In this document: positions 1-64,000 of the stretch, in pieces
Layout of the letters: each line of letters starts with the position of its first letter
Numbering within the stretch: position 1 is the stretch's first letter
DNA from: Halofilum ochraceum
GTDB lineage: Bacteria > Pseudomonadota > Gammaproteobacteria > XJ16 > Halofilaceae
Length of the DNA: 64,000 nucleotides
Assembly: GCF_001614315.2 (NCBI RefSeq)
Contig: NZ_LVEG02000005.1
Span: 186,001 to 250,000 of the forward strand
Reading direction: 5' to 3'
Position numbers and translations under genes: made by a program
Notes under the pieces: model-generated
Seen by the model: only the letters and a program-made list of their open reading frames with translations
Databases searched by the model: none
What the model was told of the DNA's origin: nothing

Positions 1-314
1 CCGCGCCCCTCGGTCCATGGCAGCGGTTGCAGTGTTCCCGCAATCGGCCAGCATGGGTGATCCGCATCGCCCGTATCGAAGATCAGGCCGGAGGCCTCGA
101 CTTCATTGCCCCAGACGTCAAGGATCAGCGTCGATGCCGGCAGGCACAGGCCCTTGTCATAGAGACGCGCGAGCGCCGCGGCCGGAACCCGTTTGCCGCG
201 TGCAATTCCGTTGATGTCGGTGACGAAGGCCTCGATGTACTCCAGCCCCGGGTACCGGTCGAGAAACCGCTCGACCTCCGCCGGTGTGCCGGTGTCTTCC
301 TTCTCCTCGGACAT
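1..314 (-). CDS. puuA: Gamma-glutamylputrescine synthetase-like glutamine synthetase, N-terminal part (cut by left edge)
   Basis: Translating the minus strand from the ATG at 314 gives 104 codons that stay open to the edge. The protein starts MSEEKEDTGTPAEV and has the N-terminal beta-Grasp pattern of GS-family ligases (EYIEAFVTDINGIARGKRVP, then a stretch on leaving the default state and DVWGNEVE). This form is typical of PuuA, which ligates glutamate to putrescine with ATP as the first step of the gamma-glutamyl putrescine pathway. The catalytic C-terminal part lies outside the window. It is divergent from the GntR gene and shares with it a 160-bp control region holding two operator-like palindromes. 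A second GS paralogue lies at 8157-9521, so which one is the main putrescine ligase is unknown. Confidence 0.85.
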   Translation of the reverse strand, partial: MSEEKEDTGTPAEVERFLDRYPGLEYIEAFVTDINGIARGKRVPAAALARLYDKGLCLPASTLILDVWGNEVEASGLIFDTGDADHPCWPIAGTLQPLPWTEGR

Positions 315-375
315 GGGTACCGTCCTCGCGTCTGGCGGTCGGGCACGACCAGGGCGCGCCACGGACCGTATGTAA

Positions 376-385
376 TGTGATCACA
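376..385. promoter_or_regulatory. Putative GntR/FCD operator 1
   Basis: Perfect palindrome TGTGATCACA in the puuA-gntR divergent intergenic region. The same 10-mer recurs at 1237-1246 and in a near copy at 419-428. FCD-type GntR regulators bind short palindromes of this general type, and the gene for such a regulator lies alongside. That this protein binds these sites is an inference. Confidence 0.6.
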
Positions 386-418
386 AACTAGCAGCCCATC
401 TGGCGCCTGGCAACACAC

Positions 419-428
419 TGTGATCAAA
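419..428. promoter_or_regulatory. Putative GntR/FCD operator 2 (imperfect)
   Basis: TGTGATCAAA differs from the perfect palindrome in one position. It lies about 45 bp before the gntR start, so it may mediate autoregulation. Confidence 0.5.
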
Positions 429-474
429 TTTGCTAACCTCGGTACAGGTTACCGTTTTCCGGAGGACGCGGGCG

Positions 475-1203
475 ATGCTCGATTCCGTGAACACCACAGC
501 GCTCCACCCGCGCGCCGATGATGGCGCCATCACCGTACAGGAATGGGTATACCGGCAGCTCAAGGAGCGGATCCTCACCGGCCAGTTCGTGCCCGGGCGC
601 AGCGTGACGCTGCGCGGGATCGCGGCCATGCTCGAGGTCAGCCCCACGCCGGTGCGCGAGGCCCTGCGGCGGCTCGTGTCGGAGCGCGCACTGGAGGTCC
701 ACGGCAACCGGCGCGTGAGCGTCCCGACCATGACGCGGCGCAAGTTCGATGATCTCTGCGCCGTGCGCGTGTCGCTGGAGACGCTGGCGGCGGAGCGTGC
801 CATGCCGCACATCGACGCGGGTCACCTGGAGCGCCTTCGCCGCCTCGACGCGGAGGTCGACGAGGCGGTCGAGAACGGCGAGATCAACCGCTACCTGCAC
901 CGCCACCGGGAGTTCCACTTCAGCATCTACGAGTTGGGTTCGGCCGAGGTGCTGATGCCCTTGATCGAGAGCGTCTGGCTGCAGTTCAGTCCGTTCCTGC
1001 GGCTGGTCGTGAGTCATATCGGGGTCGACTACATCGTCGACCGCCACGCCGACGCACTGAACGCACTCGAACGCCAGGACCACGCAGCGCTGCGATTCGC
1101 GATCGAGGCGGATGTCCGCGAGGGTTTGGGGTCGCTGACGGAGTCGGAATGGCGGGATCTCGACGCCGCGACCCGCAAGGCCAGCGATGAGCCGGGCCGT
1201 TGA
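475..1203 (+). CDS. GntR-family regulator with FCD ligand domain
   Basis: A 242-aa DNA-binding regulator. The N-terminal winged helix shows the GntR pattern (LKERILTGQFVPG, then IAAMLEVSPTPVREALRRL). The C-terminal half is an all-helical FCD domain (EFHFSIYE, HADALNALERQDHAAL), which in this family binds small carboxylic or amine metabolites and often a metal. I chose ATG 475 because GGAGG stands 9 nt before it; the longer frame from 430 has no such site. It lies between puuA and the aldehyde dehydrogenase, with TGTGATCACA-type palindromes on both sides. It therefore most likely represses the polyamine genes and itself until an inducer is present. The ligand cannot be read from the sequence. 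Confidence 0.88.
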   Translation: MLDSVNTTALHPRADDGAITVQEWVYRQLKERILTGQFVPGRSVTLRGIAAMLEVSPTPVREALRRLVSERALEVHGNRRVSVPTMTRRKFDDLCAVRVSLETLAAERAMPHIDAGHLERLRRLDAEVDEAVENGEINRYLHRHREFHFSIYELGSAEVLMPLIESVWLQFSPFLRLVVSHIGVDYIVDRHADALNALERQDHAALRFAIEADVREGLGSLTESEWRDLDAATRKASDEPGR

Positions 1204-1235
1204 GCGGGGATTGCGCCCGAAAGCGCGAGACGCTA

Positions 1236-1247
1236 TTGTGATCACAA
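1236..1247. promoter_or_regulatory. Putative GntR/FCD operator 3
   Basis: Palindrome TTGTGATCACAA between gntR and the aldehyde dehydrogenase gene. It has the same core as the site at 376-385, which suggests that the puuC-puuB-transporter operon and puuA are co-regulated. Confidence 0.6.
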
Positions 1248-1301
1248 AATAACACCCGGCGAAGACGCGCCGGCGTTCACCGATATGCGGAGGATCGCAG
1301 G

Positions 1302-2798
1302 ATGGAATTGCCCGAAACACGGCAAGCCTGGGCCACACTGGCCGACTCGCTCGACATCCGGAATCGCGCGTTCATCGACGGCCGCTATGTCGATGCCGCC
1401 AGCGGCCGAGCCTTCGACTGCGTCAACCCGGCCACCGGTGAAATCATCACCCGCGTGGCCGAATGCGACAGCGAGGACGTGGACCGGGCCATTCAGTCCG
1501 CCCGGGCCTCGTTCGAGGACGAGCGCTGGGCAGGCATGGATCCCCGCGCGCGCAAGACGGTCCTGTTGCGACTCGCCGCGCTGATCGAAGAACACCGTGC
1601 GGAACTCGCCCTGCTCGAAACACTGGACATGGGCAAGCCGATCGCCGACTCCAGCGGCGTCGATATCCCGCTGGTGGCGCGTACGTTCGGCTGGTACGCC
1701 GAGGCGATCGACAAGCTCTACGGCGAGACCGCGCCGACCGCGGACAACGTGCTGGCCACGATTACGCGCGAGCCGATCGGTGTCGTCGCCGCGGTCGTGC
1801 CCTGGAATTTCCCGCTGATGATGGCCGCCTGGAAACTCGGCCCCGCCCTCGCGGCCGGCAACTCGGTCGTGCTCAAGCCGGCGGAGCAGAGCCCGCTCAG
1901 CGCGCTGCGACTGGCGGAACTGGCGATCGAGGCGGGGCTGCCCGAGGGCGTGCTCAATGTCGTGCCTGGATTCGGGCCGACCGCCGGCAAGGCATTGGGC
2001 CTGCACATGGAAGTCGACGCCCTCGCCTTCACGGGCTCGGCCGAGGTCGGCAAGCTCTTCCTGCAGTACGCCGGCCAGTCGAACATGAAGCACATCGCGC
2101 TCGAGTGCGGCGGCAAATCGCCCAACATCGTGCTCGCCGATGCACCGGATCTGGATCAGGCGGCCAGCGCCGCGGCCAATGCGATCTTCTTCAACCAGGG
2201 CGAGGTCTGCATGTCGGGCTCGCGCCTGATCGTCGAGGAATCCATCTGCGAAGAGATGATCGAGCGGATCGTGGCGCATGCGCGTGAGCGCGCGCCGGGC
2301 GACCCGCTGGACCCGGCCACCCGGCTGGGCGCGATGGTCGATGCCGATCAGATGGAGCGCGTGCTCGGCTACATCGAGAAAGGTCAGGCCGAGGGCGCGC
2401 GCCTGCGCGTGGGTGGTCAGCGCAGTCGCGTCGATAGCGGCGGCTCCTTCGTCGAGCCGACGGTATTCGACAATGTGAGCGGCTCGATGACGATCGCGCG
2501 TGAGGAGATCTTCGGTCCGGTACTGGCGACGATCCCCGTGAGCGGGGTCGACGAAGCGCTCGCGGTCGCGAATGACAGCCCGTTCGGTCTCGCAGCGGCC
2601 ATCTGGACACGCGACATCAGCAAGGCGCATCCGGCCGCGCGCAGGCTGCGGGCCGGGACCGTCTGGGTGAACTGTTACGACGACGACGACATCACGGTGC
2701 CGTTCGGCGGCTACAAGCAGTCCGGTATCGGCCGCGACAAATCACTCCACGCGATCGATAAATACACCCAGACGAAGACCACCTGGATCCGGTTCTGA
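1302..2798 (+). CDS. puuC: NAD(P)-dependent aldehyde dehydrogenase, PuuC-like
   Basis: A 498-aa protein of normal ALDH length. It has the cofactor-binding PWNFPLMMAAWKLGPALAAG segment, the general base region LECGGKSPNIV, and the catalytic cysteine in FFNQGEVCMSGSR. The C-terminal EEIFGPVL and PFGGYKQSGIGRD motifs are intact. In the Puu route this enzyme oxidises gamma-glutamyl-gamma-aminobutyraldehyde to the acid; other aminoaldehydes such as betaine aldehyde are possible substrates. The polyamine assignment rests on context: puuA and gntR upstream, a PuuB-like oxidase 7 bp downstream, and the putrescine transporter after that. It probably starts the operon, with an operator-like palindrome about 55 bp upstream. 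Confidence 0.88.
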   Translation: MELPETRQAWATLADSLDIRNRAFIDGRYVDAASGRAFDCVNPATGEIITRVAECDSEDVDRAIQSARASFEDERWAGMDPRARKTVLLRLAALIEEHRAELALLETLDMGKPIADSSGVDIPLVARTFGWYAEAIDKLYGETAPTADNVLATITREPIGVVAAVVPWNFPLMMAAWKLGPALAAGNSVVLKPAEQSPLSALRLAELAIEAGLPEGVLNVVPGFGPTAGKALGLHMEVDALAFTGSAEVGKLFLQYAGQSNMKHIALECGGKSPNIVLADAPDLDQAASAAANAIFFNQGEVCMSGSRLIVEESICEEMIERIVAHARERAPGDPLDPATRLGAMVDADQMERVLGYIEKGQAEGARLRVGGQRSRVDSGGSFVEPTVFDNVSGSMTIAREEIFGPVLATIPVSGVDEALAVANDSPFGLAAAIWTRDISKAHPAARRLRAGTVWVNCYDDDDITVPFGGYKQSGIGRDKSLHAIDKYTQTKTTWIRF

Positions 2799-2805
2799 GC
2801 AGCCC

Positions 2806-4089
2806 ATGCCCATGACCGATTACGTCGATTCCTGGTATGGCCATTCGATCCGCGTCGAGCTGGAGCCGACGCCGCGGCTCGAGGGCGCGCACCGCACCGA
2901 CATCTGTGTCGTCGGCGGCGGGATAACGGGCTGCTCGACCGCACTGCACCTCGCCCGCCGCGGTTACCGGGTGAAACTGCTCGAGTCCGAGCGCATCGCC
3001 TGGGGTGCGTCGGGCCGTGCCGGTGGGCATGTGCTGCCGGGCCTCGGTACCGGGATGGACACGATCGCCAAAGGGCTGGGCCGTGACGCGGCGCGCGCCG
3101 TCTGGGACATGTCGCTCGAAGGCCTCCAGCTCGTCGATGATCTCGTCCGCGAATACGAGATCCCCTGCGATCTGCGCTGGGGCTACGTCCATACCGCGAT
3201 CCGCCAGCGGCACATGAAGATGTACCGTGAGTGGGTCGATCAGATGGCGACCGAGTACGACTATCACGACATGGAGCTGCTCGACGACCACGGCGTCCGG
3301 GAGCGCGTGCGCAGCGATTACTATATCGGCGGTATCCACGAACCCCGGGCCGGCCGTCTGCATCCCATGAACTACACGCTAGGTCTCGCGCGTGCCGCCC
3401 AGTCGCACGGCGCCGAGCTGCACGAGGGCAGCGCCGTCACGCGCATCGAGCCTGGCGAGCCGGCGAAGGTGTACACGGAATACGGCCAGGTCGAGGCCGA
3501 CTTCGTCGTGCTCGCCTGCAACGCCTACCTCGATGAGCTGGACCCGGCTCTGCGCTCGAAGATCATGCCGGTCGGCAATTACGTGATCGCGACCGAGCCG
3601 CTCGATGAGGCGCGCGTACGCGAGTCGCTGCCCACCGACGAAGCGGTTTCGGATGCCAATTTCGTCCTCGACTATTATCACCTCTCAGGGGACCGGCGCC
3701 TGCTGTATGGCGGCCAGGTCAGTTACAACGGACGTGAACCACGGAATCTGCGCCAGCGCATGGAGGCCAAAATGACCCGGATCTTCCCCGCCCTGGCGGG
3801 TGTCCGGGTGGAATATATCTGGGGTGGCTGGGTCGGCATCACGCTCAATCGCGCCCCTCATTTCGGCCGCGTCGGTACCAACGTGTACTTCGCCCATGGT
3901 TACTCCGGTCAGGGGATGGCCATGAGCGGAATGGCCGGCAAACTGATGTCCGAGGCCATCAGCGGCCAGGCGGAACGATTCGACCTGTTCGCTCGCATGC
4001 CGCACCGCGATTTTCCGGGCGGGCGCCACCTGCGCACGCCTCTGCTCGTGCTCGCGACCAACTTCTACCGAATGCGGGACCTGATCTGA
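2806..4089 (+). CDS. puuB: FAD-dependent gamma-glutamylputrescine oxidoreductase, PuuB-like
   Basis: A 427-aa DAO-type flavoprotein. The dinucleotide-binding fold is near residue 30 (DICVVGGGITGCSTALHLA), followed by SGRAGGHVLPG, and there is a C-terminal FAD segment (FAHGYSGQGMAMSGMAGKL). PuuB oxidises gamma-glutamylputrescine to the aldehyde, giving ammonia and hydrogen peroxide; the product is the substrate of the preceding dehydrogenase. The start may be 2806 or the ATG at 2812. It is the second gene of the operon, only 7 bp after puuC. Confidence 0.85.
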   Translation: MPMTDYVDSWYGHSIRVELEPTPRLEGAHRTDICVVGGGITGCSTALHLARRGYRVKLLESERIAWGASGRAGGHVLPGLGTGMDTIAKGLGRDAARAVWDMSLEGLQLVDDLVREYEIPCDLRWGYVHTAIRQRHMKMYREWVDQMATEYDYHDMELLDDHGVRERVRSDYYIGGIHEPRAGRLHPMNYTLGLARAAQSHGAELHEGSAVTRIEPGEPAKVYTEYGQVEADFVVLACNAYLDELDPALRSKIMPVGNYVIATEPLDEARVRESLPTDEAVSDANFVLDYYHLSGDRRLLYGGQVSYNGREPRNLRQRMEAKMTRIFPALAGVRVEYIWGGWVGITLNRAPHFGRVGTNVYFAHGYSGQGMAMSGMAGKLMSEAISGQAERFDLFARMPHRDFPGGRHLRTPLLVLATNFYRMRDLI

Positions 4090-4116
4090 CCGCAACTTCC
4101 CGGGGGATACCGAGTC

Positions 4117-5280
4117 ATGACGAACTCCGACACCATGCAGGCCGAGGCCGCCGAGGCCGAGGCGCAGCGGCAGACCGGCAAACCACCCGACCCGTACGCG
4201 GAAGTGCGACGCAACGCGACCGGGGGCAAGCCGCGCGAGGCATCGGCGATTTCCCTCCGGGGTGTGCAGAAACACTTCCCCGGCGGCGTGGTCGCGCTGG
4301 AGCATATCGACCTCGAGATCGATGCCGGCGAATTCTTCACCCTGCTCGGACCGTCGGGCTGCGGTAAAACCACCCTGCTACGCATACTGGCCGGGCTCGA
4401 GGATGCCACCGGCGGCGCGGTCGAAGTCGGTGGCGAGGATATCCTGCGCACGCCGGCCCACCGTCGCAGCGTCAACACTGTGTTCCAGTCCTACGCCCTC
4501 TTCCCCCATCTCAATGTGCGCGAGAACATCGGCTTCGGCCTGCGTATGCGCGGGGTCGACCGCGACGAATGCCAGCGTCGTGTCGATGAGACCGCGAAAT
4601 TCATCAAGATCAGCGACCTGATCGAGCGCGATGTCGCCCAGCTCTCCGGGGGCCAGAAGCAGCGTGTCGCCCTCGCCCGCGCGCTCATCAACGAGCCCGA
4701 CCTGCTGCTCCTCGACGAGCCGCTCTCGGCGCTGGATGCCGGCCTGCGCTCGCAGTTGCAGGTGGAACTGTCGCAGACCCAGCAACGCCTGGGCATGACG
4801 TTCGTGTTCGTCACCCACGATCAGCAGGAAGCGATGGTGATGAGCGATCGGATCGCGGTCATGAACGATGGCCGCATCCAGCAGGTTGGACCGCCCGAGG
4901 ATATCTACGAACGCCCCGCGAACCTGTTCGTCGCCCGCTTCATGGGTCATACCAATCTTTACCCCGTGGAGCGCGCGGACGACGGCACGCTGGACACTGC
5001 CCTCGGTCCGTTGACGGGTTGCGACAACTGTACCGGATCGTATGTCCTGATCCGCCCGGAGACACTCGACCTGCTGCCGCCCGAGGAGGCCGGTGAGAAC
5101 CGATTCCGCGCCCGCATCCTCGATCGCCTGTACCGCGGCGCGTTCGCCGAGTACCAACTCGAGTGCGGCGATTCGCGGATCACCGCCATCGTCAGTAATC
5201 GGGGCCAGACGCCGCATGAGCCCGGTGAATACGTGGCGCTGGCGGTCGATTGCGAAGGCCTGGTGTTTCTCGATGAGTAG
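4117..5280 (+). CDS. potG: Putrescine/spermidine ABC transporter ATPase (PotA/PotG type)
   Basis: A 387-aa ABC ATPase. It has Walker A GPSGCGKTT, Q-loop (VFQSYALFPH), signature LSGGQKQR, Walker B LLLLDEPLSALD and the switch histidine in VFVTHDQ. After about residue 280 comes a TOBE-type regulatory domain, as in PotA/PotG. It powers polyamine import and works as a dimer under the two permeases encoded next. A roughly 45-residue acidic/charged N-terminal extension precedes the ABC domain; it could be partly non-native if a later start is used. The stop overlaps the start of the next gene. Confidence 0.88.
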   Translation: MTNSDTMQAEAAEAEAQRQTGKPPDPYAEVRRNATGGKPREASAISLRGVQKHFPGGVVALEHIDLEIDAGEFFTLLGPSGCGKTTLLRILAGLEDATGGAVEVGGEDILRTPAHRRSVNTVFQSYALFPHLNVRENIGFGLRMRGVDRDECQRRVDETAKFIKISDLIERDVAQLSGGQKQRVALARALINEPDLLLLDEPLSALDAGLRSQLQVELSQTQQRLGMTFVFVTHDQQEAMVMSDRIAVMNDGRIQQVGPPEDIYERPANLFVARFMGHTNLYPVERADDGTLDTALGPLTGCDNCTGSYVLIRPETLDLLPPEEAGENRFRARILDRLYRGAFAEYQLECGDSRITAIVSNRGQTPHEPGEYVALAVDCEGLVFLDE

Positions 5281-6199
5281 CCTGATGGCGCGGCGGAAAA
5301 TGACCGGCGGCTTTGGATACTGGGGCCGGACGACGCACCTGCTCGGCACCATCGCGCCGGGGATCCTCTGGATCGTCTTTTTCCTGGTGCTGCCCAGCTT
5401 CTACCTGATGTCGGTGGCGTTCATGTCGAACGGGCCATACGGCCTGCCACAGATGCCATTGTCCCTGCAGTCGTTCGAGCAGTTGGCCGGCTTTGGCTTC
5501 CTTGGGTGGAGCCCGGGGAACCTCTACACGCTGGCCCGATCGCTCTGGCAGACACTGATCGCGACCGGCCTGGTCATCCTGATCGCCTATCCGCTCGCGT
5601 ATTTCATCAGCACCCAGCCGCCCGGGCGCCGCCCGCTGATGCTGCTGATCGTCGTGGTGCCGTCGTGGACCAACCAGGTCATCCGGGCGTTCGGCTGGAT
5701 GAACATCCTGGCACCGGATACGCCGATCTCGAACCTCGCGGCGAGCGCGGACCTGATCCCGTCGGAGATGGGCCTGTTCCCGTCCAACTTCGCCGTCGTG
5801 CTCGGCCTTGTCTACAACTTTCTGCCGTTCATGGTGCTGCCCCTCTATGCCTCGTTTGAGCGGCTGGATGCAGAGATCGTCCAGGCGGCGCATGACCTGT
5901 ACGCGAAGCCGGTCAATGTGTTCCGCCACGCGATCCTGCCCCAGACCCTGCCGGGGCTGATGGCCGGTACCGTACTGGTATCGATTCCCGCGTTCGGCAT
6001 GTACGTGATCCCCGAGCTGCTGGGTGGCGGCAAGTCGATGATGATCGGTAATCTGGTCGCACGGCAGTTCGCCGAGGCCTCCAACTGGCCACTCGGCGCC
6101 GCGGCCGCCCTGATCATGATCCTGGCGACCCTGGGCGGATTGATGGTCCTGCGCCGACTCGGCCAACGCCTCGGGGGCGGCAAGGAGGTGGTACTGTGA
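5273..6199 (+). CDS. potH: Polyamine ABC transporter permease (PotB/PotH type)
   Basis: About 308 aa with six predicted membrane segments; the first is GTIAPGILWIVFFLVLP. The cytoplasmic EAA loop, which contacts the ATPase, is seen as AAHDLYAKPVNVFRHAILPQTLPG. I take ATG 5273, which overlaps the preceding stop codon, because translational coupling is usual here and any earlier start lies deep in the ATPase gene; ATG 5285 is an alternative. It pairs with the next permease to form the inner-membrane channel. Confidence 0.85.
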   Translation: MSSLMARRKMTGGFGYWGRTTHLLGTIAPGILWIVFFLVLPSFYLMSVAFMSNGPYGLPQMPLSLQSFEQLAGFGFLGWSPGNLYTLARSLWQTLIATGLVILIAYPLAYFISTQPPGRRPLMLLIVVVPSWTNQVIRAFGWMNILAPDTPISNLAASADLIPSEMGLFPSNFAVVLGLVYNFLPFMVLPLYASFERLDAEIVQAAHDLYAKPVNVFRHAILPQTLPGLMAGTVLVSIPAFGMYVIPELLGGGKSMMIGNLVARQFAEASNWPLGAAAALIMILATLGGLMVLRRLGQRLGGGKEVVL

Positions 6200-7011
6200 G
6201 ACGTGCAAACTTCCAGAGAGGACTGCGGGCCTGGTGGTACATCGTCCTGTTCTTCCTCTATGCGCCGCTCGCGATCGTCGTGCTGTTCTCGTTCAACTCG
6301 ACGCGGACCTATTCGACCTTCAAGGGGTTCTCGCTCGAGTGGTACGTAAAACTCTTCGCGAACGAGACGATCGTCAACGCGATTTACAACAGCCTGACCC
6401 TGGCGATCGTCTCTTCCACCCTGGCGACCGTGCTCGGCGCGATCCTCGGCTATGGCATGTACCGTTATCGCCACCTGAATCTCGGGTGGCTGATCTGGTT
6501 CATCTACCTGCCGCTGGTCATGCCCGATATCGTCTACGGGATCTCGCAGATGACTTTCTTCGTGCAGATCCACGAGGCGACAGGCCTGTTGAAACCGGGA
6601 CTGCTGACGATGATCATCGCGCATATCTCGTTCCAGATCCCGTTCGTCGCCCTGCTGGTGTACTCGCGGCTGCTGCAGCTCGACCCGCTCCTTTTCGAGG
6701 CGACCCAGGACCTGTACGCGACCCCCTGGCAGCGGGCATGGCATTTCATCATTCCCACGCTCCAGGCGGCGCTGATCTCGGCGTTTTTCCTGTCGTTCAC
6801 GCTGTCGATCGACGATTTCGTGATCAGCTTCTTTACCGCAGGTCCCGAGAGCACAACGCTCCCGATCTTCATCTGGAGTGCGATCAAGAAGGGCATTACC
6901 CCCGAGATCAACGCGATCTCGACACTGATGATCGTCGCCGTCTTCACGGCCGCGGCGATCAGTTATGCCATCCAGCGGGCGAAGCCCGTGAGCAAACCGT
7001 CACAACAGTGA
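6196..7011 (+). CDS. potI: Polyamine ABC transporter permease (PotC/PotI type)
   Basis: A 271-aa membrane protein with the usual N-terminal segment of PotC/PotI (IVLFFLYAPLAIVVLFSFN). The EAA loop is present (EATQDLYATPWQRAWHFIIPTL), followed by SIDDFVISFFTAGP, which is highly typical of this family. It overlaps the previous permease gene by 4 nt, so both are translated as a unit. It forms the second half of the heterodimeric translocation pore. Confidence 0.87.
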   Translation: MRRANFQRGLRAWWYIVLFFLYAPLAIVVLFSFNSTRTYSTFKGFSLEWYVKLFANETIVNAIYNSLTLAIVSSTLATVLGAILGYGMYRYRHLNLGWLIWFIYLPLVMPDIVYGISQMTFFVQIHEATGLLKPGLLTMIIAHISFQIPFVALLVYSRLLQLDPLLFEATQDLYATPWQRAWHFIIPTLQAALISAFFLSFTLSIDDFVISFFTAGPESTTLPIFIWSAIKKGITPEINAISTLMIVAVFTAAAISYAIQRAKPVSKPSQQ

Positions 7012-7027
7012 CAATGGAGTCCGACCC

Positions 7028-8098
7028 ATGAGACCCATCATAAAACCCGTGGTGATGTCACTCCTGGGCAGTCTGGCGCTTGGCTTTGCCGTCAGCGCAC
7101 AGGCACAGGAGGACAAGCTCTACATCTTCAACTGGTCGCAGTACATGGACCCGGAGATCATCAAGGCGTTCGAGGAGAAACACGACGTCGAGGTGGTCGA
7201 GAACTACTACAACTCCCTGCCGGAGATGTTCTCCAAGCTGCGTGCCGGCGGCAAGTCGCAGTACGACATCATCGTACCGTCGAACTACTTCGTGCCGCGT
7301 CTGGTCGAAACCGGGCTGGTCCAGAAACTGGATCACTCGAAGCTCCCGAACCTGGAGAATCTCAACGACCGTTTCCTCGACCCGAGTTTCGATCCGGGGA
7401 ACGAGTACACCGCCGCCTACCAGTGGGGCACGACCGGCCTGATCTACAACAAGGCGGAACTGGGTGAGGTCGACAGCTGGGACGTCATGTTCGATGAGGA
7501 GAGGAACCCGGACAATCCGTTCTCCCTGATCAGTGACGGTCAGGTGTCGATGGGCATTGCCTGTGCCTACCTCGGCCACGGCTACCGCTGCCAGGATACC
7601 GAGCAGTGGAAGGAAGCCGCAAAACTGATCATCAACACCAAGGGCCGTTCGAACTTCAACGGGTTCGCCGACGGCACGCCGCAGCTGCAGCAGATTGCCC
7701 AGGGCAACATCGATGCGGGCATGAGCTATAACGGCGACTACCTCTTCTATGCGGACGAGGACCCCGATGCCTATGAGGACATCGAGTTCACGATCCCGAA
7801 GGAAGGGGCCGAGCTGTGGGTCGACAGCATGATGATTCCGTCCGAGGCGCCGAATCCAGACATGGCGCACAAGTTCATCAACTTCATTCTGGATGCCGAG
7901 ATCGGCGCCCAGTTGTCCAACTGGACCTGGTACAGCAGCCCGAACGAGGCCGCCAAGCCGATGCTCGATGACATCCTCCTGAAAGCGCCGGCGACGCCGA
8001 CGGACGAGCAGATGGAGCGTGTGCACTTCACGCCCAGCCTCAAGGGCCAGCAACTGCAGACATTCCAGCAGTTGTGGACCGACGTGCAGTCGCGCTGA
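7028..8098 (+). CDS. potF: Periplasmic putrescine-binding protein (PotF/PotD type)
   Basis: 356 aa. Residues 1-26 are a signal peptide ending in SAQAQ. The mature part starts EDKLYIFNWSQYMDPEIIKAF, the standard opening of PotD/PotF solute-binding proteins. WGTTGLIYNKAELG and SYNGDYLFYADEDP are also family features of the polyamine cleft. It delivers polyamine to the PotH/PotI permeases. PotF-like (putrescine) rather than PotD-like (spermidine) is inferred from the neighbouring putrescine catabolism genes. A strong terminator follows directly. Confidence 0.87.
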   Translation: MRPIIKPVVMSLLGSLALGFAVSAQAQEDKLYIFNWSQYMDPEIIKAFEEKHDVEVVENYYNSLPEMFSKLRAGGKSQYDIIVPSNYFVPRLVETGLVQKLDHSKLPNLENLNDRFLDPSFDPGNEYTAAYQWGTTGLIYNKAELGEVDSWDVMFDEERNPDNPFSLISDGQVSMGIACAYLGHGYRCQDTEQWKEAAKLIINTKGRSNFNGFADGTPQLQQIAQGNIDAGMSYNGDYLFYADEDPDAYEDIEFTIPKEGAELWVDSMMIPSEAPNPDMAHKFINFILDAEIGAQLSNWTWYSSPNEAAKPMLDDILLKAPATPTDEQMERVHFTPSLKGQQLQTFQQLWTDVQSR

Positions 8099-8106
8099 AG
8101 CAGTGC

Positions 8107-8140
8107 ACGGCCCGGGGGATTCCCCCGGGCCGTTTTCTTT
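8107..8140 (+). terminator. Rho-independent terminator after the transporter operon
   Basis: GC-rich hairpin (CGGCCCGGGGG pairing with CCCCCGGGCCG, short AT loop) followed by TTTTCTTT. It ends the puuC-potF operon. The following glutamine synthetase gene may depend on read-through or its own promoter. Confidence 0.85.
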
Positions 8141-8156
8141 CCATCAACGGTGATTT

Positions 8157-9521
8157 ATGCAAAAGAAGGAAGACGACAAAACCGCCGCGATGCAGGCGTG
8201 GTTCGAAGAACGCGATATCACTGAAGTCGAGTGCCTGGTCCCGGACATGACCGGCACGCCCAAGGGCAAGATCATGCCCGCCAGCAAATATCTGCACGGG
8301 GGGCGGCCCCGCCTGCCCGATTCCATCTTTATCCAGACCGCCGCGGGTGATTACCCGGAGGACGACGAGCGGATCTGGAACCCGATCGAGCAGGACATGG
8401 AACTGGTCCCGGACCTGAGCACCATGCGCCTGGTACCGTGGGTCGATGAACCGACGGCCCAAGTCATCCACGATTGCTACTACCTCAACGGCGAACCGGT
8501 CGACCTCGCCCCGCGCTACGTCCTGCACCGCGTGCTGGAACTGTTCGAGGAGCGCGGCTGGAAGCCGGTCGTGGCGCCGGAGGTGGAGTTCTACCTCGTC
8601 CAGAAAAACACCGATCCCGATTACCCGCTGGAGGCACCGATCGGCCGGTCCGGCCGCCAGGGTGCGTCCAGTCAGGCCTACTCGATCGATGCGGTCAACG
8701 AGTTCGATCCGCTGTTCGAGAAGATGTACGACTACTGCGAAGCGCTCGATCTGGATATCGATACGCTGATCCAGGAGGAAGGCTCCGGCCAGATGGAGAT
8801 CAATTTCCAGCACGGATCGCCGCTGGATCTGGCCGATCAGGTCTTCATGTTCAAGCGGACCCTGCGCGAGGTCGCCTTCGAGTTCGATATATACGCCACG
8901 TTCATGGCCAAGCCGATGCAGCACGAGCCCGGCAGTTCGCTGCATATCCATCAGAGCGTGACGGACAGCGAGAGCGGCGAGAATATCTTCGCCGGCGAAG
9001 ATGGCCGGCCAAGTCGTCTGTTCCAGCATTATATGGGCGGCCTGCAGCGCTACCTGCCCTCGGCCATCGCCTATCTGGCGCCGAACGTCAATTCCTACCG
9101 GCGCCTCGTTCCGGGCAACCTGGCCGCCCCGATCAATACCGAATGGGGCTACGACAACCGCACGGTCGGCCTGCGCGCGCCGCACAGCAGTCCCGAGGCG
9201 ACCCGGATCGAGAGCCGGATCGCGGGCGCGGACGCCAACCCGTATCTCGCCATGGCGACCAATCTGGTGTGCGGATACCTGGGCATGATGGAGCAGATCG
9301 AGCCCCGCCCGCCGTTGCAGAGCGTGGGTTACAAGGCCGGCCAGAATCTGCCATCGGAACTTGGCCGGGCCCTCGACGCCCTGGACGAGTGTCGCAAGCT
9401 GCATGAACTCATGGGCGAGCGCTTCACGCAGGCCTACCTGGCGGCAAAGCGCACCGAGTACCGCGCGTACTTCCGCGTCATCAGCTCATGGGAGCGCCAG
9501 TACCTGCTGCTGCGCGTGTAA
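8157..9521 (+). CDS. Glutamine synthetase family protein, PuuA-like paralogue
   Basis: 454 aa, the normal length of class-I-type GS ligases without an adenylylation loop. The N-terminal domain contains VECLVPDMTGTPKGKIMPASKY. The catalytic domain has the metal-binding APEVEFYL and GSGQMEINFQHG, the HIHQSV loop, and NSYRRLVPGNLAAP with downstream ESRIAGADANPYLA. Such enzymes gamma-glutamylate amines such as putrescine or spermidine. Its location next to the transporter fits polyamine use. It is the second GS paralogue in this locus (the other is cut by the left edge), so substrate division between them is possible. Its stop lies 74 bp before the island boundary. Confidence 0.86.
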   Translation: MQKKEDDKTAAMQAWFEERDITEVECLVPDMTGTPKGKIMPASKYLHGGRPRLPDSIFIQTAAGDYPEDDERIWNPIEQDMELVPDLSTMRLVPWVDEPTAQVIHDCYYLNGEPVDLAPRYVLHRVLELFEERGWKPVVAPEVEFYLVQKNTDPDYPLEAPIGRSGRQGASSQAYSIDAVNEFDPLFEKMYDYCEALDLDIDTLIQEEGSGQMEINFQHGSPLDLADQVFMFKRTLREVAFEFDIYATFMAKPMQHEPGSSLHIHQSVTDSESGENIFAGEDGRPSRLFQHYMGGLQRYLPSAIAYLAPNVNSYRRLVPGNLAAPINTEWGYDNRTVGLRAPHSSPEATRIESRIAGADANPYLAMATNLVCGYLGMMEQIEPRPPLQSVGYKAGQNLPSELGRALDALDECRKLHELMGERFTQAYLAAKRTEYRAYFRVISSWERQYLLLRV

Positions 9522-9595
9522 CGGCGTGGCGCACACGGACTCGCCCAGGGATGGGCGGGCACGCGCCTCAGCGGTCGCCGTTCCGCGGCGACGTG

Positions 9596-9664
9596 TGGAA
9601 TGGTGCCCGGAGCCGGACTTGAACCGGCACGGCCTTGCGGCCGAGGGATTTTAAGTCCCTTGCG
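9596..9664 (+). repeat. attL: displaced 3' fragment of tRNA-Leu
   Basis: Identical over 69 bases to 40583-40651. It holds only the 3' portion of the tRNA (T arm, variable arm and anticodon loop on the minus strand) and then diverges, so it is not a functional tRNA gene. It marks the far end of the island. Confidence 0.93.
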
Positions 9665-9723
9665 CGACGAAATACCTCCTGAAAATCTATTATATAACAG
9701 ACAGTTACGAATGCCCAGCTGAC

Positions 9724-9744
9724 TGAGGGGGCACTGAGGGGGCA
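9724..9744 (+). repeat. Tandem 11-bp repeats near attL (possible integrase arm sites)
   Basis: TGAGGGGGCA occurs twice with a period of 11 bp. A matching pair in the same orientation lies at 40440-40460 near the other end. Tyrosine integrases of this class bind short arm-type repeats next to the core site; that role is inferred. Confidence 0.55.
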
Positions 9745-10439
9745 ATGGCGCGCCGCCACAGTTTCCTCATGCATTCAAGGTGTCTCGCTCAGGCACCTAA
9801 CCTGGAGGATTCCCCAGCGAAAATCTACCCCGCAGCCCACTCCAAAAGACTCACCCGCCCACCCGAGCAGGCACTACCACCCATACTCCGCGATGGCAGC
9901 AATCGCTTCTGCCGGTTGCCGCCCTCACAAGCCGCATACAGGCGCGACTCAGTGTCTCGACCGCGTAGACCAAACGCTTGGCCACGCGAACCAACACGCG
10001 GATCATAGGCCCATATCAACCGACAGGGTCGATCAAACACCGCTGCGCGCCCTCGCCCACCTGCGATCTGTTCCACCATGCATTAGCCCCAGACGCCCAG
10101 CGCTCGGTCAACAGTCCCTTAAACCGAAGTCCGTGACAGACCACGACTCAACCAATCTCCATCAACGCCCTATCCAGCAAACGGCCATGAACGCGCTCTG
10201 AAGAACCGTGTAACGCCCCGTTTCACGTCCGGCCGATGCTCTTCTGCTGGGCACTCCCGGCTCTTCCCGCGGACGCACCGGTTCTATATCGCGACCCCTC
10301 CCCGCTGACTGCCTTCAGCTGATCACGGCAACAGTCGCTCCTGACAGTCCTCCCTCCTCTCCGCCCAACTACGTTCAACAACGCCCCACTGCGCGGCGTG
10401 ACTAAATACGGAGAATGACAACCAGAGGAGACGATCATC
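9745..10439. other. Non-coding stretch inside left island end
   Basis: About 700 bp without a convincing gene. The short open frames here lack ribosome-binding sites and family features. Apart from the tandem repeats just before it I see no clear element. Confidence 0.5.
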
Positions 10440-10700
10440 ATGAGCACAAAATCAGTACGAATTGGCGAAACGATTTACGGACCGGACCAGCTTATCCCCC
10501 TCGAGACTGTCTCGCAGTACATCGGTCTGTCCGTCCGGACCGTCCAGGATATGGCCTCACGTCGTGCCCTTCCCGTCCACAAGATTGGACGGAACGTCCG
10601 GATACGGATCAGTGAACTGGACGAATGGCTCACGGACACGAAAGTCCGCGGCGCCCAACCGCCGCTCCGTACTCAGACCCGCCGACGGGGACAGAGTTGA
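10440..10700 (+). CDS. Small HTH protein, excisionase/AlpA-like
   Basis: An 86-aa protein with a MerR-type helix-turn-helix of the excisionase family: PLETVSQYIGLSVRTVQDMA, then ALPVHKIGRNVRIRISELDEWL. AGAGGAG stands about 9 nt before the ATG. Such proteins either bend DNA for excision (Xis) or activate the integrase gene (AlpA). Its position near the left end of a tRNA-Leu island with a tyrosine integrase fits either role. Confidence 0.75.
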   Translation: MSTKSVRIGETIYGPDQLIPLETVSQYIGLSVRTVQDMASRRALPVHKIGRNVRIRISELDEWLTDTKVRGAQPPLRTQTRRRGQS

Positions 10701-10834
10701 AACACACCCATGGGCATACCGAGCCGTCCTGGATCGTATTTCAAACGGCGATGCCTTCATCCGGCTTCTTTCGCACGCGTAAGTGCTCGCGGAAACGTAA
10801 GTTTTTAATCTATTTTTCCTTTAAAAACCGATAC

Positions 10835-10863
10835 TTGCAATATACCGGACCCGCCCATACAAT
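10835..10863 (+). promoter_or_regulatory. Putative sigma-70 promoter of the replication gene
   Basis: TTGCAA (10835-10840) and TACAAT (10858-10863) are separated by exactly 17 bp and lie about 65 bp before the ATG of the next gene. The surrounding AT-rich stretch is unlike the core genome. Confidence 0.55.
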
Positions 10864-10929
10864 CCCCCCAATTAGTTCTCGGAGGATTCATATTGTCCGG
10901 CTAATAACAACAACAAGGAGACAATAATA

Positions 10930-13900
10930 ATGACGACAAATATCGAAAATAGTACTTTCAACTATAAAAATAAAAACGATTCCGATGCGGACTTCCGTCC
11001 CTTTTTTTCTAGCTACCCGAATCCGAACACGGTACCCACGCATTATTTTACGATAATGCGATCCGGACCTATTCCCCGTAAGCACATTGACTGGGATTCA
11101 TCAAAATCCGGCATCCAATCGTTCGCTAACGGGGTTCAGGGACAATACTGGCGGGGAGCCTGTTGTACCTACTCCAGCCTGGGCGAGCTACGTAACGAGA
11201 TATTGTATCTACGTGAGTCTGCGGGATTCGTTCAACACCGCCACAAGTCCTGTGTGCCCGACAACAATCAGGTCGAACAACGTCTATCCCGAACAAATGC
11301 CGATTTCGACCTCTCATGCGGCCTTGTTCTGGACGTTGACCTCCCCGTCAATAATCCACTCGGGATTTCCACGCTAGGCGGAGTAATGGCCGCTCTTTCG
11401 GAAGTGCATCCGCCATTTGCGGAAACACCCTACCTGTGGAATTACAGCAGCAGCGCGAATATCTACACGGACAACGACGACTTCGTTTCCACGAAACTTG
11501 GTTTCCATATCAGGTTCATGACGGAGAAGCCGTGGAAACCCAGCGACCTCAAGAATCTGTTCAAACGCCTCGTGCTCTCCGGATATGGGTTCGTACCCGA
11601 GACCGACGACCGTTACTACATAGCGTCGCTAATTGACCCAGTTACCCAAAACCCGAACCAGTGGTTTATCGAGGCGCCCCCGGCACTCGGCTCGGGTTTG
11701 TATCGCCCGGAAGGGAGTGATGATCTTCATCTTGAAACCCAGGCGCGCCCCCACGCGCTTCTGCCTACGCCCCCTGCGCTCAGCAAGGCCGAAAGGGACC
11801 GTTACGAACCGCTCTGTCGCCAGCTTAAAAATGAAGCACGTGTTGACCGCGGGTTTTGCTGGAAAGATGGATCAGGATTTGCATGCCTCACCTCCTCCGG
11901 AACTACACAGAACGTACCGTCGAACCTCGTACAGGATTGTTTCGAGAATTCAGAACCTACATACCTCGACATGGACCAATCGCTCCGAACCGCCGACGAT
12001 CAGATCATAACGGTCCGAGAAGTTACCTACAGACAGCCGATACACTCGCCTTTCAGGGATGACAGCAGGCCATCGGCCTTTGTGGCCCGGAATCCCTATG
12101 GTGTCCCATACGTTTACGACAGCAAGTTGGACATAATCTACTGGGCACGACCAACCCTACTCCTCAATCCAGCGCACATCGACAAAACAGTCACGGTCGA
12201 ACAACAGTACCTTGATCCTGCACTTCTCCACCATACGGGCACTACGTTTGTTCGGTCTCAAATGGCGACTGGAAAAACCACCGCTTTGGGGGAATACATA
12301 GAAGGAACACAAAACACGCCCATATCCGGCTCGCATTCGGTAACGGGCACTCCAAAACGCCTCCCGGTAAGACTCCCGGTCGTCTATATCTGTCATCGTC
12401 ACAAGCTCGCGCGCCAGGTGGCGGATAAGCATGGACTGGCTTTCTACGGTGATTTCGATCAGATCAATATCGACAATCTCAACCCGTACGGCGGCCTATC
12501 GATATGCGTTAACTCCGTTCACAAGCTACGACGTGCCCGCGTACTGTTCGATCACGTGATTATCGACGAGAGCGACCAGGTCGTCCGTCATTTGACCGGT
12601 GACACACTCGGGAACAATAACAACTCCGGATCGCAGCGTTTCCCAGTCCTTGAGTACATGAGTCATCTGATTCGCGGCGCTACCTCAGTTATAGCGTTGG
12701 ATGCTCACCTGTCCAGTCTGACCAAAGATTACATTGCGCAGTATGATCCGCCGACGCCTGTCAGGGAGCTTACGAATACCTTCCAGCCCTATGCGGGCCG
12801 ACCGGTCGAGATGTTAGACGATGGGAATGCCCTGCTTGCCGACTTTCAGGAAAGCGTCAAGAACCACTACACCGTCGCGCTCGCCGTTGACAACAAATCA
12901 ACCGCGAAGAATACATTCAATGCTGTTGCGAAGTCCTTTCCCGAAAAACACGGTCTTCTTATAACGGCTGATGGCGTCACAACGAGCGCCGAGTTTAACC
13001 GCCACGTCTCGTTACGCCCAACCGATATTGATGAAATCTGGTCGAACCTGGACCAACGACTCGCCGACTTCGATTACTTGGTCTACTCGCCGACGCTTGG
13101 TACTGGTTACTCGATTGACGACGTGTCATTCGATACGGTGTACGGCCATTTTTCGTATCTGATCCCAAGCGATAACGCCCAGCAGCTCGCCCGGATACGG
13201 AATGCCCATTTACGGAAGGTTTATCGTAAACACGGAATAAATGACTTTTCAGGCGTTCGGGCGGACCGTAGTGTCTATCTTTTCGAAAATGAATGGAAAA
13301 CCAATGAAGCGCTGCTAAAGATTTTGGAGGATGGTGATCATATTCGTTGCGCCTACGACCAGAACCTCCAGCCGACGCTAGAAAACGCCCTCAGTCAGCA
13401 GTATCTGCAGTTACTTGCCACAGTTGGCCATCACGAATACGACCAATATGGTCGCGGTACTCTCCACTTCATAACACTCCTTGAGGAACAAGGCTATTCA
13501 CTGGAATACGTAGACAGCACTGAGACGGAACACACGAACGGACTAGCACTTTTGTCCGAAGGCCGTACCTATTCCGACGAAGACCGGAATGAGCGCATTC
13601 TAGAAGCGTCGTTGCCGGCCGATTCGGAAGCCTGGCAGTTGCGTCAACGGACTGCACGGTCCGCGAGCGACAACTGGAGGCTCGAACGTTACGATATGGA
13701 ACAGTTCTATATTGAACCCATATCCGAGGCGCTAATCGTATTCGACGAATCCGGTGCCATGCGGCAAGCCATACCGAAATTGGAGTCTCTATGTTGCGAC
13801 TTGGCCACTCTGCAGAGAAGAGATACTGCGGCCGGGCGTTCGGACGCTCTCGTTCATTGGCGCTCGGAAGCCGCAAGAAAGGTCCTATTTGATGAGATTA

Positions 13901-14277
13901 TCGGACATATCGATGGATGCTCGGATATTTATGATATTCCGTCGGCCATAATCTGCAATGCCCTTCTTAAGAGTAGAGGACTCGGGCAGTTTTTATTGAG
14001 AAACAGAGACGAGGCTAATCGAGTGTTTAAAGCCAAAGTCCCGAGCAACGTCGTTGCACAGCCTTCTTCATACCTGAAACGCGTTCTCGAGGAATTCGGC
14101 TTCCGGCCTAGTCCCAAAGAGTACCGAATTGGTCAATTGTCAGCCTCTGTTAGGGAGGTTTTGGAAACCGCGTTGGGAGTTGAAGAGTTACCGAAACGGG
14201 TCAAGTTTTTCGAGTTCGATCAATGTCACACGACGCGGCTGTTCAACTATCTCGAAAGGCGCGATAAGGTTATATAG
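10930..14277 (+). CDS. Large primase/helicase-like replication protein (CyRepA1/origin-binding-helicase type)
   Basis: 1115 aa. The N-terminal part resembles an archaeo-eukaryotic primase-polymerase core, with DVD at residues 135-137 (GLVLDVDLP) and a later FHIRF segment. Around residues 371-398 there is SPFRDDSRPSAF, similar to primase-associated modules. A helicase follows, with Walker A MATGKT (445-450), DESD box (546-549) and a later SPTLGTGYSID motif seen in CyRepA1-type plasmid replication proteins. The C-terminal third is not recognised. GGAG lies 9 nt before the start. It is AT-richer than the flanking core. I infer that it initiates replication of the excised island, or supports its copy number; the family name is from recall and needs a profile search. 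Confidence 0.65.
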   Translation: MTTNIENSTFNYKNKNDSDADFRPFFSSYPNPNTVPTHYFTIMRSGPIPRKHIDWDSSKSGIQSFANGVQGQYWRGACCTYSSLGELRNEILYLRESAGFVQHRHKSCVPDNNQVEQRLSRTNADFDLSCGLVLDVDLPVNNPLGISTLGGVMAALSEVHPPFAETPYLWNYSSSANIYTDNDDFVSTKLGFHIRFMTEKPWKPSDLKNLFKRLVLSGYGFVPETDDRYYIASLIDPVTQNPNQWFIEAPPALGSGLYRPEGSDDLHLETQARPHALLPTPPALSKAERDRYEPLCRQLKNEARVDRGFCWKDGSGFACLTSSGTTQNVPSNLVQDCFENSEPTYLDMDQSLRTADDQIITVREVTYRQPIHSPFRDDSRPSAFVARNPYGVPYVYDSKLDIIYWARPTLLLNPAHIDKTVTVEQQYLDPALLHHTGTTFVRSQMATGKTTALGEYIEGTQNTPISGSHSVTGTPKRLPVRLPVVYICHRHKLARQVADKHGLAFYGDFDQINIDNLNPYGGLSICVNSVHKLRRARVLFDHVIIDESDQVVRHLTGDTLGNNNNSGSQRFPVLEYMSHLIRGATSVIALDAHLSSLTKDYIAQYDPPTPVRELTNTFQPYAGRPVEMLDDGNALLADFQESVKNHYTVALAVDNKSTAKNTFNAVAKSFPEKHGLLITADGVTTSAEFNRHVSLRPTDIDEIWSNLDQRLADFDYLVYSPTLGTGYSIDDVSFDTVYGHFSYLIPSDNAQQLARIRNAHLRKVYRKHGINDFSGVRADRSVYLFENEWKTNEALLKILEDGDHIRCAYDQNLQPTLENALSQQYLQLLATVGHHEYDQYGRGTLHFITLLEEQGYSLEYVDSTETEHTNGLALLSEGRTYSDEDRNERILEASLPADSEAWQLRQRTARSASDNWRLERYDMEQFYIEPISEALIVFDESGAMRQAIPKLESLCCDLATLQRRDTAAGRSDALVHWRSEAARKVLFDEIIGHIDGCSDIYDIPSAIICNALLKSRGLGQFLLRNRDEANRVFKAKVPSNVVAQPSSYLKRVLEEFGFRPSPKEYRIGQLSASVREVLETALGVEELPKRVKFFEFDQCHTTRLFNYLERRDKVI

Positions 14278-14461
14278 GCTGAGCATCTGCCGCGGGGTAT
14301 CTACTCAAAACCTTCATTCCCTAAGAGAGAGTGGTTACCCCGCGGCAGCGCCGTTGAACGAGACTACCGTATAGGCCGCGAGCGTGAGCAACGGGGCGCT
14401 GAACTTGCCCGATGGCGTTCCAATTACATCTACAGTTCTCTGTTCAAGGCCCAGTTTCCCC

Positions 14462-14503
14462 GAATCACCCTGGCTTGGACTTGAATCACCCTGGCTTGGA
14501 CTT
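14462..14503. repeat. Exact 21-bp tandem duplication
   Basis: Two head-to-tail copies of a 21-bp unit (starting GAATCACCCTGG). It covers the end of the minus-strand HTH gene, so the last codons and the stop codon are repeated downstream of the real stop. Confidence 0.9.
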
Positions 14504-14827
14504 CTCGCCGGGTTCAGTAATCCTCATGGCCGCCGCCTCAATTTCACTTTCCAGCCACCGCGAAGTATTCTTCGACAGCTTATGCGGTCCGGGGAGCACC
14601 CCTTCGCTCACCCAACGATAGATCGTCGGTATACTTGCATCAAATCGCCGGGCTACTTCTCGCGCCCGCAGAAACTGATACGGTTGCCTTGCGTGTTCGA
14701 GTTGATGTATCTCCTGCCGGTACTGCTCGCAGTTCCGACACATCGACTCAAGCTGAGCGTTGATGTCTTGGACCGTTTTTACGGCCCTTTGAAGTTCATT
14801 CTTGAGTTGGGTGATTTCGTCGGCCAT
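14486..14827 (-). CDS. Coiled-coil protein with AlpA/MerR-like HTH
   Basis: 113 aa. Residues 1-48 are a heptad-like coiled coil (ITQLKNELQRAVKTVQDINAQL) with a CRNC pair. The C-terminal half is a helix-turn-helix: FLRAREVARRFDASIPTIYRWVSEGVLPGP. It is probably a DNA-binding regulator that dimerises through the coiled coil. It lies opposite to and just after the replication gene, so it may control replication or excision. The gene ends inside a 21-bp tandem duplication. Confidence 0.65.
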   Translation of the reverse strand: MADEITQLKNELQRAVKTVQDINAQLESMCRNCEQYRQEIHQLEHARQPYQFLRAREVARRFDASIPTIYRWVSEGVLPGPHKLSKNTSRWLESEIEAAAMRITEPGEKSKPG

Positions 14828-15227
14828 CGGACTAGCCCTGATTCAATGGATTCCTACAGCTGGCTGTGGAACTAGGAGCAGTTCCAGGACACCGTCCGTT
14901 CCCAGCGTAACGGAGGTCAACAGTTATAAGCGCACCGTGCCCGAACTCACGTTCGCGTTAGATATCGGCTCCTATATATACCCTTCAGAAAACACAGATA
15001 CTTACGTCACGGGTTGGCGAGCGATACTGCTGCATTCATTACGCCCGCGGATCACCGCCTCTTACCCGACTTGCTATAGCACCGTTTCCGATGGAATACA
15101 ATCATCCAAAGATCGCCTTAAGAACGCCCGATCCCGAATTCCTAGTCGCCTACCGCTTCAGTCTATCGATCGCGCTCGCTTTTTCCGCGTCCACCGACCG
15201 AACTCAATTATCCACCAAACCTGACTG
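14828..15227. other. Non-coding stretch between the HTH gene and the Druantia-like operon
   Basis: About 400 bp with no supported gene. It contains AT-rich patches but no clear terminator or repeat. Confidence 0.5.
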
Positions 15228-17207
15228 TCACAATGACCTCCATTCCACGAAATCTGGATACTCCTGATATGCGGCGTTCAGCGCGTCCCTGACTGGGCCT
15301 CCGCCATCTCGAATATTTATCACCAATGTATCCATTGCGCGGGTAAGAGGAATCATAACCCATCTTGACGCGAACACCGCGGCCAAGTCCTCGCGAGATC
15401 CACCTAATTCGTCAACCGGATCGACAGACTCAAGGCCTTCGCGATACTTATATCGCCACAAATCATCTAATGCATAGTTAATTACCGACCATCCCTCTAA
15501 TCCCCGGCATGAGTCATACTGAACGATCCGCAACGCGTCTTTCTCCACCGGATATGTTCTGCGTACATCCGTTCCAGTTCCGTCCCATACATTGCCTCCT
15601 CGCGATACAATCTCGCGGCCGATCACGGACTCTGCCCGCGCGCCATCATGGCGCACTAGTGACGGAGGTACACAAGCTAAAAGGTCGATGGGATCGTTTC
15701 CTAGCTCTTCGGCCGACGCACGAAACTCCTCATACACGTCTGCACGCCCTGTAAGGTCCCCTTCGATCACGACTACTTGCCCACCATTCGCCTCTCGATT
15801 TACCGCAAGGTCCCATTCGTTCAATCCGAGGTGCTTAGCTACCCGGCCCACAAACGCCGTCAGATTCGCTTTCATCCGCAGGCATTTCGTCATGCGTTGT
15901 GTCTTACGTCGCTTTTTGTCAATTCCCGACGACCAGTTTCCAATGGATTTCCGAACGAACTGATCGACCCCATCGGCGATCACTAGCCGTTCGGCTCCGT
16001 ACATATGGCGAAGGATTTCAATCTCATTCTCCGGCCAATCCTGCGCCTCGTCGACGAACACGGCATCCCAATCCAACTCGAATGGTTGGCCACGTTTTAC
16101 ATCCTCAATGTCCCCGGATGAGATCGCGCCGGCCTTAATGTATTCGAGTAAGCGTGCTTTACTGTCCTCGTATTTCTCCAAGAACCTGTCTTCGTCGTCG
16201 TCCAGTAGTCCAACGGCTTTCAACACGGTTCTCACTAACGAGTGCACCGTCGTGACCGAGATCCCGCCTCGGTCCAACCCTTCCGGAACCCCCAGTAGCG
16301 CCATAGTTCGTTTCAGGTCCGCTACTAGCGCGCGGTTATATGTTAGAACCAGTGAGCGCAGCTGGTTCTGGTCAAACGCGCGATATGCAAGTTGCAGTAA
16401 CACGACCGTCTTCCCAACCCCTCCACGTCCCCGAATGGTAACTTGCTTTTCGCCAACGTCCCGTAACCACGTTTCTGGTACGCCTCCTTTAGCGATCGAA
16501 TCCATGCGTCTTCTGTCTAATGCCGACGGCTCCAGTCGCGCAAGAACCCCTGTTTTCGGATCGAGCGCCCTTTTGAACATGTCGTCGGACCCGGCCGATA
16601 TAACGGCGTGTCGGCCCTTACGTATCGGCCCACTCACTTGGCCAAGAATATTGAGTATCCTCTCGACGCTTGCATCGATCCCAAAAAAATTATGGGGACG
16701 TTTCGGAAGGTTATCTTCCCGAAGGCCGGTAAAGAATACTAGATTCTGAACATAGACACCGTGGATTCCATGATCGGCCAAATAGTATTTGAACTCGAAC
16801 ATTTGATCTCGGTTCTTTTCAGTAACCGTCTGCCACGTCTCCTTTCCATTTCGTCTATACCGAACCGACGCTACGGTATCGTCGAAGTGGACGCCACTTG
16901 GGTCGTGACCTTTTACTTCGATCACAAGAGCCAAGTTTCGGACTTCCGCCGTCTTCGGGATGAAGCGCTCCCCATTCCGTGGATGAAACTCGCACTCCAC
17001 GCCAAATGCACGCGGATCGCCAAACCTGCCGAGGACGACAAGATCTAAATCCTCAATACGTCGGCCATGCATCTTCATACCAGCAAAGATCTTGACCTGA
17101 TCTCCGCGGCTTTGGGTTATATCGGGCCACAGCATTTTTAGCTGATATGCGAGATGGGTCGCCGCCTCATATTCCGAACCTTCTTTTACCCCGACAATCT
17201 CAAGCAT
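15228..17207 (-). CDS. NERD-like nuclease fused to a superfamily 1 helicase
   Basis: 659 aa. The N-terminal domain shows a PD-(D/E)XK-type pattern with D53/D55 (EDLDLVVLG) and E97-V-K99 (LALVIEVKG), like NERD domains. The helicase part has Walker A GRGGVGKT (260-267), Walker B FVDEAQD (384-390), a late RGLEGWSVI motif and PLTRAMDTLVI near the C-terminus, as in UvrD/DUF2075-type SF1 helicases. It follows druE by 62 bp on the same strand and is the last gene of the run, so it is probably co-transcribed. It is not a named Druantia component to my knowledge; it may be an accessory effector or an independent defence gene. Confidence 0.75.
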   Translation of the reverse strand: MLEIVGVKEGSEYEAATHLAYQLKMLWPDITQSRGDQVKIFAGMKMHGRRIEDLDLVVLGRFGDPRAFGVECEFHPRNGERFIPKTAEVRNLALVIEVKGHDPSGVHFDDTVASVRYRRNGKETWQTVTEKNRDQMFEFKYYLADHGIHGVYVQNLVFFTGLREDNLPKRPHNFFGIDASVERILNILGQVSGPIRKGRHAVISAGSDDMFKRALDPKTGVLARLEPSALDRRRMDSIAKGGVPETWLRDVGEKQVTIRGRGGVGKTVVLLQLAYRAFDQNQLRSLVLTYNRALVADLKRTMALLGVPEGLDRGGISVTTVHSLVRTVLKAVGLLDDDEDRFLEKYEDSKARLLEYIKAGAISSGDIEDVKRGQPFELDWDAVFVDEAQDWPENEIEILRHMYGAERLVIADGVDQFVRKSIGNWSSGIDKKRRKTQRMTKCLRMKANLTAFVGRVAKHLGLNEWDLAVNREANGGQVVVIEGDLTGRADVYEEFRASAEELGNDPIDLLACVPPSLVRHDGARAESVIGREIVSRGGNVWDGTGTDVRRTYPVEKDALRIVQYDSCRGLEGWSVINYALDDLWRYKYREGLESVDPVDELGGSREDLAAVFASRWVMIPLTRAMDTLVINIRDGGGPVRDALNAAYQEYPDFVEWRSL

Positions 17208-17269
17208 TACTCTGAACTCGTTGGCTATCGTCTTTCGGTCGACAGATTCTCAGGACTGCTGCTATTCAC

Positions 17270-20200
17270 TCACCTGAATGATAGGTTGGCCTCCTTCAGT
17301 TGACGTTGCACATTCCGAGTCGCTGTAGGTAGATTCCGACGTACGAGTAATTCGTTCTCAACATAGACGGGGATTGTTCCATCTAGCATATCTCTAATCT
17401 TCGGATCGGCCGGATGTCCGGCGGTTAGCGCGCCAGACAATGCAATAATATGTTGCTCCCCCGTCTCATCTTGCACGAGGATCGGCACCTCTCGAGTCAC
17501 GCCATCCGGTCCCGGGACTCGCGCATCTTTTGATATGATTCGACTTCCGTCACTTTGACGCTCGAGATCGCTACACAGTAGATCCGTGGACGCACGGATA
17601 CGGGCTTCGTCGAATTCGGGTTGCCGTCCGTCAATCAGGTACTCCAATAGTTCAGCGCCAACGTGACGATCCAGCAGTTCATGCTCGAACCTATTCTTGA
17701 AGCTGCGAAGACATCGATAGCATGAGGCGTCGCAGTTGGATGGACACGATTGCAATAAACGTAATGCCCGCCGGTATAGGTCCAATGTACATTCCGATAG
17801 TTGACTTGCGAACCCCGCTCCACCTGGCAACGTGTCATATAAAAAGATCTCTGACTCAAGGCCGCTCGACCCTCCGGCCGTTAGTGCCGGTCTATACTCG
17901 GCCATCAACTCACCGGGTTCAATCTCCAAAATCTGGCAGGCCGCCTGTGCTAACGCCTCGCTCACGGTTCGGAGGGCAACGTCCGTTGTATACTCACCAG
18001 GTTTCAATTTGATCGGAGCGGCGACCTTCATGGATAAGAGAAGGATATCTGTAATAAAGTCCGTTCCGAGAACCAAGTGCTTAGTTGCTCCGCCGCCCTC
18101 ACATGTTTGCTGTCGATCGGTATCGGGGTAAGGTTTTTTATGCGCACCCGAAACAGAAGGGTTTGGCGTATCACTTGCTTCGATACGACCGCACTTGACG
18201 CAGTATGTATATCCCTCGTCGTTCGGCCCTGTATTGGATACAAGCAAGTGTTGCCGGATTGGAATAGAGCGTACGCGTTCGGTTGCGGCAGTCCACCCCG
18301 CGTCGGCGTCAGGCGTTCCCATCGTCAGTTTTGCACGGGTCGCATAACTCGTCTCGGGCATATCGTCCGGCGAGGTTACTTCCTCTGCGTCGATAGGGTG
18401 TGCAAATCCCGGGGGACACATCCAGTAGCGGGCCGGACCAAAGGTCTCCTCGCCGCCACAGGCGGTACAATCACGCACCTCATTCCGCTCGGCCTCATCT
18501 GGACTAAGCGTTCTCGCAAATCCACAATCGCTACATTCCATATATAGACGTTTATCATTCCATGCCGCGTACCGATCTTCTTTCATTACGGAATAGATAG
18601 CGCCCGATGTATAGCATTTTCCGGAGATCCACACCTGCTTCCCCGGCGCATATTGACTTAATGCCACCGGCAAGCCTTGCGACGGTGCGAATCGCATGAC
18701 CGGACGAAACCGGGTCGACCTCTCCGTATCAAATACGTGGAATGTGGCGACATCCGTCGGGAAGGCATAACGTGGGAGTTGCCCGCAGTACAGTAAACGG
18801 TCGAGAAGCTTATCTTGGTCGGTGAGTTCTCGTTTTAGGTCGTCGCCTTCCTCGGGAACGCTCTCGACTATATCGGTCTCGACCGTAGTGCTTTCGGATT
18901 CCCCCCGTACAGCATCTGGTGATTGCCCCGTTGCGTGGTCCACTGCTCGCAGGCAATCCGACACAAGGTTGTCAACTATCTCCCGCTGCTCCGACTTAGG
19001 GAGCTGCCGCGGAATCCACGTTAGTATATTCTCGCTCAGTTCTCTCCTATGTTCGTTTAACCAGTTCTCGAAGTCCCACCTGTTCAAGACGGCGTCTTCC
19101 TTTAAGAACTCGGATACGGTGCCCAGCACTGAAAACAAATCGTGCGGTTGCTGCGGATCGACTACCCGAATCCGATCCTGATGGTAAGCCTGCAGTACTG
19201 AGGCACGTACATGCCGTCGTACGATCTCACGGTTATCAAGCGTAAGCTGTGGGTCTACTACCGCGCCGCGGATCATTTCGTCCGGCTCTGCAAAGTAATG
19301 CTCGTCGTGCGTATCCGAACTGCCGAACGCCACTACGGTCGCTACCGCCTTACCCCGTCGTCCAGCACGACCCGAGCGTTGTTGGTAATTCGCGCGGCTT
19401 GGCGGCATGTTCCTAAGCGCTACGCCCGACAACGCCCCGAGGTCAATCCCAACCTCCATCGTCGTAGTACTCGATAACAGATCGATCGCAGTTGCCCTAG
19501 AACGGCTCCCGTCGGACGGTAATGCAATGTCCTGAAAAAGCAACTCATTTTCTTCAGCTTTGGAGAATACATCTTCATTTTGCGGTGAGTTTAACTGTGC
19601 TGTGTGCTCGGCCGCGATTAGCGCCATAGGTCGGCGTTGTTTATCACCAAGGGCCTCCATGACGGGTTTCCTGTAAAATCCTTTTCGCGCGAGGAACACC
19701 TGATCCGATTCTGGATCAATTTCCCTTAAATCCGTGCCTGCGCAATCGACACAGCGCTTCACTTCCGTCAAGGGTCGATGGATTGATCGACAACTCCGAC
19801 ATTGCACCCACGCACCGTCAAAGCACAACGACAATTCCGATCCACGGAGCCGTCTGTATCCTCCCGCAACATTTTCCGTGAAGATCTCATTAAGTTTCGG
19901 CGTCCACGAGTCCCGGAACGACTCTCGGTTCGCTTTTTCACGTAGTAGCTTTTTGATAGCCTCGAATTGCGCTCCCCCGTCCCGCGTCTTTACACTGACG
20001 CCTTCGGTTTTCGACCGGTTCTGCCAATCGCCAGGCATTGAGTTAAGCCAGAATCCCCAGTTTTGCCAGCACCGCAGCCACGCGCGTGCCAATTCGACTT
20101 TCGTTTCGTCTGACGTCGCAACACCTGGTAGATCGGGTAATTTCTTTATTTCTTCGGTATGTTTTCCGCGTTCGCGTATGGAGGCGATCGCGAGCGACTC

Positions 20201-22846
20201 AAAACCGATATACCGATCCTGCACCGTCTTTATAATATCCTCTAGCAGCGCTAGCGGTGGCCGTTCGTTCCGCATCTCCATCCACAATTCGCGGACACCA
20301 TCTTCCGTCTGGATGGAGGCATTGTCGACCGCTTCCTGAACACGATCCTCCGCTGCAAAACTCTCACCGGTCTTCAACTCCGGCCGTAGCCGTACCTTCA
20401 ACTCCTTTGACGCGAGCAGGACCGCAAAGTACAAGTCCTCCAAACTCAACTGCGTCGAAAGTGACTTAAACGCCTGCAGGCGTTTAAATCCCCATGCGAT
20501 CATTGGGCGCAACGAATCCCGAACCGAGTACATTTGTAGATTAGGGGCCAACCGAGCCGCAACTTGTCTCGAGTCCGAGAATGTCAGGACTTTGCGACCA
20601 CGTAACGGGGCGAAACTACTCTCTTCCGTGCTCGTGGGCGGCTGAATCTGTATTTGTCGTGCCACGAGCGCCTGGAACGGTTGGTCTCCTTTCGTTTGAT
20701 GGTCTTGAACCGACGATCGCCCAAAGCTGGCCCCTTTACCGCACACAGCACACGGAATGAATTGACCACGTGACTCCAATCGGGAACCCTCACCCGTCTC
20801 AGATACGCTGTCCGCAATGCGCTCATTCCGTATATACACCTGCCTCATCCGAGGCCCGAGCATCTCAGGGTTCAATCTTCCGGTCTCAACATCGTACTCT
20901 GCAGGTTCAACGACCTCCTCGTTGCTTGGCCTTTCAAGGAGAAGATCCAGTGGCTTTAACGCCTCGGTCCGCTCTTCTCCAATACGAATACGGTGGCCCG
21001 GATGCGACCACAAAGCAGACGGAGCATCCACGTCGTCTGTATATGCTCGCGCGTACGCGGTGCCGCAGTTCCTGCACGTAAATAGCTCGAGAACCCGCGA
21101 ACCGCATTCGCACCGCTCAACCGGCTGCGAGTACATCGCTCCACAAATGTCATCCTTCTCCTTCCCGTCCAAATTAGTGCACTCTGGATTCATACACACC
21201 CATAACCCAGGAAGCCCTCGGAAGAAGTTATGTATCCGGCAGGGAAGCAAACCCGCTTCGCCTTCCTCGCGTCGCGCGCTGCTTCCGAGTCCCATTAATG
21301 TTGTAACGGCTGCATCTGCCGTTTCCGGCGAAGCCTCCGGAAATAATAATGGTCCAAGTTCCTCAATTTTCTTGGCATCAACCATCGTTTCATTAATGAG
21401 CCGACTCATCGGGGGGTACTCGATGAGCGCGTCAAATAGATCCATCTCCGGGAGTCCCGTCGCGGAACTTCCACGGTGATCTAATAGCGGCTTTATTATG
21501 TCGGACTTTTCGTTGTCTGTTTTTGCATCGTAAAATCTATCGATATCAATGCCCGCCAACATCTCCGCATCGGCCCGTGTCCCACCGTCCCCATTATCCT
21601 TAAGTGAAAGATCTCCTTTAATCGCTCTGAAAGTATCCGCCGGAATTCCCGATAGCTGCTCACCAAACTCCGGTGCGTAGCTCTCTTGCTCGAAACTCGC
21701 TGTAGAGCAAATGACCTGCAGCCGCTCTGGGGGAATGTGGAGTCGATCTCGTAGACGCCGGATAAGTAGACCAACCTCTGCACCAGCTGCACCCCGATAC
21801 AAGTGCGCCTCATCCAAAACCACGACGAATTTTTCGCTCGGGTTCTCTTCCAGCCACATTCTTGTGCTGTCAAATATCGACCGCTCTATCGGTCGCATAA
21901 GCATATACTCGAGCATCGAGTAATTGGTTACGAGAAGATCTGGCGGAGTCTCCTGCACTTCATGCCTTGTCAATAACTCTGCGTCCAACGGCTGAGTCAC
22001 CGCCCTTTGAAACTTACCTGTACTTCGATTTTGCCATTCAGTCCCTTTATTCCCCATCCATTTCAATAAATCGTCCTTTGCGGGCCACTTACCCTTTGCC
22101 TGCAGCGCCTTGAAAAAACGCTCCGCCTCTTCTCTCTCTTTCTGATCGTCACTGCCCCTGCGTACCAAGACGTCGACGTAAAATGACTCGAACGGCTTAA
22201 GCTTCACACCATCCTTTTTTGCCGTCCTCACCCCTGCGTATGGTGTTCTACTCGTGTACCGCGCAAATCGGACGGGACGGCCCGCCCATTCCATAAATTG
22301 GTCGACGAGACGCCTGTCCCCAAACAACGCCCTTAAACGCCCCAACTGATCGTTGACCAACGCGTTCATTGGATACAAAACCAATGCGCGCATAGCGGGC
22401 CTCGAATTGAAAGTCGTCGGACTTTCCTTCGCCTCGTTCGCCAACCGGCCCAAAACAGGAAGCAGGAATGATTCAGTTTTCCCGGAACCGGTGCCGGTCA
22501 TTACGAGAAGATTTTTATTTTCAACCAAGCTATATCGGATTGCTTCCGACTGGTGCTTATAAGGCGGGTCATAAAGTATACGTGGAAGTTCATCCTCCGG
22601 CCCCGAAAGCCGCGAATAGATGTCCAGAGCCGCTTGTGGCAATCCTTTGATTGCGTCAAATGAATGGCCCAACTGGTAACGTCGGGTTGACTCGACGTAC
22701 GGCACCTGATGGACGACCCCCGGGGTGTCGAGCAACTTCTTTCGTTGCTGTATCAGCGAGGGAGCGCTAATATGATATGTCGCTTCAATATAATCCGTTA
22801 AGGCGCTGTGTAATTCATCGATCGTCTTGTGAATTGTATCGACCAT
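17270..22846 (-). CDS. druE: Giant DUF1998 DEAD/DEAH-type helicase, DruE of Druantia
   Basis: 1858 aa. Helicase domain 1 has Walker A TGTGSGKT (117-124), VLVTNYSMLEYML, the DEAH box in VVVLDEAHLYRG and CSTASF. Cysteine-rich insertions follow (CRNCGTAYARAY and others). Helicase domain 2 has SSTTTMEVGIDLGALSGVA and the arginine-finger motif QQRSGRAGRRG. The C-terminal DUF1998/MZB region contains DTLPGGAGFASQL and the cysteine cluster CPSNCDASCYRCLRS. This size and architecture match DruE, shared by all Druantia types, and also the DrmA/DrmB-type helicases of DISARM. DruE is preferred because a DUF4338 DruA-like gene starts the operon and no DISARM methyltransferase is seen. It starts 17 bp after the 364-aa gene. 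Confidence 0.85.
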   Translation of the reverse strand: MVDTIHKTIDELHSALTDYIEATYHISAPSLIQQRKKLLDTPGVVHQVPYVESTRRYQLGHSFDAIKGLPQAALDIYSRLSGPEDELPRILYDPPYKHQSEAIRYSLVENKNLLVMTGTGSGKTESFLLPVLGRLANEAKESPTTFNSRPAMRALVLYPMNALVNDQLGRLRALFGDRRLVDQFMEWAGRPVRFARYTSRTPYAGVRTAKKDGVKLKPFESFYVDVLVRRGSDDQKEREEAERFFKALQAKGKWPAKDDLLKWMGNKGTEWQNRSTGKFQRAVTQPLDAELLTRHEVQETPPDLLVTNYSMLEYMLMRPIERSIFDSTRMWLEENPSEKFVVVLDEAHLYRGAAGAEVGLLIRRLRDRLHIPPERLQVICSTASFEQESYAPEFGEQLSGIPADTFRAIKGDLSLKDNGDGGTRADAEMLAGIDIDRFYDAKTDNEKSDIIKPLLDHRGSSATGLPEMDLFDALIEYPPMSRLINETMVDAKKIEELGPLLFPEASPETADAAVTTLMGLGSSARREEGEAGLLPCRIHNFFRGLPGLWVCMNPECTNLDGKEKDDICGAMYSQPVERCECGSRVLELFTCRNCGTAYARAYTDDVDAPSALWSHPGHRIRIGEERTEALKPLDLLLERPSNEEVVEPAEYDVETGRLNPEMLGPRMRQVYIRNERIADSVSETGEGSRLESRGQFIPCAVCGKGASFGRSSVQDHQTKGDQPFQALVARQIQIQPPTSTEESSFAPLRGRKVLTFSDSRQVAARLAPNLQMYSVRDSLRPMIAWGFKRLQAFKSLSTQLSLEDLYFAVLLASKELKVRLRPELKTGESFAAEDRVQEAVDNASIQTEDGVRELWMEMRNERPPLALLEDIIKTVQDRYIGFESLAIASIRERGKHTEEIKKLPDLPGVATSDETKVELARAWLRCWQNWGFWLNSMPGDWQNRSKTEGVSVKTRDGGAQFEAIKKLLREKANRESFRDSWTPKLNEIFTENVAGGYRRLRGSELSLCFDGAWVQCRSCRSIHRPLTEVKRCVDCAGTDLREIDPESDQVFLARKGFYRKPVMEALGDKQRRPMALIAAEHTAQLNSPQNEDVFSKAEENELLFQDIALPSDGSRSRATAIDLLSSTTTMEVGIDLGALSGVALRNMPPSRANYQQRSGRAGRRGKAVATVVAFGSSDTHDEHYFAEPDEMIRGAVVDPQLTLDNREIVRRHVRASVLQAYHQDRIRVVDPQQPHDLFSVLGTVSEFLKEDAVLNRWDFENWLNEHRRELSENILTWIPRQLPKSEQREIVDNLVSDCLRAVDHATGQSPDAVRGESESTTVETDIVESVPEEGDDLKRELTDQDKLLDRLLYCGQLPRYAFPTDVATFHVFDTERSTRFRPVMRFAPSQGLPVALSQYAPGKQVWISGKCYTSGAIYSVMKEDRYAAWNDKRLYMECSDCGFARTLSPDEAERNEVRDCTACGGEETFGPARYWMCPPGFAHPIDAEEVTSPDDMPETSYATRAKLTMGTPDADAGWTAATERVRSIPIRQHLLVSNTGPNDEGYTYCVKCGRIEASDTPNPSVSGAHKKPYPDTDRQQTCEGGGATKHLVLGTDFITDILLLSMKVAAPIKLKPGEYTTDVALRTVSEALAQAACQILEIEPGELMAEYRPALTAGGSSGLESEIFLYDTLPGGAGFASQLSECTLDLYRRALRLLQSCPSNCDASCYRCLRSFKNRFEHELLDRHVGAELLEYLIDGRQPEFDEARIRASTDLLCSDLERQSDGSRIISKDARVPGPDGVTREVPILVQDETGEQHIIALSGALTAGHPADPKIRDMLDGTIPVYVENELLVRRNLPTATRNVQRQLKEANLSFR

Positions 22847-22863
22847 CAGTTTTCGCTCGCATT

Positions 22864-23958
22864 TCAGTCATCGGTCGGGATCAACCAAGTTCGGCTTTTC
22901 AGAAACTCTTCCTCAGTCTCTGCTTCCTCGTTCGATAGGACGTACGACACAACGCTTCGGTTGCTCGGACACGCGGCTCCCACTGCCATCAACCGCCGCT
23001 CTGCCCACTTTGGCAGCGGTGACAGGAAATCCAGCCGGACCTCTCCATCCTGCTCTTGTCGTCGGTAGCGCTGCGGCTGTCCTGAAAGATAATCCAGTGC
23101 CATCTGAACATGCCATGCGATATCACACCCTCTCCAGCGGGAATTCCCCGAGGGAAGATCCATTAACCGCGTCGGCACACCATCTTTCAGTTTAACTAAA
23201 CACCAAAGCGGGTTTCCGTACTCTTGCGGGCGCCGCCCAACAAACATTCCCGTGTGCGCATTAGGCTCTACCCACCTACCTGTGTAATACGTGACGGGCT
23301 TATCCATATCTATAATCGTTAGCTTAGGGACTTTTCCGCATTCAGCCTGAGCGGCCAGTCTATTCTCCATATCGATTACCAACTCGTCCGCCGTGTCGGC
23401 CCTTGGTGTTTTCAGCCAGGCGTCCATAGACAGTTCCAGAAACCCGTACTCCCGGAGTTTCTCCGCTAGATCCTCCGTTGCTTCCGGATTAATCACGCGC
23501 ATCGATCCCACGACCACCACGCGATCGACCAGCGCGGCCGGGATAAACGTATCTTGATCCGGCGAGATTCCAATCAGGAATATATTACCGCTAGGACGCA
23601 CTACGAAGCTCGGCGGTGCCCCATACACCCACGTCCCCTTAAGCGCCGGGTCATGTGACGACAGGTCCCGGACCTCGAGCAAATCGCCTCCGACCACCAA
23701 CATTTCAATGGCATGCGTTATCTCGTCTTCCAGTGACCGCGACGCTTTGCTTAAATACTGTAACGATTCCCATACTGTGCTACGCAAAGTCGCTGGTGCG
23801 CAAGGACATAGGATGCCTGCCGCTCGACGCACAAGCATTGCGAGCAATTCACCGCTAATAGTTCCTTCACTATCGTACCTTAAACCTGTGGTTCTCTTTG
23901 ATAGCGCGATTACGTCGTGCGCCTCGATCTCTTCCACGGCCATTGCGTCCCTATCCAT
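22864..23958 (-). CDS. Druantia-operon protein of unknown function (DruD position)
   Basis: 364 aa, no domain recognised. It is soluble and moderately acidic. It overlaps the end of the 952-aa gene by 8 nt and precedes druE by 17 bp, so it is translationally coupled within the operon. Its place just before druE corresponds to DruD in type I Druantia. That assignment rests on position only. Confidence 0.65.
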   Translation of the reverse strand: MDRDAMAVEEIEAHDVIALSKRTTGLRYDSEGTISGELLAMLVRRAAGILCPCAPATLRSTVWESLQYLSKASRSLEDEITHAIEMLVVGGDLLEVRDLSSHDPALKGTWVYGAPPSFVVRPSGNIFLIGISPDQDTFIPAALVDRVVVVGSMRVINPEATEDLAEKLREYGFLELSMDAWLKTPRADTADELVIDMENRLAAQAECGKVPKLTIIDMDKPVTYYTGRWVEPNAHTGMFVGRRPQEYGNPLWCLVKLKDGVPTRLMDLPSGNSRWRGCDIAWHVQMALDYLSGQPQRYRRQEQDGEVRLDFLSPLPKWAERRLMAVGAACPSNRSVVSYVLSNEEAETEEEFLKSRTWLIPTDD

Positions 23959-26809
23959 CTAGTTCACGGTTCATTCGCCACATAAGCACCGCGAATCTGG
24001 CAGCGCGCATGATATATTGGTTCGCCCAAATATACTGGAGGAGACTCTCCATACCTTGGTTGTATTCGTCATTGATTCGCGCCGGATCGACCGCCAGCCA
24101 AAATGCTCCGTACAGATGTGATCGATCACCGCAAAGACGATATGTTTGAGCCATCCCTGCAAAGTGACTTTCCACATCCCGAAAAGTCGGAAGGTTCTCC
24201 CAATTGCTTTTCCGTAGTTCCGTAACGCATTGGCTAGTGCTTGGCCCCACACCGCGCATAAGGTTCCGTAACGCCTTTTCGTCAGTCGGTGCTTTCCAAT
24301 ATTGTTCTTCGAGTCGCATCCATTTCGAACCACATAGGCTGCGCCATATTTCCGTTTGGATACGTTCGATAACCTTTTTGCGGCGAACATCTGCCAAAAG
24401 ACCCGCCAGCCATGCTTCTTTCCAACGCACCAGGGCGTTCATTCCGCGCAGTAACGCTTGCGGACCGGCGCTGAGATCATCCACCTCCGGCGACACGTTT
24501 AAGCCTTGAAGCCCTTCACCGGCAAGTCCCGTACTGACGACAACCGAATCACGAAACTCTCCGGCGTACGCTACGAAGAGCGCGCCCGGCTCATGGACAT
24601 CTACATTCTCTCTAAATAACGTCGAGTCAAACCTCCGCTGGCGCACCGGCGTTTGCATATCGAACACCTCGCACCCCGCTCTCTCCGATTCCATCCCCGT
24701 CTCGTCTATCATTCTTAGACCGACAGTGCTGTTCCGGCGCGTAGGAACCCACCGCACTGGTCGCGGACGACGTTCGAAGTGGATCGTGCACGCACCAATT
24801 TCGCCACCGTCTATGGTTACCCTGCACGAGTTGGCCTCAAGGTACGCCCATTGGCTCCCTTCATCTCTTGTGGAGTGGTCGAACTCATGCGCCCATGTTT
24901 CTGTTGACACCGGCAATCCCATTGCGCCGTCAACTTGACGCGAAAACAGTTCATTCCCTTGGTAGTCGTGTAATTGTAGGGTGCAGATGACCTCATGGCT
25001 TGGAGGGCCCGATATCCCAATCTGCACCTTGTTCTCCCAGAAGTCCTCGAGATATGCGTCATAAGGATCAGTCGTGACGAGCAGCGCATTCTGCAACGTG
25101 GTCCCGGCGCGCCAAGGCTCTGGATTTCGAACATCCAGGATAAGTTCCCCCTCAGGCGGCGCATCTACACCCCCGAACTTATCGTCCCCGTCTCTCTCAA
25201 CTTCAATATCTATGTAATGCGATCCAGTACTCAGCGGTGGTATGCGGAAAAACGAAGGGTCCCCGTTTGATTTTGCTGACACCGACGTGCCATCATCGTC
25301 GTCGATGTACACGACGTATCCATTGACTGGATAGTCACTAACAACCCCAAAACACGGTGTCTCAGTAGTAAGCCATTCGCTCCTACCTTCACCGTCCCAA
25401 TTCCGCGCTGGCAAACCAGCAGGCCATACTCGGATTGTTCTGGCGACATGTAATCCTTCGCTTTCGATTCTGCGTCTCAATGCATCCGGTACGTGATCCG
25501 GCATAGAAAAATGCACTCCCGATACCAGATCGCAATCGATCAAACACCGAGTCATGCCAGGTAGATCTTGAAGCGCGTCACTTTTGCTTATTACGATGTA
25601 ACGATTACCCGGCCTGACAGCCTTCGTTACGACTTCTTTTGCCAGACCATCTCGCCCGACCTTAAAAAGCCAAACGGGGCCGGCACTAAGTCGGCAGTCA
25701 TTGTCGAGAATGTTTTCAATAAGCGGATTCGCTCTTTCAAATTGAATCAACGGCTGCCGGTCGTCAGGCCATGTTCTTATTACGGCCATGCGTCTACCGG
25801 ACGCCGCCCACCCACGGGGTTTCCAATCCGGAGCACCTTGGACCCTGCATCGTGTTTGGCGAAGGAAGTTCCTTGTTTCGTCATTGACCATACCCAAAAT
25901 GGCGCTCAATCCGGGGATATCGACGATGACTGACCACTCGTTCTCGCCCACGTGGCGCAGGACCAGTTTCGGTCGAATCTCGGGGTATGACTTCTCGTCC
26001 TGATCGTCTGATGATTCCCTCGCGTCCCGCGTCCGCGGCCTTGACGATCTTGAGCGGCGGCGCGCCCATCGAAATGAATCCGTTACAACGTTTCGCGTTT
26101 CGTTAAGCCACTCCCGCGCCTTACGGACTCTTTCGAGATCCGTTACTATACGAGACAAAGTCGATTCATATATCGGCTCTATTTCCAGCTTCTGTTCGCT
26201 GTGCAGCATGGCTAGTACGATGCGTCCGCACAGTTCTTCCTGCTCAAGGAATTGACCGAATCTTTTTGAATTCGGATGTGCATGCGCCGCCATAACGCGG
26301 CCGATTTCAATCGGTGACCCGGTACTCAGCGATAACAACTGATAACGAAGATCATATACCGCTTTCGCGAAGTGCATCTGCAGGAAGCGCGGAAGAATGG
26401 CGTGCGTTATCGGCCACGCTATGATCTTAAACTGGTTCGCCCACGCTCCCGATGGAATTACGCCGTCGTACCGTTCCTGAAACGCTTTGAAAAATGGCAA
26501 TATGCTGCTACGGTCTCCGATACCCCAACCCGGTGTATTCGCTTCAAACGATGGCCAGTACTCATCGCCTTCATAGGCATAGCCCTGCTCAGTAGCGTAC
26601 ACGGCCCACAATAACCAGTAGCGCTCCCGGGCCGTTCGATCATACGCAAGCGCGCGCAGCCCTTCCGAGAGATCAATTAGATCGGACTGCGAGAGTCCGT
26701 GTTCGAATACGAACAATCGAAACCCAGTACCACTGCGCCGCGATGCGAGTCGCGCAAAGTGAGCCTCTAGTTTCTCTTGCAACGAATCGAGAGGTGCTGA
26801 CACGCTCAA
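23951..26809 (-). CDS. Large Druantia-operon protein (DruB/DruC position; STY4851-like)
   Basis: 952 aa. The N-terminal part (residues 60-170) contains YWLLWAVYATEQGYAYEGDEYW and ITHAILPRFLQMHFAKAVYDLR, which I recall from the STY4851/ECs_5259 family found in genomic islands. The middle has a basic RRRSRSSRPRTR stretch (about 270). The rest looks beta-rich, with repeated D-rich strands (VVYIDDDDGTS, SHYIDIEVERDGDDKFGG), and there is no catalytic motif I can name. It begins directly after the druA stop. Type I Druantia has separate DruB and DruC genes before DruD; a single long gene here suggests fusion or loss. Confidence 0.65.
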   Translation of the reverse strand: MSVSAPLDSLQEKLEAHFARLASRRSGTGFRLFVFEHGLSQSDLIDLSEGLRALAYDRTARERYWLLWAVYATEQGYAYEGDEYWPSFEANTPGWGIGDRSSILPFFKAFQERYDGVIPSGAWANQFKIIAWPITHAILPRFLQMHFAKAVYDLRYQLLSLSTGSPIEIGRVMAAHAHPNSKRFGQFLEQEELCGRIVLAMLHSEQKLEIEPIYESTLSRIVTDLERVRKAREWLNETRNVVTDSFRWARRRSRSSRPRTRDARESSDDQDEKSYPEIRPKLVLRHVGENEWSVIVDIPGLSAILGMVNDETRNFLRQTRCRVQGAPDWKPRGWAASGRRMAVIRTWPDDRQPLIQFERANPLIENILDNDCRLSAGPVWLFKVGRDGLAKEVVTKAVRPGNRYIVISKSDALQDLPGMTRCLIDCDLVSGVHFSMPDHVPDALRRRIESEGLHVARTIRVWPAGLPARNWDGEGRSEWLTTETPCFGVVSDYPVNGYVVYIDDDDGTSVSAKSNGDPSFFRIPPLSTGSHYIDIEVERDGDDKFGGVDAPPEGELILDVRNPEPWRAGTTLQNALLVTTDPYDAYLEDFWENKVQIGISGPPSHEVICTLQLHDYQGNELFSRQVDGAMGLPVSTETWAHEFDHSTRDEGSQWAYLEANSCRVTIDGGEIGACTIHFERRPRPVRWVPTRRNSTVGLRMIDETGMESERAGCEVFDMQTPVRQRRFDSTLFRENVDVHEPGALFVAYAGEFRDSVVVSTGLAGEGLQGLNVSPEVDDLSAGPQALLRGMNALVRWKEAWLAGLLADVRRKKVIERIQTEIWRSLCGSKWMRLEEQYWKAPTDEKALRNLMRGVGPSTSQCVTELRKSNWENLPTFRDVESHFAGMAQTYRLCGDRSHLYGAFWLAVDPARINDEYNQGMESLLQYIWANQYIMRAARFAVLMWRMNRELDG

Positions 26810-28051
26810 CTAACCTTCTTCATCCGACAGTGTCCTCGGAGTGTTACTATCCCCTTCCCTCGTCCATGCTAGGTCAACTCTTTGTGGATGCGCGACTAGA
26901 TCTCTTATTCCTTTTGACGGCCAGTCGCGAAACTCCGGGCGTCTAGACGCACGCGGCACCATCCACCGATTGACCGCCTGTTCGCCGATTTCCTGAACCG
27001 TGGAGAGCGATGATAGGTCCGGACGCCCCTTACCGGTACGTAGAATCGAGGCACCGTTTCGGGCTAAAAACGAAATAAACACCTCCCGGTTTACACCGTG
27101 ACGTAATATATCGTCCCCGATTCCTAATTCCACGAACGCAGTCCGTAACGTTCGAAGTCGCCAATTGGGTCCTTGGCCGTACGCATGGTGATCGGCGTAA
27201 TGATGCCCAATAAGCCGCAAATACTCGCGGAGTTCCTGGAACAAACCATCCGGGATGTGGAAATGCCCCCACCCACCCGTATAGCCGATTGATGTCAAGT
27301 ACCGAGTACCGTTAATTTTTAGTCTGTTATACACGGAGGAACGGCCCATCGACGAGGACGTGGTTATTGCGAGCAGACGTGCTTGTTTCCGCTGTTCCGA
27401 TATTATCCCCGTACTCGATCCGTAGACCTTTCGAAAATCATCATAAACGTCTCGACTACTGATCAGGCAGGCGACAAGCTTTCCTCCTAGTAGCAAGTTG
27501 TACGGAGGCACTGCACCAACCACGTATGCGTCCATGAGATTCGCAAGTCGGTTTGATCGGTCTCTCGAGTCCCAGCCAATGTAGCGGTCTCGCACTCCAA
27601 GATTGAAGACCGGATCGCCAATTGCGAATATTCCTATCAATTTGCCGTTGGACGCGTCCCATACTAGATACCTGAGCCTGCGACCAAACCCTTGAGACAC
27701 AGGCACTGACCAAGTCAACGAAGCGAGTCGGAACAGATCGCCCTGCCAGCTTTTTGCTCGAACCCGTTCTATTGTAGGTCGAATTCTCTCCGGGTCGACT
27801 TCATTTCCAGATGCAAAGTACTTATTTAAACGATCGATATTATGTTGTATGAATTCCTTATTCTCTTTTTGTCGGTCCGCTCTTTGCGGACCGTGCAGCG
27901 CTCTCACCACCTCTTTACCATTACCGGACGCATGAAGATTGCCGTCAGCTCCTTTCCGCAAACCTATTCCATTCAAATGCCGTCGTATTTTCCGTTTTAG
28001 CTGGGCTTCACGGGCGCTAATCTTCACGACTTGGTTATTCTTATTCGACAT
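26810..28051 (-). CDS. druA: DUF4338 protein, DruA of type I Druantia
   Basis: 413 aa. After a basic N-terminus (residues 10-35) the protein carries the DUF4338 signature region: RYLVWDASNGKLIGIFAIGDP, then RDRYIGWDSRDRSNRLANLMDAYVVGAVPPYN and LLGGKLVACLI. DUF4338 proteins are the diagnostic first component (DruA) of type I Druantia anti-phage systems. It is the first gene of a tight minus-strand operon. A 455-bp non-coding region upstream probably holds the promoter. Confidence 0.85.
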   Translation of the reverse strand: MSNKNNQVVKISAREAQLKRKIRRHLNGIGLRKGADGNLHASGNGKEVVRALHGPQRADRQKENKEFIQHNIDRLNKYFASGNEVDPERIRPTIERVRAKSWQGDLFRLASLTWSVPVSQGFGRRLRYLVWDASNGKLIGIFAIGDPVFNLGVRDRYIGWDSRDRSNRLANLMDAYVVGAVPPYNLLLGGKLVACLISSRDVYDDFRKVYGSSTGIISEQRKQARLLAITTSSSMGRSSVYNRLKINGTRYLTSIGYTGGWGHFHIPDGLFQELREYLRLIGHHYADHHAYGQGPNWRLRTLRTAFVELGIGDDILRHGVNREVFISFLARNGASILRTGKGRPDLSSLSTVQEIGEQAVNRWMVPRASRRPEFRDWPSKGIRDLVAHPQRVDLAWTREGDSNTPRTLSDEEG

Positions 28052-28506
28052 TACATATTTCCCACGTTGCCTACTAACATAGTTTTGAATGTCCGCAGGG
28101 CGTCACGCACCCACGTTCTGGTCTTACGATATCTAATAGGAAAGCAGTTGTGCGCCGTACGCTAGACGGCGCACAAATGTCAGTTGCACTGGGCCGCCGT
28201 CCATCGCGCTCAAGCGTTATGGAGGCGCATTGTCCTTCTAGCACCGGGACCTGGCGTCCGAAATCACCGTGGGAGCCACGTTGGGTGGCTGGGCGGCAGA
28301 GTGGATTGAGCATCGTTTCCTTCCCTGAGTTCCGCCTGTGCGTTCAATGTAGCGCGCACCGGGGGGCGATGACCAGCATTCGGGGACCCGTCGCCCATGC
28401 GAGACGCTTCGTGCCGGCATTGCAGCCCCGTGCGTCAGCGCCGTATTGGGCGAACGTCACCGGTCAGTGCTACAGCGTCGACACGGGACAAGGGAGTCCG
28501 GTCACA
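28052..28506. other. Non-coding region upstream of druA
   Basis: No gene supported over 455 bp. It probably contains the promoter of the Druantia-like operon. It includes one copy (28295-28390) of a repeat also found at 36465-36560. Confidence 0.5.
28295..28390 (+). repeat. Dispersed repeat family 2, copy 1
   Basis: This stretch closely resembles 36465-36560: both carry TTCCCTGAGT, CGCCTGTGCG and CAATGTAGCGCGC in the same order and spacing. The minus-strand translation of both reads SPPxARYIxRTGxTQGR, so it may be a relic of a coding sequence. Confidence 0.7.
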
Positions 28507-29190
28507 TTAGTCGTCCATTCCGTCCTGTTTACTTGTCCCCAGGCCTAATGCGTCGCCATCCGGCTGATAAGTCGTTTCCACAACCTTCTGATTCATACCC
28601 GGAATGAGCCGTGATGCGATCGGCGCACTCACTTCGTATTGAACGTTCAAATTCCGGAGGTTCTCTAGTAACCCCGACAGATGGTCCGATCGTGGCGGAA
28701 TCGTGGCCAAGGGTTCATCTCCGGTCACCAACGAGATCAACAGCGAAATCGTGCCGGTCAATTCGGCCGATTCTACCTGTTCTCTAGCGGCCTTTAGTTT
28801 GGCGGCGGGCGCTTCGTCGGCTACGAGGTCCCCCATTTGCCGGTATGCGCGTAGTTCGCCGACCAAATCGGTATCAAGACCGAGTTTTCCGCTGTCCGCC
28901 CACCAGATCAGCGCATCGGTAAGCGCGTATCGGTACTCGTAGCCTGCGTAGGTTCTAGTATCCAACCAAAGCTCGCTCGGTGAACGTGGTTCATCACCTT
29001 TACGTCGCCGCGGCATTGATGCCCGAATCCACGCGGCTTTCTTATCCCTCCGTAGAATCAGTACGGTAGTCGGACTCTCGATACCTGAGCGCTGCCCGTG
29101 TGGCTGTCCGATTGCCAGCATACCGCCGCATATCATTGTCATGTAGACGCCTCCAGAATTAATTCCTGCCGCGATAGCACGATCGTGCAC
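28507..29190 (-). CDS. Hypothetical protein
   Basis: 227 aa, not recognised. The start at 29190 has GAGG 6 nt upstream. The N-terminal half has a mixed alpha/beta look (TTVLILRRDKKAAWIRASMP), the middle is rich in aromatic and helical residues (YEYRYALTDALIWWADSGKLG), and the rest is helical (KLKAAREQVESAELTG). There is no signal peptide or membrane segment. It stands alone between the Druantia-like operon and a decayed repeat; a defence role is only suggested by the setting. Confidence 0.5.
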   Translation of the reverse strand: MHDRAIAAGINSGGVYMTMICGGMLAIGQPHGQRSGIESPTTVLILRRDKKAAWIRASMPRRRKGDEPRSPSELWLDTRTYAGYEYRYALTDALIWWADSGKLGLDTDLVGELRAYRQMGDLVADEAPAAKLKAAREQVESAELTGTISLLISLVTGDEPLATIPPRSDHLSGLLENLRNLNVQYEVSAPIASRLIPGMNQKVVETTYQPDGDALGLGTSKQDGMDD

Positions 29191-30014
29191 CTCGTCATTG
29201 AGCGATGGTTTTGACCGGTATTGTAAAGCTAGACACCCGTACAGCGTTCGGAGCGAGTTTGAAAATTCGGACCGGGAGTCCCAGATGGCTTTCGCGCCCC
29301 CGCGCCGACCCCCGTACTAGCCGGAGGAAAAGACCGGTGATCCGGCGGCACGCCGAGCCGTCAAGCTCCTGCACGGCCACGGACAACCGGGGTTCACCCC
29401 GCTCGTACCGCCGGAATCGTATCCACTGGGCCGCCACAGCGTCCTGTATGAGCTTTCCCCGTGCTTTCCCCGCCTTTGCCCTACAGGTTCGCCATACTCG
29501 CAGTACACAGCGTCCACATGCGCTCTCGTGAGGCAGAAGGCCTGGTGATATCCGATCATATCCGTCAATTGGCGCCGCGGCACTCCCATGCAATCGGCGA
29601 TAGGGCTGAGACATTCGCCGTCGTTGCGCTGTCTGTTTGCTTCCGAATACCCTTGCCTACTGTCCTTGCCGGAAACGCCCACCGGAGCACTTTCCTCGTG
29701 CCCGGGGAATCGAAATTTGATTTTGCCTCGCGGCTTCGGGACTTCGCAGCTAGGGCAGCGTTCCGCCACGCGATCCTTCAGCACACATACTCAAGGGCAG
29801 CCATCCGAGCGAGCCGATCAACGGCAGAAGGCCCGCCTAAACGTCGCGCGAAGCAGCCGGCCGAAAGAAGCTTTCGCCAATCAGCCCGAAGGCGAATGCA
29901 ACCGCCGCCACCGAGGCCGGGTAATCGGCGTCGTCGGCGCCTCCAAGCGCCAGCCAATTACTCAACCAGTACAACTTGCCCAATCGAAGCCGAGACATTG
30001 ACAGGCGGTCCGCG
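29191..30014. other. Non-coding region with a decayed repeat copy
   Basis: Over 800 bp without an intact gene. The first 450 bp are repeat family 1 copy A. The rest, on the minus strand, has a possible further piece of the same decayed gene with a CPSCEVPKPRGK segment near 29740. Confidence 0.5.
29255..29640 (-). pseudogene. Dispersed repeat family 1, copy A: decayed gene
   Basis: Two minus-strand frames together give one broken protein. The upstream part reads IGYHQAFCLTRAHVDAVY...EPVGQ; after a frame change comes KLIQDAVAAQWIRFRRYE and then RRITGLFLRLV and GRESHLGLPVRIFKLAPN. The same blocks recur in copies B and C. The mixed frames and absence of a start show that it is no longer expressed as one protein. 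Function unknown. Confidence 0.6.
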
Positions 30015-31040
30015 TCACCTAATCAGTTCCCGCATTTGATCTACGGACAGAACCCCTGGTCCTTCTCTAGCGTTAACTTCAAATGGCTCTGCACCCGGAT
30101 AGGCTTCTTTCCAGATTCGCTCACCAGCTTTCTCGAGAACGCGTATATCGCGTTTAGGGAGACGATAGGCGAAATCCGGAGGCCGGTAAGCGAGTTTTAT
30201 CGGTGACGCCCCTTTAACGTCCTTTACCGGCGAATCTCCATAAACGCGCCAGATGACGTCCTCATTATTCAGGTTTCCCCAACGGTCAAAGCACAAGTCG
30301 ATAATGTCTACACCATCAAGAAGTCTATCTACTTCCCGCCAATTCTCGTACCCGTCAAGATTCTCTGCCAATTGAGGCTGCTCTTCTTGCAACTCTAGCG
30401 CTCGGTCTTTGATATACCCTTTGGCCGCCTTACTTAGATCAGACTCCTCCTCATTGTATACGGCGAACACAACCCGATCCCGAAGATCATCGGGGCTATT
30501 TTGAAGCACGTCGAGGAGCCGTTCATTGCGATTCCGATGGATTCGTCCCTTAATGCGGCGCCGTTCCCACGCTTTTCGCGCCAGCTTTAAATCGTGCTTC
30601 GTGATCTCTTTCGTCGCCGCGGAATCCCAAAGCGACTGCGCCCATGAATTGATGTCGGCCAGAATATTGGGGTCCGATACCTCAATGGCCGCCTCGTAAA
30701 GTTGAGTGCTACCTTCATCCTCAAATCCCAGTCCATTCGCCGAGGCATTCGCGGAACCTACGATTGCCCGATGAGCGCTCGCATATACCTTCGCATGCAG
30801 ATTCGAGTTATGTCGGATATAGACCCCCCTATCAAGCAAGTCCTGGACAGCGTCTGGATTTGTTCCTCCAAGGGCCAGATTGCAAATAGCGCGAACCTGC
30901 TTCATATGCGTGGAAGAACCCAGCAACTTCTCGGGCGCGCCCTTTCCCCAAAAAGCAGATATTAGAAATGCATCTCCTGGCTCATCGATAAGATCGCGCA
31001 CTCGTTGCACTATATCGGTATCGGTGACAAAGTCGGTCAA
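30015..31040 (-). CDS. Phospholipase D-family (HKD) protein, probable nuclease
   Basis: 341 aa. One HKD motif is seen: H82-x-K84 followed by GSAN at 95-98 (NLHAKVYASAHRAIVGSANAS). PLD-type nucleases with one motif act as dimers. The remaining two thirds are helical and charged and end in a basic/hydrophobic tail; no other domain is recognised. It begins with TTG, but a GAGGAGAG stands about 9 nt upstream, which supports this start. Similar PLD proteins occur in defence systems (for example DrmC in DISARM), but this gene is separated from the Druantia-like operon by about 2 kb. Confidence 0.75.
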   Translation of the reverse strand: MTDFVTDTDIVQRVRDLIDEPGDAFLISAFWGKGAPEKLLGSSTHMKQVRAICNLALGGTNPDAVQDLLDRGVYIRHNSNLHAKVYASAHRAIVGSANASANGLGFEDEGSTQLYEAAIEVSDPNILADINSWAQSLWDSAATKEITKHDLKLARKAWERRRIKGRIHRNRNERLLDVLQNSPDDLRDRVVFAVYNEEESDLSKAAKGYIKDRALELQEEQPQLAENLDGYENWREVDRLLDGVDIIDLCFDRWGNLNNEDVIWRVYGDSPVKDVKGASPIKLAYRPPDFAYRLPKRDIRVLEKAGERIWKEAYPGAEPFEVNAREGPGVLSVDQMRELIR

Positions 31041-31590
31041 TTTATTTCTCTCCTCTTATAGCGCGATGGTACCGTTTTCATAATCAACACAATTCTTGGA
31101 TCACAATTTCACCCAACTCCGTAACTGGATACTAAGCGGTTTCAACATTTACGTTCGGCTTTCTTCAACAGTCGTAACTACGAATGGACCTTCCTACTGC
31201 CCGCAGACGACAAAGCGCTGACGAACTCAGTGATCAAAACGATCCACTTTATTTGATTACTACCGTACGTTTATTGGATTGGCGATGCGACCACAAACTG
31301 TAGCTTCTTTGCCACCATTTCATCCGTCTGCGCTTCGCTGATCCCTGCCTCCAGGGTCGCGAGATACTTTGTCTCGACGCGTTTCGCTTCGGAACGAACC
31401 TGTCGCTACTTGTCCTTGCAGGTCGTCTCCGCGCCGGGGAGGAATATCCTGTCGCTTGACAATGCCGGATCATGGCACGCCCAAGAAGTCGGTCGCACCG
31501 ACGTCATGGGCGCTTACGCCCAACAGGACGCGTACTCCGAACTGCATCTGGCCCCCGTTGAAAGGACACCTCCCCAGTTCTCGTTCAGAG
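31041..31590. other. Non-coding region between PLD and FtsZ-like genes
   Basis: 550 bp with no intact gene. It holds a possible coding remnant at 31271-31396 and otherwise nothing recognised. Confidence 0.45.
31271..31396 (-). pseudogene. Possible C-terminal remnant of a lost gene
   Basis: A minus-strand frame reads RSEAKRVETKYLATLEAGIS, then EAQTDEMVAKKLQF and stop. It has a protein-like composition but no start; a stop codon lies just upstream in frame, and a coding-like stretch (LQGQVATG) continues in another frame. This suggests a frameshifted relic. Parent gene unknown. Confidence 0.3.
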
Positions 31591-32460
31591 CTACGTCGAA
31601 GCGTCATCGACACGTTGGCCCGCGAGGAGCGCGACCTCGAGGGTGCGGTCATCCAGCACCGGTGCGGCGAGCGCAAAATTCGCCGCGGGCGCGATTCGCC
31701 TGAACATATCCGCGACGTGCTCGAACTCCCAGATGGCGCAGTCAGTCGGCAGCCCGACCACAACGAAACCCGCCGAGTAACACGTGGTGTCGAACGCGCG
31801 GCACTCGAGCGCGGCGATTGCTTGGTCGCAGGCCAGCGCTGCGCGGCCTTCTCCACAGGCCTGGCCGAAGCCCGCGAGCACTTGCCACCAGCTGCCCCGG
31901 AACACCTGCCGGAAGTCAGCCCAGTCCACGCCGACCATTCCCTTAGTGAACAAGCCGGTGAACAAGGCCTGCCCGAATCCCGCGAACACACACGGGCCAT
32001 CACAGTCCGGAGCGAGTACGCTTCCGCCCGAAACGCGTAGATGGGGCTTGGGCGCGACGGAGGCGTCGTCCGTGGCTCCGCCACCCACATTACCGAGTTC
32101 AAGGTGCAAGCACCGATCCGCACACGCCGTTAGCATCTCCCGGCCAAGATCAGTGTATAGAACCGACGGACCAACCGTCACAAGTACGACCAGATCTACC
32201 CTCTGCAATGAAACAACCGATAGCAACGCGGACCGGCTCATCTCACCGCGTTCTGTTTCGAGGGGACAATTGGGTTTAGCACACCATGCCTGGGCGTGGC
32301 GCGTGAGCGCATCAGCATGGATCGCAGCGGCGTCACCGAACGCCAAAATCAGTACATTAATTTCGCTGACCTCCACGGACGACTCGGTTCCGACTAGCGC
32401 CCGGAATCGCCACTTGTGCACTGTCCACGCGGCGTCTTTATCCGAATTGTCTTCACTCAC
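31591..32460 (-). CDS. Divergent FtsZ/tubulin-like protein with degenerate GTPase motif
   Basis: 289 aa. Residues 174-282 align by eye with the FtsZ T7 loop and C-terminal domain: GMVGVDWADFRQVF compares with the FtsZ pattern NVDFADVRxVM, then WWQVLAGFGQACGEGRAALA with MGSGxAxGEDRA, and CYSAGFVVVGLPTDCAIWEFEHVADMF plus a final LEVALLAGQ strand. The N-terminal half keeps the likely strand order (INVLILAFGDAA; VDLVVLVTVG), but the GTP-binding GGGTGTG motif is replaced by VGPSVLYTD. Nucleotide binding is therefore probably lost or altered. It has no FtsZ C-terminal tail. It sits alone among defence genes, with an 8-bp tandem repeat about 90 bp upstream. It may act on host or phage FtsZ/tubulin; that is speculation. 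Confidence 0.6.
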   Translation of the reverse strand: MSEDNSDKDAAWTVHKWRFRALVGTESSVEVSEINVLILAFGDAAAIHADALTRHAQAWCAKPNCPLETERGEMSRSALLSVVSLQRVDLVVLVTVGPSVLYTDLGREMLTACADRCLHLELGNVGGGATDDASVAPKPHLRVSGGSVLAPDCDGPCVFAGFGQALFTGLFTKGMVGVDWADFRQVFRGSWWQVLAGFGQACGEGRAALACDQAIAALECRAFDTTCYSAGFVVVGLPTDCAIWEFEHVADMFRRIAPAANFALAAPVLDDRTLEVALLAGQRVDDAST

Positions 32461-32546
32461 TTCGACAGCCCCCAGACTATCCGCGCGTAAATAGACCCGT
32501 GATCACAACTATTTGCTGTTAAACACCTTCGCCGTTCACGCTGCAT

Positions 32547-32586
32547 TACGACAATACGACAATACGACAATACGACAATACGACAG
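32547..32586. repeat. 8-bp tandem repeat (TACGACAA), four exact copies plus one near copy
   Basis: Units of TACGACAA run head to tail from 32547 to 32578, then TACGACAG. This simple repeat stands about 90 bp before the start codon of the FtsZ-like gene. Slippage would change promoter geometry in 8-bp steps. Confidence 0.9.
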
Positions 32587-32649
32587 AATCGTCCTCCATG
32601 ATCGGTCCCCCGTGATTTTGGCGATCGTAGTCTCCTCGCGTACGACATC

Positions 32650-32880
32650 CGGACCGATCTCAAGAATCCGAAGTGGGAGTCCCAGTTGGCTTTCACGTCC
32701 CCATGCTGTTCTGTGGTGAACCATCTGGAGGAAAAGACCGGTGATACTGCGACACGCGTGGGATCGAGCCTCAAGACCACCACCGACCACCGGGGTTCGC
32801 GACGCTCCTATCGTCAGACTCGTCGCTACTGGGCCGACACAGCCTGGTGTATAAGCTCTTAGCGCGTTCTCTCCTTGCAC
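32650..32880 (-). pseudogene. Dispersed repeat family 1, copy B: decayed gene
   Basis: The minus strand reads SITGLFLQMV, GRESQLGLPLRILEIGP and DVVREETTIAKITG, matching copy A (RITGLFLRLV, GRESHLGLPVRIFKLAPN). The upstream part corresponding to the KLIQDAVAA block carries stop codons. It is clearly degenerate. Confidence 0.6.
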
Positions 32881-32916
32881 ACCCCCTACTCGAGCAACTG
32901 GCTGGTCTCCGACCCT

Positions 32917-33636
32917 TTACGTGCCTTTCAGCTGCCAATACCGCGAAATTCTTCGGTTTCGGGCCTCAATAAAGTTTATCGATTCAGTCATGTATGCATT
33001 GTATTCAGTTGGCGTCTGCGGTAACGGAGACACGTCAAAACCGTTAAATGGTATGAACATGCATACACCGTCGAAACTGCTAGTGACAATATCCTGCAAG
33101 AGGAAATGCTCAACGAACCCCTTAAAGTCACCGAACAAAGAAAAGAACTTCTCGTGCCGATTCAAGGTATCTGACATAGGACTCGGCGATGCATCGTAAT
33201 GCCGCTTCACGCACTCCAGCGTCAGGTCAAATCGGTCTTTGATTCTCGGATGCAATCCGCGCCGCTGATTTATCGTCATTTTTCGACCAACGCGCTGACT
33301 GGGCCAGAGCATCATTCCGCCTATCGTGTAACCAACCGCATTAAAAAACTCTAACTTTTCCTCCGGAATTTGCTCAATGACATGTCTTATCGTTTGCTCC
33401 CTCGCGAACGAAGGAATAACGGCATCGCTTCCTAGTCGGAACTCGCCCATATCAGACTTGTGATGCAAATAGACCTCTGGCTTAGTATCTACAAGATGGA
33501 AATGCCGTCCGTTCGGAAGCGGTTTGCTCCACAACATTCGGTGATAGCGGCGAAGCGTAGGACTATGGGTGTCGGGGTCCTTACCTGACGGTGTATCGCG
33601 GCGCAAGTCAAACGTAATATCAATCGATTCCGTCAT
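32917..33636 (-). CDS. Uncharacterised protein (possibly DUF6994)
   Basis: 239 aa. The start has AAGAGG upstream. It opens with ITFDLRRDTPSGKDPDTHSP and contains LWSKPLPNGRHFHL, GEFRLGSDAVIPSF and FFNAVGYTIGGMMLWPSQRVG. I recall this pattern from an uncharacterised family, possibly DUF6994, found widely in bacteria. No catalytic site can be named. There is no signal peptide. It is a single-gene module between two decayed repeat copies. Confidence 0.6.
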   Translation of the reverse strand: MTESIDITFDLRRDTPSGKDPDTHSPTLRRYHRMLWSKPLPNGRHFHLVDTKPEVYLHHKSDMGEFRLGSDAVIPSFAREQTIRHVIEQIPEEKLEFFNAVGYTIGGMMLWPSQRVGRKMTINQRRGLHPRIKDRFDLTLECVKRHYDASPSPMSDTLNRHEKFFSLFGDFKGFVEHFLLQDIVTSSFDGVCMFIPFNGFDVSPLPQTPTEYNAYMTESINFIEARNRRISRYWQLKGT

Positions 33637-34052
33637 ATATACTCAGAACCTCTTGTCAAAAGCACGGCAAAACGCAACAGCACGCAACTTGACGCTCAAC
33701 GCATAGCTAACAGGACGGCTCGACAAAGCCGGTAACGTGGTCCAGCCAGAGATAGTCCGGGGGCAATCGCACAATCTCCCACGCGGTTACGCACGGCCGA
33801 CGCACACCCCACTCATACCGCCGGAACCGTATCCAGTGGGCCGCCACAGCGTCCTGTATGAGCTTTTCGCGCGCCATCCCCTACTTGCCCCACTGGCTCG
33901 ACGTGCGCGAGATATATGGCGTCCACATCGGCTCTCGCGAGCCCGAAGGCCTGGGGATATCCAATGATATCGAGCACATGGCTCTGGGTAATCCAGAGCA
34001 ATCGCCCTTTGGGGCTTAACCATCCGCCGCCGTTGCGCATTCTGTTCTGTAG
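33637..34052. other. Non-coding region with a decayed repeat copy
   Basis: About 415 bp with no intact gene; most of it is repeat family 1 copy C. The first 150 bp probably hold the promoter of the 239-aa gene. Confidence 0.5.
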
Positions 34053-34060
34053 CTACCCGT
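33790..34060 (-). pseudogene. Dispersed repeat family 1, copy C: decayed gene
   Basis: The minus strand reads MRNGGGWLSPKGRLLW, IIGYPQAFGLARADVDAIY and EPVGQ, then after a frame change KLIQDAVAAHWIRFRRYE. The blocks match copy A, including the position of the frame change near EPVGQ. It lacks the ITGLFL/GRESHLGLP half. Confidence 0.6.
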
Positions 34061-34535
34061 CTTTGGGGAGACTTTGCAGCCTAAGCGTTCCCTCAACGGT
34101 CCGGGCTAATTCCTGAACCCAGCTGAGATAGTTCCGATGGACTGCCATTACGTCCGACTCGTCCTGCTTCTTGTAGAAAATCTCTTTCCCCGTTGTTCCG
34201 CCACGATCGGTCAGCCACTTTTGCGGTAAGTTCTCGCCCTCTCGAAACTGAAATGAGATAACACCATCGTCGATCTGCGCGCGGACCCGGCCGACATGGG
34301 CACGCACCGGGATTTCCGCATCAATGTACCCCTGATCCCGTGAAACCTCGGTCATTCTCCACCCTCGCATGACGAACGCGGTCATAAGGGCTTTCGTAGT
34401 CTCGTTTTCCGTCAATCCCTCGGGTACTGAGACCGTATCCGGATCAAAGGCGATGAATTCCCTGTTCGCTGCCACCCAGGTCGGCGCCAAGGCGAGCAAT
34501 ACCGCGAGCACGATACCGGTACGGTTTCGGGTCAT
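34053..34535 (-). CDS. Hypothetical exported protein
   Basis: 161 aa from the ATG at 34535, which is preceded by AAGGA at about 7 nt; the longer frame from 34601 is less likely. Residues 1-23 are a clear signal peptide (MTRNRTGIVLAVLLALAPTWVAA), so the mature protein is periplasmic. It is about 138 residues with acidic and aromatic strands (ISFQFREGENLPQKWL). Family not recognised. An exported protein is unusual among otherwise cytoplasmic defence-type cargo. Confidence 0.65.
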   Translation of the reverse strand: MTRNRTGIVLAVLLALAPTWVAANREFIAFDPDTVSVPEGLTENETTKALMTAFVMRGWRMTEVSRDQGYIDAEIPVRAHVGRVRAQIDDGVISFQFREGENLPQKWLTDRGGTTGKEIFYKKQDESDVMAVHRNYLSWVQELARTVEGTLRLQSLPKDG

Positions 34536-34855
34536 CTCGATTTCCTTTTTCGAAGCTGGAGCGCGATATATATGGTGTACCTTATCCAACCCGTTTCGCA
34601 AAGGACACTAGAATCGGAGCAACGCCATACTGCGATCGCGTCACGGGAAACGACAATTATGTATTCCTAATGCACGGTTGGTTTCGTTCTTTCGTCCGTG
34701 CTCGAAGTCCGCCCGAATCGGTACCGTCGGGCGTCAGAACGCGGTTAGTCGGTATTGAATGGCTCTGGACGCACAACGACGAACGACCGAATATGGCCCC
34801 CGGCGAACCCCCGACGATGAAGACCGCCATGGACGCTCGATTTCCATTTCTGGGG

Positions 34856-35740
34856 TCACTTAGAAACCACGGGACCACCCACCGGCCTCTCATCCTCTAC
34901 CCTCGAAAGCGGATGCATACGAATCTCCGTAGCGAGGCCGTCGAGTAGTCGACGAAGCGTTCTATCGCCTCGCGTATTGCTGAGGGTGTCTCGGTATTGG
35001 TCCAAGGCGGCCAATACTTCGACCCAGGTCGCACACGTGACCTGTAGGCGCGAGACGACATCCATGATCGCGGCCCTGTTGGCCTCGAAAAGCGCCTTTA
35101 CCTGAGGATTCGATACCGACCTCTCCAGCAAGGCTGCGTCTTGACTCGACAACTTATCCGGCTCTAGGGATGTCTGCCTGCGGAAGTTCTCGTCGCCCAG
35201 CGACGGCGAAATGTAGAGCAGATTCAGGTTTTCATGAGCGTGTCCTTCAATCTTCTCTCCCGCGATCAATGCAATGTATTTGGCGAGCTGATCTAATGAA
35301 GTTTTAGCATTGAACTTTATCTCGATCGCCAATACCGACTCGGCCGAAACAAGAAACGCGTCTGGAGTTGTTACATTGGCTCCTCCAATCCATGAGTACC
35401 TATCACGAATGCCCGCTCCGCATAACTGATAATCATGTATCCGATCCAATCCCAAAATATCCTTAAAGATCTCGGATACTATGTCACCCGGTAAAACCGA
35501 GAGCGTTAGATTGAAAATATGGTTGAAGGTTTCTTCTTGCCGACGAAAAAACTTCCAGTAGTCCTCTCCGGACCGCACCCGCCTATACAATGGTCCTGAA
35601 GCGTTTGTCATCTCTCGGGGAATCGAGACCATGTCGCCATCGATGGTCCAATCGCGACGTGGAATCGATTTCAATCCCAAGTACGAAGGCACCCAATAGA
35701 ACTCCCCGACAATGTCCCAATAGTTTTCGGTCCACGTCAT
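34856..35740 (-). CDS. Putative PD-(D/E)XK nuclease-like protein
   Basis: 294 aa; GGAG lies 7 nt before the start. In the middle, TPDAFLVSAESVLAIEIKFNAKTSLDQLAKYIAL gives an aspartate followed by E-I-K, the usual active-site spacing of PD-(D/E)XK nucleases, with a following helix. The N-terminal half and the helical C-terminus are not recognised. It could be a restriction-like effector acting on DNA. No methyltransferase partner lies nearby, so a classical restriction system is unlikely. Confidence 0.6.
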   Translation of the reverse strand: MTWTENYWDIVGEFYWVPSYLGLKSIPRRDWTIDGDMVSIPREMTNASGPLYRRVRSGEDYWKFFRRQEETFNHIFNLTLSVLPGDIVSEIFKDILGLDRIHDYQLCGAGIRDRYSWIGGANVTTPDAFLVSAESVLAIEIKFNAKTSLDQLAKYIALIAGEKIEGHAHENLNLLYISPSLGDENFRRQTSLEPDKLSSQDAALLERSVSNPQVKALFEANRAAIMDVVSRLQVTCATWVEVLAALDQYRDTLSNTRGDRTLRRLLDGLATEIRMHPLSRVEDERPVGGPVVSK

Positions 35741-35915
35741 TATACGGCTCCATCTGTGTATTCGTCCGCCAATCGCGCGCCTCCCTTCTTTTTTAGAGGT
35801 GCCGCATACGTGCCATTTATCGCCTTCACATAGTTACCGCGTTGTCCGCCACGGAGGCCACGCGAGTTGTTCTATAAAGCGCCAATTCGATGGATAACCT
35901 GGCCATCACTTCATG

Positions 35916-36422
35916 CTACGAACGCCGATTTGTAGCGTTCAGTATCCCTCGGGTGATCTTCGCCCAATCTACTACGCGGCCACGCGATCCGTCATAGACC
36001 CGAATGACGTAACCGAATGTATCTTCGAACGCCGCCGTGAATGAGCGAAGCCATCCCGTGTCGTGTTCATCAAATGTTGTTGGTGGTTTACCTATCCGCT
36101 TAAACTTCCACTCCATCACAATGCGGGGCCAGTCCGCCACTTCCCAGTTTTGGTCCCAACTCGTGCTCAAGCCATCGCTCCAGACCGTCAAGTCTTTGTG
36201 CGCTGTTGGACTTTTATATCCCGGAGGCTGCGGGACTGGCGATTCAATCCGAATCTGCGCCATGTCTTCAATGGCCACCCCTTTTTGGACGTTGCGAGCA
36301 AGAAAGCCGAGCGCATACATATTCACGCAATCCCGTTCCTTCCCATACCACTCCGCATCGATGTACCAGTCCCCGAAATCCACTAACGCATCTTCAACGT
36401 AGCGGTCGATGCGTTTCCGCAT
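35916..36422 (-). CDS. Putative restriction-like (PD-(D/E)XK) small protein
   Basis: 168 aa from the ATG at 36422, which has GGAG 5 nt upstream; an ATG at 36464 lies inside a dispersed repeat and is less likely. A possible catalytic core is DLTVWSDG, then RIVMEWKFKRIGK (D...E-W-K), with FDEHDTGWLRSF behind it. The N-terminus is short and charged. It lies 175 bp upstream of the other nuclease-like gene on the same strand; they may form a pair. Assignment is tentative. Confidence 0.5.
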   Translation of the reverse strand: MRKRIDRYVEDALVDFGDWYIDAEWYGKERDCVNMYALGFLARNVQKGVAIEDMAQIRIESPVPQPPGYKSPTAHKDLTVWSDGLSTSWDQNWEVADWPRIVMEWKFKRIGKPPTTFDEHDTGWLRSFTAAFEDTFGYVIRVYDGSRGRVVDWAKITRGILNATNRRS

Positions 36423-36922
36423 ATACGCTCCTCGTGGTCGTGATTGGTCTTCGATTCTCACCATACGTGGCTGGATCGCGTACTGGCCGGAGCATCATTC
36501 CCTTCCCTGAGTCGCGCCTGTGCGAGCAATGTAGCGCGCCTCGGGTGGCGATGGCCAGAACCGGCGCACAGGGGTGCATCCACCCGTGGCCGAGCGGATT
36601 GGTTTGGTCGTATCGGTTGCCGGTATCAGTGCGTCTTCGGTCCGCCTCCGGCCCGAGTGGGCGCGGGCTGTGCTGCTGAGAGATCGCCGCGGCCAGGCTG
36701 ACCGTACCCTGGATTCGAGCCGCCGGGAATGTGAAGGTGGGAACGAGGACACCTCAAGCCACTACCCGAGCGAACGCGGACCGAGGCTCTAGCGGAATGC
36801 GCCCCGCGCGGTCACTTCCTTTAGGAGCTGCCATAGTGCCAGTCAGGGCGCATCGATTAGAGTTTCCTTAGTGAGAACCACACCGGGCTACCCCTAGTAT
36901 CGCTCTGTGCCACAGTAGCCTG
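36423..36922. other. Non-coding region with repeat family 2 copy 2
   Basis: About 500 bp between two minus-strand genes. It holds the repeat copy at 36465-36560; the rest shows nothing recognisable. Confidence 0.5.
36465..36560 (+). repeat. Dispersed repeat family 2, copy 2
   Basis: Matches 28295-28390 in sequence blocks and order. It runs up to the 5' end of the 168-aa gene, so the longer start codon of that gene falls at its edge. Confidence 0.7.
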
Positions 36923-38065
36923 TTAGTTCAATATCCAATCCATACTTGCGGCACTAAATCCATCAAGGCAAATCTCTGTACGATCCCAGTTGACGAAGCG
37001 ATACCGATCCCGAATTTCAGCGTCGTTTTTATCGCTCGGATCGTAGTCGAGTATCCGTGCAGGCCCCTTCTTCCGTCCCGCCAGTTCCAAATCCGGCTCA
37101 ACTTCAGTAAAATTCGAAAAGATATGGTATAGGACTTGTTTGGCGTACTCATCGTACGGCGGCAATGAGTATCCGATAACCGACAACGAGCGATTTAGCC
37201 CGCCGAGTCGCTGTAATCCCCACCAAAACGGCCGTAGAGGTCCGGAATAGAAGATCTTGTTATGCGAGGGCGTCAGTACAAGCGGACAACATTCCCAGAA
37301 TCCTCGATTAATCAGAGGAGCAACATCTGATACCCGGTAGATCTTCGCCAAATGGTCTCCTTCTTCTCTTGGACCATCTGTCAGTGGAACTGCATCGACT
37401 ATTGATCGCTCCCCGAAAACCGCATGCTTAACGGTATAAGGCATCGGGCACGATTGAGCATGCTCTACCTTCCTTTCATACGGTGCACGATGAAACCAAT
37501 CAATAGAGCCGTGTAGTTTTATAACAACAACTTCTTCACGAGAGTCATCGATCGTATTAGACGCCCAACCGATCTCCGAGAAACGCTCTGGGAATAGCCG
37601 ATACGGAATTTCTTCAGCTTCAAGAGCACACTCAAGTAACGTGTCATAGTTGAATGTAAAGATTACGTCGTCTGGGTTTAGGCGTCGCGCAAATTCTCGG
37701 TACAGTGACGGAACCTCTTTCGGCGTAGCAGTATTTAACACTTCGGCGATCCCTTGTCGGATCATCAACTGGGATTCGTTTCCCTCATCACTCCATGTAT
37801 CTTTTCCCTTAAGCCCGAGGACGTGTTCTATATCCAAGAACCCCATAAATTGTTCGTAATCGACGGAGTCGATCGTAACGGATATTCCTTCGCAGTCTTT
37901 GATGTAAGTTGCATAACGGATTAGGTCGCGTTCAATTGGATTATCTATCCCGTACCGTCGCTTGATTACCTCTCGAACCTTCGCGAACAACTCATCACCG
38001 AGCGGGAGACCTGCAGGTTTCGAAAAACCAGCGCCGAGAATCACGATTCGGAAGGTCTTGGACAC
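36923..38065 (-). CDS. SIR2-domain protein, probable NAD-consuming defence effector
   Basis: 380 aa from the GTG at 38065 (GAGAG just upstream); the frame is open further up from a TTG at 38089. It has SIR2-like NAD-binding motifs: VILGAGFSKPAGLP at the N-terminus, FTFNYDTLLECAL, IKLHGSIDWFH and SVIGYSLPPYDEYAKQVL. The spacing fits the bacterial SIR2-like group whose members destroy NAD+ during phage infection (as in ThsA, DSR and SIR2-pAgo). Those need a partner or trigger domain; none is fused here, and the downstream non-coding region separates it from the nuclease-like genes. Zinc-binding cysteines of true deacetylases are not apparent. Confidence 0.8.
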   Translation of the reverse strand: MSKTFRIVILGAGFSKPAGLPLGDELFAKVREVIKRRYGIDNPIERDLIRYATYIKDCEGISVTIDSVDYEQFMGFLDIEHVLGLKGKDTWSDEGNESQLMIRQGIAEVLNTATPKEVPSLYREFARRLNPDDVIFTFNYDTLLECALEAEEIPYRLFPERFSEIGWASNTIDDSREEVVVIKLHGSIDWFHRAPYERKVEHAQSCPMPYTVKHAVFGERSIVDAVPLTDGPREEGDHLAKIYRVSDVAPLINRGFWECCPLVLTPSHNKIFYSGPLRPFWWGLQRLGGLNRSLSVIGYSLPPYDEYAKQVLYHIFSNFTEVEPDLELAGRKKGPARILDYDPSDKNDAEIRDRYRFVNWDRTEICLDGFSAASMDWILN

Positions 38066-38161
38066 TGCGCTCTCTCTTAAACTCAACAAAAAGGCTCAGC
38101 GGTCCCGCAAGCACGTAGCGGTTGCCGCGTCGGTTGCAGTGATTCCTTGCGCATCGAACTA

Positions 38162-38707
38162 CTAATCGACATTGACGGATGCCTCCCTCTCCAGCGTCGT
38201 TCGGACGTTGTACTCACCGAACACGAGATCTCGTCGCGGCAGAGTGAACGCTTCGCGAAGGCTCCGCGCCAACTCTAGCGCTTGCAGACCAACGCACGCC
38301 GTCTGCTTTACTGCTTCATTACGAGCCGAGTCCATATCGCTGACCAGATCCCACCAGAAGGCGGCGGCTTGATCTGCCTGTCTAACGTCTTGCGGGAACG
38401 ACGCCAATCTGTCCGCCACGCGCGCTCTCTCGCGTTTCACGAAGGCTGCAACAACTGGTATTTCTGGGAGTTCTGGTACACCGCTAATGAGATCGCCCGC
38501 AGCCCCGGCCGAGTCGATTGCGGTCCGGTGATCCGCTACCTTGTCTGCGCAATGCAAAGCGTAACCCTCCAGCCCTACCGCAGCGTTCAACGCGGCCAAA
38601 CGCTCCGACGGCCAGTTTCGCCGTACCATCAATACTTCGTTGACAACAGGGCCGACGATCGACGCGACCACGGAACTCGTCACGATGATGGTTATAAAAT
38701 CGAGCAT
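38162..38707 (-). CDS. Hypothetical membrane-anchored protein
   Basis: 181 aa from the ATG at 38707 (a GTG at 38722 is possible). Residues 1-22 are one membrane helix (MLDFITIIVTSSVVASIVGP). The rest is a soluble, mainly helical domain (WPSERLAALNAAVGLEGYALHCADKVADH). It is encoded 96 bp upstream of the SIR2 gene on the same strand. It might be its partner, for example as a membrane sensor, but no known pair of this kind comes to mind. Confidence 0.5.
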   Translation of the reverse strand: MLDFITIIVTSSVVASIVGPVVNEVLMVRRNWPSERLAALNAAVGLEGYALHCADKVADHRTAIDSAGAAGDLISGVPELPEIPVVAAFVKRERARVADRLASFPQDVRQADQAAAFWWDLVSDMDSARNEAVKQTACVGLQALELARSLREAFTLPRRDLVFGEYNVRTTLEREASVNVD

Positions 38708-38958
38708 TCGTAAGTCGCCCACCAGGCGTTAATCTTCGGCGAGCGGCCGTCATTGAACATGGCACATCGCCGTCAATCGTGAATTTATTACCCGCCCCGA
38801 GACTTCGCCTCCGCTTCCCAAATCAGGCGCCCCATGGCTAACTGGAAGGCTACCTCGAAGGGGGGAGACAGCGCACGGCCCTATTTTCCCGCTTCAGGCC
38901 TCAATTCTCCCGATGCACTGGTTATTTGTACAGACCCGCTCAGAGGAGTGCGAATTCA

Positions 38959-39141
38959 ATGATAGTTTCTCTTTTCATGGATGGAGTAAGCGGAACGACG
39001 CGTGCCCACCCCTACCGCCACTGCACGGTATGGGGCTGCATGGCAGGATTCGATGATTGCATCGACGATCACGGTAGGTGCCTTCCGTGGAAGATGAGCG
39101 AGACCAAGGTTCCGCCCTTTTCTGAACCAACTTGGCACTGA
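38959..39141 (+). CDS. Possible small protein
   Basis: 60 aa from the ATG at 38959, with GAGGAG about 11 nt upstream. The sequence opens MIVSLFMDGVSG and ends with PPFSEPTWH. No family is known. It is the only plus-strand open frame in this gap with a plausible ribosome-binding site. Weak evidence. Confidence 0.25.
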   Translation: MIVSLFMDGVSGTTRAHPYRHCTVWGCMAGFDDCIDDHGRCLPWKMSETKVPPFSEPTWH

Positions 39142-39155
39142 TGGGGAGGTTGCCA

Positions 39156-39193
39156 CGGCAACAGGGTATCAAGGGAACGATACCCTGTTGCCG
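39156..39193. repeat. Perfect 15-bp inverted repeat with 8-nt loop
   Basis: CGGCAACAGGGTATC (39156-39170) pairs exactly with 39179-39193. It lies about 28 bp beyond the integrase stop. There is no T-run on either side, so it is not a standard terminator; it might be a factor-dependent terminator or a protein-binding site. Confidence 0.7.
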
Positions 39194-39220
39194 GTGGCGA
39201 TCATTGGTACGTAGTGATGT

Positions 39221-40393
39221 TCATAGGCGGTCCAAGACTGCCTTGACTTGTGCGACATCCTCAGCCCTATAGTGGACATACTGCATCGTCATCTGGATCG
39301 TGCTGTGTCCAAGCTGATTTTGCAGCTGGTATGCAGGGAGTCCGCCGTCGAGCGCGCGCGTCGCAAATGTATGGCGTAGTCCGTGAAAACTGGGAGCGTC
39401 CGGAACGCCTCCAGCTTTCTTGATGCGCTTAAAGGTTTCCTGCAGTTGGTACATGGGGCGCTCCGGATTTCGACCGGGAAACAGAAAGTCTCCCTGACCG
39501 CTCGCATTCGAGACTGCGGATAGTTGCAGTAACAGCTGCCGGAGGGCGTCGCACATTGCCACTCTACGTTGGCGCCCGCTTTTGGTGGTGCTATGGACAG
39601 TTCCCCGCTGTGCGGTCTGGGCGATTTGAATTATGGAAGCGTCGAAGTCGATGTGGCGCCACTGCAATCCGAGAACCTCACTTGCGCGCAGCCCCGCGTA
39701 CGAGCCTAAACCGACCAATGCTCGCTCCGAAGCCGATTTGCAGCCTTTCCAAAGGGAGCGGGACTCTTCCTCAGTGAAAATCCTTGCTTCCTTCGGTTCT
39801 GGGCGAAACGCGCGTACACCTCTTGCTGGATTCTCGATCGTTCCATCGTATTGGCGCGCGTGCTGGAACACGCACGACAAAAGACTCGTTATCCGTGTGA
39901 CCGTTGATTTCGAGAGTCCCTCGGCCAGCAAATCAGTCCGGTACGCTTCTACATCGCCGACAGTAATATGGTCGAGACGGTGACCGCCGAATCGAGGCAG
40001 GAGCCGCGCCTTCATGCGCTCGGCGTTATGTTTGTAGTCCGCGTGGGTAACCCGACTCCACTCCAGAAAGCCGCGACTGGCTTCTTCGAACATCGGGGGG
40101 GCGTTAGGAGTTCCCCCACGCCGACCTGCTGGCGCCGTTAGAACCGCTTGCGCGCGGACCTCCTCGAGCATGCGTCGCGCTTGGGACAAAGTCATCCCGT
40201 CGCGGTGCTCACGCCCCAATGTGCCTTTGCGGCGGCGGCCAGACACCCGGATGTCGTAGCGCCAGACTCCGTCGCTGCCGTCGGCCAGCTTGCGCCAAAT
40301 TAGCCCGTTTTGGGAAATCTCGTGGTTCGGCTCAAGGTCCGCCTTGGCCTGGCGCGAAAATGGATTGGCGGATTTGTTGTTCGTGGATTGCAT
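39221..40393 (-). CDS. int: Tyrosine site-specific integrase
   Basis: 390 aa from the ATG at 40393, which has a clean GGAGG 6 nt upstream; the frame extends to 40450 without such a site. The N-terminal domain is of the arm-binding type (GRRRKGTLGREHRDGMTLSQAR), followed by a SAM-like core-binding domain. Catalytic residues are visible: R in GSYAGLRASEVLGL, H-x-x-R in FHGLRHTFATRAL, LGHSTIQMT, and the nucleophile Y in MQYVHY. It lies about 190 bp from attR and its gene points away from the tRNA. It should recombine the 69-bp repeats to insert or excise the island. Confidence 0.92.
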   Translation of the reverse strand: MQSTNNKSANPFSRQAKADLEPNHEISQNGLIWRKLADGSDGVWRYDIRVSGRRRKGTLGREHRDGMTLSQARRMLEEVRAQAVLTAPAGRRGGTPNAPPMFEEASRGFLEWSRVTHADYKHNAERMKARLLPRFGGHRLDHITVGDVEAYRTDLLAEGLSKSTVTRITSLLSCVFQHARQYDGTIENPARGVRAFRPEPKEARIFTEEESRSLWKGCKSASERALVGLGSYAGLRASEVLGLQWRHIDFDASIIQIAQTAQRGTVHSTTKSGRQRRVAMCDALRQLLLQLSAVSNASGQGDFLFPGRNPERPMYQLQETFKRIKKAGGVPDAPSFHGLRHTFATRALDGGLPAYQLQNQLGHSTIQMTMQYVHYRAEDVAQVKAVLDRL

Positions 40394-40439
40394 GTATACC
40401 TCCGTTGGTTGATTTCGGAGGTATTTATTCGCGCGCCCA

Positions 40440-40460
40440 CGAGGGGGCATTGAGGGGGCA
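40440..40460 (+). repeat. Tandem 11-bp repeats near attR (possible integrase arm sites)
   Basis: CGAGGGGGCAT-TGAGGGGGCA, period 11 bp, same orientation as the pair at 9724-9744. Lies between the integrase start and attR. Confidence 0.55.
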
Positions 40461-40582
40461 CCGGCCCGCGTATCCGCACGGAATTCAACGTATTAGAGCG
40501 TATTCGGCGACCGAAGGGACGGCGGCACCGCCTTATCCCCGCATCACACAGTGTACGCGTAACTTATTGATTTTCCCGCTTT

Positions 40583-40651
40583 TGGAATGGTGCCCGGAGC
40601 CGGACTTGAACCGGCACGGCCTTGCGGCCGAGGGATTTTAAGTCCCTTGCG
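40583..40651 (+). repeat. attR: 69-bp direct repeat overlapping the intact tRNA-Leu
   Basis: Perfect copy of 9596-9664. It covers the 3' part of the functional tRNA-Leu(UAA) gene plus five bases beyond the CCA. Confidence 0.93.
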
Positions 40652-40674
40652 TCTACCCATTCCGCCATCCGGGC
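40588..40674 (-). tRNA. leuZ: tRNA-Leu(UAA)
   Basis: 87 nt, with acceptor stem GCCCGGA/TCCGGGC, encoded CCA, anticodon loop CTTAAAA (anticodon TAA) and a long class II variable arm. Its place after tRNA-Gly and tRNA-Cys downstream of pgsA matches E. coli leuZ. It is the island's integration target, and the 3' end was restored by the island. Confidence 0.95.
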
Positions 40675-40719
40675 GGGTCCGTAGAGCCGTGTCACGCTGC
40701 TGGGATCGGGAGAGATTGG

Positions 40720-40794
40720 TGGAGGCCAGGGCCGGAATCGAACCGACGTAGAACGGCTTTGCAGGCCGTCGCATAACCACTCTGCCACCTGGCC
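40720..40794 (-). tRNA. cysT: tRNA-Cys(GCA)
   Basis: 75 nt with GGCCAGG/CCTGGCC acceptor stem and encoded CCA. The anticodon loop is CTGCAAA, giving anticodon GCA. It is the second of three tandem tRNA genes. Confidence 0.95.
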
Positions 40795-40861
40795 GGGGCT
40801 CATACTGTAGCGGGGCTTCCCGGCCCCCTGCTACCCCGGCACCTTCCCGTGTGCCGGAAAC

Positions 40862-40890
40862 AAAAAAACCCCGGGACTGCCGAGGTTTTT
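40862..40890 (-). terminator. Hairpin terminator between tRNA-Gly and tRNA-Cys
   Basis: On the minus strand AAAACCTCGG pairs with CCGGGGTTTT and a T-run follows. It suggests that tRNA-Gly ends the uvrC-pgsA transcript, or that the tRNAs are separate transcripts, unlike a simple glyW-cysT-leuZ operon. Confidence 0.6.
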
Positions 40891-40898
40891 CGGAAATC

Positions 40899-40973
40899 TG
40901 GAGCGGGAAACGAGATTCGAACTCGCGACCCCAACCTTGGCAAGGTTGTGCTCTACCACTGAGCTATTCCCGC
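40899..40973 (-). tRNA. glyW: tRNA-Gly(GCC)
   Basis: 75 nt with GCGGGAA/TTCCCGC acceptor stem and encoded CCA. The anticodon loop contains GCC. It lies 36 bp after pgsA, as glyW does in E. coli. Confidence 0.95.
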
Positions 40974-41009
40974 ATGGCGAGCGCCATTCTATTCAGTGCC
41001 GCGTCGCTG

Positions 41010-41588
41010 TCAAGGGGATGCCGCCTCTTCTTCGGCCCGATTGGCCGCGGACCAGCCCGCCCGCAGATAAACGACCATCGAATAGAGCGTCAGCACCGCG
41101 GCCAGGTACAGCAGCGCGACCCCCACGAGGAACGTCGGCAGCGCCCCTATCGGGTCATGATACAGCATCAGCAGGAGCGCCGCGATCTGGGCCACGGTCT
41201 TGATCTTGCCCAGGGAGCTGACGGCGACCTGCGCGCGCTGGCCGATTTCCGCCATCCACTCGCGCAACGCCGAGATCACGATCTCGCGGCCGATGATCAC
41301 CATGGCCGGCAGCGCCATCCAGATATACGGGTTCGCCTGGACGAGCATCACCAGGACGATGGCCACCATGACCTTGTCGGCGACCGGGTCGAGGAACGCC
41401 CCGAACGAAGACGACTGATTCAGGCGCCGCGCCAGATAACCGTCCAGCCAATCGGTCAATCCCCCCAGGGCGAATACCACCGCGGCCGCCGGCCCCGCCC
41501 ACTCGAACGGCAGATAGAACAGCAGTACGAGGACGGGTACCAGGACCAGACGTCCGAGCGTGAGGACGGTTGGCAGCGTCAGTTGCAT
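41010..41588 (-). CDS. pgsA: CDP-diacylglycerol-glycerol-3-phosphate 3-phosphatidyltransferase
   Basis: 192 aa integral membrane enzyme. It makes phosphatidylglycerol phosphate from CDP-diacylglycerol and glycerol-3-phosphate, the first committed step to PG and cardiolipin. The CDP-alcohol phosphotransferase motif is complete (D-x2-D-G-x2-A-R-x8-G-x3-D-x3-D in TDWLDGYLARRL to FLDPVADK). Several hydrophobic segments are seen, the first from LVLVPVLVLLF. It starts directly after the uvrC stop codon and is followed by tRNA-Gly, as in other gammaproteobacteria. Confidence 0.94.
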   Translation of the reverse strand: MQLTLPTVLTLGRLVLVPVLVLLFYLPFEWAGPAAAVVFALGGLTDWLDGYLARRLNQSSSFGAFLDPVADKVMVAIVLVMLVQANPYIWMALPAMVIIGREIVISALREWMAEIGQRAQVAVSSLGKIKTVAQIAALLLMLYHDPIGALPTFLVGVALLYLAAVLTLYSMVVYLRAGWSAANRAEEEAASP

Positions 41589-43445
41589 TCAGGGAGCTCC
41601 AGAGCCCGAGCCATGGGTCGCATCATAAATGATGCGGGCGAGTTTCGTACTGATACCGGGTACGGCCGCGAGATCCTCGACACCCGCTTTGCGTACCCCC
41701 TGCAGGCCGCCGAAGTGTTTCAGCAGCTGTGCCCGACGCTTGGGGCCCAGCCCGGGGATGTCCTCGAGGACCGAGCGGTTGCGGCTCTTGGCGCGTGCCC
41801 CGCGATGGCCGCTGATGGCGAAGCGGTGGGCCTCGTCCCGGATCTGCTGGATCAGGTGCAGCCCCGGCGTGTCTTCCGCCAGGTGGCGCTCGTTCAGGGT
41901 ATCGCCGATGTACAGGGTTTCCATGCCCGGCTTGCGCTCCGGTCCCTTGGCGATGCCTACCGGCAGCAGCTCCTCCGCCCCGATACCGAGTTCGTCCAGC
42001 ACCTCCCGCGCCTGGCCGAGCTGGCCTTTGCCACCGTCGATGAACACGACATCCGGCAGCGGCCGATCCTCGCGCTGCAGACGCGAGTAACGCCGCTGGA
42101 CGGCCTGGCGCATGGCGGCGTAGTCATCGCCGGGCTCGATACCCTCGATATTGAAGCGGCGGTACTCCCGCCGCAATGCCCCTTCAGGACCGAAAACCAC
42201 GCACGATGCGACCGTGGCCTCTCCCCGGGTGTGGCTGATATCGAAGCATTCCATCCGGCCCGGCGGCGTATCCAGTCCGAGCACAGAGGAGAGCGAATCC
42301 AGCCGGGCGGCCATGCCCGCGCGCGAGGCGAGTCGGCTGCCGAGGGCATCGGCGGCGTTGGAGCGGGCCAGATCCATCCAGCGGCGGCGCTCGCCGCGCA
42401 GACGCGAGGACAGCGTGACCCGGTGCCCCGCGCGCTCACGCAGTACCTCGGCGAGCACATCGGCGTCGTCGACCGCGTGCGACAGCAGGATCTCCGACGG
42501 CACGTCATGCTCCAGGTAGAACTGGGTGAGGAACGCGTAGAGAACGTCCTCCTCGGCGGCGTCGTCGGGCGTGCGCGGAAAGAACGTCTTGTTCCCGAGG
42601 TTGTGCCCGTTGCGCACGAAAAAGACCGTCACACAGCTCTGGGCGGCCTGTGTGCGGCACGCGACCACGTCGAGGTCACCGCCCTCCCCGCTGACGTGCT
42701 GACGCTCGCGCACACGCCGGATCGCCTGGATCCGGTCCCGGTATTGTGCCGCCGTCTCGAAATCCAGTTGCGCCGACGCCTCCTCCATACGCTGGACCAG
42801 CGAATCCAGCACCTGGGTCTCGCGTCCTTCGAGGAACAGGCGCGCGTGCTCGACGTCGCGGGCGTACTCCTCCTCGGAGATGTAGCCCACGCAGGGCGCC
42901 GTGCAGCGCCCGATCTGGTACTGGAGGCAGGGGCGCGAACGGTTGCTGAAATACGAATCGGTGCACTGGCGTACGCGGAACACCTTCTGCATCAGGTACA
43001 GCGTGCTGCGCACGGCCGTCGGCGATGGATACGGACCGAAATACTTGCCGGGTCCGCGCGTGCTGCCGCGATGAAAGGCCAGACGCGGATAGTGGTCCTG
43101 GGTCGACAGGTAGATGTACGGGTAACTCTTGTCGTCGCGCAGCAGGACGTTGTAGCGCGGGCGGTGCTCCTTGATCAGCGTATGTTCGAGCAGCAGGGCC
43201 TCTGCCTCGGTGTGGGTCACCGTGACCTGCACGTCGGCGATGTGCGAGACCATGATCCGCGTCTTGGTCGACCCCGGATCGCCCCGGAAATAGCTGGCAA
43301 GGCGGTTGCGCAGGTTGGCGGCCTTGCCCACGTAGATCACGGTGCCCCGCTCGTCGAGCATGCGGTAGACGCCGGGCCGCGTGGTCACCGTGCGCAGGAA
43401 CGCCTTCGCGTCGAATCCGGCGGTATTGTCCTGTTCACCCGTCAT
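41589..43445 (-). CDS. uvrC: Excinuclease ABC subunit C
   Basis: 618 aa, the normal length. UvrC makes the two incisions around DNA lesions in nucleotide excision repair with UvrA/UvrB. N-terminal GIY-YIG domain (RPGVYRMLDERGTVIYVGKAANLRNRL), UVR motif near residue 210, RNase H-like C-terminal endonuclease (MECFDISHTRGE, FIDGGKGQLGQA, AHRFAISGHR) and terminal helix-hairpin-helix pair (LEDIPGLGPKRRAQLL, VPGISTKLARII). It is encoded directly upstream of pgsA and 75 bp after the UDG gene. Confidence 0.96.
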   Translation of the reverse strand: MTGEQDNTAGFDAKAFLRTVTTRPGVYRMLDERGTVIYVGKAANLRNRLASYFRGDPGSTKTRIMVSHIADVQVTVTHTEAEALLLEHTLIKEHRPRYNVLLRDDKSYPYIYLSTQDHYPRLAFHRGSTRGPGKYFGPYPSPTAVRSTLYLMQKVFRVRQCTDSYFSNRSRPCLQYQIGRCTAPCVGYISEEEYARDVEHARLFLEGRETQVLDSLVQRMEEASAQLDFETAAQYRDRIQAIRRVRERQHVSGEGGDLDVVACRTQAAQSCVTVFFVRNGHNLGNKTFFPRTPDDAAEEDVLYAFLTQFYLEHDVPSEILLSHAVDDADVLAEVLRERAGHRVTLSSRLRGERRRWMDLARSNAADALGSRLASRAGMAARLDSLSSVLGLDTPPGRMECFDISHTRGEATVASCVVFGPEGALRREYRRFNIEGIEPGDDYAAMRQAVQRRYSRLQREDRPLPDVVFIDGGKGQLGQAREVLDELGIGAEELLPVGIAKGPERKPGMETLYIGDTLNERHLAEDTPGLHLIQQIRDEAHRFAISGHRGARAKSRNRSVLEDIPGLGPKRRAQLLKHFGGLQGVRKAGVEDLAAVPGISTKLARIIYDATHGSGSGAP

Positions 43446-43520
43446 CGTTCCGATCCTGGGGGCGGCGCATCCGATTTCAATGGCGCTGCGACCGCGCTGC
43501 CGCAGAATACTTTCACGGTC

Positions 43521-44174
43521 TCAGAGATGCGCCCGCGCGGTGCGGAACACGTCGTGGAACATCGACTCTGTGAGGCGTCGGGTCTGCGTGTTGTAGCGGC
43601 TGCAATGATAGGAGTCGATCAGGACCGGCAGGCCCTCGGGCCGATGCACGGCCGCATGGCCGAAGACGTGATCGCGCTGGCGCAGGCCGAGGGCCCGCAG
43701 CGTGGCATCGTGGGCGACCCGGCCGAGCGCGAGCAGTACCGACGGCGGCTGCATCGCGATCTCGGCCTGCAGGAAGCCGTTGCATTCGCGGACTTCGGCA
43801 CCGGTCGGTTTGTTGCCGGGCGGGAGGCATTTTACGGCATTCGTGATGCGGCAGTCCGTCAGTCGCAGGTCATCGTCCGCGGTGCTGGACACCGGCGCGT
43901 TGGCGAACCCGAACGCGTACAGCGTCGAGTAGAGCAGCTGACCGGCGTAGTCTCCGGTAAACGGGCGCCCCGTGGCGTTGGCGCCGTGCTCGCCGGGCGC
44001 CAGACCCACGATCAGCAGCCGGGCGTCGGGATCCCCGAATGCGGGCACCGGCGCACAATGGTAATCGGGATGCCGCGCGCGAACGGCGTCGAGGTGGGCC
44101 GCCAGACGGGGACAGGCCCGGCATCCCGGGTCAAAAGCGATGCCCGTGCGGTCGCGGTCGTCGCGGTGGTTCAT
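43521..44174 (-). CDS. Family 5 uracil-DNA glycosylase (UDGb-like)
   Basis: 217 aa. UDG-superfamily motif 1 is LIVGLAPGEHGANATGRPFTGD, with a cysteine-rich N-terminus (CRACPRL) that may help bind a 4Fe-4S cluster. Motif 2 is seen as HCSRYNTQTRRLTE. The GLAPG-x2-GANRTGRPF form marks family 5 (UdgB), which removes uracil, hypoxanthine and related bases from DNA. The start ATG overlaps the uvrY stop by 4 nt. In E. coli uvrY and uvrC are adjacent; here this repair gene is inserted and coupled to both. Confidence 0.87.
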   Translation of the reverse strand: MNHRDDRDRTGIAFDPGCRACPRLAAHLDAVRARHPDYHCAPVPAFGDPDARLLIVGLAPGEHGANATGRPFTGDYAGQLLYSTLYAFGFANAPVSSTADDDLRLTDCRITNAVKCLPPGNKPTGAEVRECNGFLQAEIAMQPPSVLLALGRVAHDATLRALGLRQRDHVFGHAAVHRPEGLPVLIDSYHCSRYNTQTRRLTESMFHDVFRTARAHL

Positions 44175-44818
44175 GCGGTCTGATCGGGGGCGGTCAGGTT
44201 GTACTGGATAGCAAGCCGCAGCAGATCCGCCAGCGTGCGGACCTCGAGTTTCGCGAGGATCCGCTGGCGATAGGTCGTGACGGTTTTCGGACTGAGCCGC
44301 AGCGCGCCAGAGATATCGCGGTTCGTCTCTCCGGAGACCAGCATCAGCGCGACCTGCAGTTCGCGCCCGGTGAGACGGTCGAAGGGATTGCTCTCACCGC
44401 CGGCGACGGCATCCAGCGCGAGGCGTTGCGCCACATCCTGGCTGACGTAGCGTTCGCCGGCCGCGACGCGGGTGATCGCCTCCTGCATCTCCTCGAACGC
44501 GCAGCCCTTGGTCAGGAAGCCGGCCACGCCCGTTTCCAGCAGTGCCCGCGGCAACGGCCCCTCACTGTGCGCGGTGAGGATGATGACGCGGCAATCCGGC
44601 TCGAAACGCCGCACCCGCTGGCTCGCCTCGAGCCCGCCGATACCCGGCATCTGGATATCGATGAGTGCGATGTCGGGATGCAGTTCGCGCACGCGATCCA
44701 CCGTCTCTTCGCCGGTGGCGGCCTCGCCGACGATCTCGCACCCGAGATCTTCAAGCAGACGACGGATCCCCGTGCGGACCAGTTCGTGATCGTCGGCAAT
44801 GAGGACCCTCGACTTCAT
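44171..44818 (-). CDS. uvrY: UvrY/GacA response regulator
   Basis: 215 aa. The receiver domain has the phosphorylated aspartate D54 (ALIDIQMPG), acidic D9/D10 and the conserved K in FLTKGC. The C-terminal LuxR-type HTH reads LTGRELQVALMLVSGETNRDISGALRLSPKTVTTYRQRILAKL. GacA/UvrY is phosphorylated by BarA/GacS and turns on Csr/Rsm small RNAs. The assignment to this clade is supported by its position before uvrC. Its sensor kinase is not in the window. Confidence 0.88.
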   Translation of the reverse strand: MKSRVLIADDHELVRTGIRRLLEDLGCEIVGEAATGEETVDRVRELHPDIALIDIQMPGIGGLEASQRVRRFEPDCRVIILTAHSEGPLPRALLETGVAGFLTKGCAFEEMQEAITRVAAGERYVSQDVAQRLALDAVAGGESNPFDRLTGRELQVALMLVSGETNRDISGALRLSPKTVTTYRQRILAKLEVRTLADLLRLAIQYNLTAPDQTA

Positions 44819-44995
44819 GCATCCGCCCCGCCCGCTGGATTCAGTACTGACCCGCCTCCTGGCGGAGCCTCGTCAGCGCCCTGGTAAGGCATGTCTGCAG
44901 CGCGGCGTGCGTCTCGACACGGCATGGCCGGCGAGCGCTTGCTCTGCAGCTGGCCCGGAACAGACCCGCAGAAGGTGGTGTTATCAGTGCACGGG

Positions 44996-45964
44996 TCAGT
45001 ACGTGACGAGTGCGGACCCCCAGGTGAATCCGCCCCCGAATGCTTCCAGCAGAAGCATGTCGCCGCGCTTGATCCGGCCATCGCGTACGCCTTGATCGAG
45101 TGCCAGGGGCACCGAGGCGGCCGAGGTATTGCCGTGGCGGTCGACCGTGATGATGACGTGGTCGAGCGACATTTTCAGCTTGCGCGCGGTCGCCTCAATG
45201 ATACGGATGTTTGCCTGATGTGGCACCAGCCAGTCGATATCGCTCTTGTTCAGGCCATTGGCAGCGAGTGTTTCGTCGACAATGCGGCCGAGCGTGTTGG
45301 TGGCGACGCGGAACACCTCGTTGCCCTTCATCTCCACGAACGTGCGCGCCGCCGCGACCTCGCCCGGTGCCGTCGCGACGCCCTTCGGTACGTGCAGCAG
45401 ATGAGAATAATGGCCGTCGGCATGCAGGTGGGAGGAATGAACCCCCGGCTCGTCGGATGCCTCGAGCACGACCGCACCGGCGCCATCGCCGAACAGTACG
45501 CAGGTGGAGCGGTCGGTCCAGTCAATGATGCGCGACATCGTCTCGGCACCGATCACGAGCGCGCAACGTGCGCTGCCGCAGCGGATGAACTTGTCGGCCA
45601 CGCCGAGCGCGTACACGAACCCGGTGCACACGGCCTGCAGGTCGAACGCCGCGCAGCCGTGAATCCCGAGGCGCTGCTGCAGCAGGCAGGCGGTGGAGGG
45701 AAAGACGCGATCCGGCGTGGTGGTGGCGACGATGATGAGGTCGATGTCCCCGACCCGCCGATCGGCCGCCTCCAGTGCCCGCCGCGCTGCCCGCTCGGCG
45801 AGGTCGGCCGTGGCCTCGTCGGGTGCGACGATGTGGCGTTGCCGGATACCCGTGCGTTCGCGGATCCATTGGTCATTGGTGTCGACCATCGCCTCGAGAT
45901 CGGCGTTGGTCAGCACCTTCTCCGGCAGGTCGCTGCCGGTTCCCGTGATCCGCGCAAATGTCAC
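44996..45964 (-). CDS. fabH: 3-oxoacyl-ACP synthase III
   Basis: 322 aa. FabH condenses acetyl-CoA with malonyl-ACP to start fatty acid synthesis. The catalytic triad is complete: Cys in [14 protein letters not shown], His in [11 protein letters not shown] and Asn in [11 protein letters not shown]. It overlaps the plsX stop codon by 4 nt, the usual plsX-fabH order. About 175 bp without a gene separates it from uvrY, with no fabD following. Confidence 0.95.
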
Positions 45965-46995
45965 GCAGGGTTTCCCTGAGGCAGATGTTCTTCGATATGA
46001 CGATCGATGCGATTGGGCACGTCCTTGCGCACCTCCAGCACGGCGATGTCGATGGCGTTGCCGAACGATACCGCATCCGCACCGCCATGGCTCTTGATGG
46101 CGATGCCCTGCAGACCGAGCAGGCTGGCCCCATTGTAGCGGCGCGGATCGATCCGGCGGCGCAGCGTGTTCAGGACCGGCAGCGCGATCAGGCCGATCAG
46201 CTTGTTCAGCAGCGTACGCCGAAACTCCTCGCGCAGGTAATGGCTGATCATCCGCGCGACCCCTTCGCTCGTCTTCAGCGATACGTTGCCGACGAAGCCA
46301 TCGCAGACGACCACGTCGGCCCGGTCACCGTAGATCTGGTCACCCTCGACATAGCCGATGTAGTTCAGGTCGCCGGCCGCAAGCAGACGTGCCGCCTGCT
46401 TGACCTGGTCGTTGCCCTTGATCTGCTCGGCGCCGACGTTCAGCAACCCGATACGGGGATTGTCGATGTTGTCGACGGCCGAAGCAACGATGGCCCCCAT
46501 CGTCGCGAACTGGGCGAGGTGTTCCGCCGTGCAGTCCACGTTGGCGCCGATATCGAGCATGTGCGTATGGCCCTGCAGCGCCGGGATCGCGGTGATGATC
46601 GCGGGCCGATCGATCCCCGGCAGCGTCTTGAGGACATAGCGGGCCGTCGCCATCAGCGCGCCGGTGTTCCCGGCGCTGACGCAGGCCTTGGCCTGATCCG
46701 AACGCACGAGGTCCAGCGCCACCCGCATCGACGAGTCTTTCTTCAGACGCAGTGCCTGCGCCGGCGGCTCATCCATGCCGACGGTCTGCGACGCATGCCG
46801 GATATGGAGCCGCTCCATGCGGCTGTCTCCGCTGCCCGGCAGTTCAGCACGCAGCACCGCCTCGTCCCCGACCAGCACGAGTTCGAGGTTCGGGTGACGC
46901 GAAAGCGCGCTCAATGCGGCCGGCACGACCACGGGCGGCCCGTGATCGCCGCCCATGGCGTCGAGCGCAATGGTCATGCGCGTGGGTTCATTCAT
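45961..46995 (-). CDS. plsX: Phosphate acyltransferase
   Basis: 344 aa. PlsX makes acyl-phosphate from acyl-ACP for phospholipid synthesis, acting at the membrane surface. Family motifs are DAMGGDHGP at the N-terminus, [13 protein letters not shown] and [18 protein letters not shown]. It lies between rpmF and fabH as in most gammaproteobacteria. Confidence 0.95.
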
Positions 46996-47040
46996 CGCGG
47001 GACGGACTGGCGGCCCCGGTGAGCGGGGCCGAGCGGCCTT

Positions 47041-47235
47041 TTAGTCTTCGTCTTCGTCGTCGTCACGGCTTTCCACGACCTGCCGGCCGCGGTAATAGCC
47101 CTCGGCCGAGACGTGGTGGCGCCGGTGCTGCTCGCCGGTCGTCGGCTCAGTGGAGAGCGTCGGCCCGCCGAGACTGTCATGTGCCCGCCGCATACCGCGT
47201 TTCGACGGGGTCTTACGCCCTTTCTGTACCGCCAT
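47041..47235 (-). CDS. rpmF: 50S ribosomal protein L32
   Basis: 64 aa. [20 protein letters not shown] is the conserved L32 N-terminus. The C-terminus has a [15 protein letters not shown] block and an acidic tail (DDDEDED), somewhat longer than in E. coli. Zinc-binding cysteines are absent, as in other Cys-less L32 forms. It stands 25 bp after yceD. Confidence 0.95.
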
Positions 47236-47260
47236 GGGAATCGATCTCCATCAATCACTA

Positions 47261-47794
47261 TCAACTGTTGTCAGCGTCGCCGGGATCGTCGAGATCCGCG
47301 AACGGACGCTGGGTACCCGCATCCTGCCCACTCATCCGCTCACTGTCGAAGACCTCGACCGCCGGTGCGCAATCGGAGGCATCCGGGCATTTCGCGATCA
47401 GGGGCAGCGCGAGGATCAGGTCGTCCTCGATCATGTCGACCGTGTGCATCGTCGCCCCGTTGCCGACCACCAGGGCGTCGACCTCCTCCGGGAGTGTCTC
47501 CGCTTCGGCCTCGCTGTCGACGAGCACGACCCCGATCGGCAGATCGAGGTCCAGCGCGTATGCACCGAGGCAGCGCTGACAGGTCAGCATGACACGGCCG
47601 CGGACACGGCCGGTCAGCACCCGACGCTGATTCTCGTCGCGCCCGAATTGCAGCTCGGCCGCGAATTCGCCCTCGCCGGAATCGAGCCAGTGGACCAGAC
47701 GCTTGCAGGCCGATACGGGCACGGTGCCCGACAGCGCACGGCCGCGATCGGCCAGTATCAGCGGGTCGACATGAACGGGCAAACGCTCGGACAT
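47261..47794 (-). CDS. yceD: DUF177/YceD family protein (23S rRNA accumulation protein)
   Basis: 177 aa from the ATG at 47794; the longer open frame upstream overlaps maf and is not conserved. The family pattern LTCQRCLGAYALDLDL, with its CxxC, is present, followed by an acidic region and a C-terminal DLILALPLIAKC segment. YceD homologues always accompany rpmF and affect 23S rRNA levels. It heads the rpmF-plsX-fabH operon. Confidence 0.9.
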   Translation of the reverse strand: MSERLPVHVDPLILADRGRALSGTVPVSACKRLVHWLDSGEGEFAAELQFGRDENQRRVLTGRVRGRVMLTCQRCLGAYALDLDLPIGVVLVDSEAEAETLPEEVDALVVGNGATMHTVDMIEDDLILALPLIAKCPDASDCAPAVEVFDSERMSGQDAGTQRPFADLDDPGDADNS

Positions 47795-47993
47795 AAGCCG
47801 GTGGATGCTACGGTGCCAGGCCGCGCGTGTCAAAGCGAACCGGCTCGGATACCCGGGATGATCCGTTGCGCAGGGTGTTGTCAGTTGGATGGACTGAATA
47901 TTGCCGCGCGGGCCGGCCTCCGTTAGGCTCCGGCGCTCCGGTGCCGCCGCTACCGGGACCCGACCACACGCCCTTCCGGTAATCGGATTCGCC

Positions 47994-48578
47994 ATGACCG
48001 CGCAGCGACTGCTCCTTGCCTCCACGTCCCCCTATCGCCGTGAATTGCTGGAGCGGCTGCGGGTGCCATTCGAGACCGTCCGTCCCGACTGTGACGAGAC
48101 GGCGCGGCCCGGCGAGGGACCCGCCGACCTGGTGACCCGGCTCGCGCGCGACAAGGCGGCCAGCGTAGCCGACCATGAGCGTGATGCCATCGTGATCGGG
48201 TCCGATCAGGTTGCAGCGCTCGGCGATCGGATCCTGACCAAGCCCGGCAACCACGAGACCGCCTTCGAGCAGCTTCGCGCGAGCAGTGGCGCCAGTGTGG
48301 TTTTTCACACCGGGCTGGCCCTGATCGACAGTTCCAGCGGGCGCGAGGCCTGCGTGCGTGTGGACTACACGGTGGATTTCCGCGATCTCGGCGACGACGA
48401 GATCGAGCGGTATCTGACCGCGGAGGCGCCTTGGGACTGCGCCGGCAGCATCCGATCCGAGGGCTACGGGATCGTATTGTTTCGACGGATGCACGGCGAC
48501 GATCCCACCGCTTTGATCGGTCTACCCCTGATTCAGCTGCGCAGCCTGTTAAGCGATTTCGGCTGGCCCCTGCCCTGA
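47994..48578 (+). CDS. maf: Maf/YceF nucleotide pyrophosphatase
   Basis: 194 aa from the ATG at 47994; the open frame begins earlier but lacks conservation there. The N-terminal LLLASTSPYRRELLERL and the DCDET and GSDQVAAL motifs are those of Maf proteins, which hydrolyse non-canonical or methylated NTPs. The STSPYRRELL form is closest to YceF (7-methyl-GTP pyrophosphatase). It is divergent from yceD with a 199-bp gap, the same arrangement as E. coli yceF-yceD. Confidence 0.93.
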   Translation: MTAQRLLLASTSPYRRELLERLRVPFETVRPDCDETARPGEGPADLVTRLARDKAASVADHERDAIVIGSDQVAALGDRILTKPGNHETAFEQLRASSGASVVFHTGLALIDSSSGREACVRVDYTVDFRDLGDDEIERYLTAEAPWDCAGSIRSEGYGIVLFRRMHGDDPTALIGLPLIQLRSLLSDFGWPLP

Positions 48579-48601
48579 CCCGTATACACCCACCGGGCGG
48601 G

Positions 48602-49087
48602 TCAGGCGATCGCCAGGCGGACCAGATGGAGCACCAGACAGGCGAAGGCGCCGGCGAGGATATCGTCGACCATGATCCCCGTACCGCCACTCACCCGGCG
48701 ATCCAGCCAGCCGATCGGCCATGGCTTGGCGATATCGAAAAGCCGGAACAGGACGAAACCGGCGATGACCCACGGCCATCCGCCCGGCAGCAGGAGCATG
48801 GTGACGAGATAACCCGCGATCTCATCCCAGACGATTGCCGGATCGTCGTGCACGCGCAGCCGTCGCGCCGCATAGCCGCACAACGGGATACCGGCCACCG
48901 CGACGACCACGGTGAGCGCGACCACAGCCGCGACCGGCAACGGCGCGATCAGCAGATAGAGCCCCACACCGACGACCGTACCGGCGGTCCCGGGCCCGCG
49001 CCGTGCAAGGCCGGATCCGAATCCAAGCGCCAGCAACAGCAGGGGGTCGCGGAGATGGGTCGGCCTGGCCGCACTCGGGTTCGACAT
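48602..49087 (-). CDS. pgpA: Phosphatidylglycerophosphatase A
   Basis: 161 aa. PgpA dephosphorylates the product of PgsA to phosphatidylglycerol. Motifs: GFGSGLARRGPGTAGTVVG at the N-terminus, DEIAGYLVTM and FRLFDIAKPWPIGWLDRRVSGGTGIMVDD at the active site, with membrane segments between. It follows thiL, as in E. coli, but with a 168-bp AT-rich gap. Confidence 0.94.
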   Translation of the reverse strand: MSNPSAARPTHLRDPLLLLALGFGSGLARRGPGTAGTVVGVGLYLLIAPLPVAAVVALTVVVAVAGIPLCGYAARRLRVHDDPAIVWDEIAGYLVTMLLLPGGWPWVIAGFVLFRLFDIAKPWPIGWLDRRVSGGTGIMVDDILAGAFACLVLHLVRLAIA

Positions 49088-49255
49088 GGTGACTCCCGGG
49101 TCGCGTTCTGGTTGTCCCCGGCGGCGCGGTCGGCCGACTCGCGGGCGACCATCACGGCGGCCGCTCGGGGCGAATAATCATTCAGGTCTATTCTTAACTT
49201 GTATTGGTAAGAACCTGTTTTTGCGATTCAATTTCGATTTTTTATCATTGACGGA

Positions 49256-50215
49256 TCAGGATCCGAAATGTCGATAGCCCGCTATCTCGGCCAGCGATGA
49301 ACGGCCCCCATCCAGCTCGACCAGTGCAAGACCTTCGGCGGCGGAGGTCCGTCCGATCCGGGTTACCGGCACGCCCCCCATCGCCGTCAGGCGATCGACA
49401 TCGAGGTCATCCGGTCCCGTGAAGCACAGCTCATAATCGTCGCCGCCGCCAAGCAGCCACGCACGCACCTGATCCGGAGAACCGGCGGCGGCGAGTTCCG
49501 GCGCGACCGGCAGCGCGCCGGCGTCGAGTTCCGCGCCCACGCCGCTGGCGGCCAGGATATGACCGAGATCGGCGGCAAGCCCGTCCGAGACATCGATACA
49601 GGCGCTTACGCCGGCGGCGGCCAGCTGCGGGCCGAGTCGGGTCCGCGGCTCCGGCCGGTTCAGCGCCGTGACCAGGGGATCGCCAGGCTCGTCCGTCGAC
49701 GCGAGACGCCGCGCGAGCCCAGCCGCCGCGCGGCCAGGCCAACCGGAAACGAATACCCCTTCGCCGCGGTGGGCCCCCGCCCGTGTCAGCCCCGTGCCGG
49801 ATTCGACGTAACCGGCGACCTGGACGGTGATGCTCAGACCGCCCCGGCTCATATCGCCGCCGGCAAGTGATATCCCTTCACGCTTGGCCAGCGCGCCGAA
49901 CCCGTCGGCGAAAGCGGCCAGCCATGACTCGTCGACGCCCGGACAGGTAAGCGACAACAGGCACCAGGCGGGTCGTGCCCCCGCCGCCGCGAGATCGCTC
50001 AGCCCACAGGCCAGGGCCTTCCAGCCGATATCGCCGGCCGCGGTCGCGGCCGGGAAATGGACGTCTTCGACCAGCGTGTCGATCGATACGGCGAGATCGC
50101 TGTGCGCGGGCGGGCGCAGCAGCGCGCAGTCGTCCCCGGGTCCCCGGAGCACGTCGTCGCCAGCGGGCGTGAGCCCGGCGAAGTAGCGGCGGATCAGATC
50201 GAATTCGTCGGCCAT
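49256..50215 (-). CDS. thiL: Thiamine-monophosphate kinase
   Basis: 319 aa. ThiL makes thiamine diphosphate from thiamine monophosphate and ATP. N-terminal GPGDDCALL and SIDTLVEDVHF bind metal and substrate. GDMSRGGLSITVQVAG, CIDVSDGLAADL and the C-terminal GGGDDYELCF are also typical. It lies 29 bp after nusB in the usual nusB-thiL-pgpA order. Confidence 0.95.
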   Translation of the reverse strand: MADEFDLIRRYFAGLTPAGDDVLRGPGDDCALLRPPAHSDLAVSIDTLVEDVHFPAATAAGDIGWKALACGLSDLAAAGARPAWCLLSLTCPGVDESWLAAFADGFGALAKREGISLAGGDMSRGGLSITVQVAGYVESGTGLTRAGAHRGEGVFVSGWPGRAAAGLARRLASTDEPGDPLVTALNRPEPRTRLGPQLAAAGVSACIDVSDGLAADLGHILAASGVGAELDAGALPVAPELAAAGSPDQVRAWLLGGGDDYELCFTGPDDLDVDRLTAMGGVPVTRIGRTSAAEGLALVELDGGRSSLAEIAGYRHFGS

Positions 50216-50244
50216 GACGGTTCCGCCCCATTCGACCGCGTGGG

Positions 50245-50694
50245 TCAGCTGGTTCGCCCGAACTCGCGCGGCCGCAGGCGCCGGGCCAGGCGATCGACCA
50301 CGCCGTTGACGAAGCGGTGCCCCTGCTCGGCGCCGAAGGCCTTGGCCAGCTCCACGGATTCGTCGATCACGACCCGGCTCGGTACTTCGAGGCGATCGCG
50401 CAACTCGTAACAGGCCAGGCGGAGAATGCCCCGCTCGACCGGATCGACCATCGCCACCGAGCGTTCGAGCAGTGGCGCGATCTGCGCGTCCAGCGCGTCC
50501 ACGTCGGCGGGAATGGCCCGCATCAGGTCGCGGAAGTATTCGACATCGGCGTTGCCGAGGTTACGGCCGTCGACGAACTGAATCAGTACGTCGTCGGGAT
50601 CGTCGCCGGACACCTGCCACTGATACAGGGCCTGGACGAGGAATCGGCGGGCGCGGCGCCGTCCGCTGCTGGCGCGCTGTCGGGATCCGCTCAT
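50245..50694 (-). CDS. nusB: Transcription antitermination protein NusB
   Basis: 149 aa from the ATG at 50694; the open frame upstream is inside ribH. NusB with NusE binds boxA RNA to prevent termination in rRNA operons. Family features: RRRARRFLVQALYQWQVSG and, later, ILRLACYELRD, VVIDESVELAKAFGAEQGHRFVNGVVD. Starts 5 bp after ribH. Confidence 0.94.
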   Translation of the reverse strand: MSGSRQRASSGRRRARRFLVQALYQWQVSGDDPDDVLIQFVDGRNLGNADVEYFRDLMRAIPADVDALDAQIAPLLERSVAMVDPVERGILRLACYELRDRLEVPSRVVIDESVELAKAFGAEQGHRFVNGVVDRLARRLRPREFGRTS

Positions 50695-50699
50695 CGTAT

Positions 50700-51170
50700 T
50701 CAGAGTTGCCGCATCAGGCTGATCATCTCGAGCGCACTGCCCGCGGCGTCGGCCCCCTTGTTGCCCGCCTTGGTGCCGGCGCGCTCCAGCGCCTGCTCGA
50801 TGGTATCCGTGGTCAATACGCCGAATGCGACCGGGATGCCATGACGCTGCATGGCCTGGCCGATACCGCGGCTGCACTCGCCGGCGACGTAATCGAAATG
50901 CGCGGTACTGCCGCGGATGACGCAGCCGAGCGCGACCACCGCGTCGTAACTGCCACTGCCCGCGAGGCGATCGACGACGAGCGGCAATTCGTAACAACCG
51001 GGCACGCGAACCACGGTCATGGCGTCATCATCGATCCCGCTGCGGCGCAGCGTATCGACCGCGCCGTTGAGCAGGGACTCCGTGATGAACCCGTTGAACC
51101 GGGTCACGGCCAGCGCGATCCGCGCATGCCCCGGCTGCAGTTCACCTTCAATCGTTCGGAGGTCGGTCAT
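50700..51170 (-). CDS. ribH: 6,7-dimethyl-8-ribityllumazine synthase
   Basis: 156 aa. RibH joins the RibB product with the ribitylamino-pyrimidine to form lumazine. Key segments: [32 protein letters not shown] and [21 protein letters not shown] with the catalytic histidine, then [17 protein letters not shown]. Precedes nusB in a standard order. Confidence 0.95.
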
Positions 51171-51220
51171 TCGGCGGATTCCCGTAATCGTATGGAGAAA
51201 CAGTATTTTACACTGATTAC

Positions 51221-52333
51221 TTAGTGTGTGATGTAATCCTCGATCTCGAGACCGAAGCCCGCGATGCCGTGGAAAATCTTGGGTGCGCTCATCAGATGCA
51301 TACGGCGCACGCCGAGATCCGACAGGATCTGTGCGCCGATGCCATAGGTGCGCAGGTCTTCGGGGGCCTCGCGCTGGCGCTCCTGCTCAGGCTGCCCGCC
51401 CGACATCTGATATTGATGGATACGCTGCACGAGGTCGCGCGCGTTTTCGGGCTTGCGCAGGATCACGACGACGCCGTCATCCTCCATATCGGCCACGCGC
51501 TGCATGGCGTCGTGCAGGGGCCAGCCACAGCCATGCTTCGCGCCAAGCGTATCGCAGAGCAGGTTCTCGACATGCACGCGCACATTGACCGGTCGATCGG
51601 GTGAGATATGCCCTTTGACCAGCGCCAGATGGAGGCCGTTCTCGATCGTGTCCTGATAGGCGTAGAGCCGGAACTCGCCGAATTGGGTCGGGAACTCCGT
51701 TTCGGCTACGCACTCGAGCGTCTTCTCATGCTGCATGCGGTAGCGGATGAGGTCCTCGATGGTCCCGATCTTGATGCCGTGCTGCTGCGCGAATTTCTCC
51801 AGGTCCGGGCGCCGGGCCATGGTGCCGTCGTCGTTGAGGATCTCGACGATGACGGCCGCGGGGTGGCGGCCTGCCAGTCGCGCCAGGTCACAGCCGGCCT
51901 CGGTGTGACCCGCCCGGGTAATGACACCGCCGGTCTGCGCCATGAGCGGGAAGATGTGGCCGGGCTGTACGAGATCCTCGGGGCGCGCTTCCTCGGCGAC
52001 CGCGGCCTGGACGGTACGCGCCCGATCCGCGGCCGAGATGCCGGTCGTCACACCCTCCGCGGCCTCGATCGAGACCGTGAAATTCGTCCGGTGTGCCGCC
52101 TGGTTGTCGCTGACCATCAGAGGCAGGCGCAATTGCTGACAGCGCTCGCGCGTGAGGGTCAGGCAGATCAGACCGCGCCCGTGCATCGACATGAAATTGA
52201 TGTCCTGCGGCCCGACCGCCTCGGCGGCCATGACGAGATCGCCCTCGTTCTCGCGATCCTCGTCGTCCATGATGATGACCATCCGCCCGCGGCGGATGTC
52301 TTCAATGATCTCTTCGATCGGGTCGAGCTGCAT
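51221..52333 (-). CDS. ribB: DHBP synthase with degenerate GTP cyclohydrolase II domain (RibBX type)
   Basis: 370 aa from the ATG at 52333 (GAGGGG upstream); an ATG at 52360 is possible. Residues 1-200 are RibB, which makes 3,4-dihydroxy-2-butanone 4-phosphate from ribulose 5-phosphate: [16 protein letters not shown] and [13 protein letters not shown] are intact. The C-terminal half is related to GTP cyclohydrolase II, but the zinc ligands C-x10-C-x-C are mostly gone: the segment reads [19 protein letters not shown], keeping only the last cysteine position. The second activity is thus probably lost, as in known RibBX hybrids. Confidence 0.88.
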
Positions 52334-52461
52334 GTTCCCCTCGTCGGATCGGGCCGCCAACGGCGATGGCGCTGACTGCGGGACCGGCCCGCGCCGGTCG
52401 CGCGAGCGCGGCAGGTTACACCGCGGGCGGTGTTGTTGCCAGTAGGCGAATCGCCCTGACC

Positions 52462-53136
52462 TCAGTGCGCTTTCGGGTCGGTCGCGTCATCCGCGAATCC
52501 GGTCCGCGCGAGCGTTTCGCGCGTGATACCGGCGGCCGGCGCATCGCCGCCCGTCAGCAGCCTCTCCAGGTAGCGGGCGATCAGGTCGACCTCGATATTG
52601 ACCGGATCGCCCGGCGCGCAGTCGGCGAGCGTCGTCATCGCCATCGTGTGCGGGACGATATTGACGCCGAATACGGCCCCGTCCACCTCATTGACCGTCA
52701 GGCTGATGCCGTCGACGCAGATGGACCCTTTCGGTGCGACGTAGCGCGCGAGCGTGTCCGGTACCCGGATCAGCAGGCGCCACGACTGCCCGTCCGCCTC
52801 GCGGCCGACGATCTCGCCGAGCCCGTCGACATGACCGGAGACCAAGTGACCGCCGAGCCGCGTGGTGGGCAGCAATGCGCGTTCCAGATTCACCCGGTCG
52901 CCCACGCCCCGCCCGCCAAGGCTCGTGTGCGCCAGTGTCTCGGCGGATACATCGGCATGGAAGCCGGTCGCGTCCGGGTCAACGGCGGTCAGACAGGTCC
53001 CCGCGACGGCGATGCTGTCGCCGGGCTGCAGGTCGCGCATCAGCTCCGCGCCGGGCTCGATGCGCAGGCGCCGGTCGCGCCCGTGCGAATCGACCCGCGC
53101 GATGTGGCCTACGGCCTCGACCAGTCCGGTAAACAT
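52462..53136 (-). CDS. ribE: Riboflavin synthase alpha chain
   Basis: 224 aa. RibE converts two lumazine molecules to riboflavin. Two lumazine-binding repeats are seen: MFTGLVEAVGHIA with DSIAVAGTCLTAV, and GHLVSGHVDGLGEIV with GSICVDGISLTVNEV. The C-terminal NIEVDLIARYLERLL is also typical. There is a gap of about 100 bp before ribB in which I see no FMN riboswitch. Confidence 0.95.
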   Translation of the reverse strand: MFTGLVEAVGHIARVDSHGRDRRLRIEPGAELMRDLQPGDSIAVAGTCLTAVDPDATGFHADVSAETLAHTSLGGRGVGDRVNLERALLPTTRLGGHLVSGHVDGLGEIVGREADGQSWRLLIRVPDTLARYVAPKGSICVDGISLTVNEVDGAVFGVNIVPHTMAMTTLADCAPGDPVNIEVDLIARYLERLLTGGDAPAAGITRETLARTGFADDATDPKAH

Positions 53137-53139
53137 GCT

Positions 53140-53736
53140 CTACTCCTCCACAACGGGATTGCGCAGCCTGAAACTGCGGCGGGTCAGTGGCAGACCGCTG
53201 CCCGCATCGAACTCTGCGCCGGCGGCGACCCCCGCTTCGGCCACTGCCTCGGCCGATTCCGCGCCGCCATAACAGGCATGCATCGCGCCCAGGGCATACT
53301 CGGCGCCGGAGCCGATCGCCCAGAAACGGGCGTACTCGTAGATCTCGCGCAGGGCGTAGACACCAAAGATGCCGTCCGGGCCCGCGATGAGCGCGTCGAT
53401 CCGCGAGGATTCGTAGGGATCGGTCTCGTCGCCGTTGTCTTCTTTGGGATTCAGGAAATAGTGTTCCTTTAATTCCGAATGCAGACGCCGAAAGGATTCA
53501 AATATCGACAGGCGGTCACGTAAATCAAACCGCACGCGCCGTTCGCGCAGCACACTGTCGAGCACGAGCGAATGCGCGGCGCTGCCCACAATCGCCATGG
53601 CGCCGTCCTCGACCGTCTGCAGCTTGTCACTGAAGCGGTCGTAGCGGGCGGTCTGTTTCTGCTCACCGAACGTGGTCAGTGAGTCCGCGGCGATACAGGC
53701 CGTGGAGCCGAGGCGAACGGCGACAACGGTGGACAT
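53140..53736 (-). CDS. Proteasome-like (HslV-fold) Ntn hydrolase family protein
   Basis: 198 aa. The N-terminus MSTVVAVRLGSTACIAADSL resembles the start of HslV and 20S beta subunits, where the residue after processing acts as nucleophile; here Ser2 or Thr3 could serve. Later WAIGSGAEYALGAMHACYGG and AEAVAEAGVAAG follow the HslV pattern GSGGxYAxAAAxAL and a helix pair. It is longer in the middle than HslV (FLNPKEDNGDETDPYES insertion). No HslU-type ATPase lies nearby. It is encoded between ribD and ribE with gaps of 3-5 bp, so co-transcribed with riboflavin genes. Substrate unknown. Confidence 0.7.
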   Translation of the reverse strand: MSTVVAVRLGSTACIAADSLTTFGEQKQTARYDRFSDKLQTVEDGAMAIVGSAAHSLVLDSVLRERRVRFDLRDRLSIFESFRRLHSELKEHYFLNPKEDNGDETDPYESSRIDALIAGPDGIFGVYALREIYEYARFWAIGSGAEYALGAMHACYGGAESAEAVAEAGVAAGAEFDAGSGLPLTRRSFRLRNPVVEE

Positions 53737-53741
53737 GGTGC

Positions 53742-54878
53742 TTACTCCCGATCGATCAGCGGCAATGCATGGATACGCAGATCGCCGCCGACGTGGCGGA
53801 CCTCGCGCAGGTGCAGCCGCGTGCGCTCGGCCATCGACGCCAGCGGGGTTATGGCGAACAGCCCGCGCGCGCTGTCGCCAAGCACCTGGGGCGCCATGTA
53901 GACGATGAGTTCATCGACATAGCTGGTCTCCAGCAGGCGACCGCAAAGCGTCGGACCGGCCTCGACGTGGACCTCGTTGACCTCGCGCCGACCCAGTTCC
54001 GCGAACAGCGCCGCCGGGTCGACGCCGTGATCGTCGCGGTCGCCCGGCAGCGGCACGATCTCGGCGCCGCGGGCCTGCAGGGCCGCCGCCGAGGCGGTTT
54101 CCGCGGAGCGCGTAAAAATCACCACCCGCTCATGCAGATCGAACAGACGTGCCGTCGGCGGAACCGTAAGGCCGGAGTCCACGATCGCGACCCAGGGCGA
54201 ACGCATGGCGGAAGGTGCCTCGTCTTCCGGCAGGCGGACCGTCAGCGCGGGATCGTCTGCGGCGACCGTGCCGCGGCCGGTCAGAATACAGGAGGCCCGT
54301 GCGCGCCAGCGGTGCACGTCCGTGCGGGCGTCCGCGCCGGTGATCCAGCGACTCTCGCCGGAGGCCAGCGCCGTGCGGCCGTCGAGGCTCATCGCCATCT
54401 TGATCCGTATCCACGGCCGCCCGGTCGCCATCCGCTTCACGAACCCGATATTGAGCGCTCGTGCATCCGGGGCGGACGCATCGAGTCGCTCGACCGCGAT
54501 CCCGGCCTCCGCGAGGTGGCCCGCGCCGGCACCGGATACCCGGGGATTCGGATCCCGCAGGGCATAGACGACGCGCGCCACACCCGCATCGATCAATGCA
54601 TCCGTGCAGGGCGGTGTGCGCCCGTGGTGGCAACAGGGCTCGAGCGTGACATAGACGGTCGCACCGGCCGCGGCCTCACCCGCCATCCCGAGCGCGGCCA
54701 CTTCCGCATGCGGCTCACCGACGCGCGCATGAAAGCCCTCACCGACCACCCGGCCGTCACGCACGACCACGCAGCCGACGCGCGGATTCGGGTCGGTCGT
54801 GTAGAGACCGCGCTGCGCGAGCCGCAGCGCCCGGGCCATCCAGGCGGTGTCGGTGCCGCTGGCCATGGACTCAGCCAT
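53742..54878 (-). CDS. ribD: Bifunctional riboflavin deaminase/reductase
   Basis: 378 aa from the ATG at 54878, which overlaps the nrdR stop; ATG 54866 is an alternative. The deaminase domain has [23 protein letters not shown] and the zinc ligands in [16 protein letters not shown]. The reductase domain contains [28 protein letters not shown] and [12 protein letters not shown]. It catalyses the second and third steps of riboflavin synthesis. Confidence 0.94.
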
Positions 54879-55386
54879 CCTCTCCGAGTCCCGGCAGGCC
54901 AAGCTGCGGGCGCGTGTCATCCCGCGGGTCCGGTTCACGCTCCAGGCGTTCGATCTCCTGACGGAAGGCGGCCACGTCCTCGAATTCCCGGTATACCGAG
55001 GCGAAGCGGATATACGCGACCTGGTCCAGGCGCCGCAGTTCCTCCATCACCCAGTCGCCGAGGCGGCGGGAATCGATCTCGCGCTCGCCATTGGCCCGCA
55101 GGCGCCGTCGGATGCGGTCCACGGCCGCGTCGATCGCCACGGTTTCGACCGGGCGTTTCTCCAGGGCCCGCATCACGCCGGCCCGGAGCTTGTCCACCGA
55201 GAACGTCTCGCGCGAGCCATCCCGCTTCACGATCCGCGGCAGGGCCAGATCGACGGCGCTCTCATACGTCGTGAAACGTTCGCCGCAGGCCGCGCATTCA
55301 CGGCGCCGGCGAACCTGCTCGCCCTCGTTCGCGAGGCGCGAATCGATCACGCGGGTCTCGGCGTGGTGACAGAAGGGACACTGCAT
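54871..55386 (-). CDS. nrdR: Transcriptional repressor NrdR
   Basis: 171 aa. A zinc ribbon ([17 protein letters not shown], then [12 protein letters not shown]) is followed by an ATP-cone ([19 protein letters not shown]). NrdR represses ribonucleotide reductase genes when dATP is high. It is the first gene of the riboflavin operon, as in E. coli, with a start only 70 bp from the divergent outer-membrane protein gene. Confidence 0.95.
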
Positions 55387-55456
55387 GGATGGCGTCGGGT
55401 TCCGGAGCGACTGAAGCGCGTTGAAGTATACGCGTCGAAGCGCCTATTCTGCACGG

Positions 55457-56203
55457 ATGAACGCTATATCTGGTGGCTGCTCCGGCCGGGCGCCCTGGCG
55501 CCTGGGCTGCATCGGGTTTTGCCTGCTGGCCTTCAGCACGCTGGCAGCGGCCGACGTGTCGGTACGCGGGCGCATAGGCGGTACCGTGGGCGGCGACCCG
55601 CAACCGGGTCTCGGCATCAACCTGCACGTCGAACGCACGGATCTCGACGTGCGCTACGACGATGGCAGCGCCGGCGACCGGCTGGAGGTCGGCCGTATCG
55701 GCGTCACCCTGTTCGAGTCTCCGGTGCCGGGTGTGCGCCTGGGCGTGTCCATCGGTCGTCAGGGGATCAGCCAGAGCGGACGTTCGACGACGGCGGGTCT
55801 CGACCCGGCCGGGTACTTTGTCGGCCTCGACGCCCTGGGGCGATGGGCTGTCACCCGGCGGCTGAGCCTGGAGCTCGGCGGACGGGTCGGTTACGCCGAG
55901 GCCGATGACAGCAGCGGCACGGAAACGGTCGATCTCGACTGGTGGAGCGCTACCCTGCGGCCGGCGGCGGCGATCACGCTGGGGAATCGCGTCGAACTCC
56001 GGGCCGGTCTGCGGGCCCAGTGGCTCGACGGCGATGAGCGCGTGACCGGCGCTACACGCTCGACGGTCGGCTTCCGCGAGGACCGGGTCACGGGGGGATT
56101 CGTCGGCATCGGTCTGCTGACCGGCAATGGCGGCCGCGTGCATCTACGCGCGGATACGGGCGCGGCCCGCGGGTTGCAGCTCGTGTTCGAGCGGCGTTAC
56201 TGA
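55457..56203 (+). CDS. Predicted outer-membrane beta-barrel protein
   Basis: 248 aa from the ATG at 55457. Residues 1-32 form a signal peptide (LGCIGFCLLAFSTLAAA). The mature part is a series of alternating amphipathic strands (GDRLEVGRIGVTLFES, VRLGVSIGRQG, LSLELGGRVGYAE, VELRAGLRAQWLD) and ends in FERRY with a terminal tyrosine, the usual signal for the Bam machinery. About 8-10 strands fit a small barrel. The family is not known to me. It ends 5 bp before the convergent acyl-CoA dehydrogenase stop. Confidence 0.75.
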   Translation: MNAISGGCSGRAPWRLGCIGFCLLAFSTLAAADVSVRGRIGGTVGGDPQPGLGINLHVERTDLDVRYDDGSAGDRLEVGRIGVTLFESPVPGVRLGVSIGRQGISQSGRSTTAGLDPAGYFVGLDALGRWAVTRRLSLELGGRVGYAEADDSSGTETVDLDWWSATLRPAAAITLGNRVELRAGLRAQWLDGDERVTGATRSTVGFREDRVTGGFVGIGLLTGNGGRVHLRADTGAARGLQLVFERRY

Positions 56204-56207
56204 GCGT

Positions 56208-57647
56208 TCACCGTGCCGCCGCCAGGGCGCTGGCGGTCCATTCGGCGAAGCCGCGGAACACGGGCTCGACCTCCGCCTCCCGCTCCGCCCGCGGACGTGC
56301 CAGCAGCGCGTCGATGTCGGCCCGTTGTCGGTCGGCGCCGGCCGGGTCGCCAAGCCACCGGATCAGGTCTTCGTGCACGCCTTCCCGGGCCATCACGGCA
56401 AGGCCATCGAGCATCTGCCGATGGGGCGTGCCTTCCCAGACCGACAGCACCAGCGCCTCACGCAGGAGCCGTTCGATCCCGTAATCGACGATCAGCCCGT
56501 TGCCGCCATGGGCCTCGATCGCCCAGCGCCCGGCCGCGACCGCCTGCTCCGCCGTCCAGTACTTGGCGAGGTGGGCGAGCAGCCGGAACCGGTGATAACG
56601 CTGACTGTAGGGCGGCGTCTCCTGCCAGACGGCGTCGAGTTCGCCGGCCGCGGCCCAGGCCAGCGCGGATGCCTCACGGAAGCGCCGGCACCGGTCCTCG
56701 AATTGCCGCCGGAACAGCGGCTGTTCGATCAGCGGCTGGCCGAAGACGATCCGCTCGCGCGCGAACGCCAGGGTCTCCGCCAGTGCGCGCTGCAGCAACG
56801 CGGCACTGGCGATGCTGTTCGCCACCCGCGAGACGTTCAGCACCTCCATGATGAGGTAGATGCCCTGCCCCGGGTCTCCGACTGGACGGGCTTCACTGCC
56901 TTCGAGACCGATCTCGCCGGTCGCCACGGAACGGGTCGCGATCTTGTCTTTCAGGCGCCGGATCCGGAAATTGAGCGACTGGTCCGCGGCGAGGCGCGGG
57001 ACCGCGAACAGCGCGAGGCCGTGTACCCCGGTCGGCGCATCTGCAGGGCGCGCCGCCACCAGCGCGAGTTCGGCGTCGGCGTTGCTCGCGAAATGCTTTT
57101 CTCCGGTCAGGCGCCAGCCGTCGCCGGCCGGATCGGCGCGGGTCTCGACGCCCGCACCGAGATCGGAACCGCCAGCGGCCTCGGTCATCCAGGTGGCGCC
57201 CTGCCACACGGAACCGTCGCGTCGGGTCAGACGCCCGATCCAGTCGGAAGTGCCCGGGCCGCCATACTTCTCGAGCGCGACCAGCGTCGCCAGCGACACC
57301 GTGTGGGGACAGTAGAGCCCGGGATCGAAGAAACTCGTGACATAACCGACACGATAGCCGGGCAACAGCGACCCGGTCTCGTGCGTGGCCGCGACCGTGC
57401 CCTCGGCATAGCCGCGCAGCAGCATGTCGCGATAGCCCGCAGACCAGCACACCCGATCGATCCGGCGACCGATCCGGTCATGCAACTGCAGACGGGCCCC
57501 ACCGACGCGATCCACATCCCGGGAGATCGCTTCGCCGTGTGCGTGCCACCACTGCGCGTAGCGCTGTAGACGCTCGCGCTCGCCGTCGCCCGCACAGCCG
57601 TCGACTGCATGGTCGGCCGGTGAGTCCAGCGTATCCACGACCGTCAT
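56208..57647 (-). CDS. Acyl-CoA dehydrogenase family protein
   Basis: 479 aa. FAD/substrate motif MTEAAGGSDLGA and a W-R-L-T-G-E-K-H-F-A-S-N segment are typical of the AidB-like/long ACAD subfamily. The C-terminal part contains AHGGNGLIVDYGIERLLREALVLSVWEGTPHRQMLD, with the ACAD-like EGT region. It probably oxidises an acyl-CoA with an electron-transfer flavoprotein; substrate unclear. The N-terminal 100 residues (RYAQWWHAHGEAI) resemble AidB-like proteins. It stands alone. Confidence 0.82.
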   Translation of the reverse strand: MTVVDTLDSPADHAVDGCAGDGERERLQRYAQWWHAHGEAISRDVDRVGGARLQLHDRIGRRIDRVCWSAGYRDMLLRGYAEGTVAATHETGSLLPGYRVGYVTSFFDPGLYCPHTVSLATLVALEKYGGPGTSDWIGRLTRRDGSVWQGATWMTEAAGGSDLGAGVETRADPAGDGWRLTGEKHFASNADAELALVAARPADAPTGVHGLALFAVPRLAADQSLNFRIRRLKDKIATRSVATGEIGLEGSEARPVGDPGQGIYLIMEVLNVSRVANSIASAALLQRALAETLAFARERIVFGQPLIEQPLFRRQFEDRCRRFREASALAWAAAGELDAVWQETPPYSQRYHRFRLLAHLAKYWTAEQAVAAGRWAIEAHGGNGLIVDYGIERLLREALVLSVWEGTPHRQMLDGLAVMAREGVHEDLIRWLGDPAGADRQRADIDALLARPRAEREAEVEPVFRGFAEWTASALAAAR

Positions 57648-57718
57648 GGCTGCACCTCCACCCGCGACCGCGGTGTCGCTGCCGGTTCAGGGCAATCCGA
57701 TCCCGCGGTGACCGGTCT

Positions 57719-58777
57719 CTATCCGGCCGCAGGTTCCGCGGCCGGCCGACCGAAGAAATACCCCTGCATCATGTCAACGCCCAGCGTCCGCATGAAATCG
57801 CGCTGAGAGGCCGTCTCGACCCCCTCGGCAAGCACACGGCGTCCCCGGGAGCGGGCAAGCCCGATGATTGCACGGCAGACCTCGGCATGCCCTTCCGACT
57901 GATCGGCACGGGAGACCACACCGCGATCGATCTTGATCAGGTCCGGATCCAGATCCGCCATCAGCGAGAGTCCGGAATAGCCGGCTCCGAGGTCATCCAG
58001 CGCCGCCTGAAAACCATGTTTTCGGTAATAGCACAGGATGTCTCGGAGGTGATCGTGGTCCTCGATGGCCTCGGTCTCGACCACCTCGAAGACGATCTGC
58101 TCCGGGCGCAATCCGGTTCCCTCGATCGCGCCCACGGTGGTCCGGAGACAGAACTCCGGCTCATAGATCACGCTCGGCAGGAAATTGATCAGGAACAGGT
58201 GGTCGTCGCCGACCCCGCTCGCCGCGGCCCGGGCGATATGGATCTCCCGGCAGACGCGGTCGAACATGAACAGCAGGTTCTCATCCCGGGCCCAGCCGAT
58301 CAGTTCCCCCGGGGAAATCAGACGTCCGTCGTCCGGATGGTGGGCCCGTACCAGACACTCGTGCCCCACAACGGTTTCAGAGCGGCCGTCGACCACGGGC
58401 TGGAACCATGTTTCCAGCGCACGGGCCTCGAGCAACCCGGCCAGCGGACTGTCCTGGCGTGGGACGAATTCGGTCATGGGTTCCGCACGCAGCAGACGCC
58501 CGGTCTGCTCGCGCAATGCGGTATCTTCCAGCCAGGTCGCCCGGATTTCGCGCGCGCCGCGCTCGCCGACGAGCCCGGCGACCAGATCGAAAATCCCGGA
58601 AACACCGTCGAAGCGTGTGCCGGGGCCGACATCGGCGACGGCCGTGCCCAGCTCGTCATCCCATTCCCAGCCGAAGCGCTCGATCGCGTTTCCCAGTTCC
58701 GGGTTCTCGTCCACGAGCCGTCCGAATACGAGCCCGATACTCCGGCGACTGCTCTGACATGCGCAGGAATGCTGCAT
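57719..58777 (-). CDS. EAL-domain protein, probable c-di-GMP phosphodiesterase
   Basis: 352 aa. The N-terminal 115 residues are unknown. EAL domain from about residue 130: TVVGHECLVRAH in place of EALLR (Glu kept, Ala to Cys), NFLPS, EVVETEAIED, ALDDLGAGYSGLSLMADLDPDLIKIDRGVV and VLAEGVET. The metal-binding Glu, Asn, Asp-Asp and Lys residues remain, so activity is plausible, but the ECL variant and altered LDDLGAG loop are unusual. No GGDEF domain. Confidence 0.83.
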   Translation of the reverse strand: MQHSCACQSSRRSIGLVFGRLVDENPELGNAIERFGWEWDDELGTAVADVGPGTRFDGVSGIFDLVAGLVGERGAREIRATWLEDTALREQTGRLLRAEPMTEFVPRQDSPLAGLLEARALETWFQPVVDGRSETVVGHECLVRAHHPDDGRLISPGELIGWARDENLLFMFDRVCREIHIARAAASGVGDDHLFLINFLPSVIYEPEFCLRTTVGAIEGTGLRPEQIVFEVVETEAIEDHDHLRDILCYYRKHGFQAALDDLGAGYSGLSLMADLDPDLIKIDRGVVSRADQSEGHAEVCRAIIGLARSRGRRVLAEGVETASQRDFMRTLGVDMMQGYFFGRPAAEPAAG

Positions 58778-58933
58778 TGCGATCCACTTGCTCCGGTTGG
58801 CGCGAGATATCCCGTGCGCAGGATAAACGCGGGTGGCTCATGGTTTCCATGCCCTCGAACGCGTGCCCGTAAAGCACCGCCCGGGCGTCTCCCACTCGAT
58901 CAACCATTCAGCAGGGCTTTGCGCGCCCACTAA

Positions 58934-59088
58934 GGAAACGCGAGCATTAACCATAACTAGAACGCTTTATAAACAGTAATTTACAATTACATTCCATATT
59001 TCACGTTAACTAAATAATCGTACACGTAAATCCCACCAGACACCACTATGCACAGAGTTCCAGGCGGGTGCCGCACGTGTTCGGCGTG
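58934..59088. other. AT-rich intergenic region
   Basis: About 155 bp upstream of the EAL gene and downstream of the glycosyltransferase. It is markedly AT-rich (for example AACGCTTTATAAACAG). It probably holds the EAL gene promoter. Confidence 0.4.
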
Positions 59089-60366
59089 TCAGCGGTTTTT
59101 GTGATCACGCTCGCGAAAGCTGCCGCTGGCCGAATCCGCCCGTGCGGAAATCAGTTCCCACTCCGCCTCGATTCGCCCCTGCAGACGATCCCACCAGCTC
59201 CAGTCATGGCCGGTCCGCACGCGCCTGCCGCCCAGTTCCGCGTACAGCTCCATGACCGAGCGCGCGCAGGTACTGCGGTCAAAGGCCTTCGCGGTCTCCC
59301 GGGCGGCCGGACCCCAGTCGGTGAGCACGGATTCATCCATCCCCTGTTCGAGGCTCGCGGCGAAATCCGCCACACTGCTCGCTTTAGCAAGAAGCCGGCC
59401 ATTCTCTCCGTCGACGACCACATCCCCGACCCCGGGCCCGTCGAGAGCGATTACGGGCAGGCCCGCGGCCATCGCCTCGGCGACCACCATGCCCTGGGTC
59501 TCGGTCAGCGACGCGAAGGCGAACGCGTCCATTGCCGCGTAGGCGTCACACAGCGTCGATCCGGTCAGCTTGCCGGTCATCAGCACCCGCTGGCTTACGC
59601 CCGCCCGGTCGAACAGCTGACGCAGTGCCTGGCTCCGCGCGCCATCGCCGACCAGCAGGAACCAGCGGTTTTCGCCGTTACGGAGCCAGTGAGCGACGCT
59701 TTCACCGAGGAAGTCGAGATTCTTCTCCCGTGCCAGGCGGCCGACGTGGCCCAGGACCATGGCATCCCCGGGTATCCCCCGCTCGCGGCGGAACGCGGGG
59801 CCGTCGGCGTCGGCGAACGCCCGCGTATCGATCCCGGTGGGAATCACCTCGATCCGCGACGCCACGCCGCGCGATCGCAACAGATGGGCGATGCCCCGGG
59901 ACGGCGCGATGACCGCGTCACAGCAATTCGCATAAGCCGTGGCGAGGTGGATCACGAATCGCTTGAGGGCCGGCGAATCGAGCGGGACGTAATGGGTGTA
60001 GTTCTCGTAGAGCGTGTGATGGGTGAAGATCAACGGCACGTCGTGGGCATAACTCCATCGCAGCGCCGCGTCGCCCAGCAGGAACGGATGGTGGCTGTGG
60101 ACGATATCGGGCCGGAAATCAGCGAGTTCCGAGGCGAGGAAGTGCGGCAGTGGGACCGGCACCGAGAAATCACTGCCATTGAAACGCTGCCATGCCGGTA
60201 CGCGCAGTATGCCCTGCTCCGTTTCGTGCTCGTCCCCCGGGAACCCGGGCGCAACCACGCGGACCTCATGCCCCGCGCCGCGGCATTCCTCCACCAGCGT
60301 CGACACCGAACCGGCCACTCCGCCGACGTGCGGGCGATAGGTATTGGTCAGCATGCAGATTTTCAT
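59089..60366 (-). CDS. GT4-family glycosyltransferase
   Basis: 425 aa from the ATG at 60366, which overlaps the end of the glycosidase gene; the frame is open further up but only inside that gene. The GT-B fold has N-terminal MKICMLTNTYRPHVGGVAGSV with the flexible glycine loop. The C-terminal half has VGRLAREKNLDFL and the EX7E motif in FASLTETQGMVVAEAMAAGLPV. It resembles diacylglycerol glucosyltransferases and mannosyltransferases (KRFVIHLATAYANCCDAVIAPS). Acceptor unknown. It is coupled to the glycosidase gene. Confidence 0.82.
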   Translation of the reverse strand: MKICMLTNTYRPHVGGVAGSVSTLVEECRGAGHEVRVVAPGFPGDEHETEQGILRVPAWQRFNGSDFSVPVPLPHFLASELADFRPDIVHSHHPFLLGDAALRWSYAHDVPLIFTHHTLYENYTHYVPLDSPALKRFVIHLATAYANCCDAVIAPSRGIAHLLRSRGVASRIEVIPTGIDTRAFADADGPAFRRERGIPGDAMVLGHVGRLAREKNLDFLGESVAHWLRNGENRWFLLVGDGARSQALRQLFDRAGVSQRVLMTGKLTGSTLCDAYAAMDAFAFASLTETQGMVVAEAMAAGLPVIALDGPGVGDVVVDGENGRLLAKASSVADFAASLEQGMDESVLTDWGPAARETAKAFDRSTCARSVMELYAELGGRRVRTGHDWSWWDRLQGRIEAEWELISARADSASGSFRERDHKNR

Positions 60367-62618
60367 TGCGCTTCCGGCAAGAGCTCCACCGCCGTGCCGT
60401 CCGCTGATAACGGGGTATCCATCCATCCCGGGAGACAGGCGATCGTATGGGGTGCGCGGTGATGCCAGCGCCCGTACACGCGCACCCGTGGATTCGAACC
60501 GGCGGTCTCGACCTCGACATCCACACGCCCCCAGCCGGTCCAGGTCGGACCAAAGCGCAGGCGTTGACCGCTTTGCAGCCACTCGGGCGGCAGGCCACTG
60601 CCGATCACGAGGCTCTCGCCCTCCTCGCGGACAAACAGACTGCGGATGATCATGAACCACTCGGCGGCCGCCCAGACGTGCTGGCCGTCGCCCATGCAGC
60701 CACCGCCCGTTCGGGGATGGATGGCCTCGGGCCAGTGACCGGTGCTGGACGCCAGCTCGGCGACCCTGCGGATCATGGGCCACGCGCGCTCCGGCTGTCC
60801 GGCACGCAGCAGGCTCTGGGCGATGTCCAGGGTCAGGTAGGCGTTGATGCCCGAGTGGATCATGTTCTGGAAGAAACCGCCGTCGAAGAAGGAATCGCGC
60901 TCGAGATAATCGATCGTCGCCACGGTCCATGGGTCTGCCGGCGGCAGCAGGCGCAATGGATAATCCGCCACCAGCGAGCCGATCGCGCCGGCATCCATGC
61001 GCCGTTCGGGTGCCGCGGGCATGCCGCCACCGCTGCGCTCATGCGGAATCCGCTCGATACTCCGGTGGATTGCCTGCCGCAGCGACTCCGCCTCCTGTCG
61101 GGCGCGCCCGGCGGCATGTTCCCGTCCCGCGTCCGACAACACGCGAGCGGCCTCCTGTAATCCCGCCAGCGCCCACCAGTCGTCCCAGTAATAATAGTCG
61201 TTTGGCCCCAGGTGTTCCGCGCTGAAGCCGGCGGGCAGCAGGCCGCCGATACCGGCGCCGGCGTCGAACCGCAGGCGCTTGCGCCGGATCCAGCGGCAAC
61301 CGCGCTCAATCGCGTCAAGCCAGGACGCCGGCAGTGACTCTCCGGTCATTGCCTGGAATCGGCCGTAGGCCCAGAGGACCTGCCCGTTGGAGTCCCACTC
61401 GCCCTCCTGGGACTGGAAATATCCGGTGGCACGCTGGCGCTCCGGGAAGCCCGCCAGCGCCCTGCGGGCGCGTTCGATGTAGCCGCCAGCCAGCAGTGCG
61501 TGGAGAATCAGACACGCATCACGGAACCAGAAGCGACGATAGGTGTAGGGGCCCGGCACGATCTCGTCCACCGAATGCAGGACCAGACTGGTGCGGGCGG
61601 CCTCGAACAGGCGCTGGAGGCCGGCGTCCGGGATCTCGACCGTGGCCGCATCCGCATGGGCCTCGGCCCAACTGCATCGCTGGCCGTGCGGCAGGGGCGC
61701 ATCGTCGAGCGCGACCCGGGCGCGTAAACGGCGCTCTCCATCCGGCATGGGATACAGGGCGGCGCCGGTCGCCATGCCGACCGGGCAGTGCAGGCCGTCC
61801 CCGGTCGCCGTGACGTCACCATCGAGCGCGTGGAACACATCCCCCTGGCGGTAGCTGCGGAACCGCAGGTCCGTGGGCGCCGGATCCAGTTCGATGTCGC
61901 TTGTGTCGTTGATCCGAAAGCCGTCCCCGCCAGGGGCTCGGTGCAGGTCGTCGATGAACTGGATCCCCTCCGGATTGTAGGGGCGCACCGCGATCGCGAG
62001 ACGATCCCCGGAGGAACCCCGGGCCGTGATATCGAGCAGCGCCCACGCACGGCCATCGATCCGCTCGACGCTTGCATGCAGCCTGAGCTGTCGCGGTCCA
62101 TCGCTCACCGTCGTGTCGACGGCGAGTCCCGAGTCCGTATCCTGCACCTGCTGCGCTTCACCGCACTGCCCCGGCAGCAGGTGGTTGCCGTCGGCGGCCA
62201 GGATCCAGCAGTCGATCGACCAGCCATCGTGCAGTGGTGTCCATAGACCGCGCGGGTCGACGATCGGATAGTGCGGGCAGTCCGGCAGGCCCACCGCCGT
62301 CCAGTTGCGATGCGTCAGATTGACGTGTGAGAACGAGAAGGCCCGCGGGATGAACGAGGCATCGCCGGGATCGAACTGACGCACGACCCAGTACGGCCAT
62401 ACCCAGTCCAGGTTGTGCTGGATCGCCTTGGTGTTGACCAGGCCGCGGGCGTGGAAGACCAGTCCGGCACGCAGCAGCTCCAGTGGTTCCGCGACCTCCG
62501 ATGGCTGCGAGAACCGGCGCAGGCGAGCCATGACTCGGAGCGGATCGATGACGCCGTACGCGCGCGCCGCCCGGCGCACGATCGCTCGCCATGGCAGCCA
62601 GCGCCATGCCATATCCAC
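60363..62618 (-). CDS. Six-hairpin glycosidase-like protein
   Basis: 751 aa. After a beta-rich N-terminal half, a (alpha/alpha)6-barrel domain from about residue 330 shows VPGPYTYRRFWFRDACLILHALLAGG, QSQEGEWDSNGQVLWAYG and NDYYYWDDWWALAGL, typical of GH15/GH63-like and amylo-1,6-glucosidase-type enzymes. The acidic residues in WFRDA and EGEWDSNGQ could be catalytic. No signal peptide, so it acts in the cytoplasm. Its pairing with a GT4 enzyme suggests turnover of the same glycoside. Confidence 0.72.
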   Translation of the reverse strand: MDMAWRWLPWRAIVRRAARAYGVIDPLRVMARLRRFSQPSEVAEPLELLRAGLVFHARGLVNTKAIQHNLDWVWPYWVVRQFDPGDASFIPRAFSFSHVNLTHRNWTAVGLPDCPHYPIVDPRGLWTPLHDGWSIDCWILAADGNHLLPGQCGEAQQVQDTDSGLAVDTTVSDGPRQLRLHASVERIDGRAWALLDITARGSSGDRLAIAVRPYNPEGIQFIDDLHRAPGGDGFRINDTSDIELDPAPTDLRFRSYRQGDVFHALDGDVTATGDGLHCPVGMATGAALYPMPDGERRLRARVALDDAPLPHGQRCSWAEAHADAATVEIPDAGLQRLFEAARTSLVLHSVDEIVPGPYTYRRFWFRDACLILHALLAGGYIERARRALAGFPERQRATGYFQSQEGEWDSNGQVLWAYGRFQAMTGESLPASWLDAIERGCRWIRRKRLRFDAGAGIGGLLPAGFSAEHLGPNDYYYWDDWWALAGLQEAARVLSDAGREHAAGRARQEAESLRQAIHRSIERIPHERSGGGMPAAPERRMDAGAIGSLVADYPLRLLPPADPWTVATIDYLERDSFFDGGFFQNMIHSGINAYLTLDIAQSLLRAGQPERAWPMIRRVAELASSTGHWPEAIHPRTGGGCMGDGQHVWAAAEWFMIIRSLFVREEGESLVIGSGLPPEWLQSGQRLRFGPTWTGWGRVDVEVETAGSNPRVRVYGRWHHRAPHTIACLPGWMDTPLSADGTAVELLPEAQ

Positions 62619-62759
62619 CTCCGCAGCATCCGGTCGCGACGGTATGTGCCGGGTCCAGCCCGGGCATCTCCGCGTGACGCTCTCCCCGTGTTCGGGCGAG
62701 TCGCCCCGTGAGCGTACAGTAGGGGCAGCCGGTCAGGCACACAGTGGAGAAGCACACTC

Positions 62760-63314
62760 ATGGAGGCAAACTGGTTCATCGCGTTGCCATTCCCGCCTGA
62801 ATCCCTGCCCCGGGAAGAACTGCAGGGGCTGCCGGCGGGAACGCGTGCATTCGAGCCGGCGGACCTTCACGTGACCGTCACTTTCCTCGGCGCGGTCGGC
62901 GAACGGTGCGCCCGCGAGGCCTGGCGAGCGCTCGACATCCGCGAGGCGCTGCCGCTATCAGCGACCATCGGGCCGCGTGCGCTGTTCGGTTCGCCGCGCC
63001 GGCCGTCGGCGCTGGGGCTGGATCTCGACCCCGATACGGATGACAGCGCACTCACCGGCTTCATCGCGGAGTGGCGCAACGAGCTGCGGACAGCGGCGGG
63101 ACTCGCCCCGGAACAGCGGCCGGTACGCCCGCACGTCACGCTCGGACGACCGCCCCGACGGACCGACGCCGCCTGGCAGCGGGCACTGGCGGCATGGATC
63201 GACCGACCCGCTGCCCACGCCCCGGCCACCTTCGAGAGGATCGCCCTCTACACCCGTGCGGAACCTGGCGACCGCCGACGCTTCCGCGAGGTGTGCTCAT
63301 GTCCCACACCGTGA
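62760..63314 (+). CDS. thpR: RNA 2',3'-cyclic phosphodiesterase (2H family)
   Basis: 184 aa. Two HxT motifs of the 2H superfamily: H37-V-T39 (DLHVTVTFLG) and a second in RPHVTLGRPP. Between them FGSPRRPSALGLDLD. ThpR (LigT) opens 2',3'-cyclic phosphate RNA ends. The N-terminal NWFIALPFPPE is standard for the family. Divergent from the glycosidase with a short gap. Confidence 0.9.
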   Translation: MEANWFIALPFPPESLPREELQGLPAGTRAFEPADLHVTVTFLGAVGERCAREAWRALDIREALPLSATIGPRALFGSPRRPSALGLDLDPDTDDSALTGFIAEWRNELRTAAGLAPEQRPVRPHVTLGRPPRRTDAAWQRALAAWIDRPAAHAPATFERIALYTRAEPGDRRRFREVCSCPTP

Positions 63315-63351
63315 ACGGACCGCTCAGGCGCAACGGACAGGCACTGAATGG

Positions 63352-64000
63352 TCAATCGGTCGATTGTAGCGGTCGCTCAGCGCCCAGCCAGCGTTGCGCT
63401 GGATCATTCGCCCACAAGTCCGCGAAATGATGCACGGGACCATGTCCGTGGCCGACCGACAGCCGGTCGGCCGCCCTGAGCGTCATCACCAGATAGCGCC
63501 GACCTGCATCGACGGCATCCGCCATGGTGGCCGAAGCGGGTGCCAGCGCCGCGATCGCGGACGAAAGCGTGCAGCCGGTGCCGTGCGTGTTTCTGGTAGG
63601 AACGCGCTCGGATCCGTACGCCCGCGCGCCTGTCGGCTCGCAGAGCATGTCGGTCACCGCATCGCCGGCCAGGTGCCCGCCCTTCACCAGCGCCGCGCGC
63701 GCACCGATTCCAAGCAGCCGCATACCGGCCGCCTCCATCGCCTCGACCGTCGCCGGTACGTCCTCCTCGCCGAGCAGGACCGCGGTTTCCGGCAGATTCG
63801 GGGTGACGAGACTGGCCAGCGGCAGTAACCGATCCCGCAGGGCGGCAACCGCCGCATCATCGATCAGGCGATCGCCGCTCTTGGCGACCATGACGGGATC
63901 CACGATCACGACCCCGGGACGGTGACGCTCCAGGCACTCCGCCACTACCTGTACCGATGCGGCGCTGCCCACCATGCCGATCTTGACCGCATCGACCCGG
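63352..64000 (-). CDS. thiD: Hydroxymethylpyrimidine/phosphomethylpyrimidine kinase (cut by right edge)
   Basis: At least 216 codons; the frame continues past the edge (RVDAVKIGMVGSAAS at the visible N-terminus). PfkB-like HMP kinase: VIVDPVMVAKSGDRL, LVTPNLPETAVLLG, ALVKGGHL and TRNTHGTGCTLSSAIAA with the anion hole and catalytic Asp replaced or shifted (NTHGTGC form, the usual ThiD motif). ThiD phosphorylates HMP twice for thiamine synthesis. Its stop is 38 bp from the thpR stop, convergent. Confidence 0.92.
   Translation of the reverse strand, partial: RVDAVKIGMVGSAASVQVVAECLERHRPGVVIVDPVMVAKSGDRLIDDAAVAALRDRLLPLASLVTPNLPETAVLLGEEDVPATVEAMEAAGMRLLGIGARAALVKGGHLAGDAVTDMLCEPTGARAYGSERVPTRNTHGTGCTLSSAIAALAPASATMADAVDAGRRYLVMTLRAADRLSVGHGHGPVHHFADLWANDPAQRWLGAERPLQSTD

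Follow-up and report, generated by a model that had tools for sequence, protein, structure and literature searches.

The gene at positions 31591–32460 (minus strand) of the 64,000 nt stretch analyzed here, referred to as the window, almost certainly encodes an FtsZ-derived protein without a GTP site. It is 289 aa long and has a GTG start codon, with a G-rich stretch, CTGGGGGC, immediately 5' of the start. As judged from its sequence, the protein is a pseudo-FtsZ in which helix H7, the T7 loop and the C-terminal domain of FtsZ are kept and the GTP loops and the C-terminal tail are lost. It is a real and unusual FtsZ variant with a putative mechanism only. The most likely function, put forward tentatively, is that of an FtsZ mimic, i.e., a decoy or bait for FtsZ inhibitors that is carried as mobile defence cargo.

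Homology to FtsZ

The similarity to FtsZ is found at residues ~157–272. A phmmer search of all PDB chains returns FtsZ chains as the sole matches (36 distinct sequences, best E value 1.5e-4, residues 166–272). Of 94 related genomes, 78 have a match, which is nearly always their own ftsZ of ~390 aa; the best of these has an E value of 1.5e-9 and 33% identity. A profile built from 18 full-length FtsZ proteins detects the protein with an E value of 9e-9, compared with 0.28 for the best among 2000 shuffles, and no other open reading frame of the window (at least 60 aa) has a value better than 1.6. hhalign stretches the match to residues 157–271 (positions 31648–31992, minus strand), which represent the end of H7, the T7 loop and the C-terminal domain up to the last strands.

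The original prediction was that the C-terminal ~110 residues align with the T7 loop and C-terminal domain of FtsZ with the motifs in order. This is borne out by all four motifs, which pair in the same order: VDWADFRQV with VDFADVRTV, GEGRAALA with GEERAREA, AIWEFEHV with SIGEFEEV and LEVALLAGQ with LRVTVVATGL. By alignment, the T7 (synergy) loop is at residues 172–186, TKGMVGVDWADFRQV (31903–31947, minus strand), the start of helix H10 at residues 242–249, AIWEFEHV (31714–31737, minus strand), and the last strand at residues 274–282, LEVALLAGQ (31615–31641, minus strand). Both aspartates of the T7 loop (D209 and D212 in E. coli) are kept, and N207 is replaced by G (GVDWAD compared with NxDxxD). 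The homology of the C-terminal domain to that of FtsZ is real on the evidence of these alignments. The sole further match in the host genome is its normal ftsZ, which is upstream of an lpxC-like gene. Searches of Pfam, NCBIfam and PADLOC give zero matches for the pseudo-FtsZ, and it matches no PADLOC model of known anti-phage systems.

Lost segments and the N-terminal half

The T1 glycine loop GGGGGN and the T4 signature GGGTG(S/T)G are absent from the translation, and there is an alignment gap at the place of T4. The GTP-binding motif GGGTGTG had been reported missing in the original prediction, and to this loss that of GGGGGN can be added. The protein stops 7 residues after the last strand and has neither the C-terminal linker nor the conserved tail peptide; the FtsZ of the host carries the tail ...EDIEYLDIPAFLRRQAD. 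The protein is predicted to be unable to bind GTP by the FtsZ mechanism, and should therefore neither polymerize nor act as a GTPase. Overall, it resembles FtsZ in H7, the T7 loop with both aspartates and the C-terminal domain in order (E values 1.5e-4 to 1e-9), but differs in the missing T1 and T4 loops, linker and tail peptide, in its shorter N-terminal half and in that a normal ftsZ is present elsewhere in the genome.

No homology of the N-terminal half is detected by the FtsZ profile or by hhalign, and its other weak matches, to polar or low-complexity proteins, are noise. This half may be a reduced core in which strands S1 and S4 and helices H1 and H4 are left. Candidate strand S1 and helix H1 are at residues 34–60, from INVLILAFGDAAAIHADALTRHAQ, without the T1 glycine loop (32281–32361, minus strand; predicted strand at 34–40 and predicted helix at 44–60). 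Candidate strand S4 is at residues 87–97, RVDLVVLVTVG, with the T4 (GGGTGTG) loop missing (32170–32202, minus strand; from the alignment and a predicted strand at 90–96). The strand order of the FtsZ sheet is 3-2-1-4-5-6, thus what is left would correspond to the central strands, the edges having been trimmed. The plausible strand layout proposed earlier for this half is compatible with the data, but no profile detects the half and it is modeled with a pLDDT below ~55.

Structure models agree with the FtsZ assignment to a limited extent. A single-sequence AlphaFold2 model has a pLDDT of 35 and no structural match in the PDB, and is uninformative either way. An alignment-guided model has a pLDDT of ~50–76 in the C-terminal part and below ~55 in the N-terminal half. 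In a fold search with this model, FtsZ accounts for all 50 matches listed, the tightest having 94–96 columns at 2.2–2.4 Å in the C-terminal domain. Because the alignment used for guidance contained FtsZ rows, the guided model is a consistency check and no independent proof. Comparison with predicted structures, which had been proposed for this protein, thus gives FtsZ with the guided model, as a matter of consistency only, and nothing with the single-sequence model.

The integrated element and its cargo

The gene is located in an integrated element of 31 kb that is bounded by a perfect 69-bp repeat, the 3' part of tRNA-Leu(UAA), and a Xer-like integrase. The left att repeat is at 9596–9664 and the identical right repeat at 40583–40651, where it overlaps tRNA-Leu(UAA) (40588–40674, minus strand). 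The integrase, a Xer-like tyrosine recombinase by family search, is at 39221–40450 (minus strand). The element has a G+C content of 54% and the neighbouring host DNA 67%; at 62%, the pseudo-FtsZ gene is above the other island genes measured. The right-hand flank with its tRNA genes is found in both same-genus genomes too.

Several defence genes are present, all on the minus strand. Type I Druantia is at 17270–28051 and consists of DruE (17270–22846), DruD (22864–23958), a 952-aa protein (23951–26809) and DruA (26810–28051). A SIR2-like protein (36923–38089) and a PLD-domain protein with a weak DrmC-like score (30015–31040) were identified by family and PADLOC searches, and a DUF6994 protein is also part of the cargo. 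The pseudo-FtsZ gene is a solitary gene located 551 bases upstream of the PLD gene, and is not beside division genes.

Two other properties of the element were observed. The 952-aa protein between DruD and DruA takes the place expected for DruB and DruC in type I Druantia and has no match in Pfam, NCBIfam or PADLOC. Intergenic blocks at 29238–29637, 32639–32884 and 33772–34046, as well as 28285–28376 and 36467–36558, are repeated between cargo genes and are 70–79% alike. The part tested, 29362–29637, is matched only here in the host genome, and a search of two same-genus genomes gave no match. Integron-like cassettes between the island genes were considered for these blocks, but the blocks have no Rfam match and nothing was found in support.

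Directly downstream of the pseudo-FtsZ gene are the last 96 codons of a type II restriction endonuclease gene (31205–31492, minus strand; 42% identity, E value 3e-18), which we take to be EcoRII-like. Remnants such as this one, together with the lack of a promoter match for the pseudo-FtsZ gene and of a close relative to show selection, would be in keeping with the gene itself being a decaying FtsZ-derived relic without function. This is improbable, however, in that the frame is open over 289 codons at ~25–33% identity to FtsZ, where neutral saturation would be expected to produce 8.5 stops (P of none, 2e-4). By codon position, the bases follow a coding-type pattern (0.68/0.50/0.70), and two relatives, described below, are 36% identical over almost the full length. 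The open frame, the coding base pattern and relatives with kept frames point to a maintained gene.

Relatives and their genomic settings

No close relatives were found by a pattern scan of genome contigs of 85k species or in sampled plasmids, phages and IMG/VR, and searches for close orthologues found none in 94 related genomes, 369 genomes of the class (searched with the N-terminal half) or 399 genomes of the phylum. Three further FtsZ-like proteins without GTP motifs were found, all of them gammaproteobacterial. They are encoded in genome G074 (L029:1721–2587, minus strand, 288 aa, FtsZ profile E value 1.6e-10), in Alkalilimnicola ehrlichii AK92 (L069:5507–6169, minus strand, 220 aa) and in an Ectothiorhodospiraceae MAG (L076:5702–6403, plus strand, 233 aa). 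Like the Halofilum protein, they have lost the GTP loops, keep H7, the T7 loop and the C-terminal domain, and are of similar length (220–288 aa). Only the G074 and Halofilum proteins have a significant match to the FtsZ profile on their own, and the T7 loops of the A. ehrlichii and MAG proteins are changed, to VEPED and VEPDD.

The A. ehrlichii and MAG proteins are the pair with 36% mutual identity, and each resembles the G074 protein. Similarity in the N-terminal half runs among the three relatives (G074, G755 and G783), but none is detected between these three and the Halofilum protein. A profile of the N-terminal half finds only the G074 and MAG proteins in 368 sampled genomes of the class, and a whole-family profile finds only the three relatives in a search of 54 genomes of one order, which implies that pseudo-FtsZ proteins are rare. 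In a tree of the C-terminal domain all four are on one side, but the branches are saturated, with end branches up to the maximum of 10, and the tree is therefore unable to separate one origin from several.

The genomic settings of the relatives also differ from that of the Halofilum gene. The A. ehrlichii and MAG genes lie among genes for xanthine dehydrogenase (MoCo and FAD subunits, XdhC), a transporter, OHCU decarboxylase and urate oxidase, and the MAG gene overlaps the end of the OHCU decarboxylase gene. Xanthine dehydrogenase/urate clusters holding GTP-less FtsZ-like genes are at L076 5200–9900 and L078 8001–16634, in two Ectothiorhodospiraceae-type genomes. There is a 7-base overlap between the G074 gene and an ADP-ribosylglycohydrolase gene (L070 5936–7587, G074:C6), and ~2 kb away is an HsdM-like gene of a type I R-M locus, in which HsdM and HsdS were named by reading the translations. 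A Schlafen/AlbA protein also belongs to this locus. Toxins are known to act by ADP-ribosylation of FtsZ.

It had been proposed that the gene is defence-island cargo, with a survey of relatives for repeated location in such islands as a check. The proposal agrees with the presence of Druantia, SIR2-like and PLD genes on the mobile element that holds the gene, but the survey does not show a repeated location of this kind: of the three relatives, one has a type I R-M locus nearby and the other two are in purine catabolism clusters. Residence in a defence island thus belongs to the Halofilum locus and not to the group.

These settings bear on whether the protein could have been repurposed outside division and defence, e.g., for a scaffolding or regulatory task in nucleotide metabolism, and be on the element by chance. 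The positions of the A. ehrlichii and MAG genes and the MAG gene overlap would be in accord with such a role, as would the overlap of the G074 gene with an ADP-ribosylglycohydrolase gene. There are no such neighbours at the Halofilum locus, however, and the Halofilum protein is tied to the relatives through its FtsZ part alone; it also matches FtsZ better (best E value 1.5e-9) than it does the nearest relative. A repurposed protein is a possible but rather unlikely explanation.

Proposed function

The FtsZ mimic would act through the sole FtsZ surface that is kept, the synergy-loop/H10 face, and would offer this face to FtsZ attackers such as phage or SOS-type inhibitors, for which it would be a sink or bait. 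SulA, MciZ and MinC bind the C-terminal (plus-end) face of FtsZ (PMC11938149), and phage T7 Gp0.4 has been placed on the same face by modeling, in a report where the Gp0.4-FtsZ complex is also described as activating the defence protein CapRel-Ebc (PMC13423816). This makes FtsZ inhibition a meeting point of phage and immunity. Since FtsZ inhibitors bind at the kept face, a pseudo-FtsZ on a defence element could be such a sink or bait.

Consistent with a mimic are the FtsZ homology found by four methods, the loss of the GTP loops with retention of the T7 aspartates and the H10 start, and the several defence genes on the element. Kept T7/H10 positions are in excess in the G074 protein (exploratory Fisher p 0.006); the value for the Halofilum protein alone, 0.09, is not significant. 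Against a mimic, two of the three relatives are in xanthine/urate clusters without a defence link and have changed T7 loops, and the Halofilum gene is nearly an orphan. In E. coli, F268 substitutions give resistance to SulA, Gp0.4 and T5 Hdi, phage T5 also making an FtsZ inhibitor (PMC10714956), but the F268 position is T in the Halofilum protein and M in the host FtsZ. The more specific form of the proposal, a dedicated GTPase-dead FtsZ decoy or bait that soaks up or senses phage FtsZ inhibitors and either protects division or triggers a neighbouring effector, is doubtful.

The nearest alternative to the FtsZ mimic is docking on FtsZ itself with a disturbance of division. The T7/C-terminal face would dock on the nucleotide-binding face of the host FtsZ and end or disturb the filament, the protein having no nucleotide-binding face of its own; if activated or induced in infection, it would stop division, which was the function originally suggested. 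Loss of the GTP face, with retention of the T7 aspartates and of the domain turned towards the neighbouring subunit, is compatible with such a poison. GTPase-poor relatives of FtsZ, e.g., plant ARC3, are known to regulate FtsZ. Chloroplast ARC3 is an FtsZ-derived regulator and a poor GTPase that keeps the N-terminal FtsZ-like part and has added MORN repeats. The Halofilum protein may be likened to ARC3 as FtsZ-derived with poor GTPase, but is set apart in that ARC3 keeps the N-terminal part. Tight regulation of FtsZ-ring assembly by ARC3 has been described (PMC13335998). With the C-terminal (plus-end) face kept, however, the Halofilum protein could dock only on the minus-end (N-terminal) face of FtsZ; binding of that face is said to favour nucleation and stabilization, and known inhibitors use the other face (PMC11938149). 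The N207 of the T7 loop and the recruiting tail peptide are also lost. Division poisoning is considered unlikely, and the FtsZ mimic is favoured over plain capping, decoy or bait being at least as plausible.

Comparison with known systems

FtsZl1 and FtsZl2 are, like the Halofilum protein, divergent members of the FtsZ/tubulin superfamily (PMC2875224). In both of them it is the C-terminal region that is altered, and the nucleotide-binding domain is retained along with GGGTG(S/T)G (Makarova and Koonin 2010, PMC2875224), whereas the Halofilum protein keeps the opposite half and has no GGGTG(S/T)G. Archaeal FtsZ paralogues without functional motifs have already been noted (PMC2875224), thus motif loss as such is not new. 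CapRel-Ebc sensing of Gp0.4 and FtsZ is similar in that defence is tied to the inhibitor-binding face of FtsZ, but there the real FtsZ is the co-trigger, and no FtsZ mimic was found in the part of that report consulted (PMC13423816). A literature search found no description of a protein reduced to the C-terminal half of FtsZ, or of an FtsZ mimic in defence.

Judging by the pseudo-FtsZ proteins, the T7 loop and C-terminal domain may be able to persist without the GTPase. One of these proteins is encoded alongside Druantia and SIR2-like genes on a mobile element, and phage inhibition of FtsZ has just been reported to trigger immunity (PMC13423816). Should the protein truly serve as a decoy or bait, defence would have its first FtsZ mimic, as far as could be found; should it act on FtsZ, it would represent a new type of division regulator.

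Follow-up and report, generated by a model that had tools for sequence, protein, structure and literature searches.

The window, by which we mean the whole stretch of 64,000 nucleotides of Halofilum ochraceum DNA that was analysed, carries a riboflavin operon on its minus strand. The gene order, assigned with Pfam, is nrdR-ribD-BPH-ribE-ribBA-ribH-nusB-thiL-pgpA, where BPH denotes a "betaproteobacteria proteasome homologue". The features are listed in window coordinates, together with the basis of each assignment.

54871..55386, minus strand: nrdR (ORF and Pfam)
53742..54938, minus strand: ribD, deaminase/reductase (mechanical ORF and Pfam)
53745..53749, minus strand: Shine-Dalgarno-like GGGAG for BPH, at the ribD 3' end / stop (sequence reading)
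53140..53736, minus strand: BPH gene, Ser1-type, 198 aa including Met1 (ORF, ATG start)
53430..53451, minus strand: part of the acidic BPH pore loop, roughly residues 96-102 of 96-110 (alignment, approximate; low model confidence)
53143..53149, minus strand: Shine-Dalgarno-like GGAGGAG for ribE, within the last BPH codons (sequence reading)
52462..53136, minus strand: ribE, riboflavin synthase (ORF and Pfam)
51221..52360, minus strand: ribB plus a GTP-cyclohydrolase-II-like domain, ribBA/ribBX-like (ORF and Pfam)
50700..51170, minus strand: ribH, lumazine synthase (ORF and Pfam)
50245..50700, minus strand: nusB, corresponding to the C-terminal portion of a longer mechanical ORF (ORF and Pfam)
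49256..50215, minus strand: thiL-like AIRS protein (ORF and Pfam)
48602..49087, minus strand: pgpA (ORF and Pfam)

The mechanical ORF of ribD overlaps nrdR, and the true start of ribD therefore probably lies downstream of 54938. Reading of the sequence gives a spacer of 5 bp between ribD and BPH (53737-53741) and of 3 bp between BPH and ribE (53137-53139), which confirms the first-pass annotation in placing a proteasome-like gene 3-5 bp from both rib genes. Its remark that a partner ATPase is missing holds for the operon, in which no ATPase gene is found; hslU is not adjacent to the BPH gene either, the neighbours being rib genes according to Pfam. A Pfam Proteasome search of the organism's own genome reported a single place, a separate hslV on another contig, and the ORF that follows it was judged by eye to be hslU. 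No FMN riboswitch or other Rfam family was detected at the gathering threshold in 46000-58000. In a crude scan of 52300-55600 no internal promoter was found near BPH, and terminator-like sites numbered five, against a mean of 1.2 in shuffled sequences.

The GTP cyclohydrolase II half of RibBA (51221-52360, minus strand), which is the sole PF00925 match in the genome, lacks what we take to be the canonical Cys pattern of RibA and is RibBX-like. Among 23 genomes (its own and 22 others; loci L199-L227; codes with G, L and f stand for genomes, loci and families), the canonical RCDCG-type motif was present in four (G009, G027, G053 and G234) and a degenerate motif in 17; in G012 and G016 the patterns used caught neither. 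The degenerate motif occurs both with and without BPH.

The gene product is a BPH, a proteasome-fold Ntn hydrolase whose nearest relatives are BPH proteins and not HslV or 20S beta subunits. With phmmer, the BPH chains 5OVU and 5OVS were matched at E-values of 1.8e-43 and 1.5e-36, versus 1.2 and weaker for HslV, and a profile of 14 relatives matched BPH at 9.9e-81 and 1.1e-59, versus 5.8e-9 or weaker for HslV. An AlphaFold2 model of the protein (pLDDT 80.4, pTM 0.81; residues 96-110 below 50) was compared with known structures by Foldseek; for this predicted model ranks 1-6 were crystal structures of BPH (TM 0.81-0.83 relative to the query), followed by HslV and 20S beta. The HslV-like Ntn-hydrolase fold put forward in the first-pass annotation is thus borne out at the level of predicted structure, and a fold unlike that of Ntn hydrolases, which it had named as grounds for abandoning the proposal, is not what was found. 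Contrary to what had been stated there, the protein is not an orphan, since phmmer, profile and Foldseek all assign it to BPH; the HMM and structure comparison that had been proposed supports the HslV-like fold but points to BPH, not HslV itself, as the nearest relative. The window protein shares its fold and N-terminal nucleophile with the HslV of HslVU; it scores far below the NCBIfam equivalog cut-offs (14.1 versus 157.75 and 13.8 versus 137 bits) and its own genome has a separate hslV. Identity as HslV was rejected on these scores, with which phmmer and profile agree. No Anbu-named entry was present among the Pfam, NCBIfam, phmmer and profile matches or the best 50 Foldseek matches listed, from libraries that may not contain Anbu models. 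Since the Pfam Proteasome score of the window protein (19.5 bits) falls below the cut-off of 22.4 and the genome search finds hslV alone, routine annotation can miss the BPH gene.

Within the literature covered, no paper was found that ties riboflavin genes to HslV, Anbu or proteasome-like genes; an earlier mention, for instance in the 2008 BPH paper or in figures and supplements, is possible, so that priority is uncertain. The first description of BPH is reportedly that of Valas and Bourne in 2008. In the parts of PMC5777263 covered here, BPH is described as an HslV descendant that forms a tetradecameric double ring, has lost the HslU-contact residues and has no partner ATPase that could be found. 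The Thr1 BPHs showed no activity on standard peptides or casein, a Thr1 BPH was modified by epoxomicin and MG132, and carbonylation patterns were the same with or without BPH (PMC5777263, same parts). PMC8665760, PMC8138137 and PMC6213913 are also among the papers that mention BPH. The word riboflavin is absent from the main texts of PMC5777263, PMC8665760 and PMC8138137, and the sole literature match for Ntn hydrolase together with riboflavin synthase was a domain survey (PMC6922389). The window protein resembles the BPH of 5OVU, 5OVS and 5OVT in sequence, profile and fold, in the lack of a propeptide, in the site residues, in the acidic pore loop and in the absence of an ATPase neighbour. 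It differs in having Ser1 instead of Thr1, a variant known from BPH outside Betaproteobacteria, and in its rib operon context, the prevailing contexts described being argG, pyruvate dehydrogenase (PDC) and Hsp33 (PMC5777263, same parts); the side residues of the site, moreover, vary within the rib-linked group. The suggestion of the first-pass annotation that a link between protein turnover and flavin synthesis had not been described stands in so far as the rib context is unreported in the literature covered, whereas the missing ATPase and the Ser nucleophile are already published features of BPH. What is new here is the conserved position of BPH in the rib operon of many gammaproteobacteria.

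In an even draw of 370 genomes from the class, BPH was matched at E<=1e-3 in 76 genomes and at E<=1e-20 in 43; the weaker matches we take mostly for HslV. The gene lies in the rib slot in 30 of the 43 (among them G173, with a frameshifted copy, and G322, whose contig shows the ribE side only), after nrdR without rib genes in two, and elsewhere in 11 (including G166, where the copy is cut off by the contig end). Four further orders were picked for a known rib-linked copy, and their rates are therefore biased, whereas the class draw is unbiased. BPH is present in 21 of the 23 genomes of the order of G127, always in the slot (in G789 divided between two contigs); in nine of 14 in that of G046, eight intact in the slot plus G173 (the contig of G807 shows the ribE side only); and in 5/5 and 3/3 in the orders of G011 and G053. 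G793 and G794, which alone in the G127 order lack BPH, have no riboflavin synthase match, which may reflect co-absence and riboflavin auxotrophy or assembly gaps. In the order of G628, which its tree relatives mark as Burkholderiales-like, 61 copies were found in 59 of 150 genomes; within flanks of about 1.5-2 kb, rib-operon genes lie beside none of the 61, hslO beside 22, aceF beside seven and none of the genes asked for beside 32. A draw from the phylum gave BPH at E<=1e-20 in 9/299 genomes, two of them rib-linked (G000 and G082) and seven without a rib neighbour.

From the several draws together, 103 copies were tabulated: 54 rib-linked (52 with both ribD and ribE seen, two at contig ends), two nrdR-adjacent and 47 other. 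Represented among the rib-linked copies are 13 family codes and a single named MAG (KatS3mg121), but one family accounts for 20 of the copies. Recurrence of the slot in 54 of 103 copies, as in 30 of 43 in the class draw, indicates that the neighbourhood is not due to chance, so that the conservation between ribD and ribE which the first-pass annotation had proposed to check is real. Dropped before this count were second loci (L002, L016, L017, L018, L020, L021, L022, L024, L066 and L154), the frameshifted copy of G173 (L057, L139, L140 and L161), the split copy of G789 (L131 and L132), a contig-end fragment (L059, G166) and L060 of G221, for which BLAST gave no match. L004 and L105 encode identical proteins, each counted, and the 30 loci L169-L198 are outside the 103 and included only in the gap and neighbour tally. 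Two genomes carry two BPH copies each (L105/L186 in G754, one of which starts with MST, and L171/L187 in G785). In G037 (L054, 4700-6415) a putative aminopeptidase gene (PF10023) is separated by only some 10 bp from a divergent BPH-like gene of the Ser1 type on the same strand, and the two may form a peptidase pair.

In phmmer and profile alignments, Ser2 of the window protein aligns with the mature Thr1 of BPH, directly after Met and without a propeptide, and Asp18, Lys38, Gly51 and Ser143 correspond to Asp17, Lys37, Gly50 and Ser139, which the parts of PMC5777263 covered name for Td-BPH. Of the two nucleophiles that the first-pass annotation considered, Ser2 is retained and Thr3 rejected, as the latter falls opposite the second residue of mature BPH. 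Position 2 carries Ser in 54/54 rib-linked and 2/2 nrdR-adjacent copies, and in five of the 47 others, 42 of which have Thr; a loss of the nucleophile across homologues, which would have spoken against the proposal, is thus not seen in the rib-linked copies. Copies of the G628 order start with MTT (58/61) or MST (3/61), later loci included. Every one of the 103 copies has Asp18 and Lys38, and 53 of the 54 rib-linked ones have Gly51, the remaining copy having an ambiguous base. Since Ser/Thr needs just five changes on the BPH tree and 20 of the 54 copies are from one family, the association of Ser1 with the slot rests on few independent events. At the position that we take to be equivalent to proteasome Asp166, rib-linked copies have Asn (39/54) or Asp (11/54), versus Asp in 44/47 of the others, and the Ser139 position is Ala in 13/54 rib-linked copies; the window protein retains Asp and Ser at these positions. 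The pore loop (residues 96-110) is acidic in all 54 rib-linked copies, with a net negative charge of at least 3 and on average 4.9.

With the start codon nearest the match taken in each case, ribE begins <=26 bp after the BPH stop codon in 48 of 52 loci, and in 12 the two genes share one base; BPH begins <=26 bp after the ribD stop codon in 40 of 52, with three outliers of 230-550 bp. The long ribD-BPH gaps are those of L115 (G792; 550 bp), L118 (G803; 249 bp) and L120 (G791; 230 bp). BPH is under purifying selection and at least as constrained as the neighbouring rib enzymes: dN/dS of the window versus G001 is 0.06 for BPH, 0.08 for ribE and 0.10 for ribD, and versus G002, where dS is high, 0.09, 0.23 and 0.21, respectively. 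Mean identity over 37 loci is 57% for BPH, 54% for RibE and 51% for RibD. Evolutionary distances over the same loci correlate between BPH and RibE (r 0.54) and BPH and RibD (0.56), values reached in 0/2000 permutations, and between RibD and RibE (0.71); for the far pairs (626/666) the values are 0.23, 0.39 and 0.60. These comparisons cover only loci with both ribD and ribE seen, leaving out 14 of the 20 f125 copies and L038. The congruence of BPH with the rib enzymes is weaker than that among the rib enzymes, so that some exchange or rate effects are possible.

On the BPH tree (90 rows) the rib label requires 3 changes, versus 29.7 in shuffles. When the tree is rooted on HslV, whose branch is very long, a clade of 34 Thr1 copies of betaproteobacterial type (97/98) is nested among the rib-linked copies; the branches that make the rib-linked copies paraphyletic are weak (83/91 and 83/90). 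A single clade of rib-linked copies appears in 0% of 200 bootstrap trees and is compatible with the AU test without the long branches (p-AU 0.474). Tree and AU test omit 14 of the 20 f125 copies, and the AU test also seven long-branched rows and HslV. A single old entry of BPH into the rib operon fits these data.

The best explanation, to which as a whole we give about an even chance, is that the gene encodes a Ser1-type, ATP-independent BPH peptidase with a general clean-up role, which has long been part of the rib operon and is closely packed within it. Met1 would be removed to expose Ser1, as the small second residue suggests, and the observed Lys37 and Asp17 would activate it, by analogy with work on BPH and the proteasome. 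The subunits most likely build a closed double ring like that in BPH crystal structures, and substrates would be small or unfolded, entering past the acidic pore loop without an unfoldase. As an old cistron of nrdR-ribD-BPH-ribE, tight on both sides, BPH is probably produced in parallel with riboflavin synthase. Its likeliest role would be the clean-up of damaged or unstructured polypeptides, the rib operon supplying steady expression and not defining the substrate, although its substrate may possibly belong to flavin metabolism. The BPH identity, invariant core residues, packing, constraint, published BPH traits and non-obligate rib link count in favour. Against a clean-up role count the inertness of the published Thr1 BPHs and the unchanged carbonylation. 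The altered residues by the nucleophile in the rib-linked group (Asn in 39/54, Ala in 13/54) also count against this explanation, and the fixed ribD-ribE place in 13 family codes exceeds what a mere need for expression predicts. The weights given to the alternatives below partly overlap with this explanation, in which the operon already serves chiefly to provide steady expression.

We consider it unlikely, though far from negligible, that BPH is a dedicated flavin-linked protease, tuning the amount or assembly of RibE and RibD or clearing unassembled flavin enzymes and apoflavoproteins, hence the fixed place. The same slot in 13 family codes and the named MAG and in 21/23 genomes of the G127 order, the tight packing with ribE, the contrast in Ser1 (54/54 rib-linked versus 5/47 others) and the lack of a ribE match in both BPH-less genomes of that order (assembly gaps being possible) are in line with such a role. 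The link to the rib genes, however, is not obligatory. Among 19 BPH-less genomes outside f45 and f125, 18 yielded a ribE match, in each case with ribD directly upstream, the matches being 12-301 bp apart and no BPH match lying between them; in g526 the ribD-ribE junction is empty in 4/5 cases, the fifth contig beginning at ribE. The copy of G173 (L057, 4122-4693) sits in the rib slot in three pieces in different frames, with intact matches to the surrounding rib genes. In f133 (G234 and G312) BPH follows nrdR, with ribD-ribE-ribBA elsewhere without BPH (L048, L163 and L165); in G234 ndk and rlmN lie behind BPH (L048, 2120-5243). The empty junctions, the in-place frameshift and the f133 arrangement are evidence against a dedicated flavin role, as are the 12 changes in slot presence on the weakly resolved RibE tree (63 rows) and the BPH-RibE correlation, which is lower than that of RibD-RibE.

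It is also doubtful that BPH is a passenger. In that case the gene would have entered a constitutive operon long ago and have been retained by chance and through polarity on ribE; its function would be unrelated to flavins, or its reading frame would matter mainly for structural or translational reasons. The other contexts found elsewhere (hslO in 22/61, aceF in 7/61), the f133 arrangement, the losses and the frameshifted copy would agree with this, but the dN/dS of 0.06 indicates purifying selection, and the invariant core catalytic residues imply that the protein product matters. Finally, a small-molecule amidase or damage-control enzyme whose Ntn site acts on a side product of the riboflavin pathway appears very improbable: the inertness of the tested BPHs on standard peptides and the altered site periphery of the rib-linked copies would suit it, but a Thr1 BPH binds the peptide-like epoxomicin and MG132, the acidic pore loop is kept, and an obvious amide was not identified in any flavin intermediate. 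A precedent for a non-pathway domain retained in a rib operon is COG3236, fused to RibA and described as cleaving early intermediates in the parts of PMC5312566 covered; it belongs to another enzyme class, and its pathway link is published, whereas that of BPH is a proposal.

Crystal structures of BPH exist, yet the 2018 study found neither activity on model substrates nor a partner. The Ser1-tied rib slot offers a narrow genetic handle: the operon is small, its metabolites (lumazine, FMN and FAD) are defined, and there are natural lineages that have BPH, lack it or carry a broken copy. Should a flavin role apply, which we hold to be rather unlikely, a Ser1 proteasome-like barrel would serve flavin metabolism as a dedicated component across a wide range of Gammaproteobacteria, exerting ATP-free control of riboflavin synthase or flavoprotein supply, and the rib operon may be the ancestral home of the core BPH, later left by the Thr1 betaproteobacterial copies. 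If the link is functional, protein turnover would be joined to the supply of vitamin B2; if not, BPH would be a clear example of a long-lived operon passenger.
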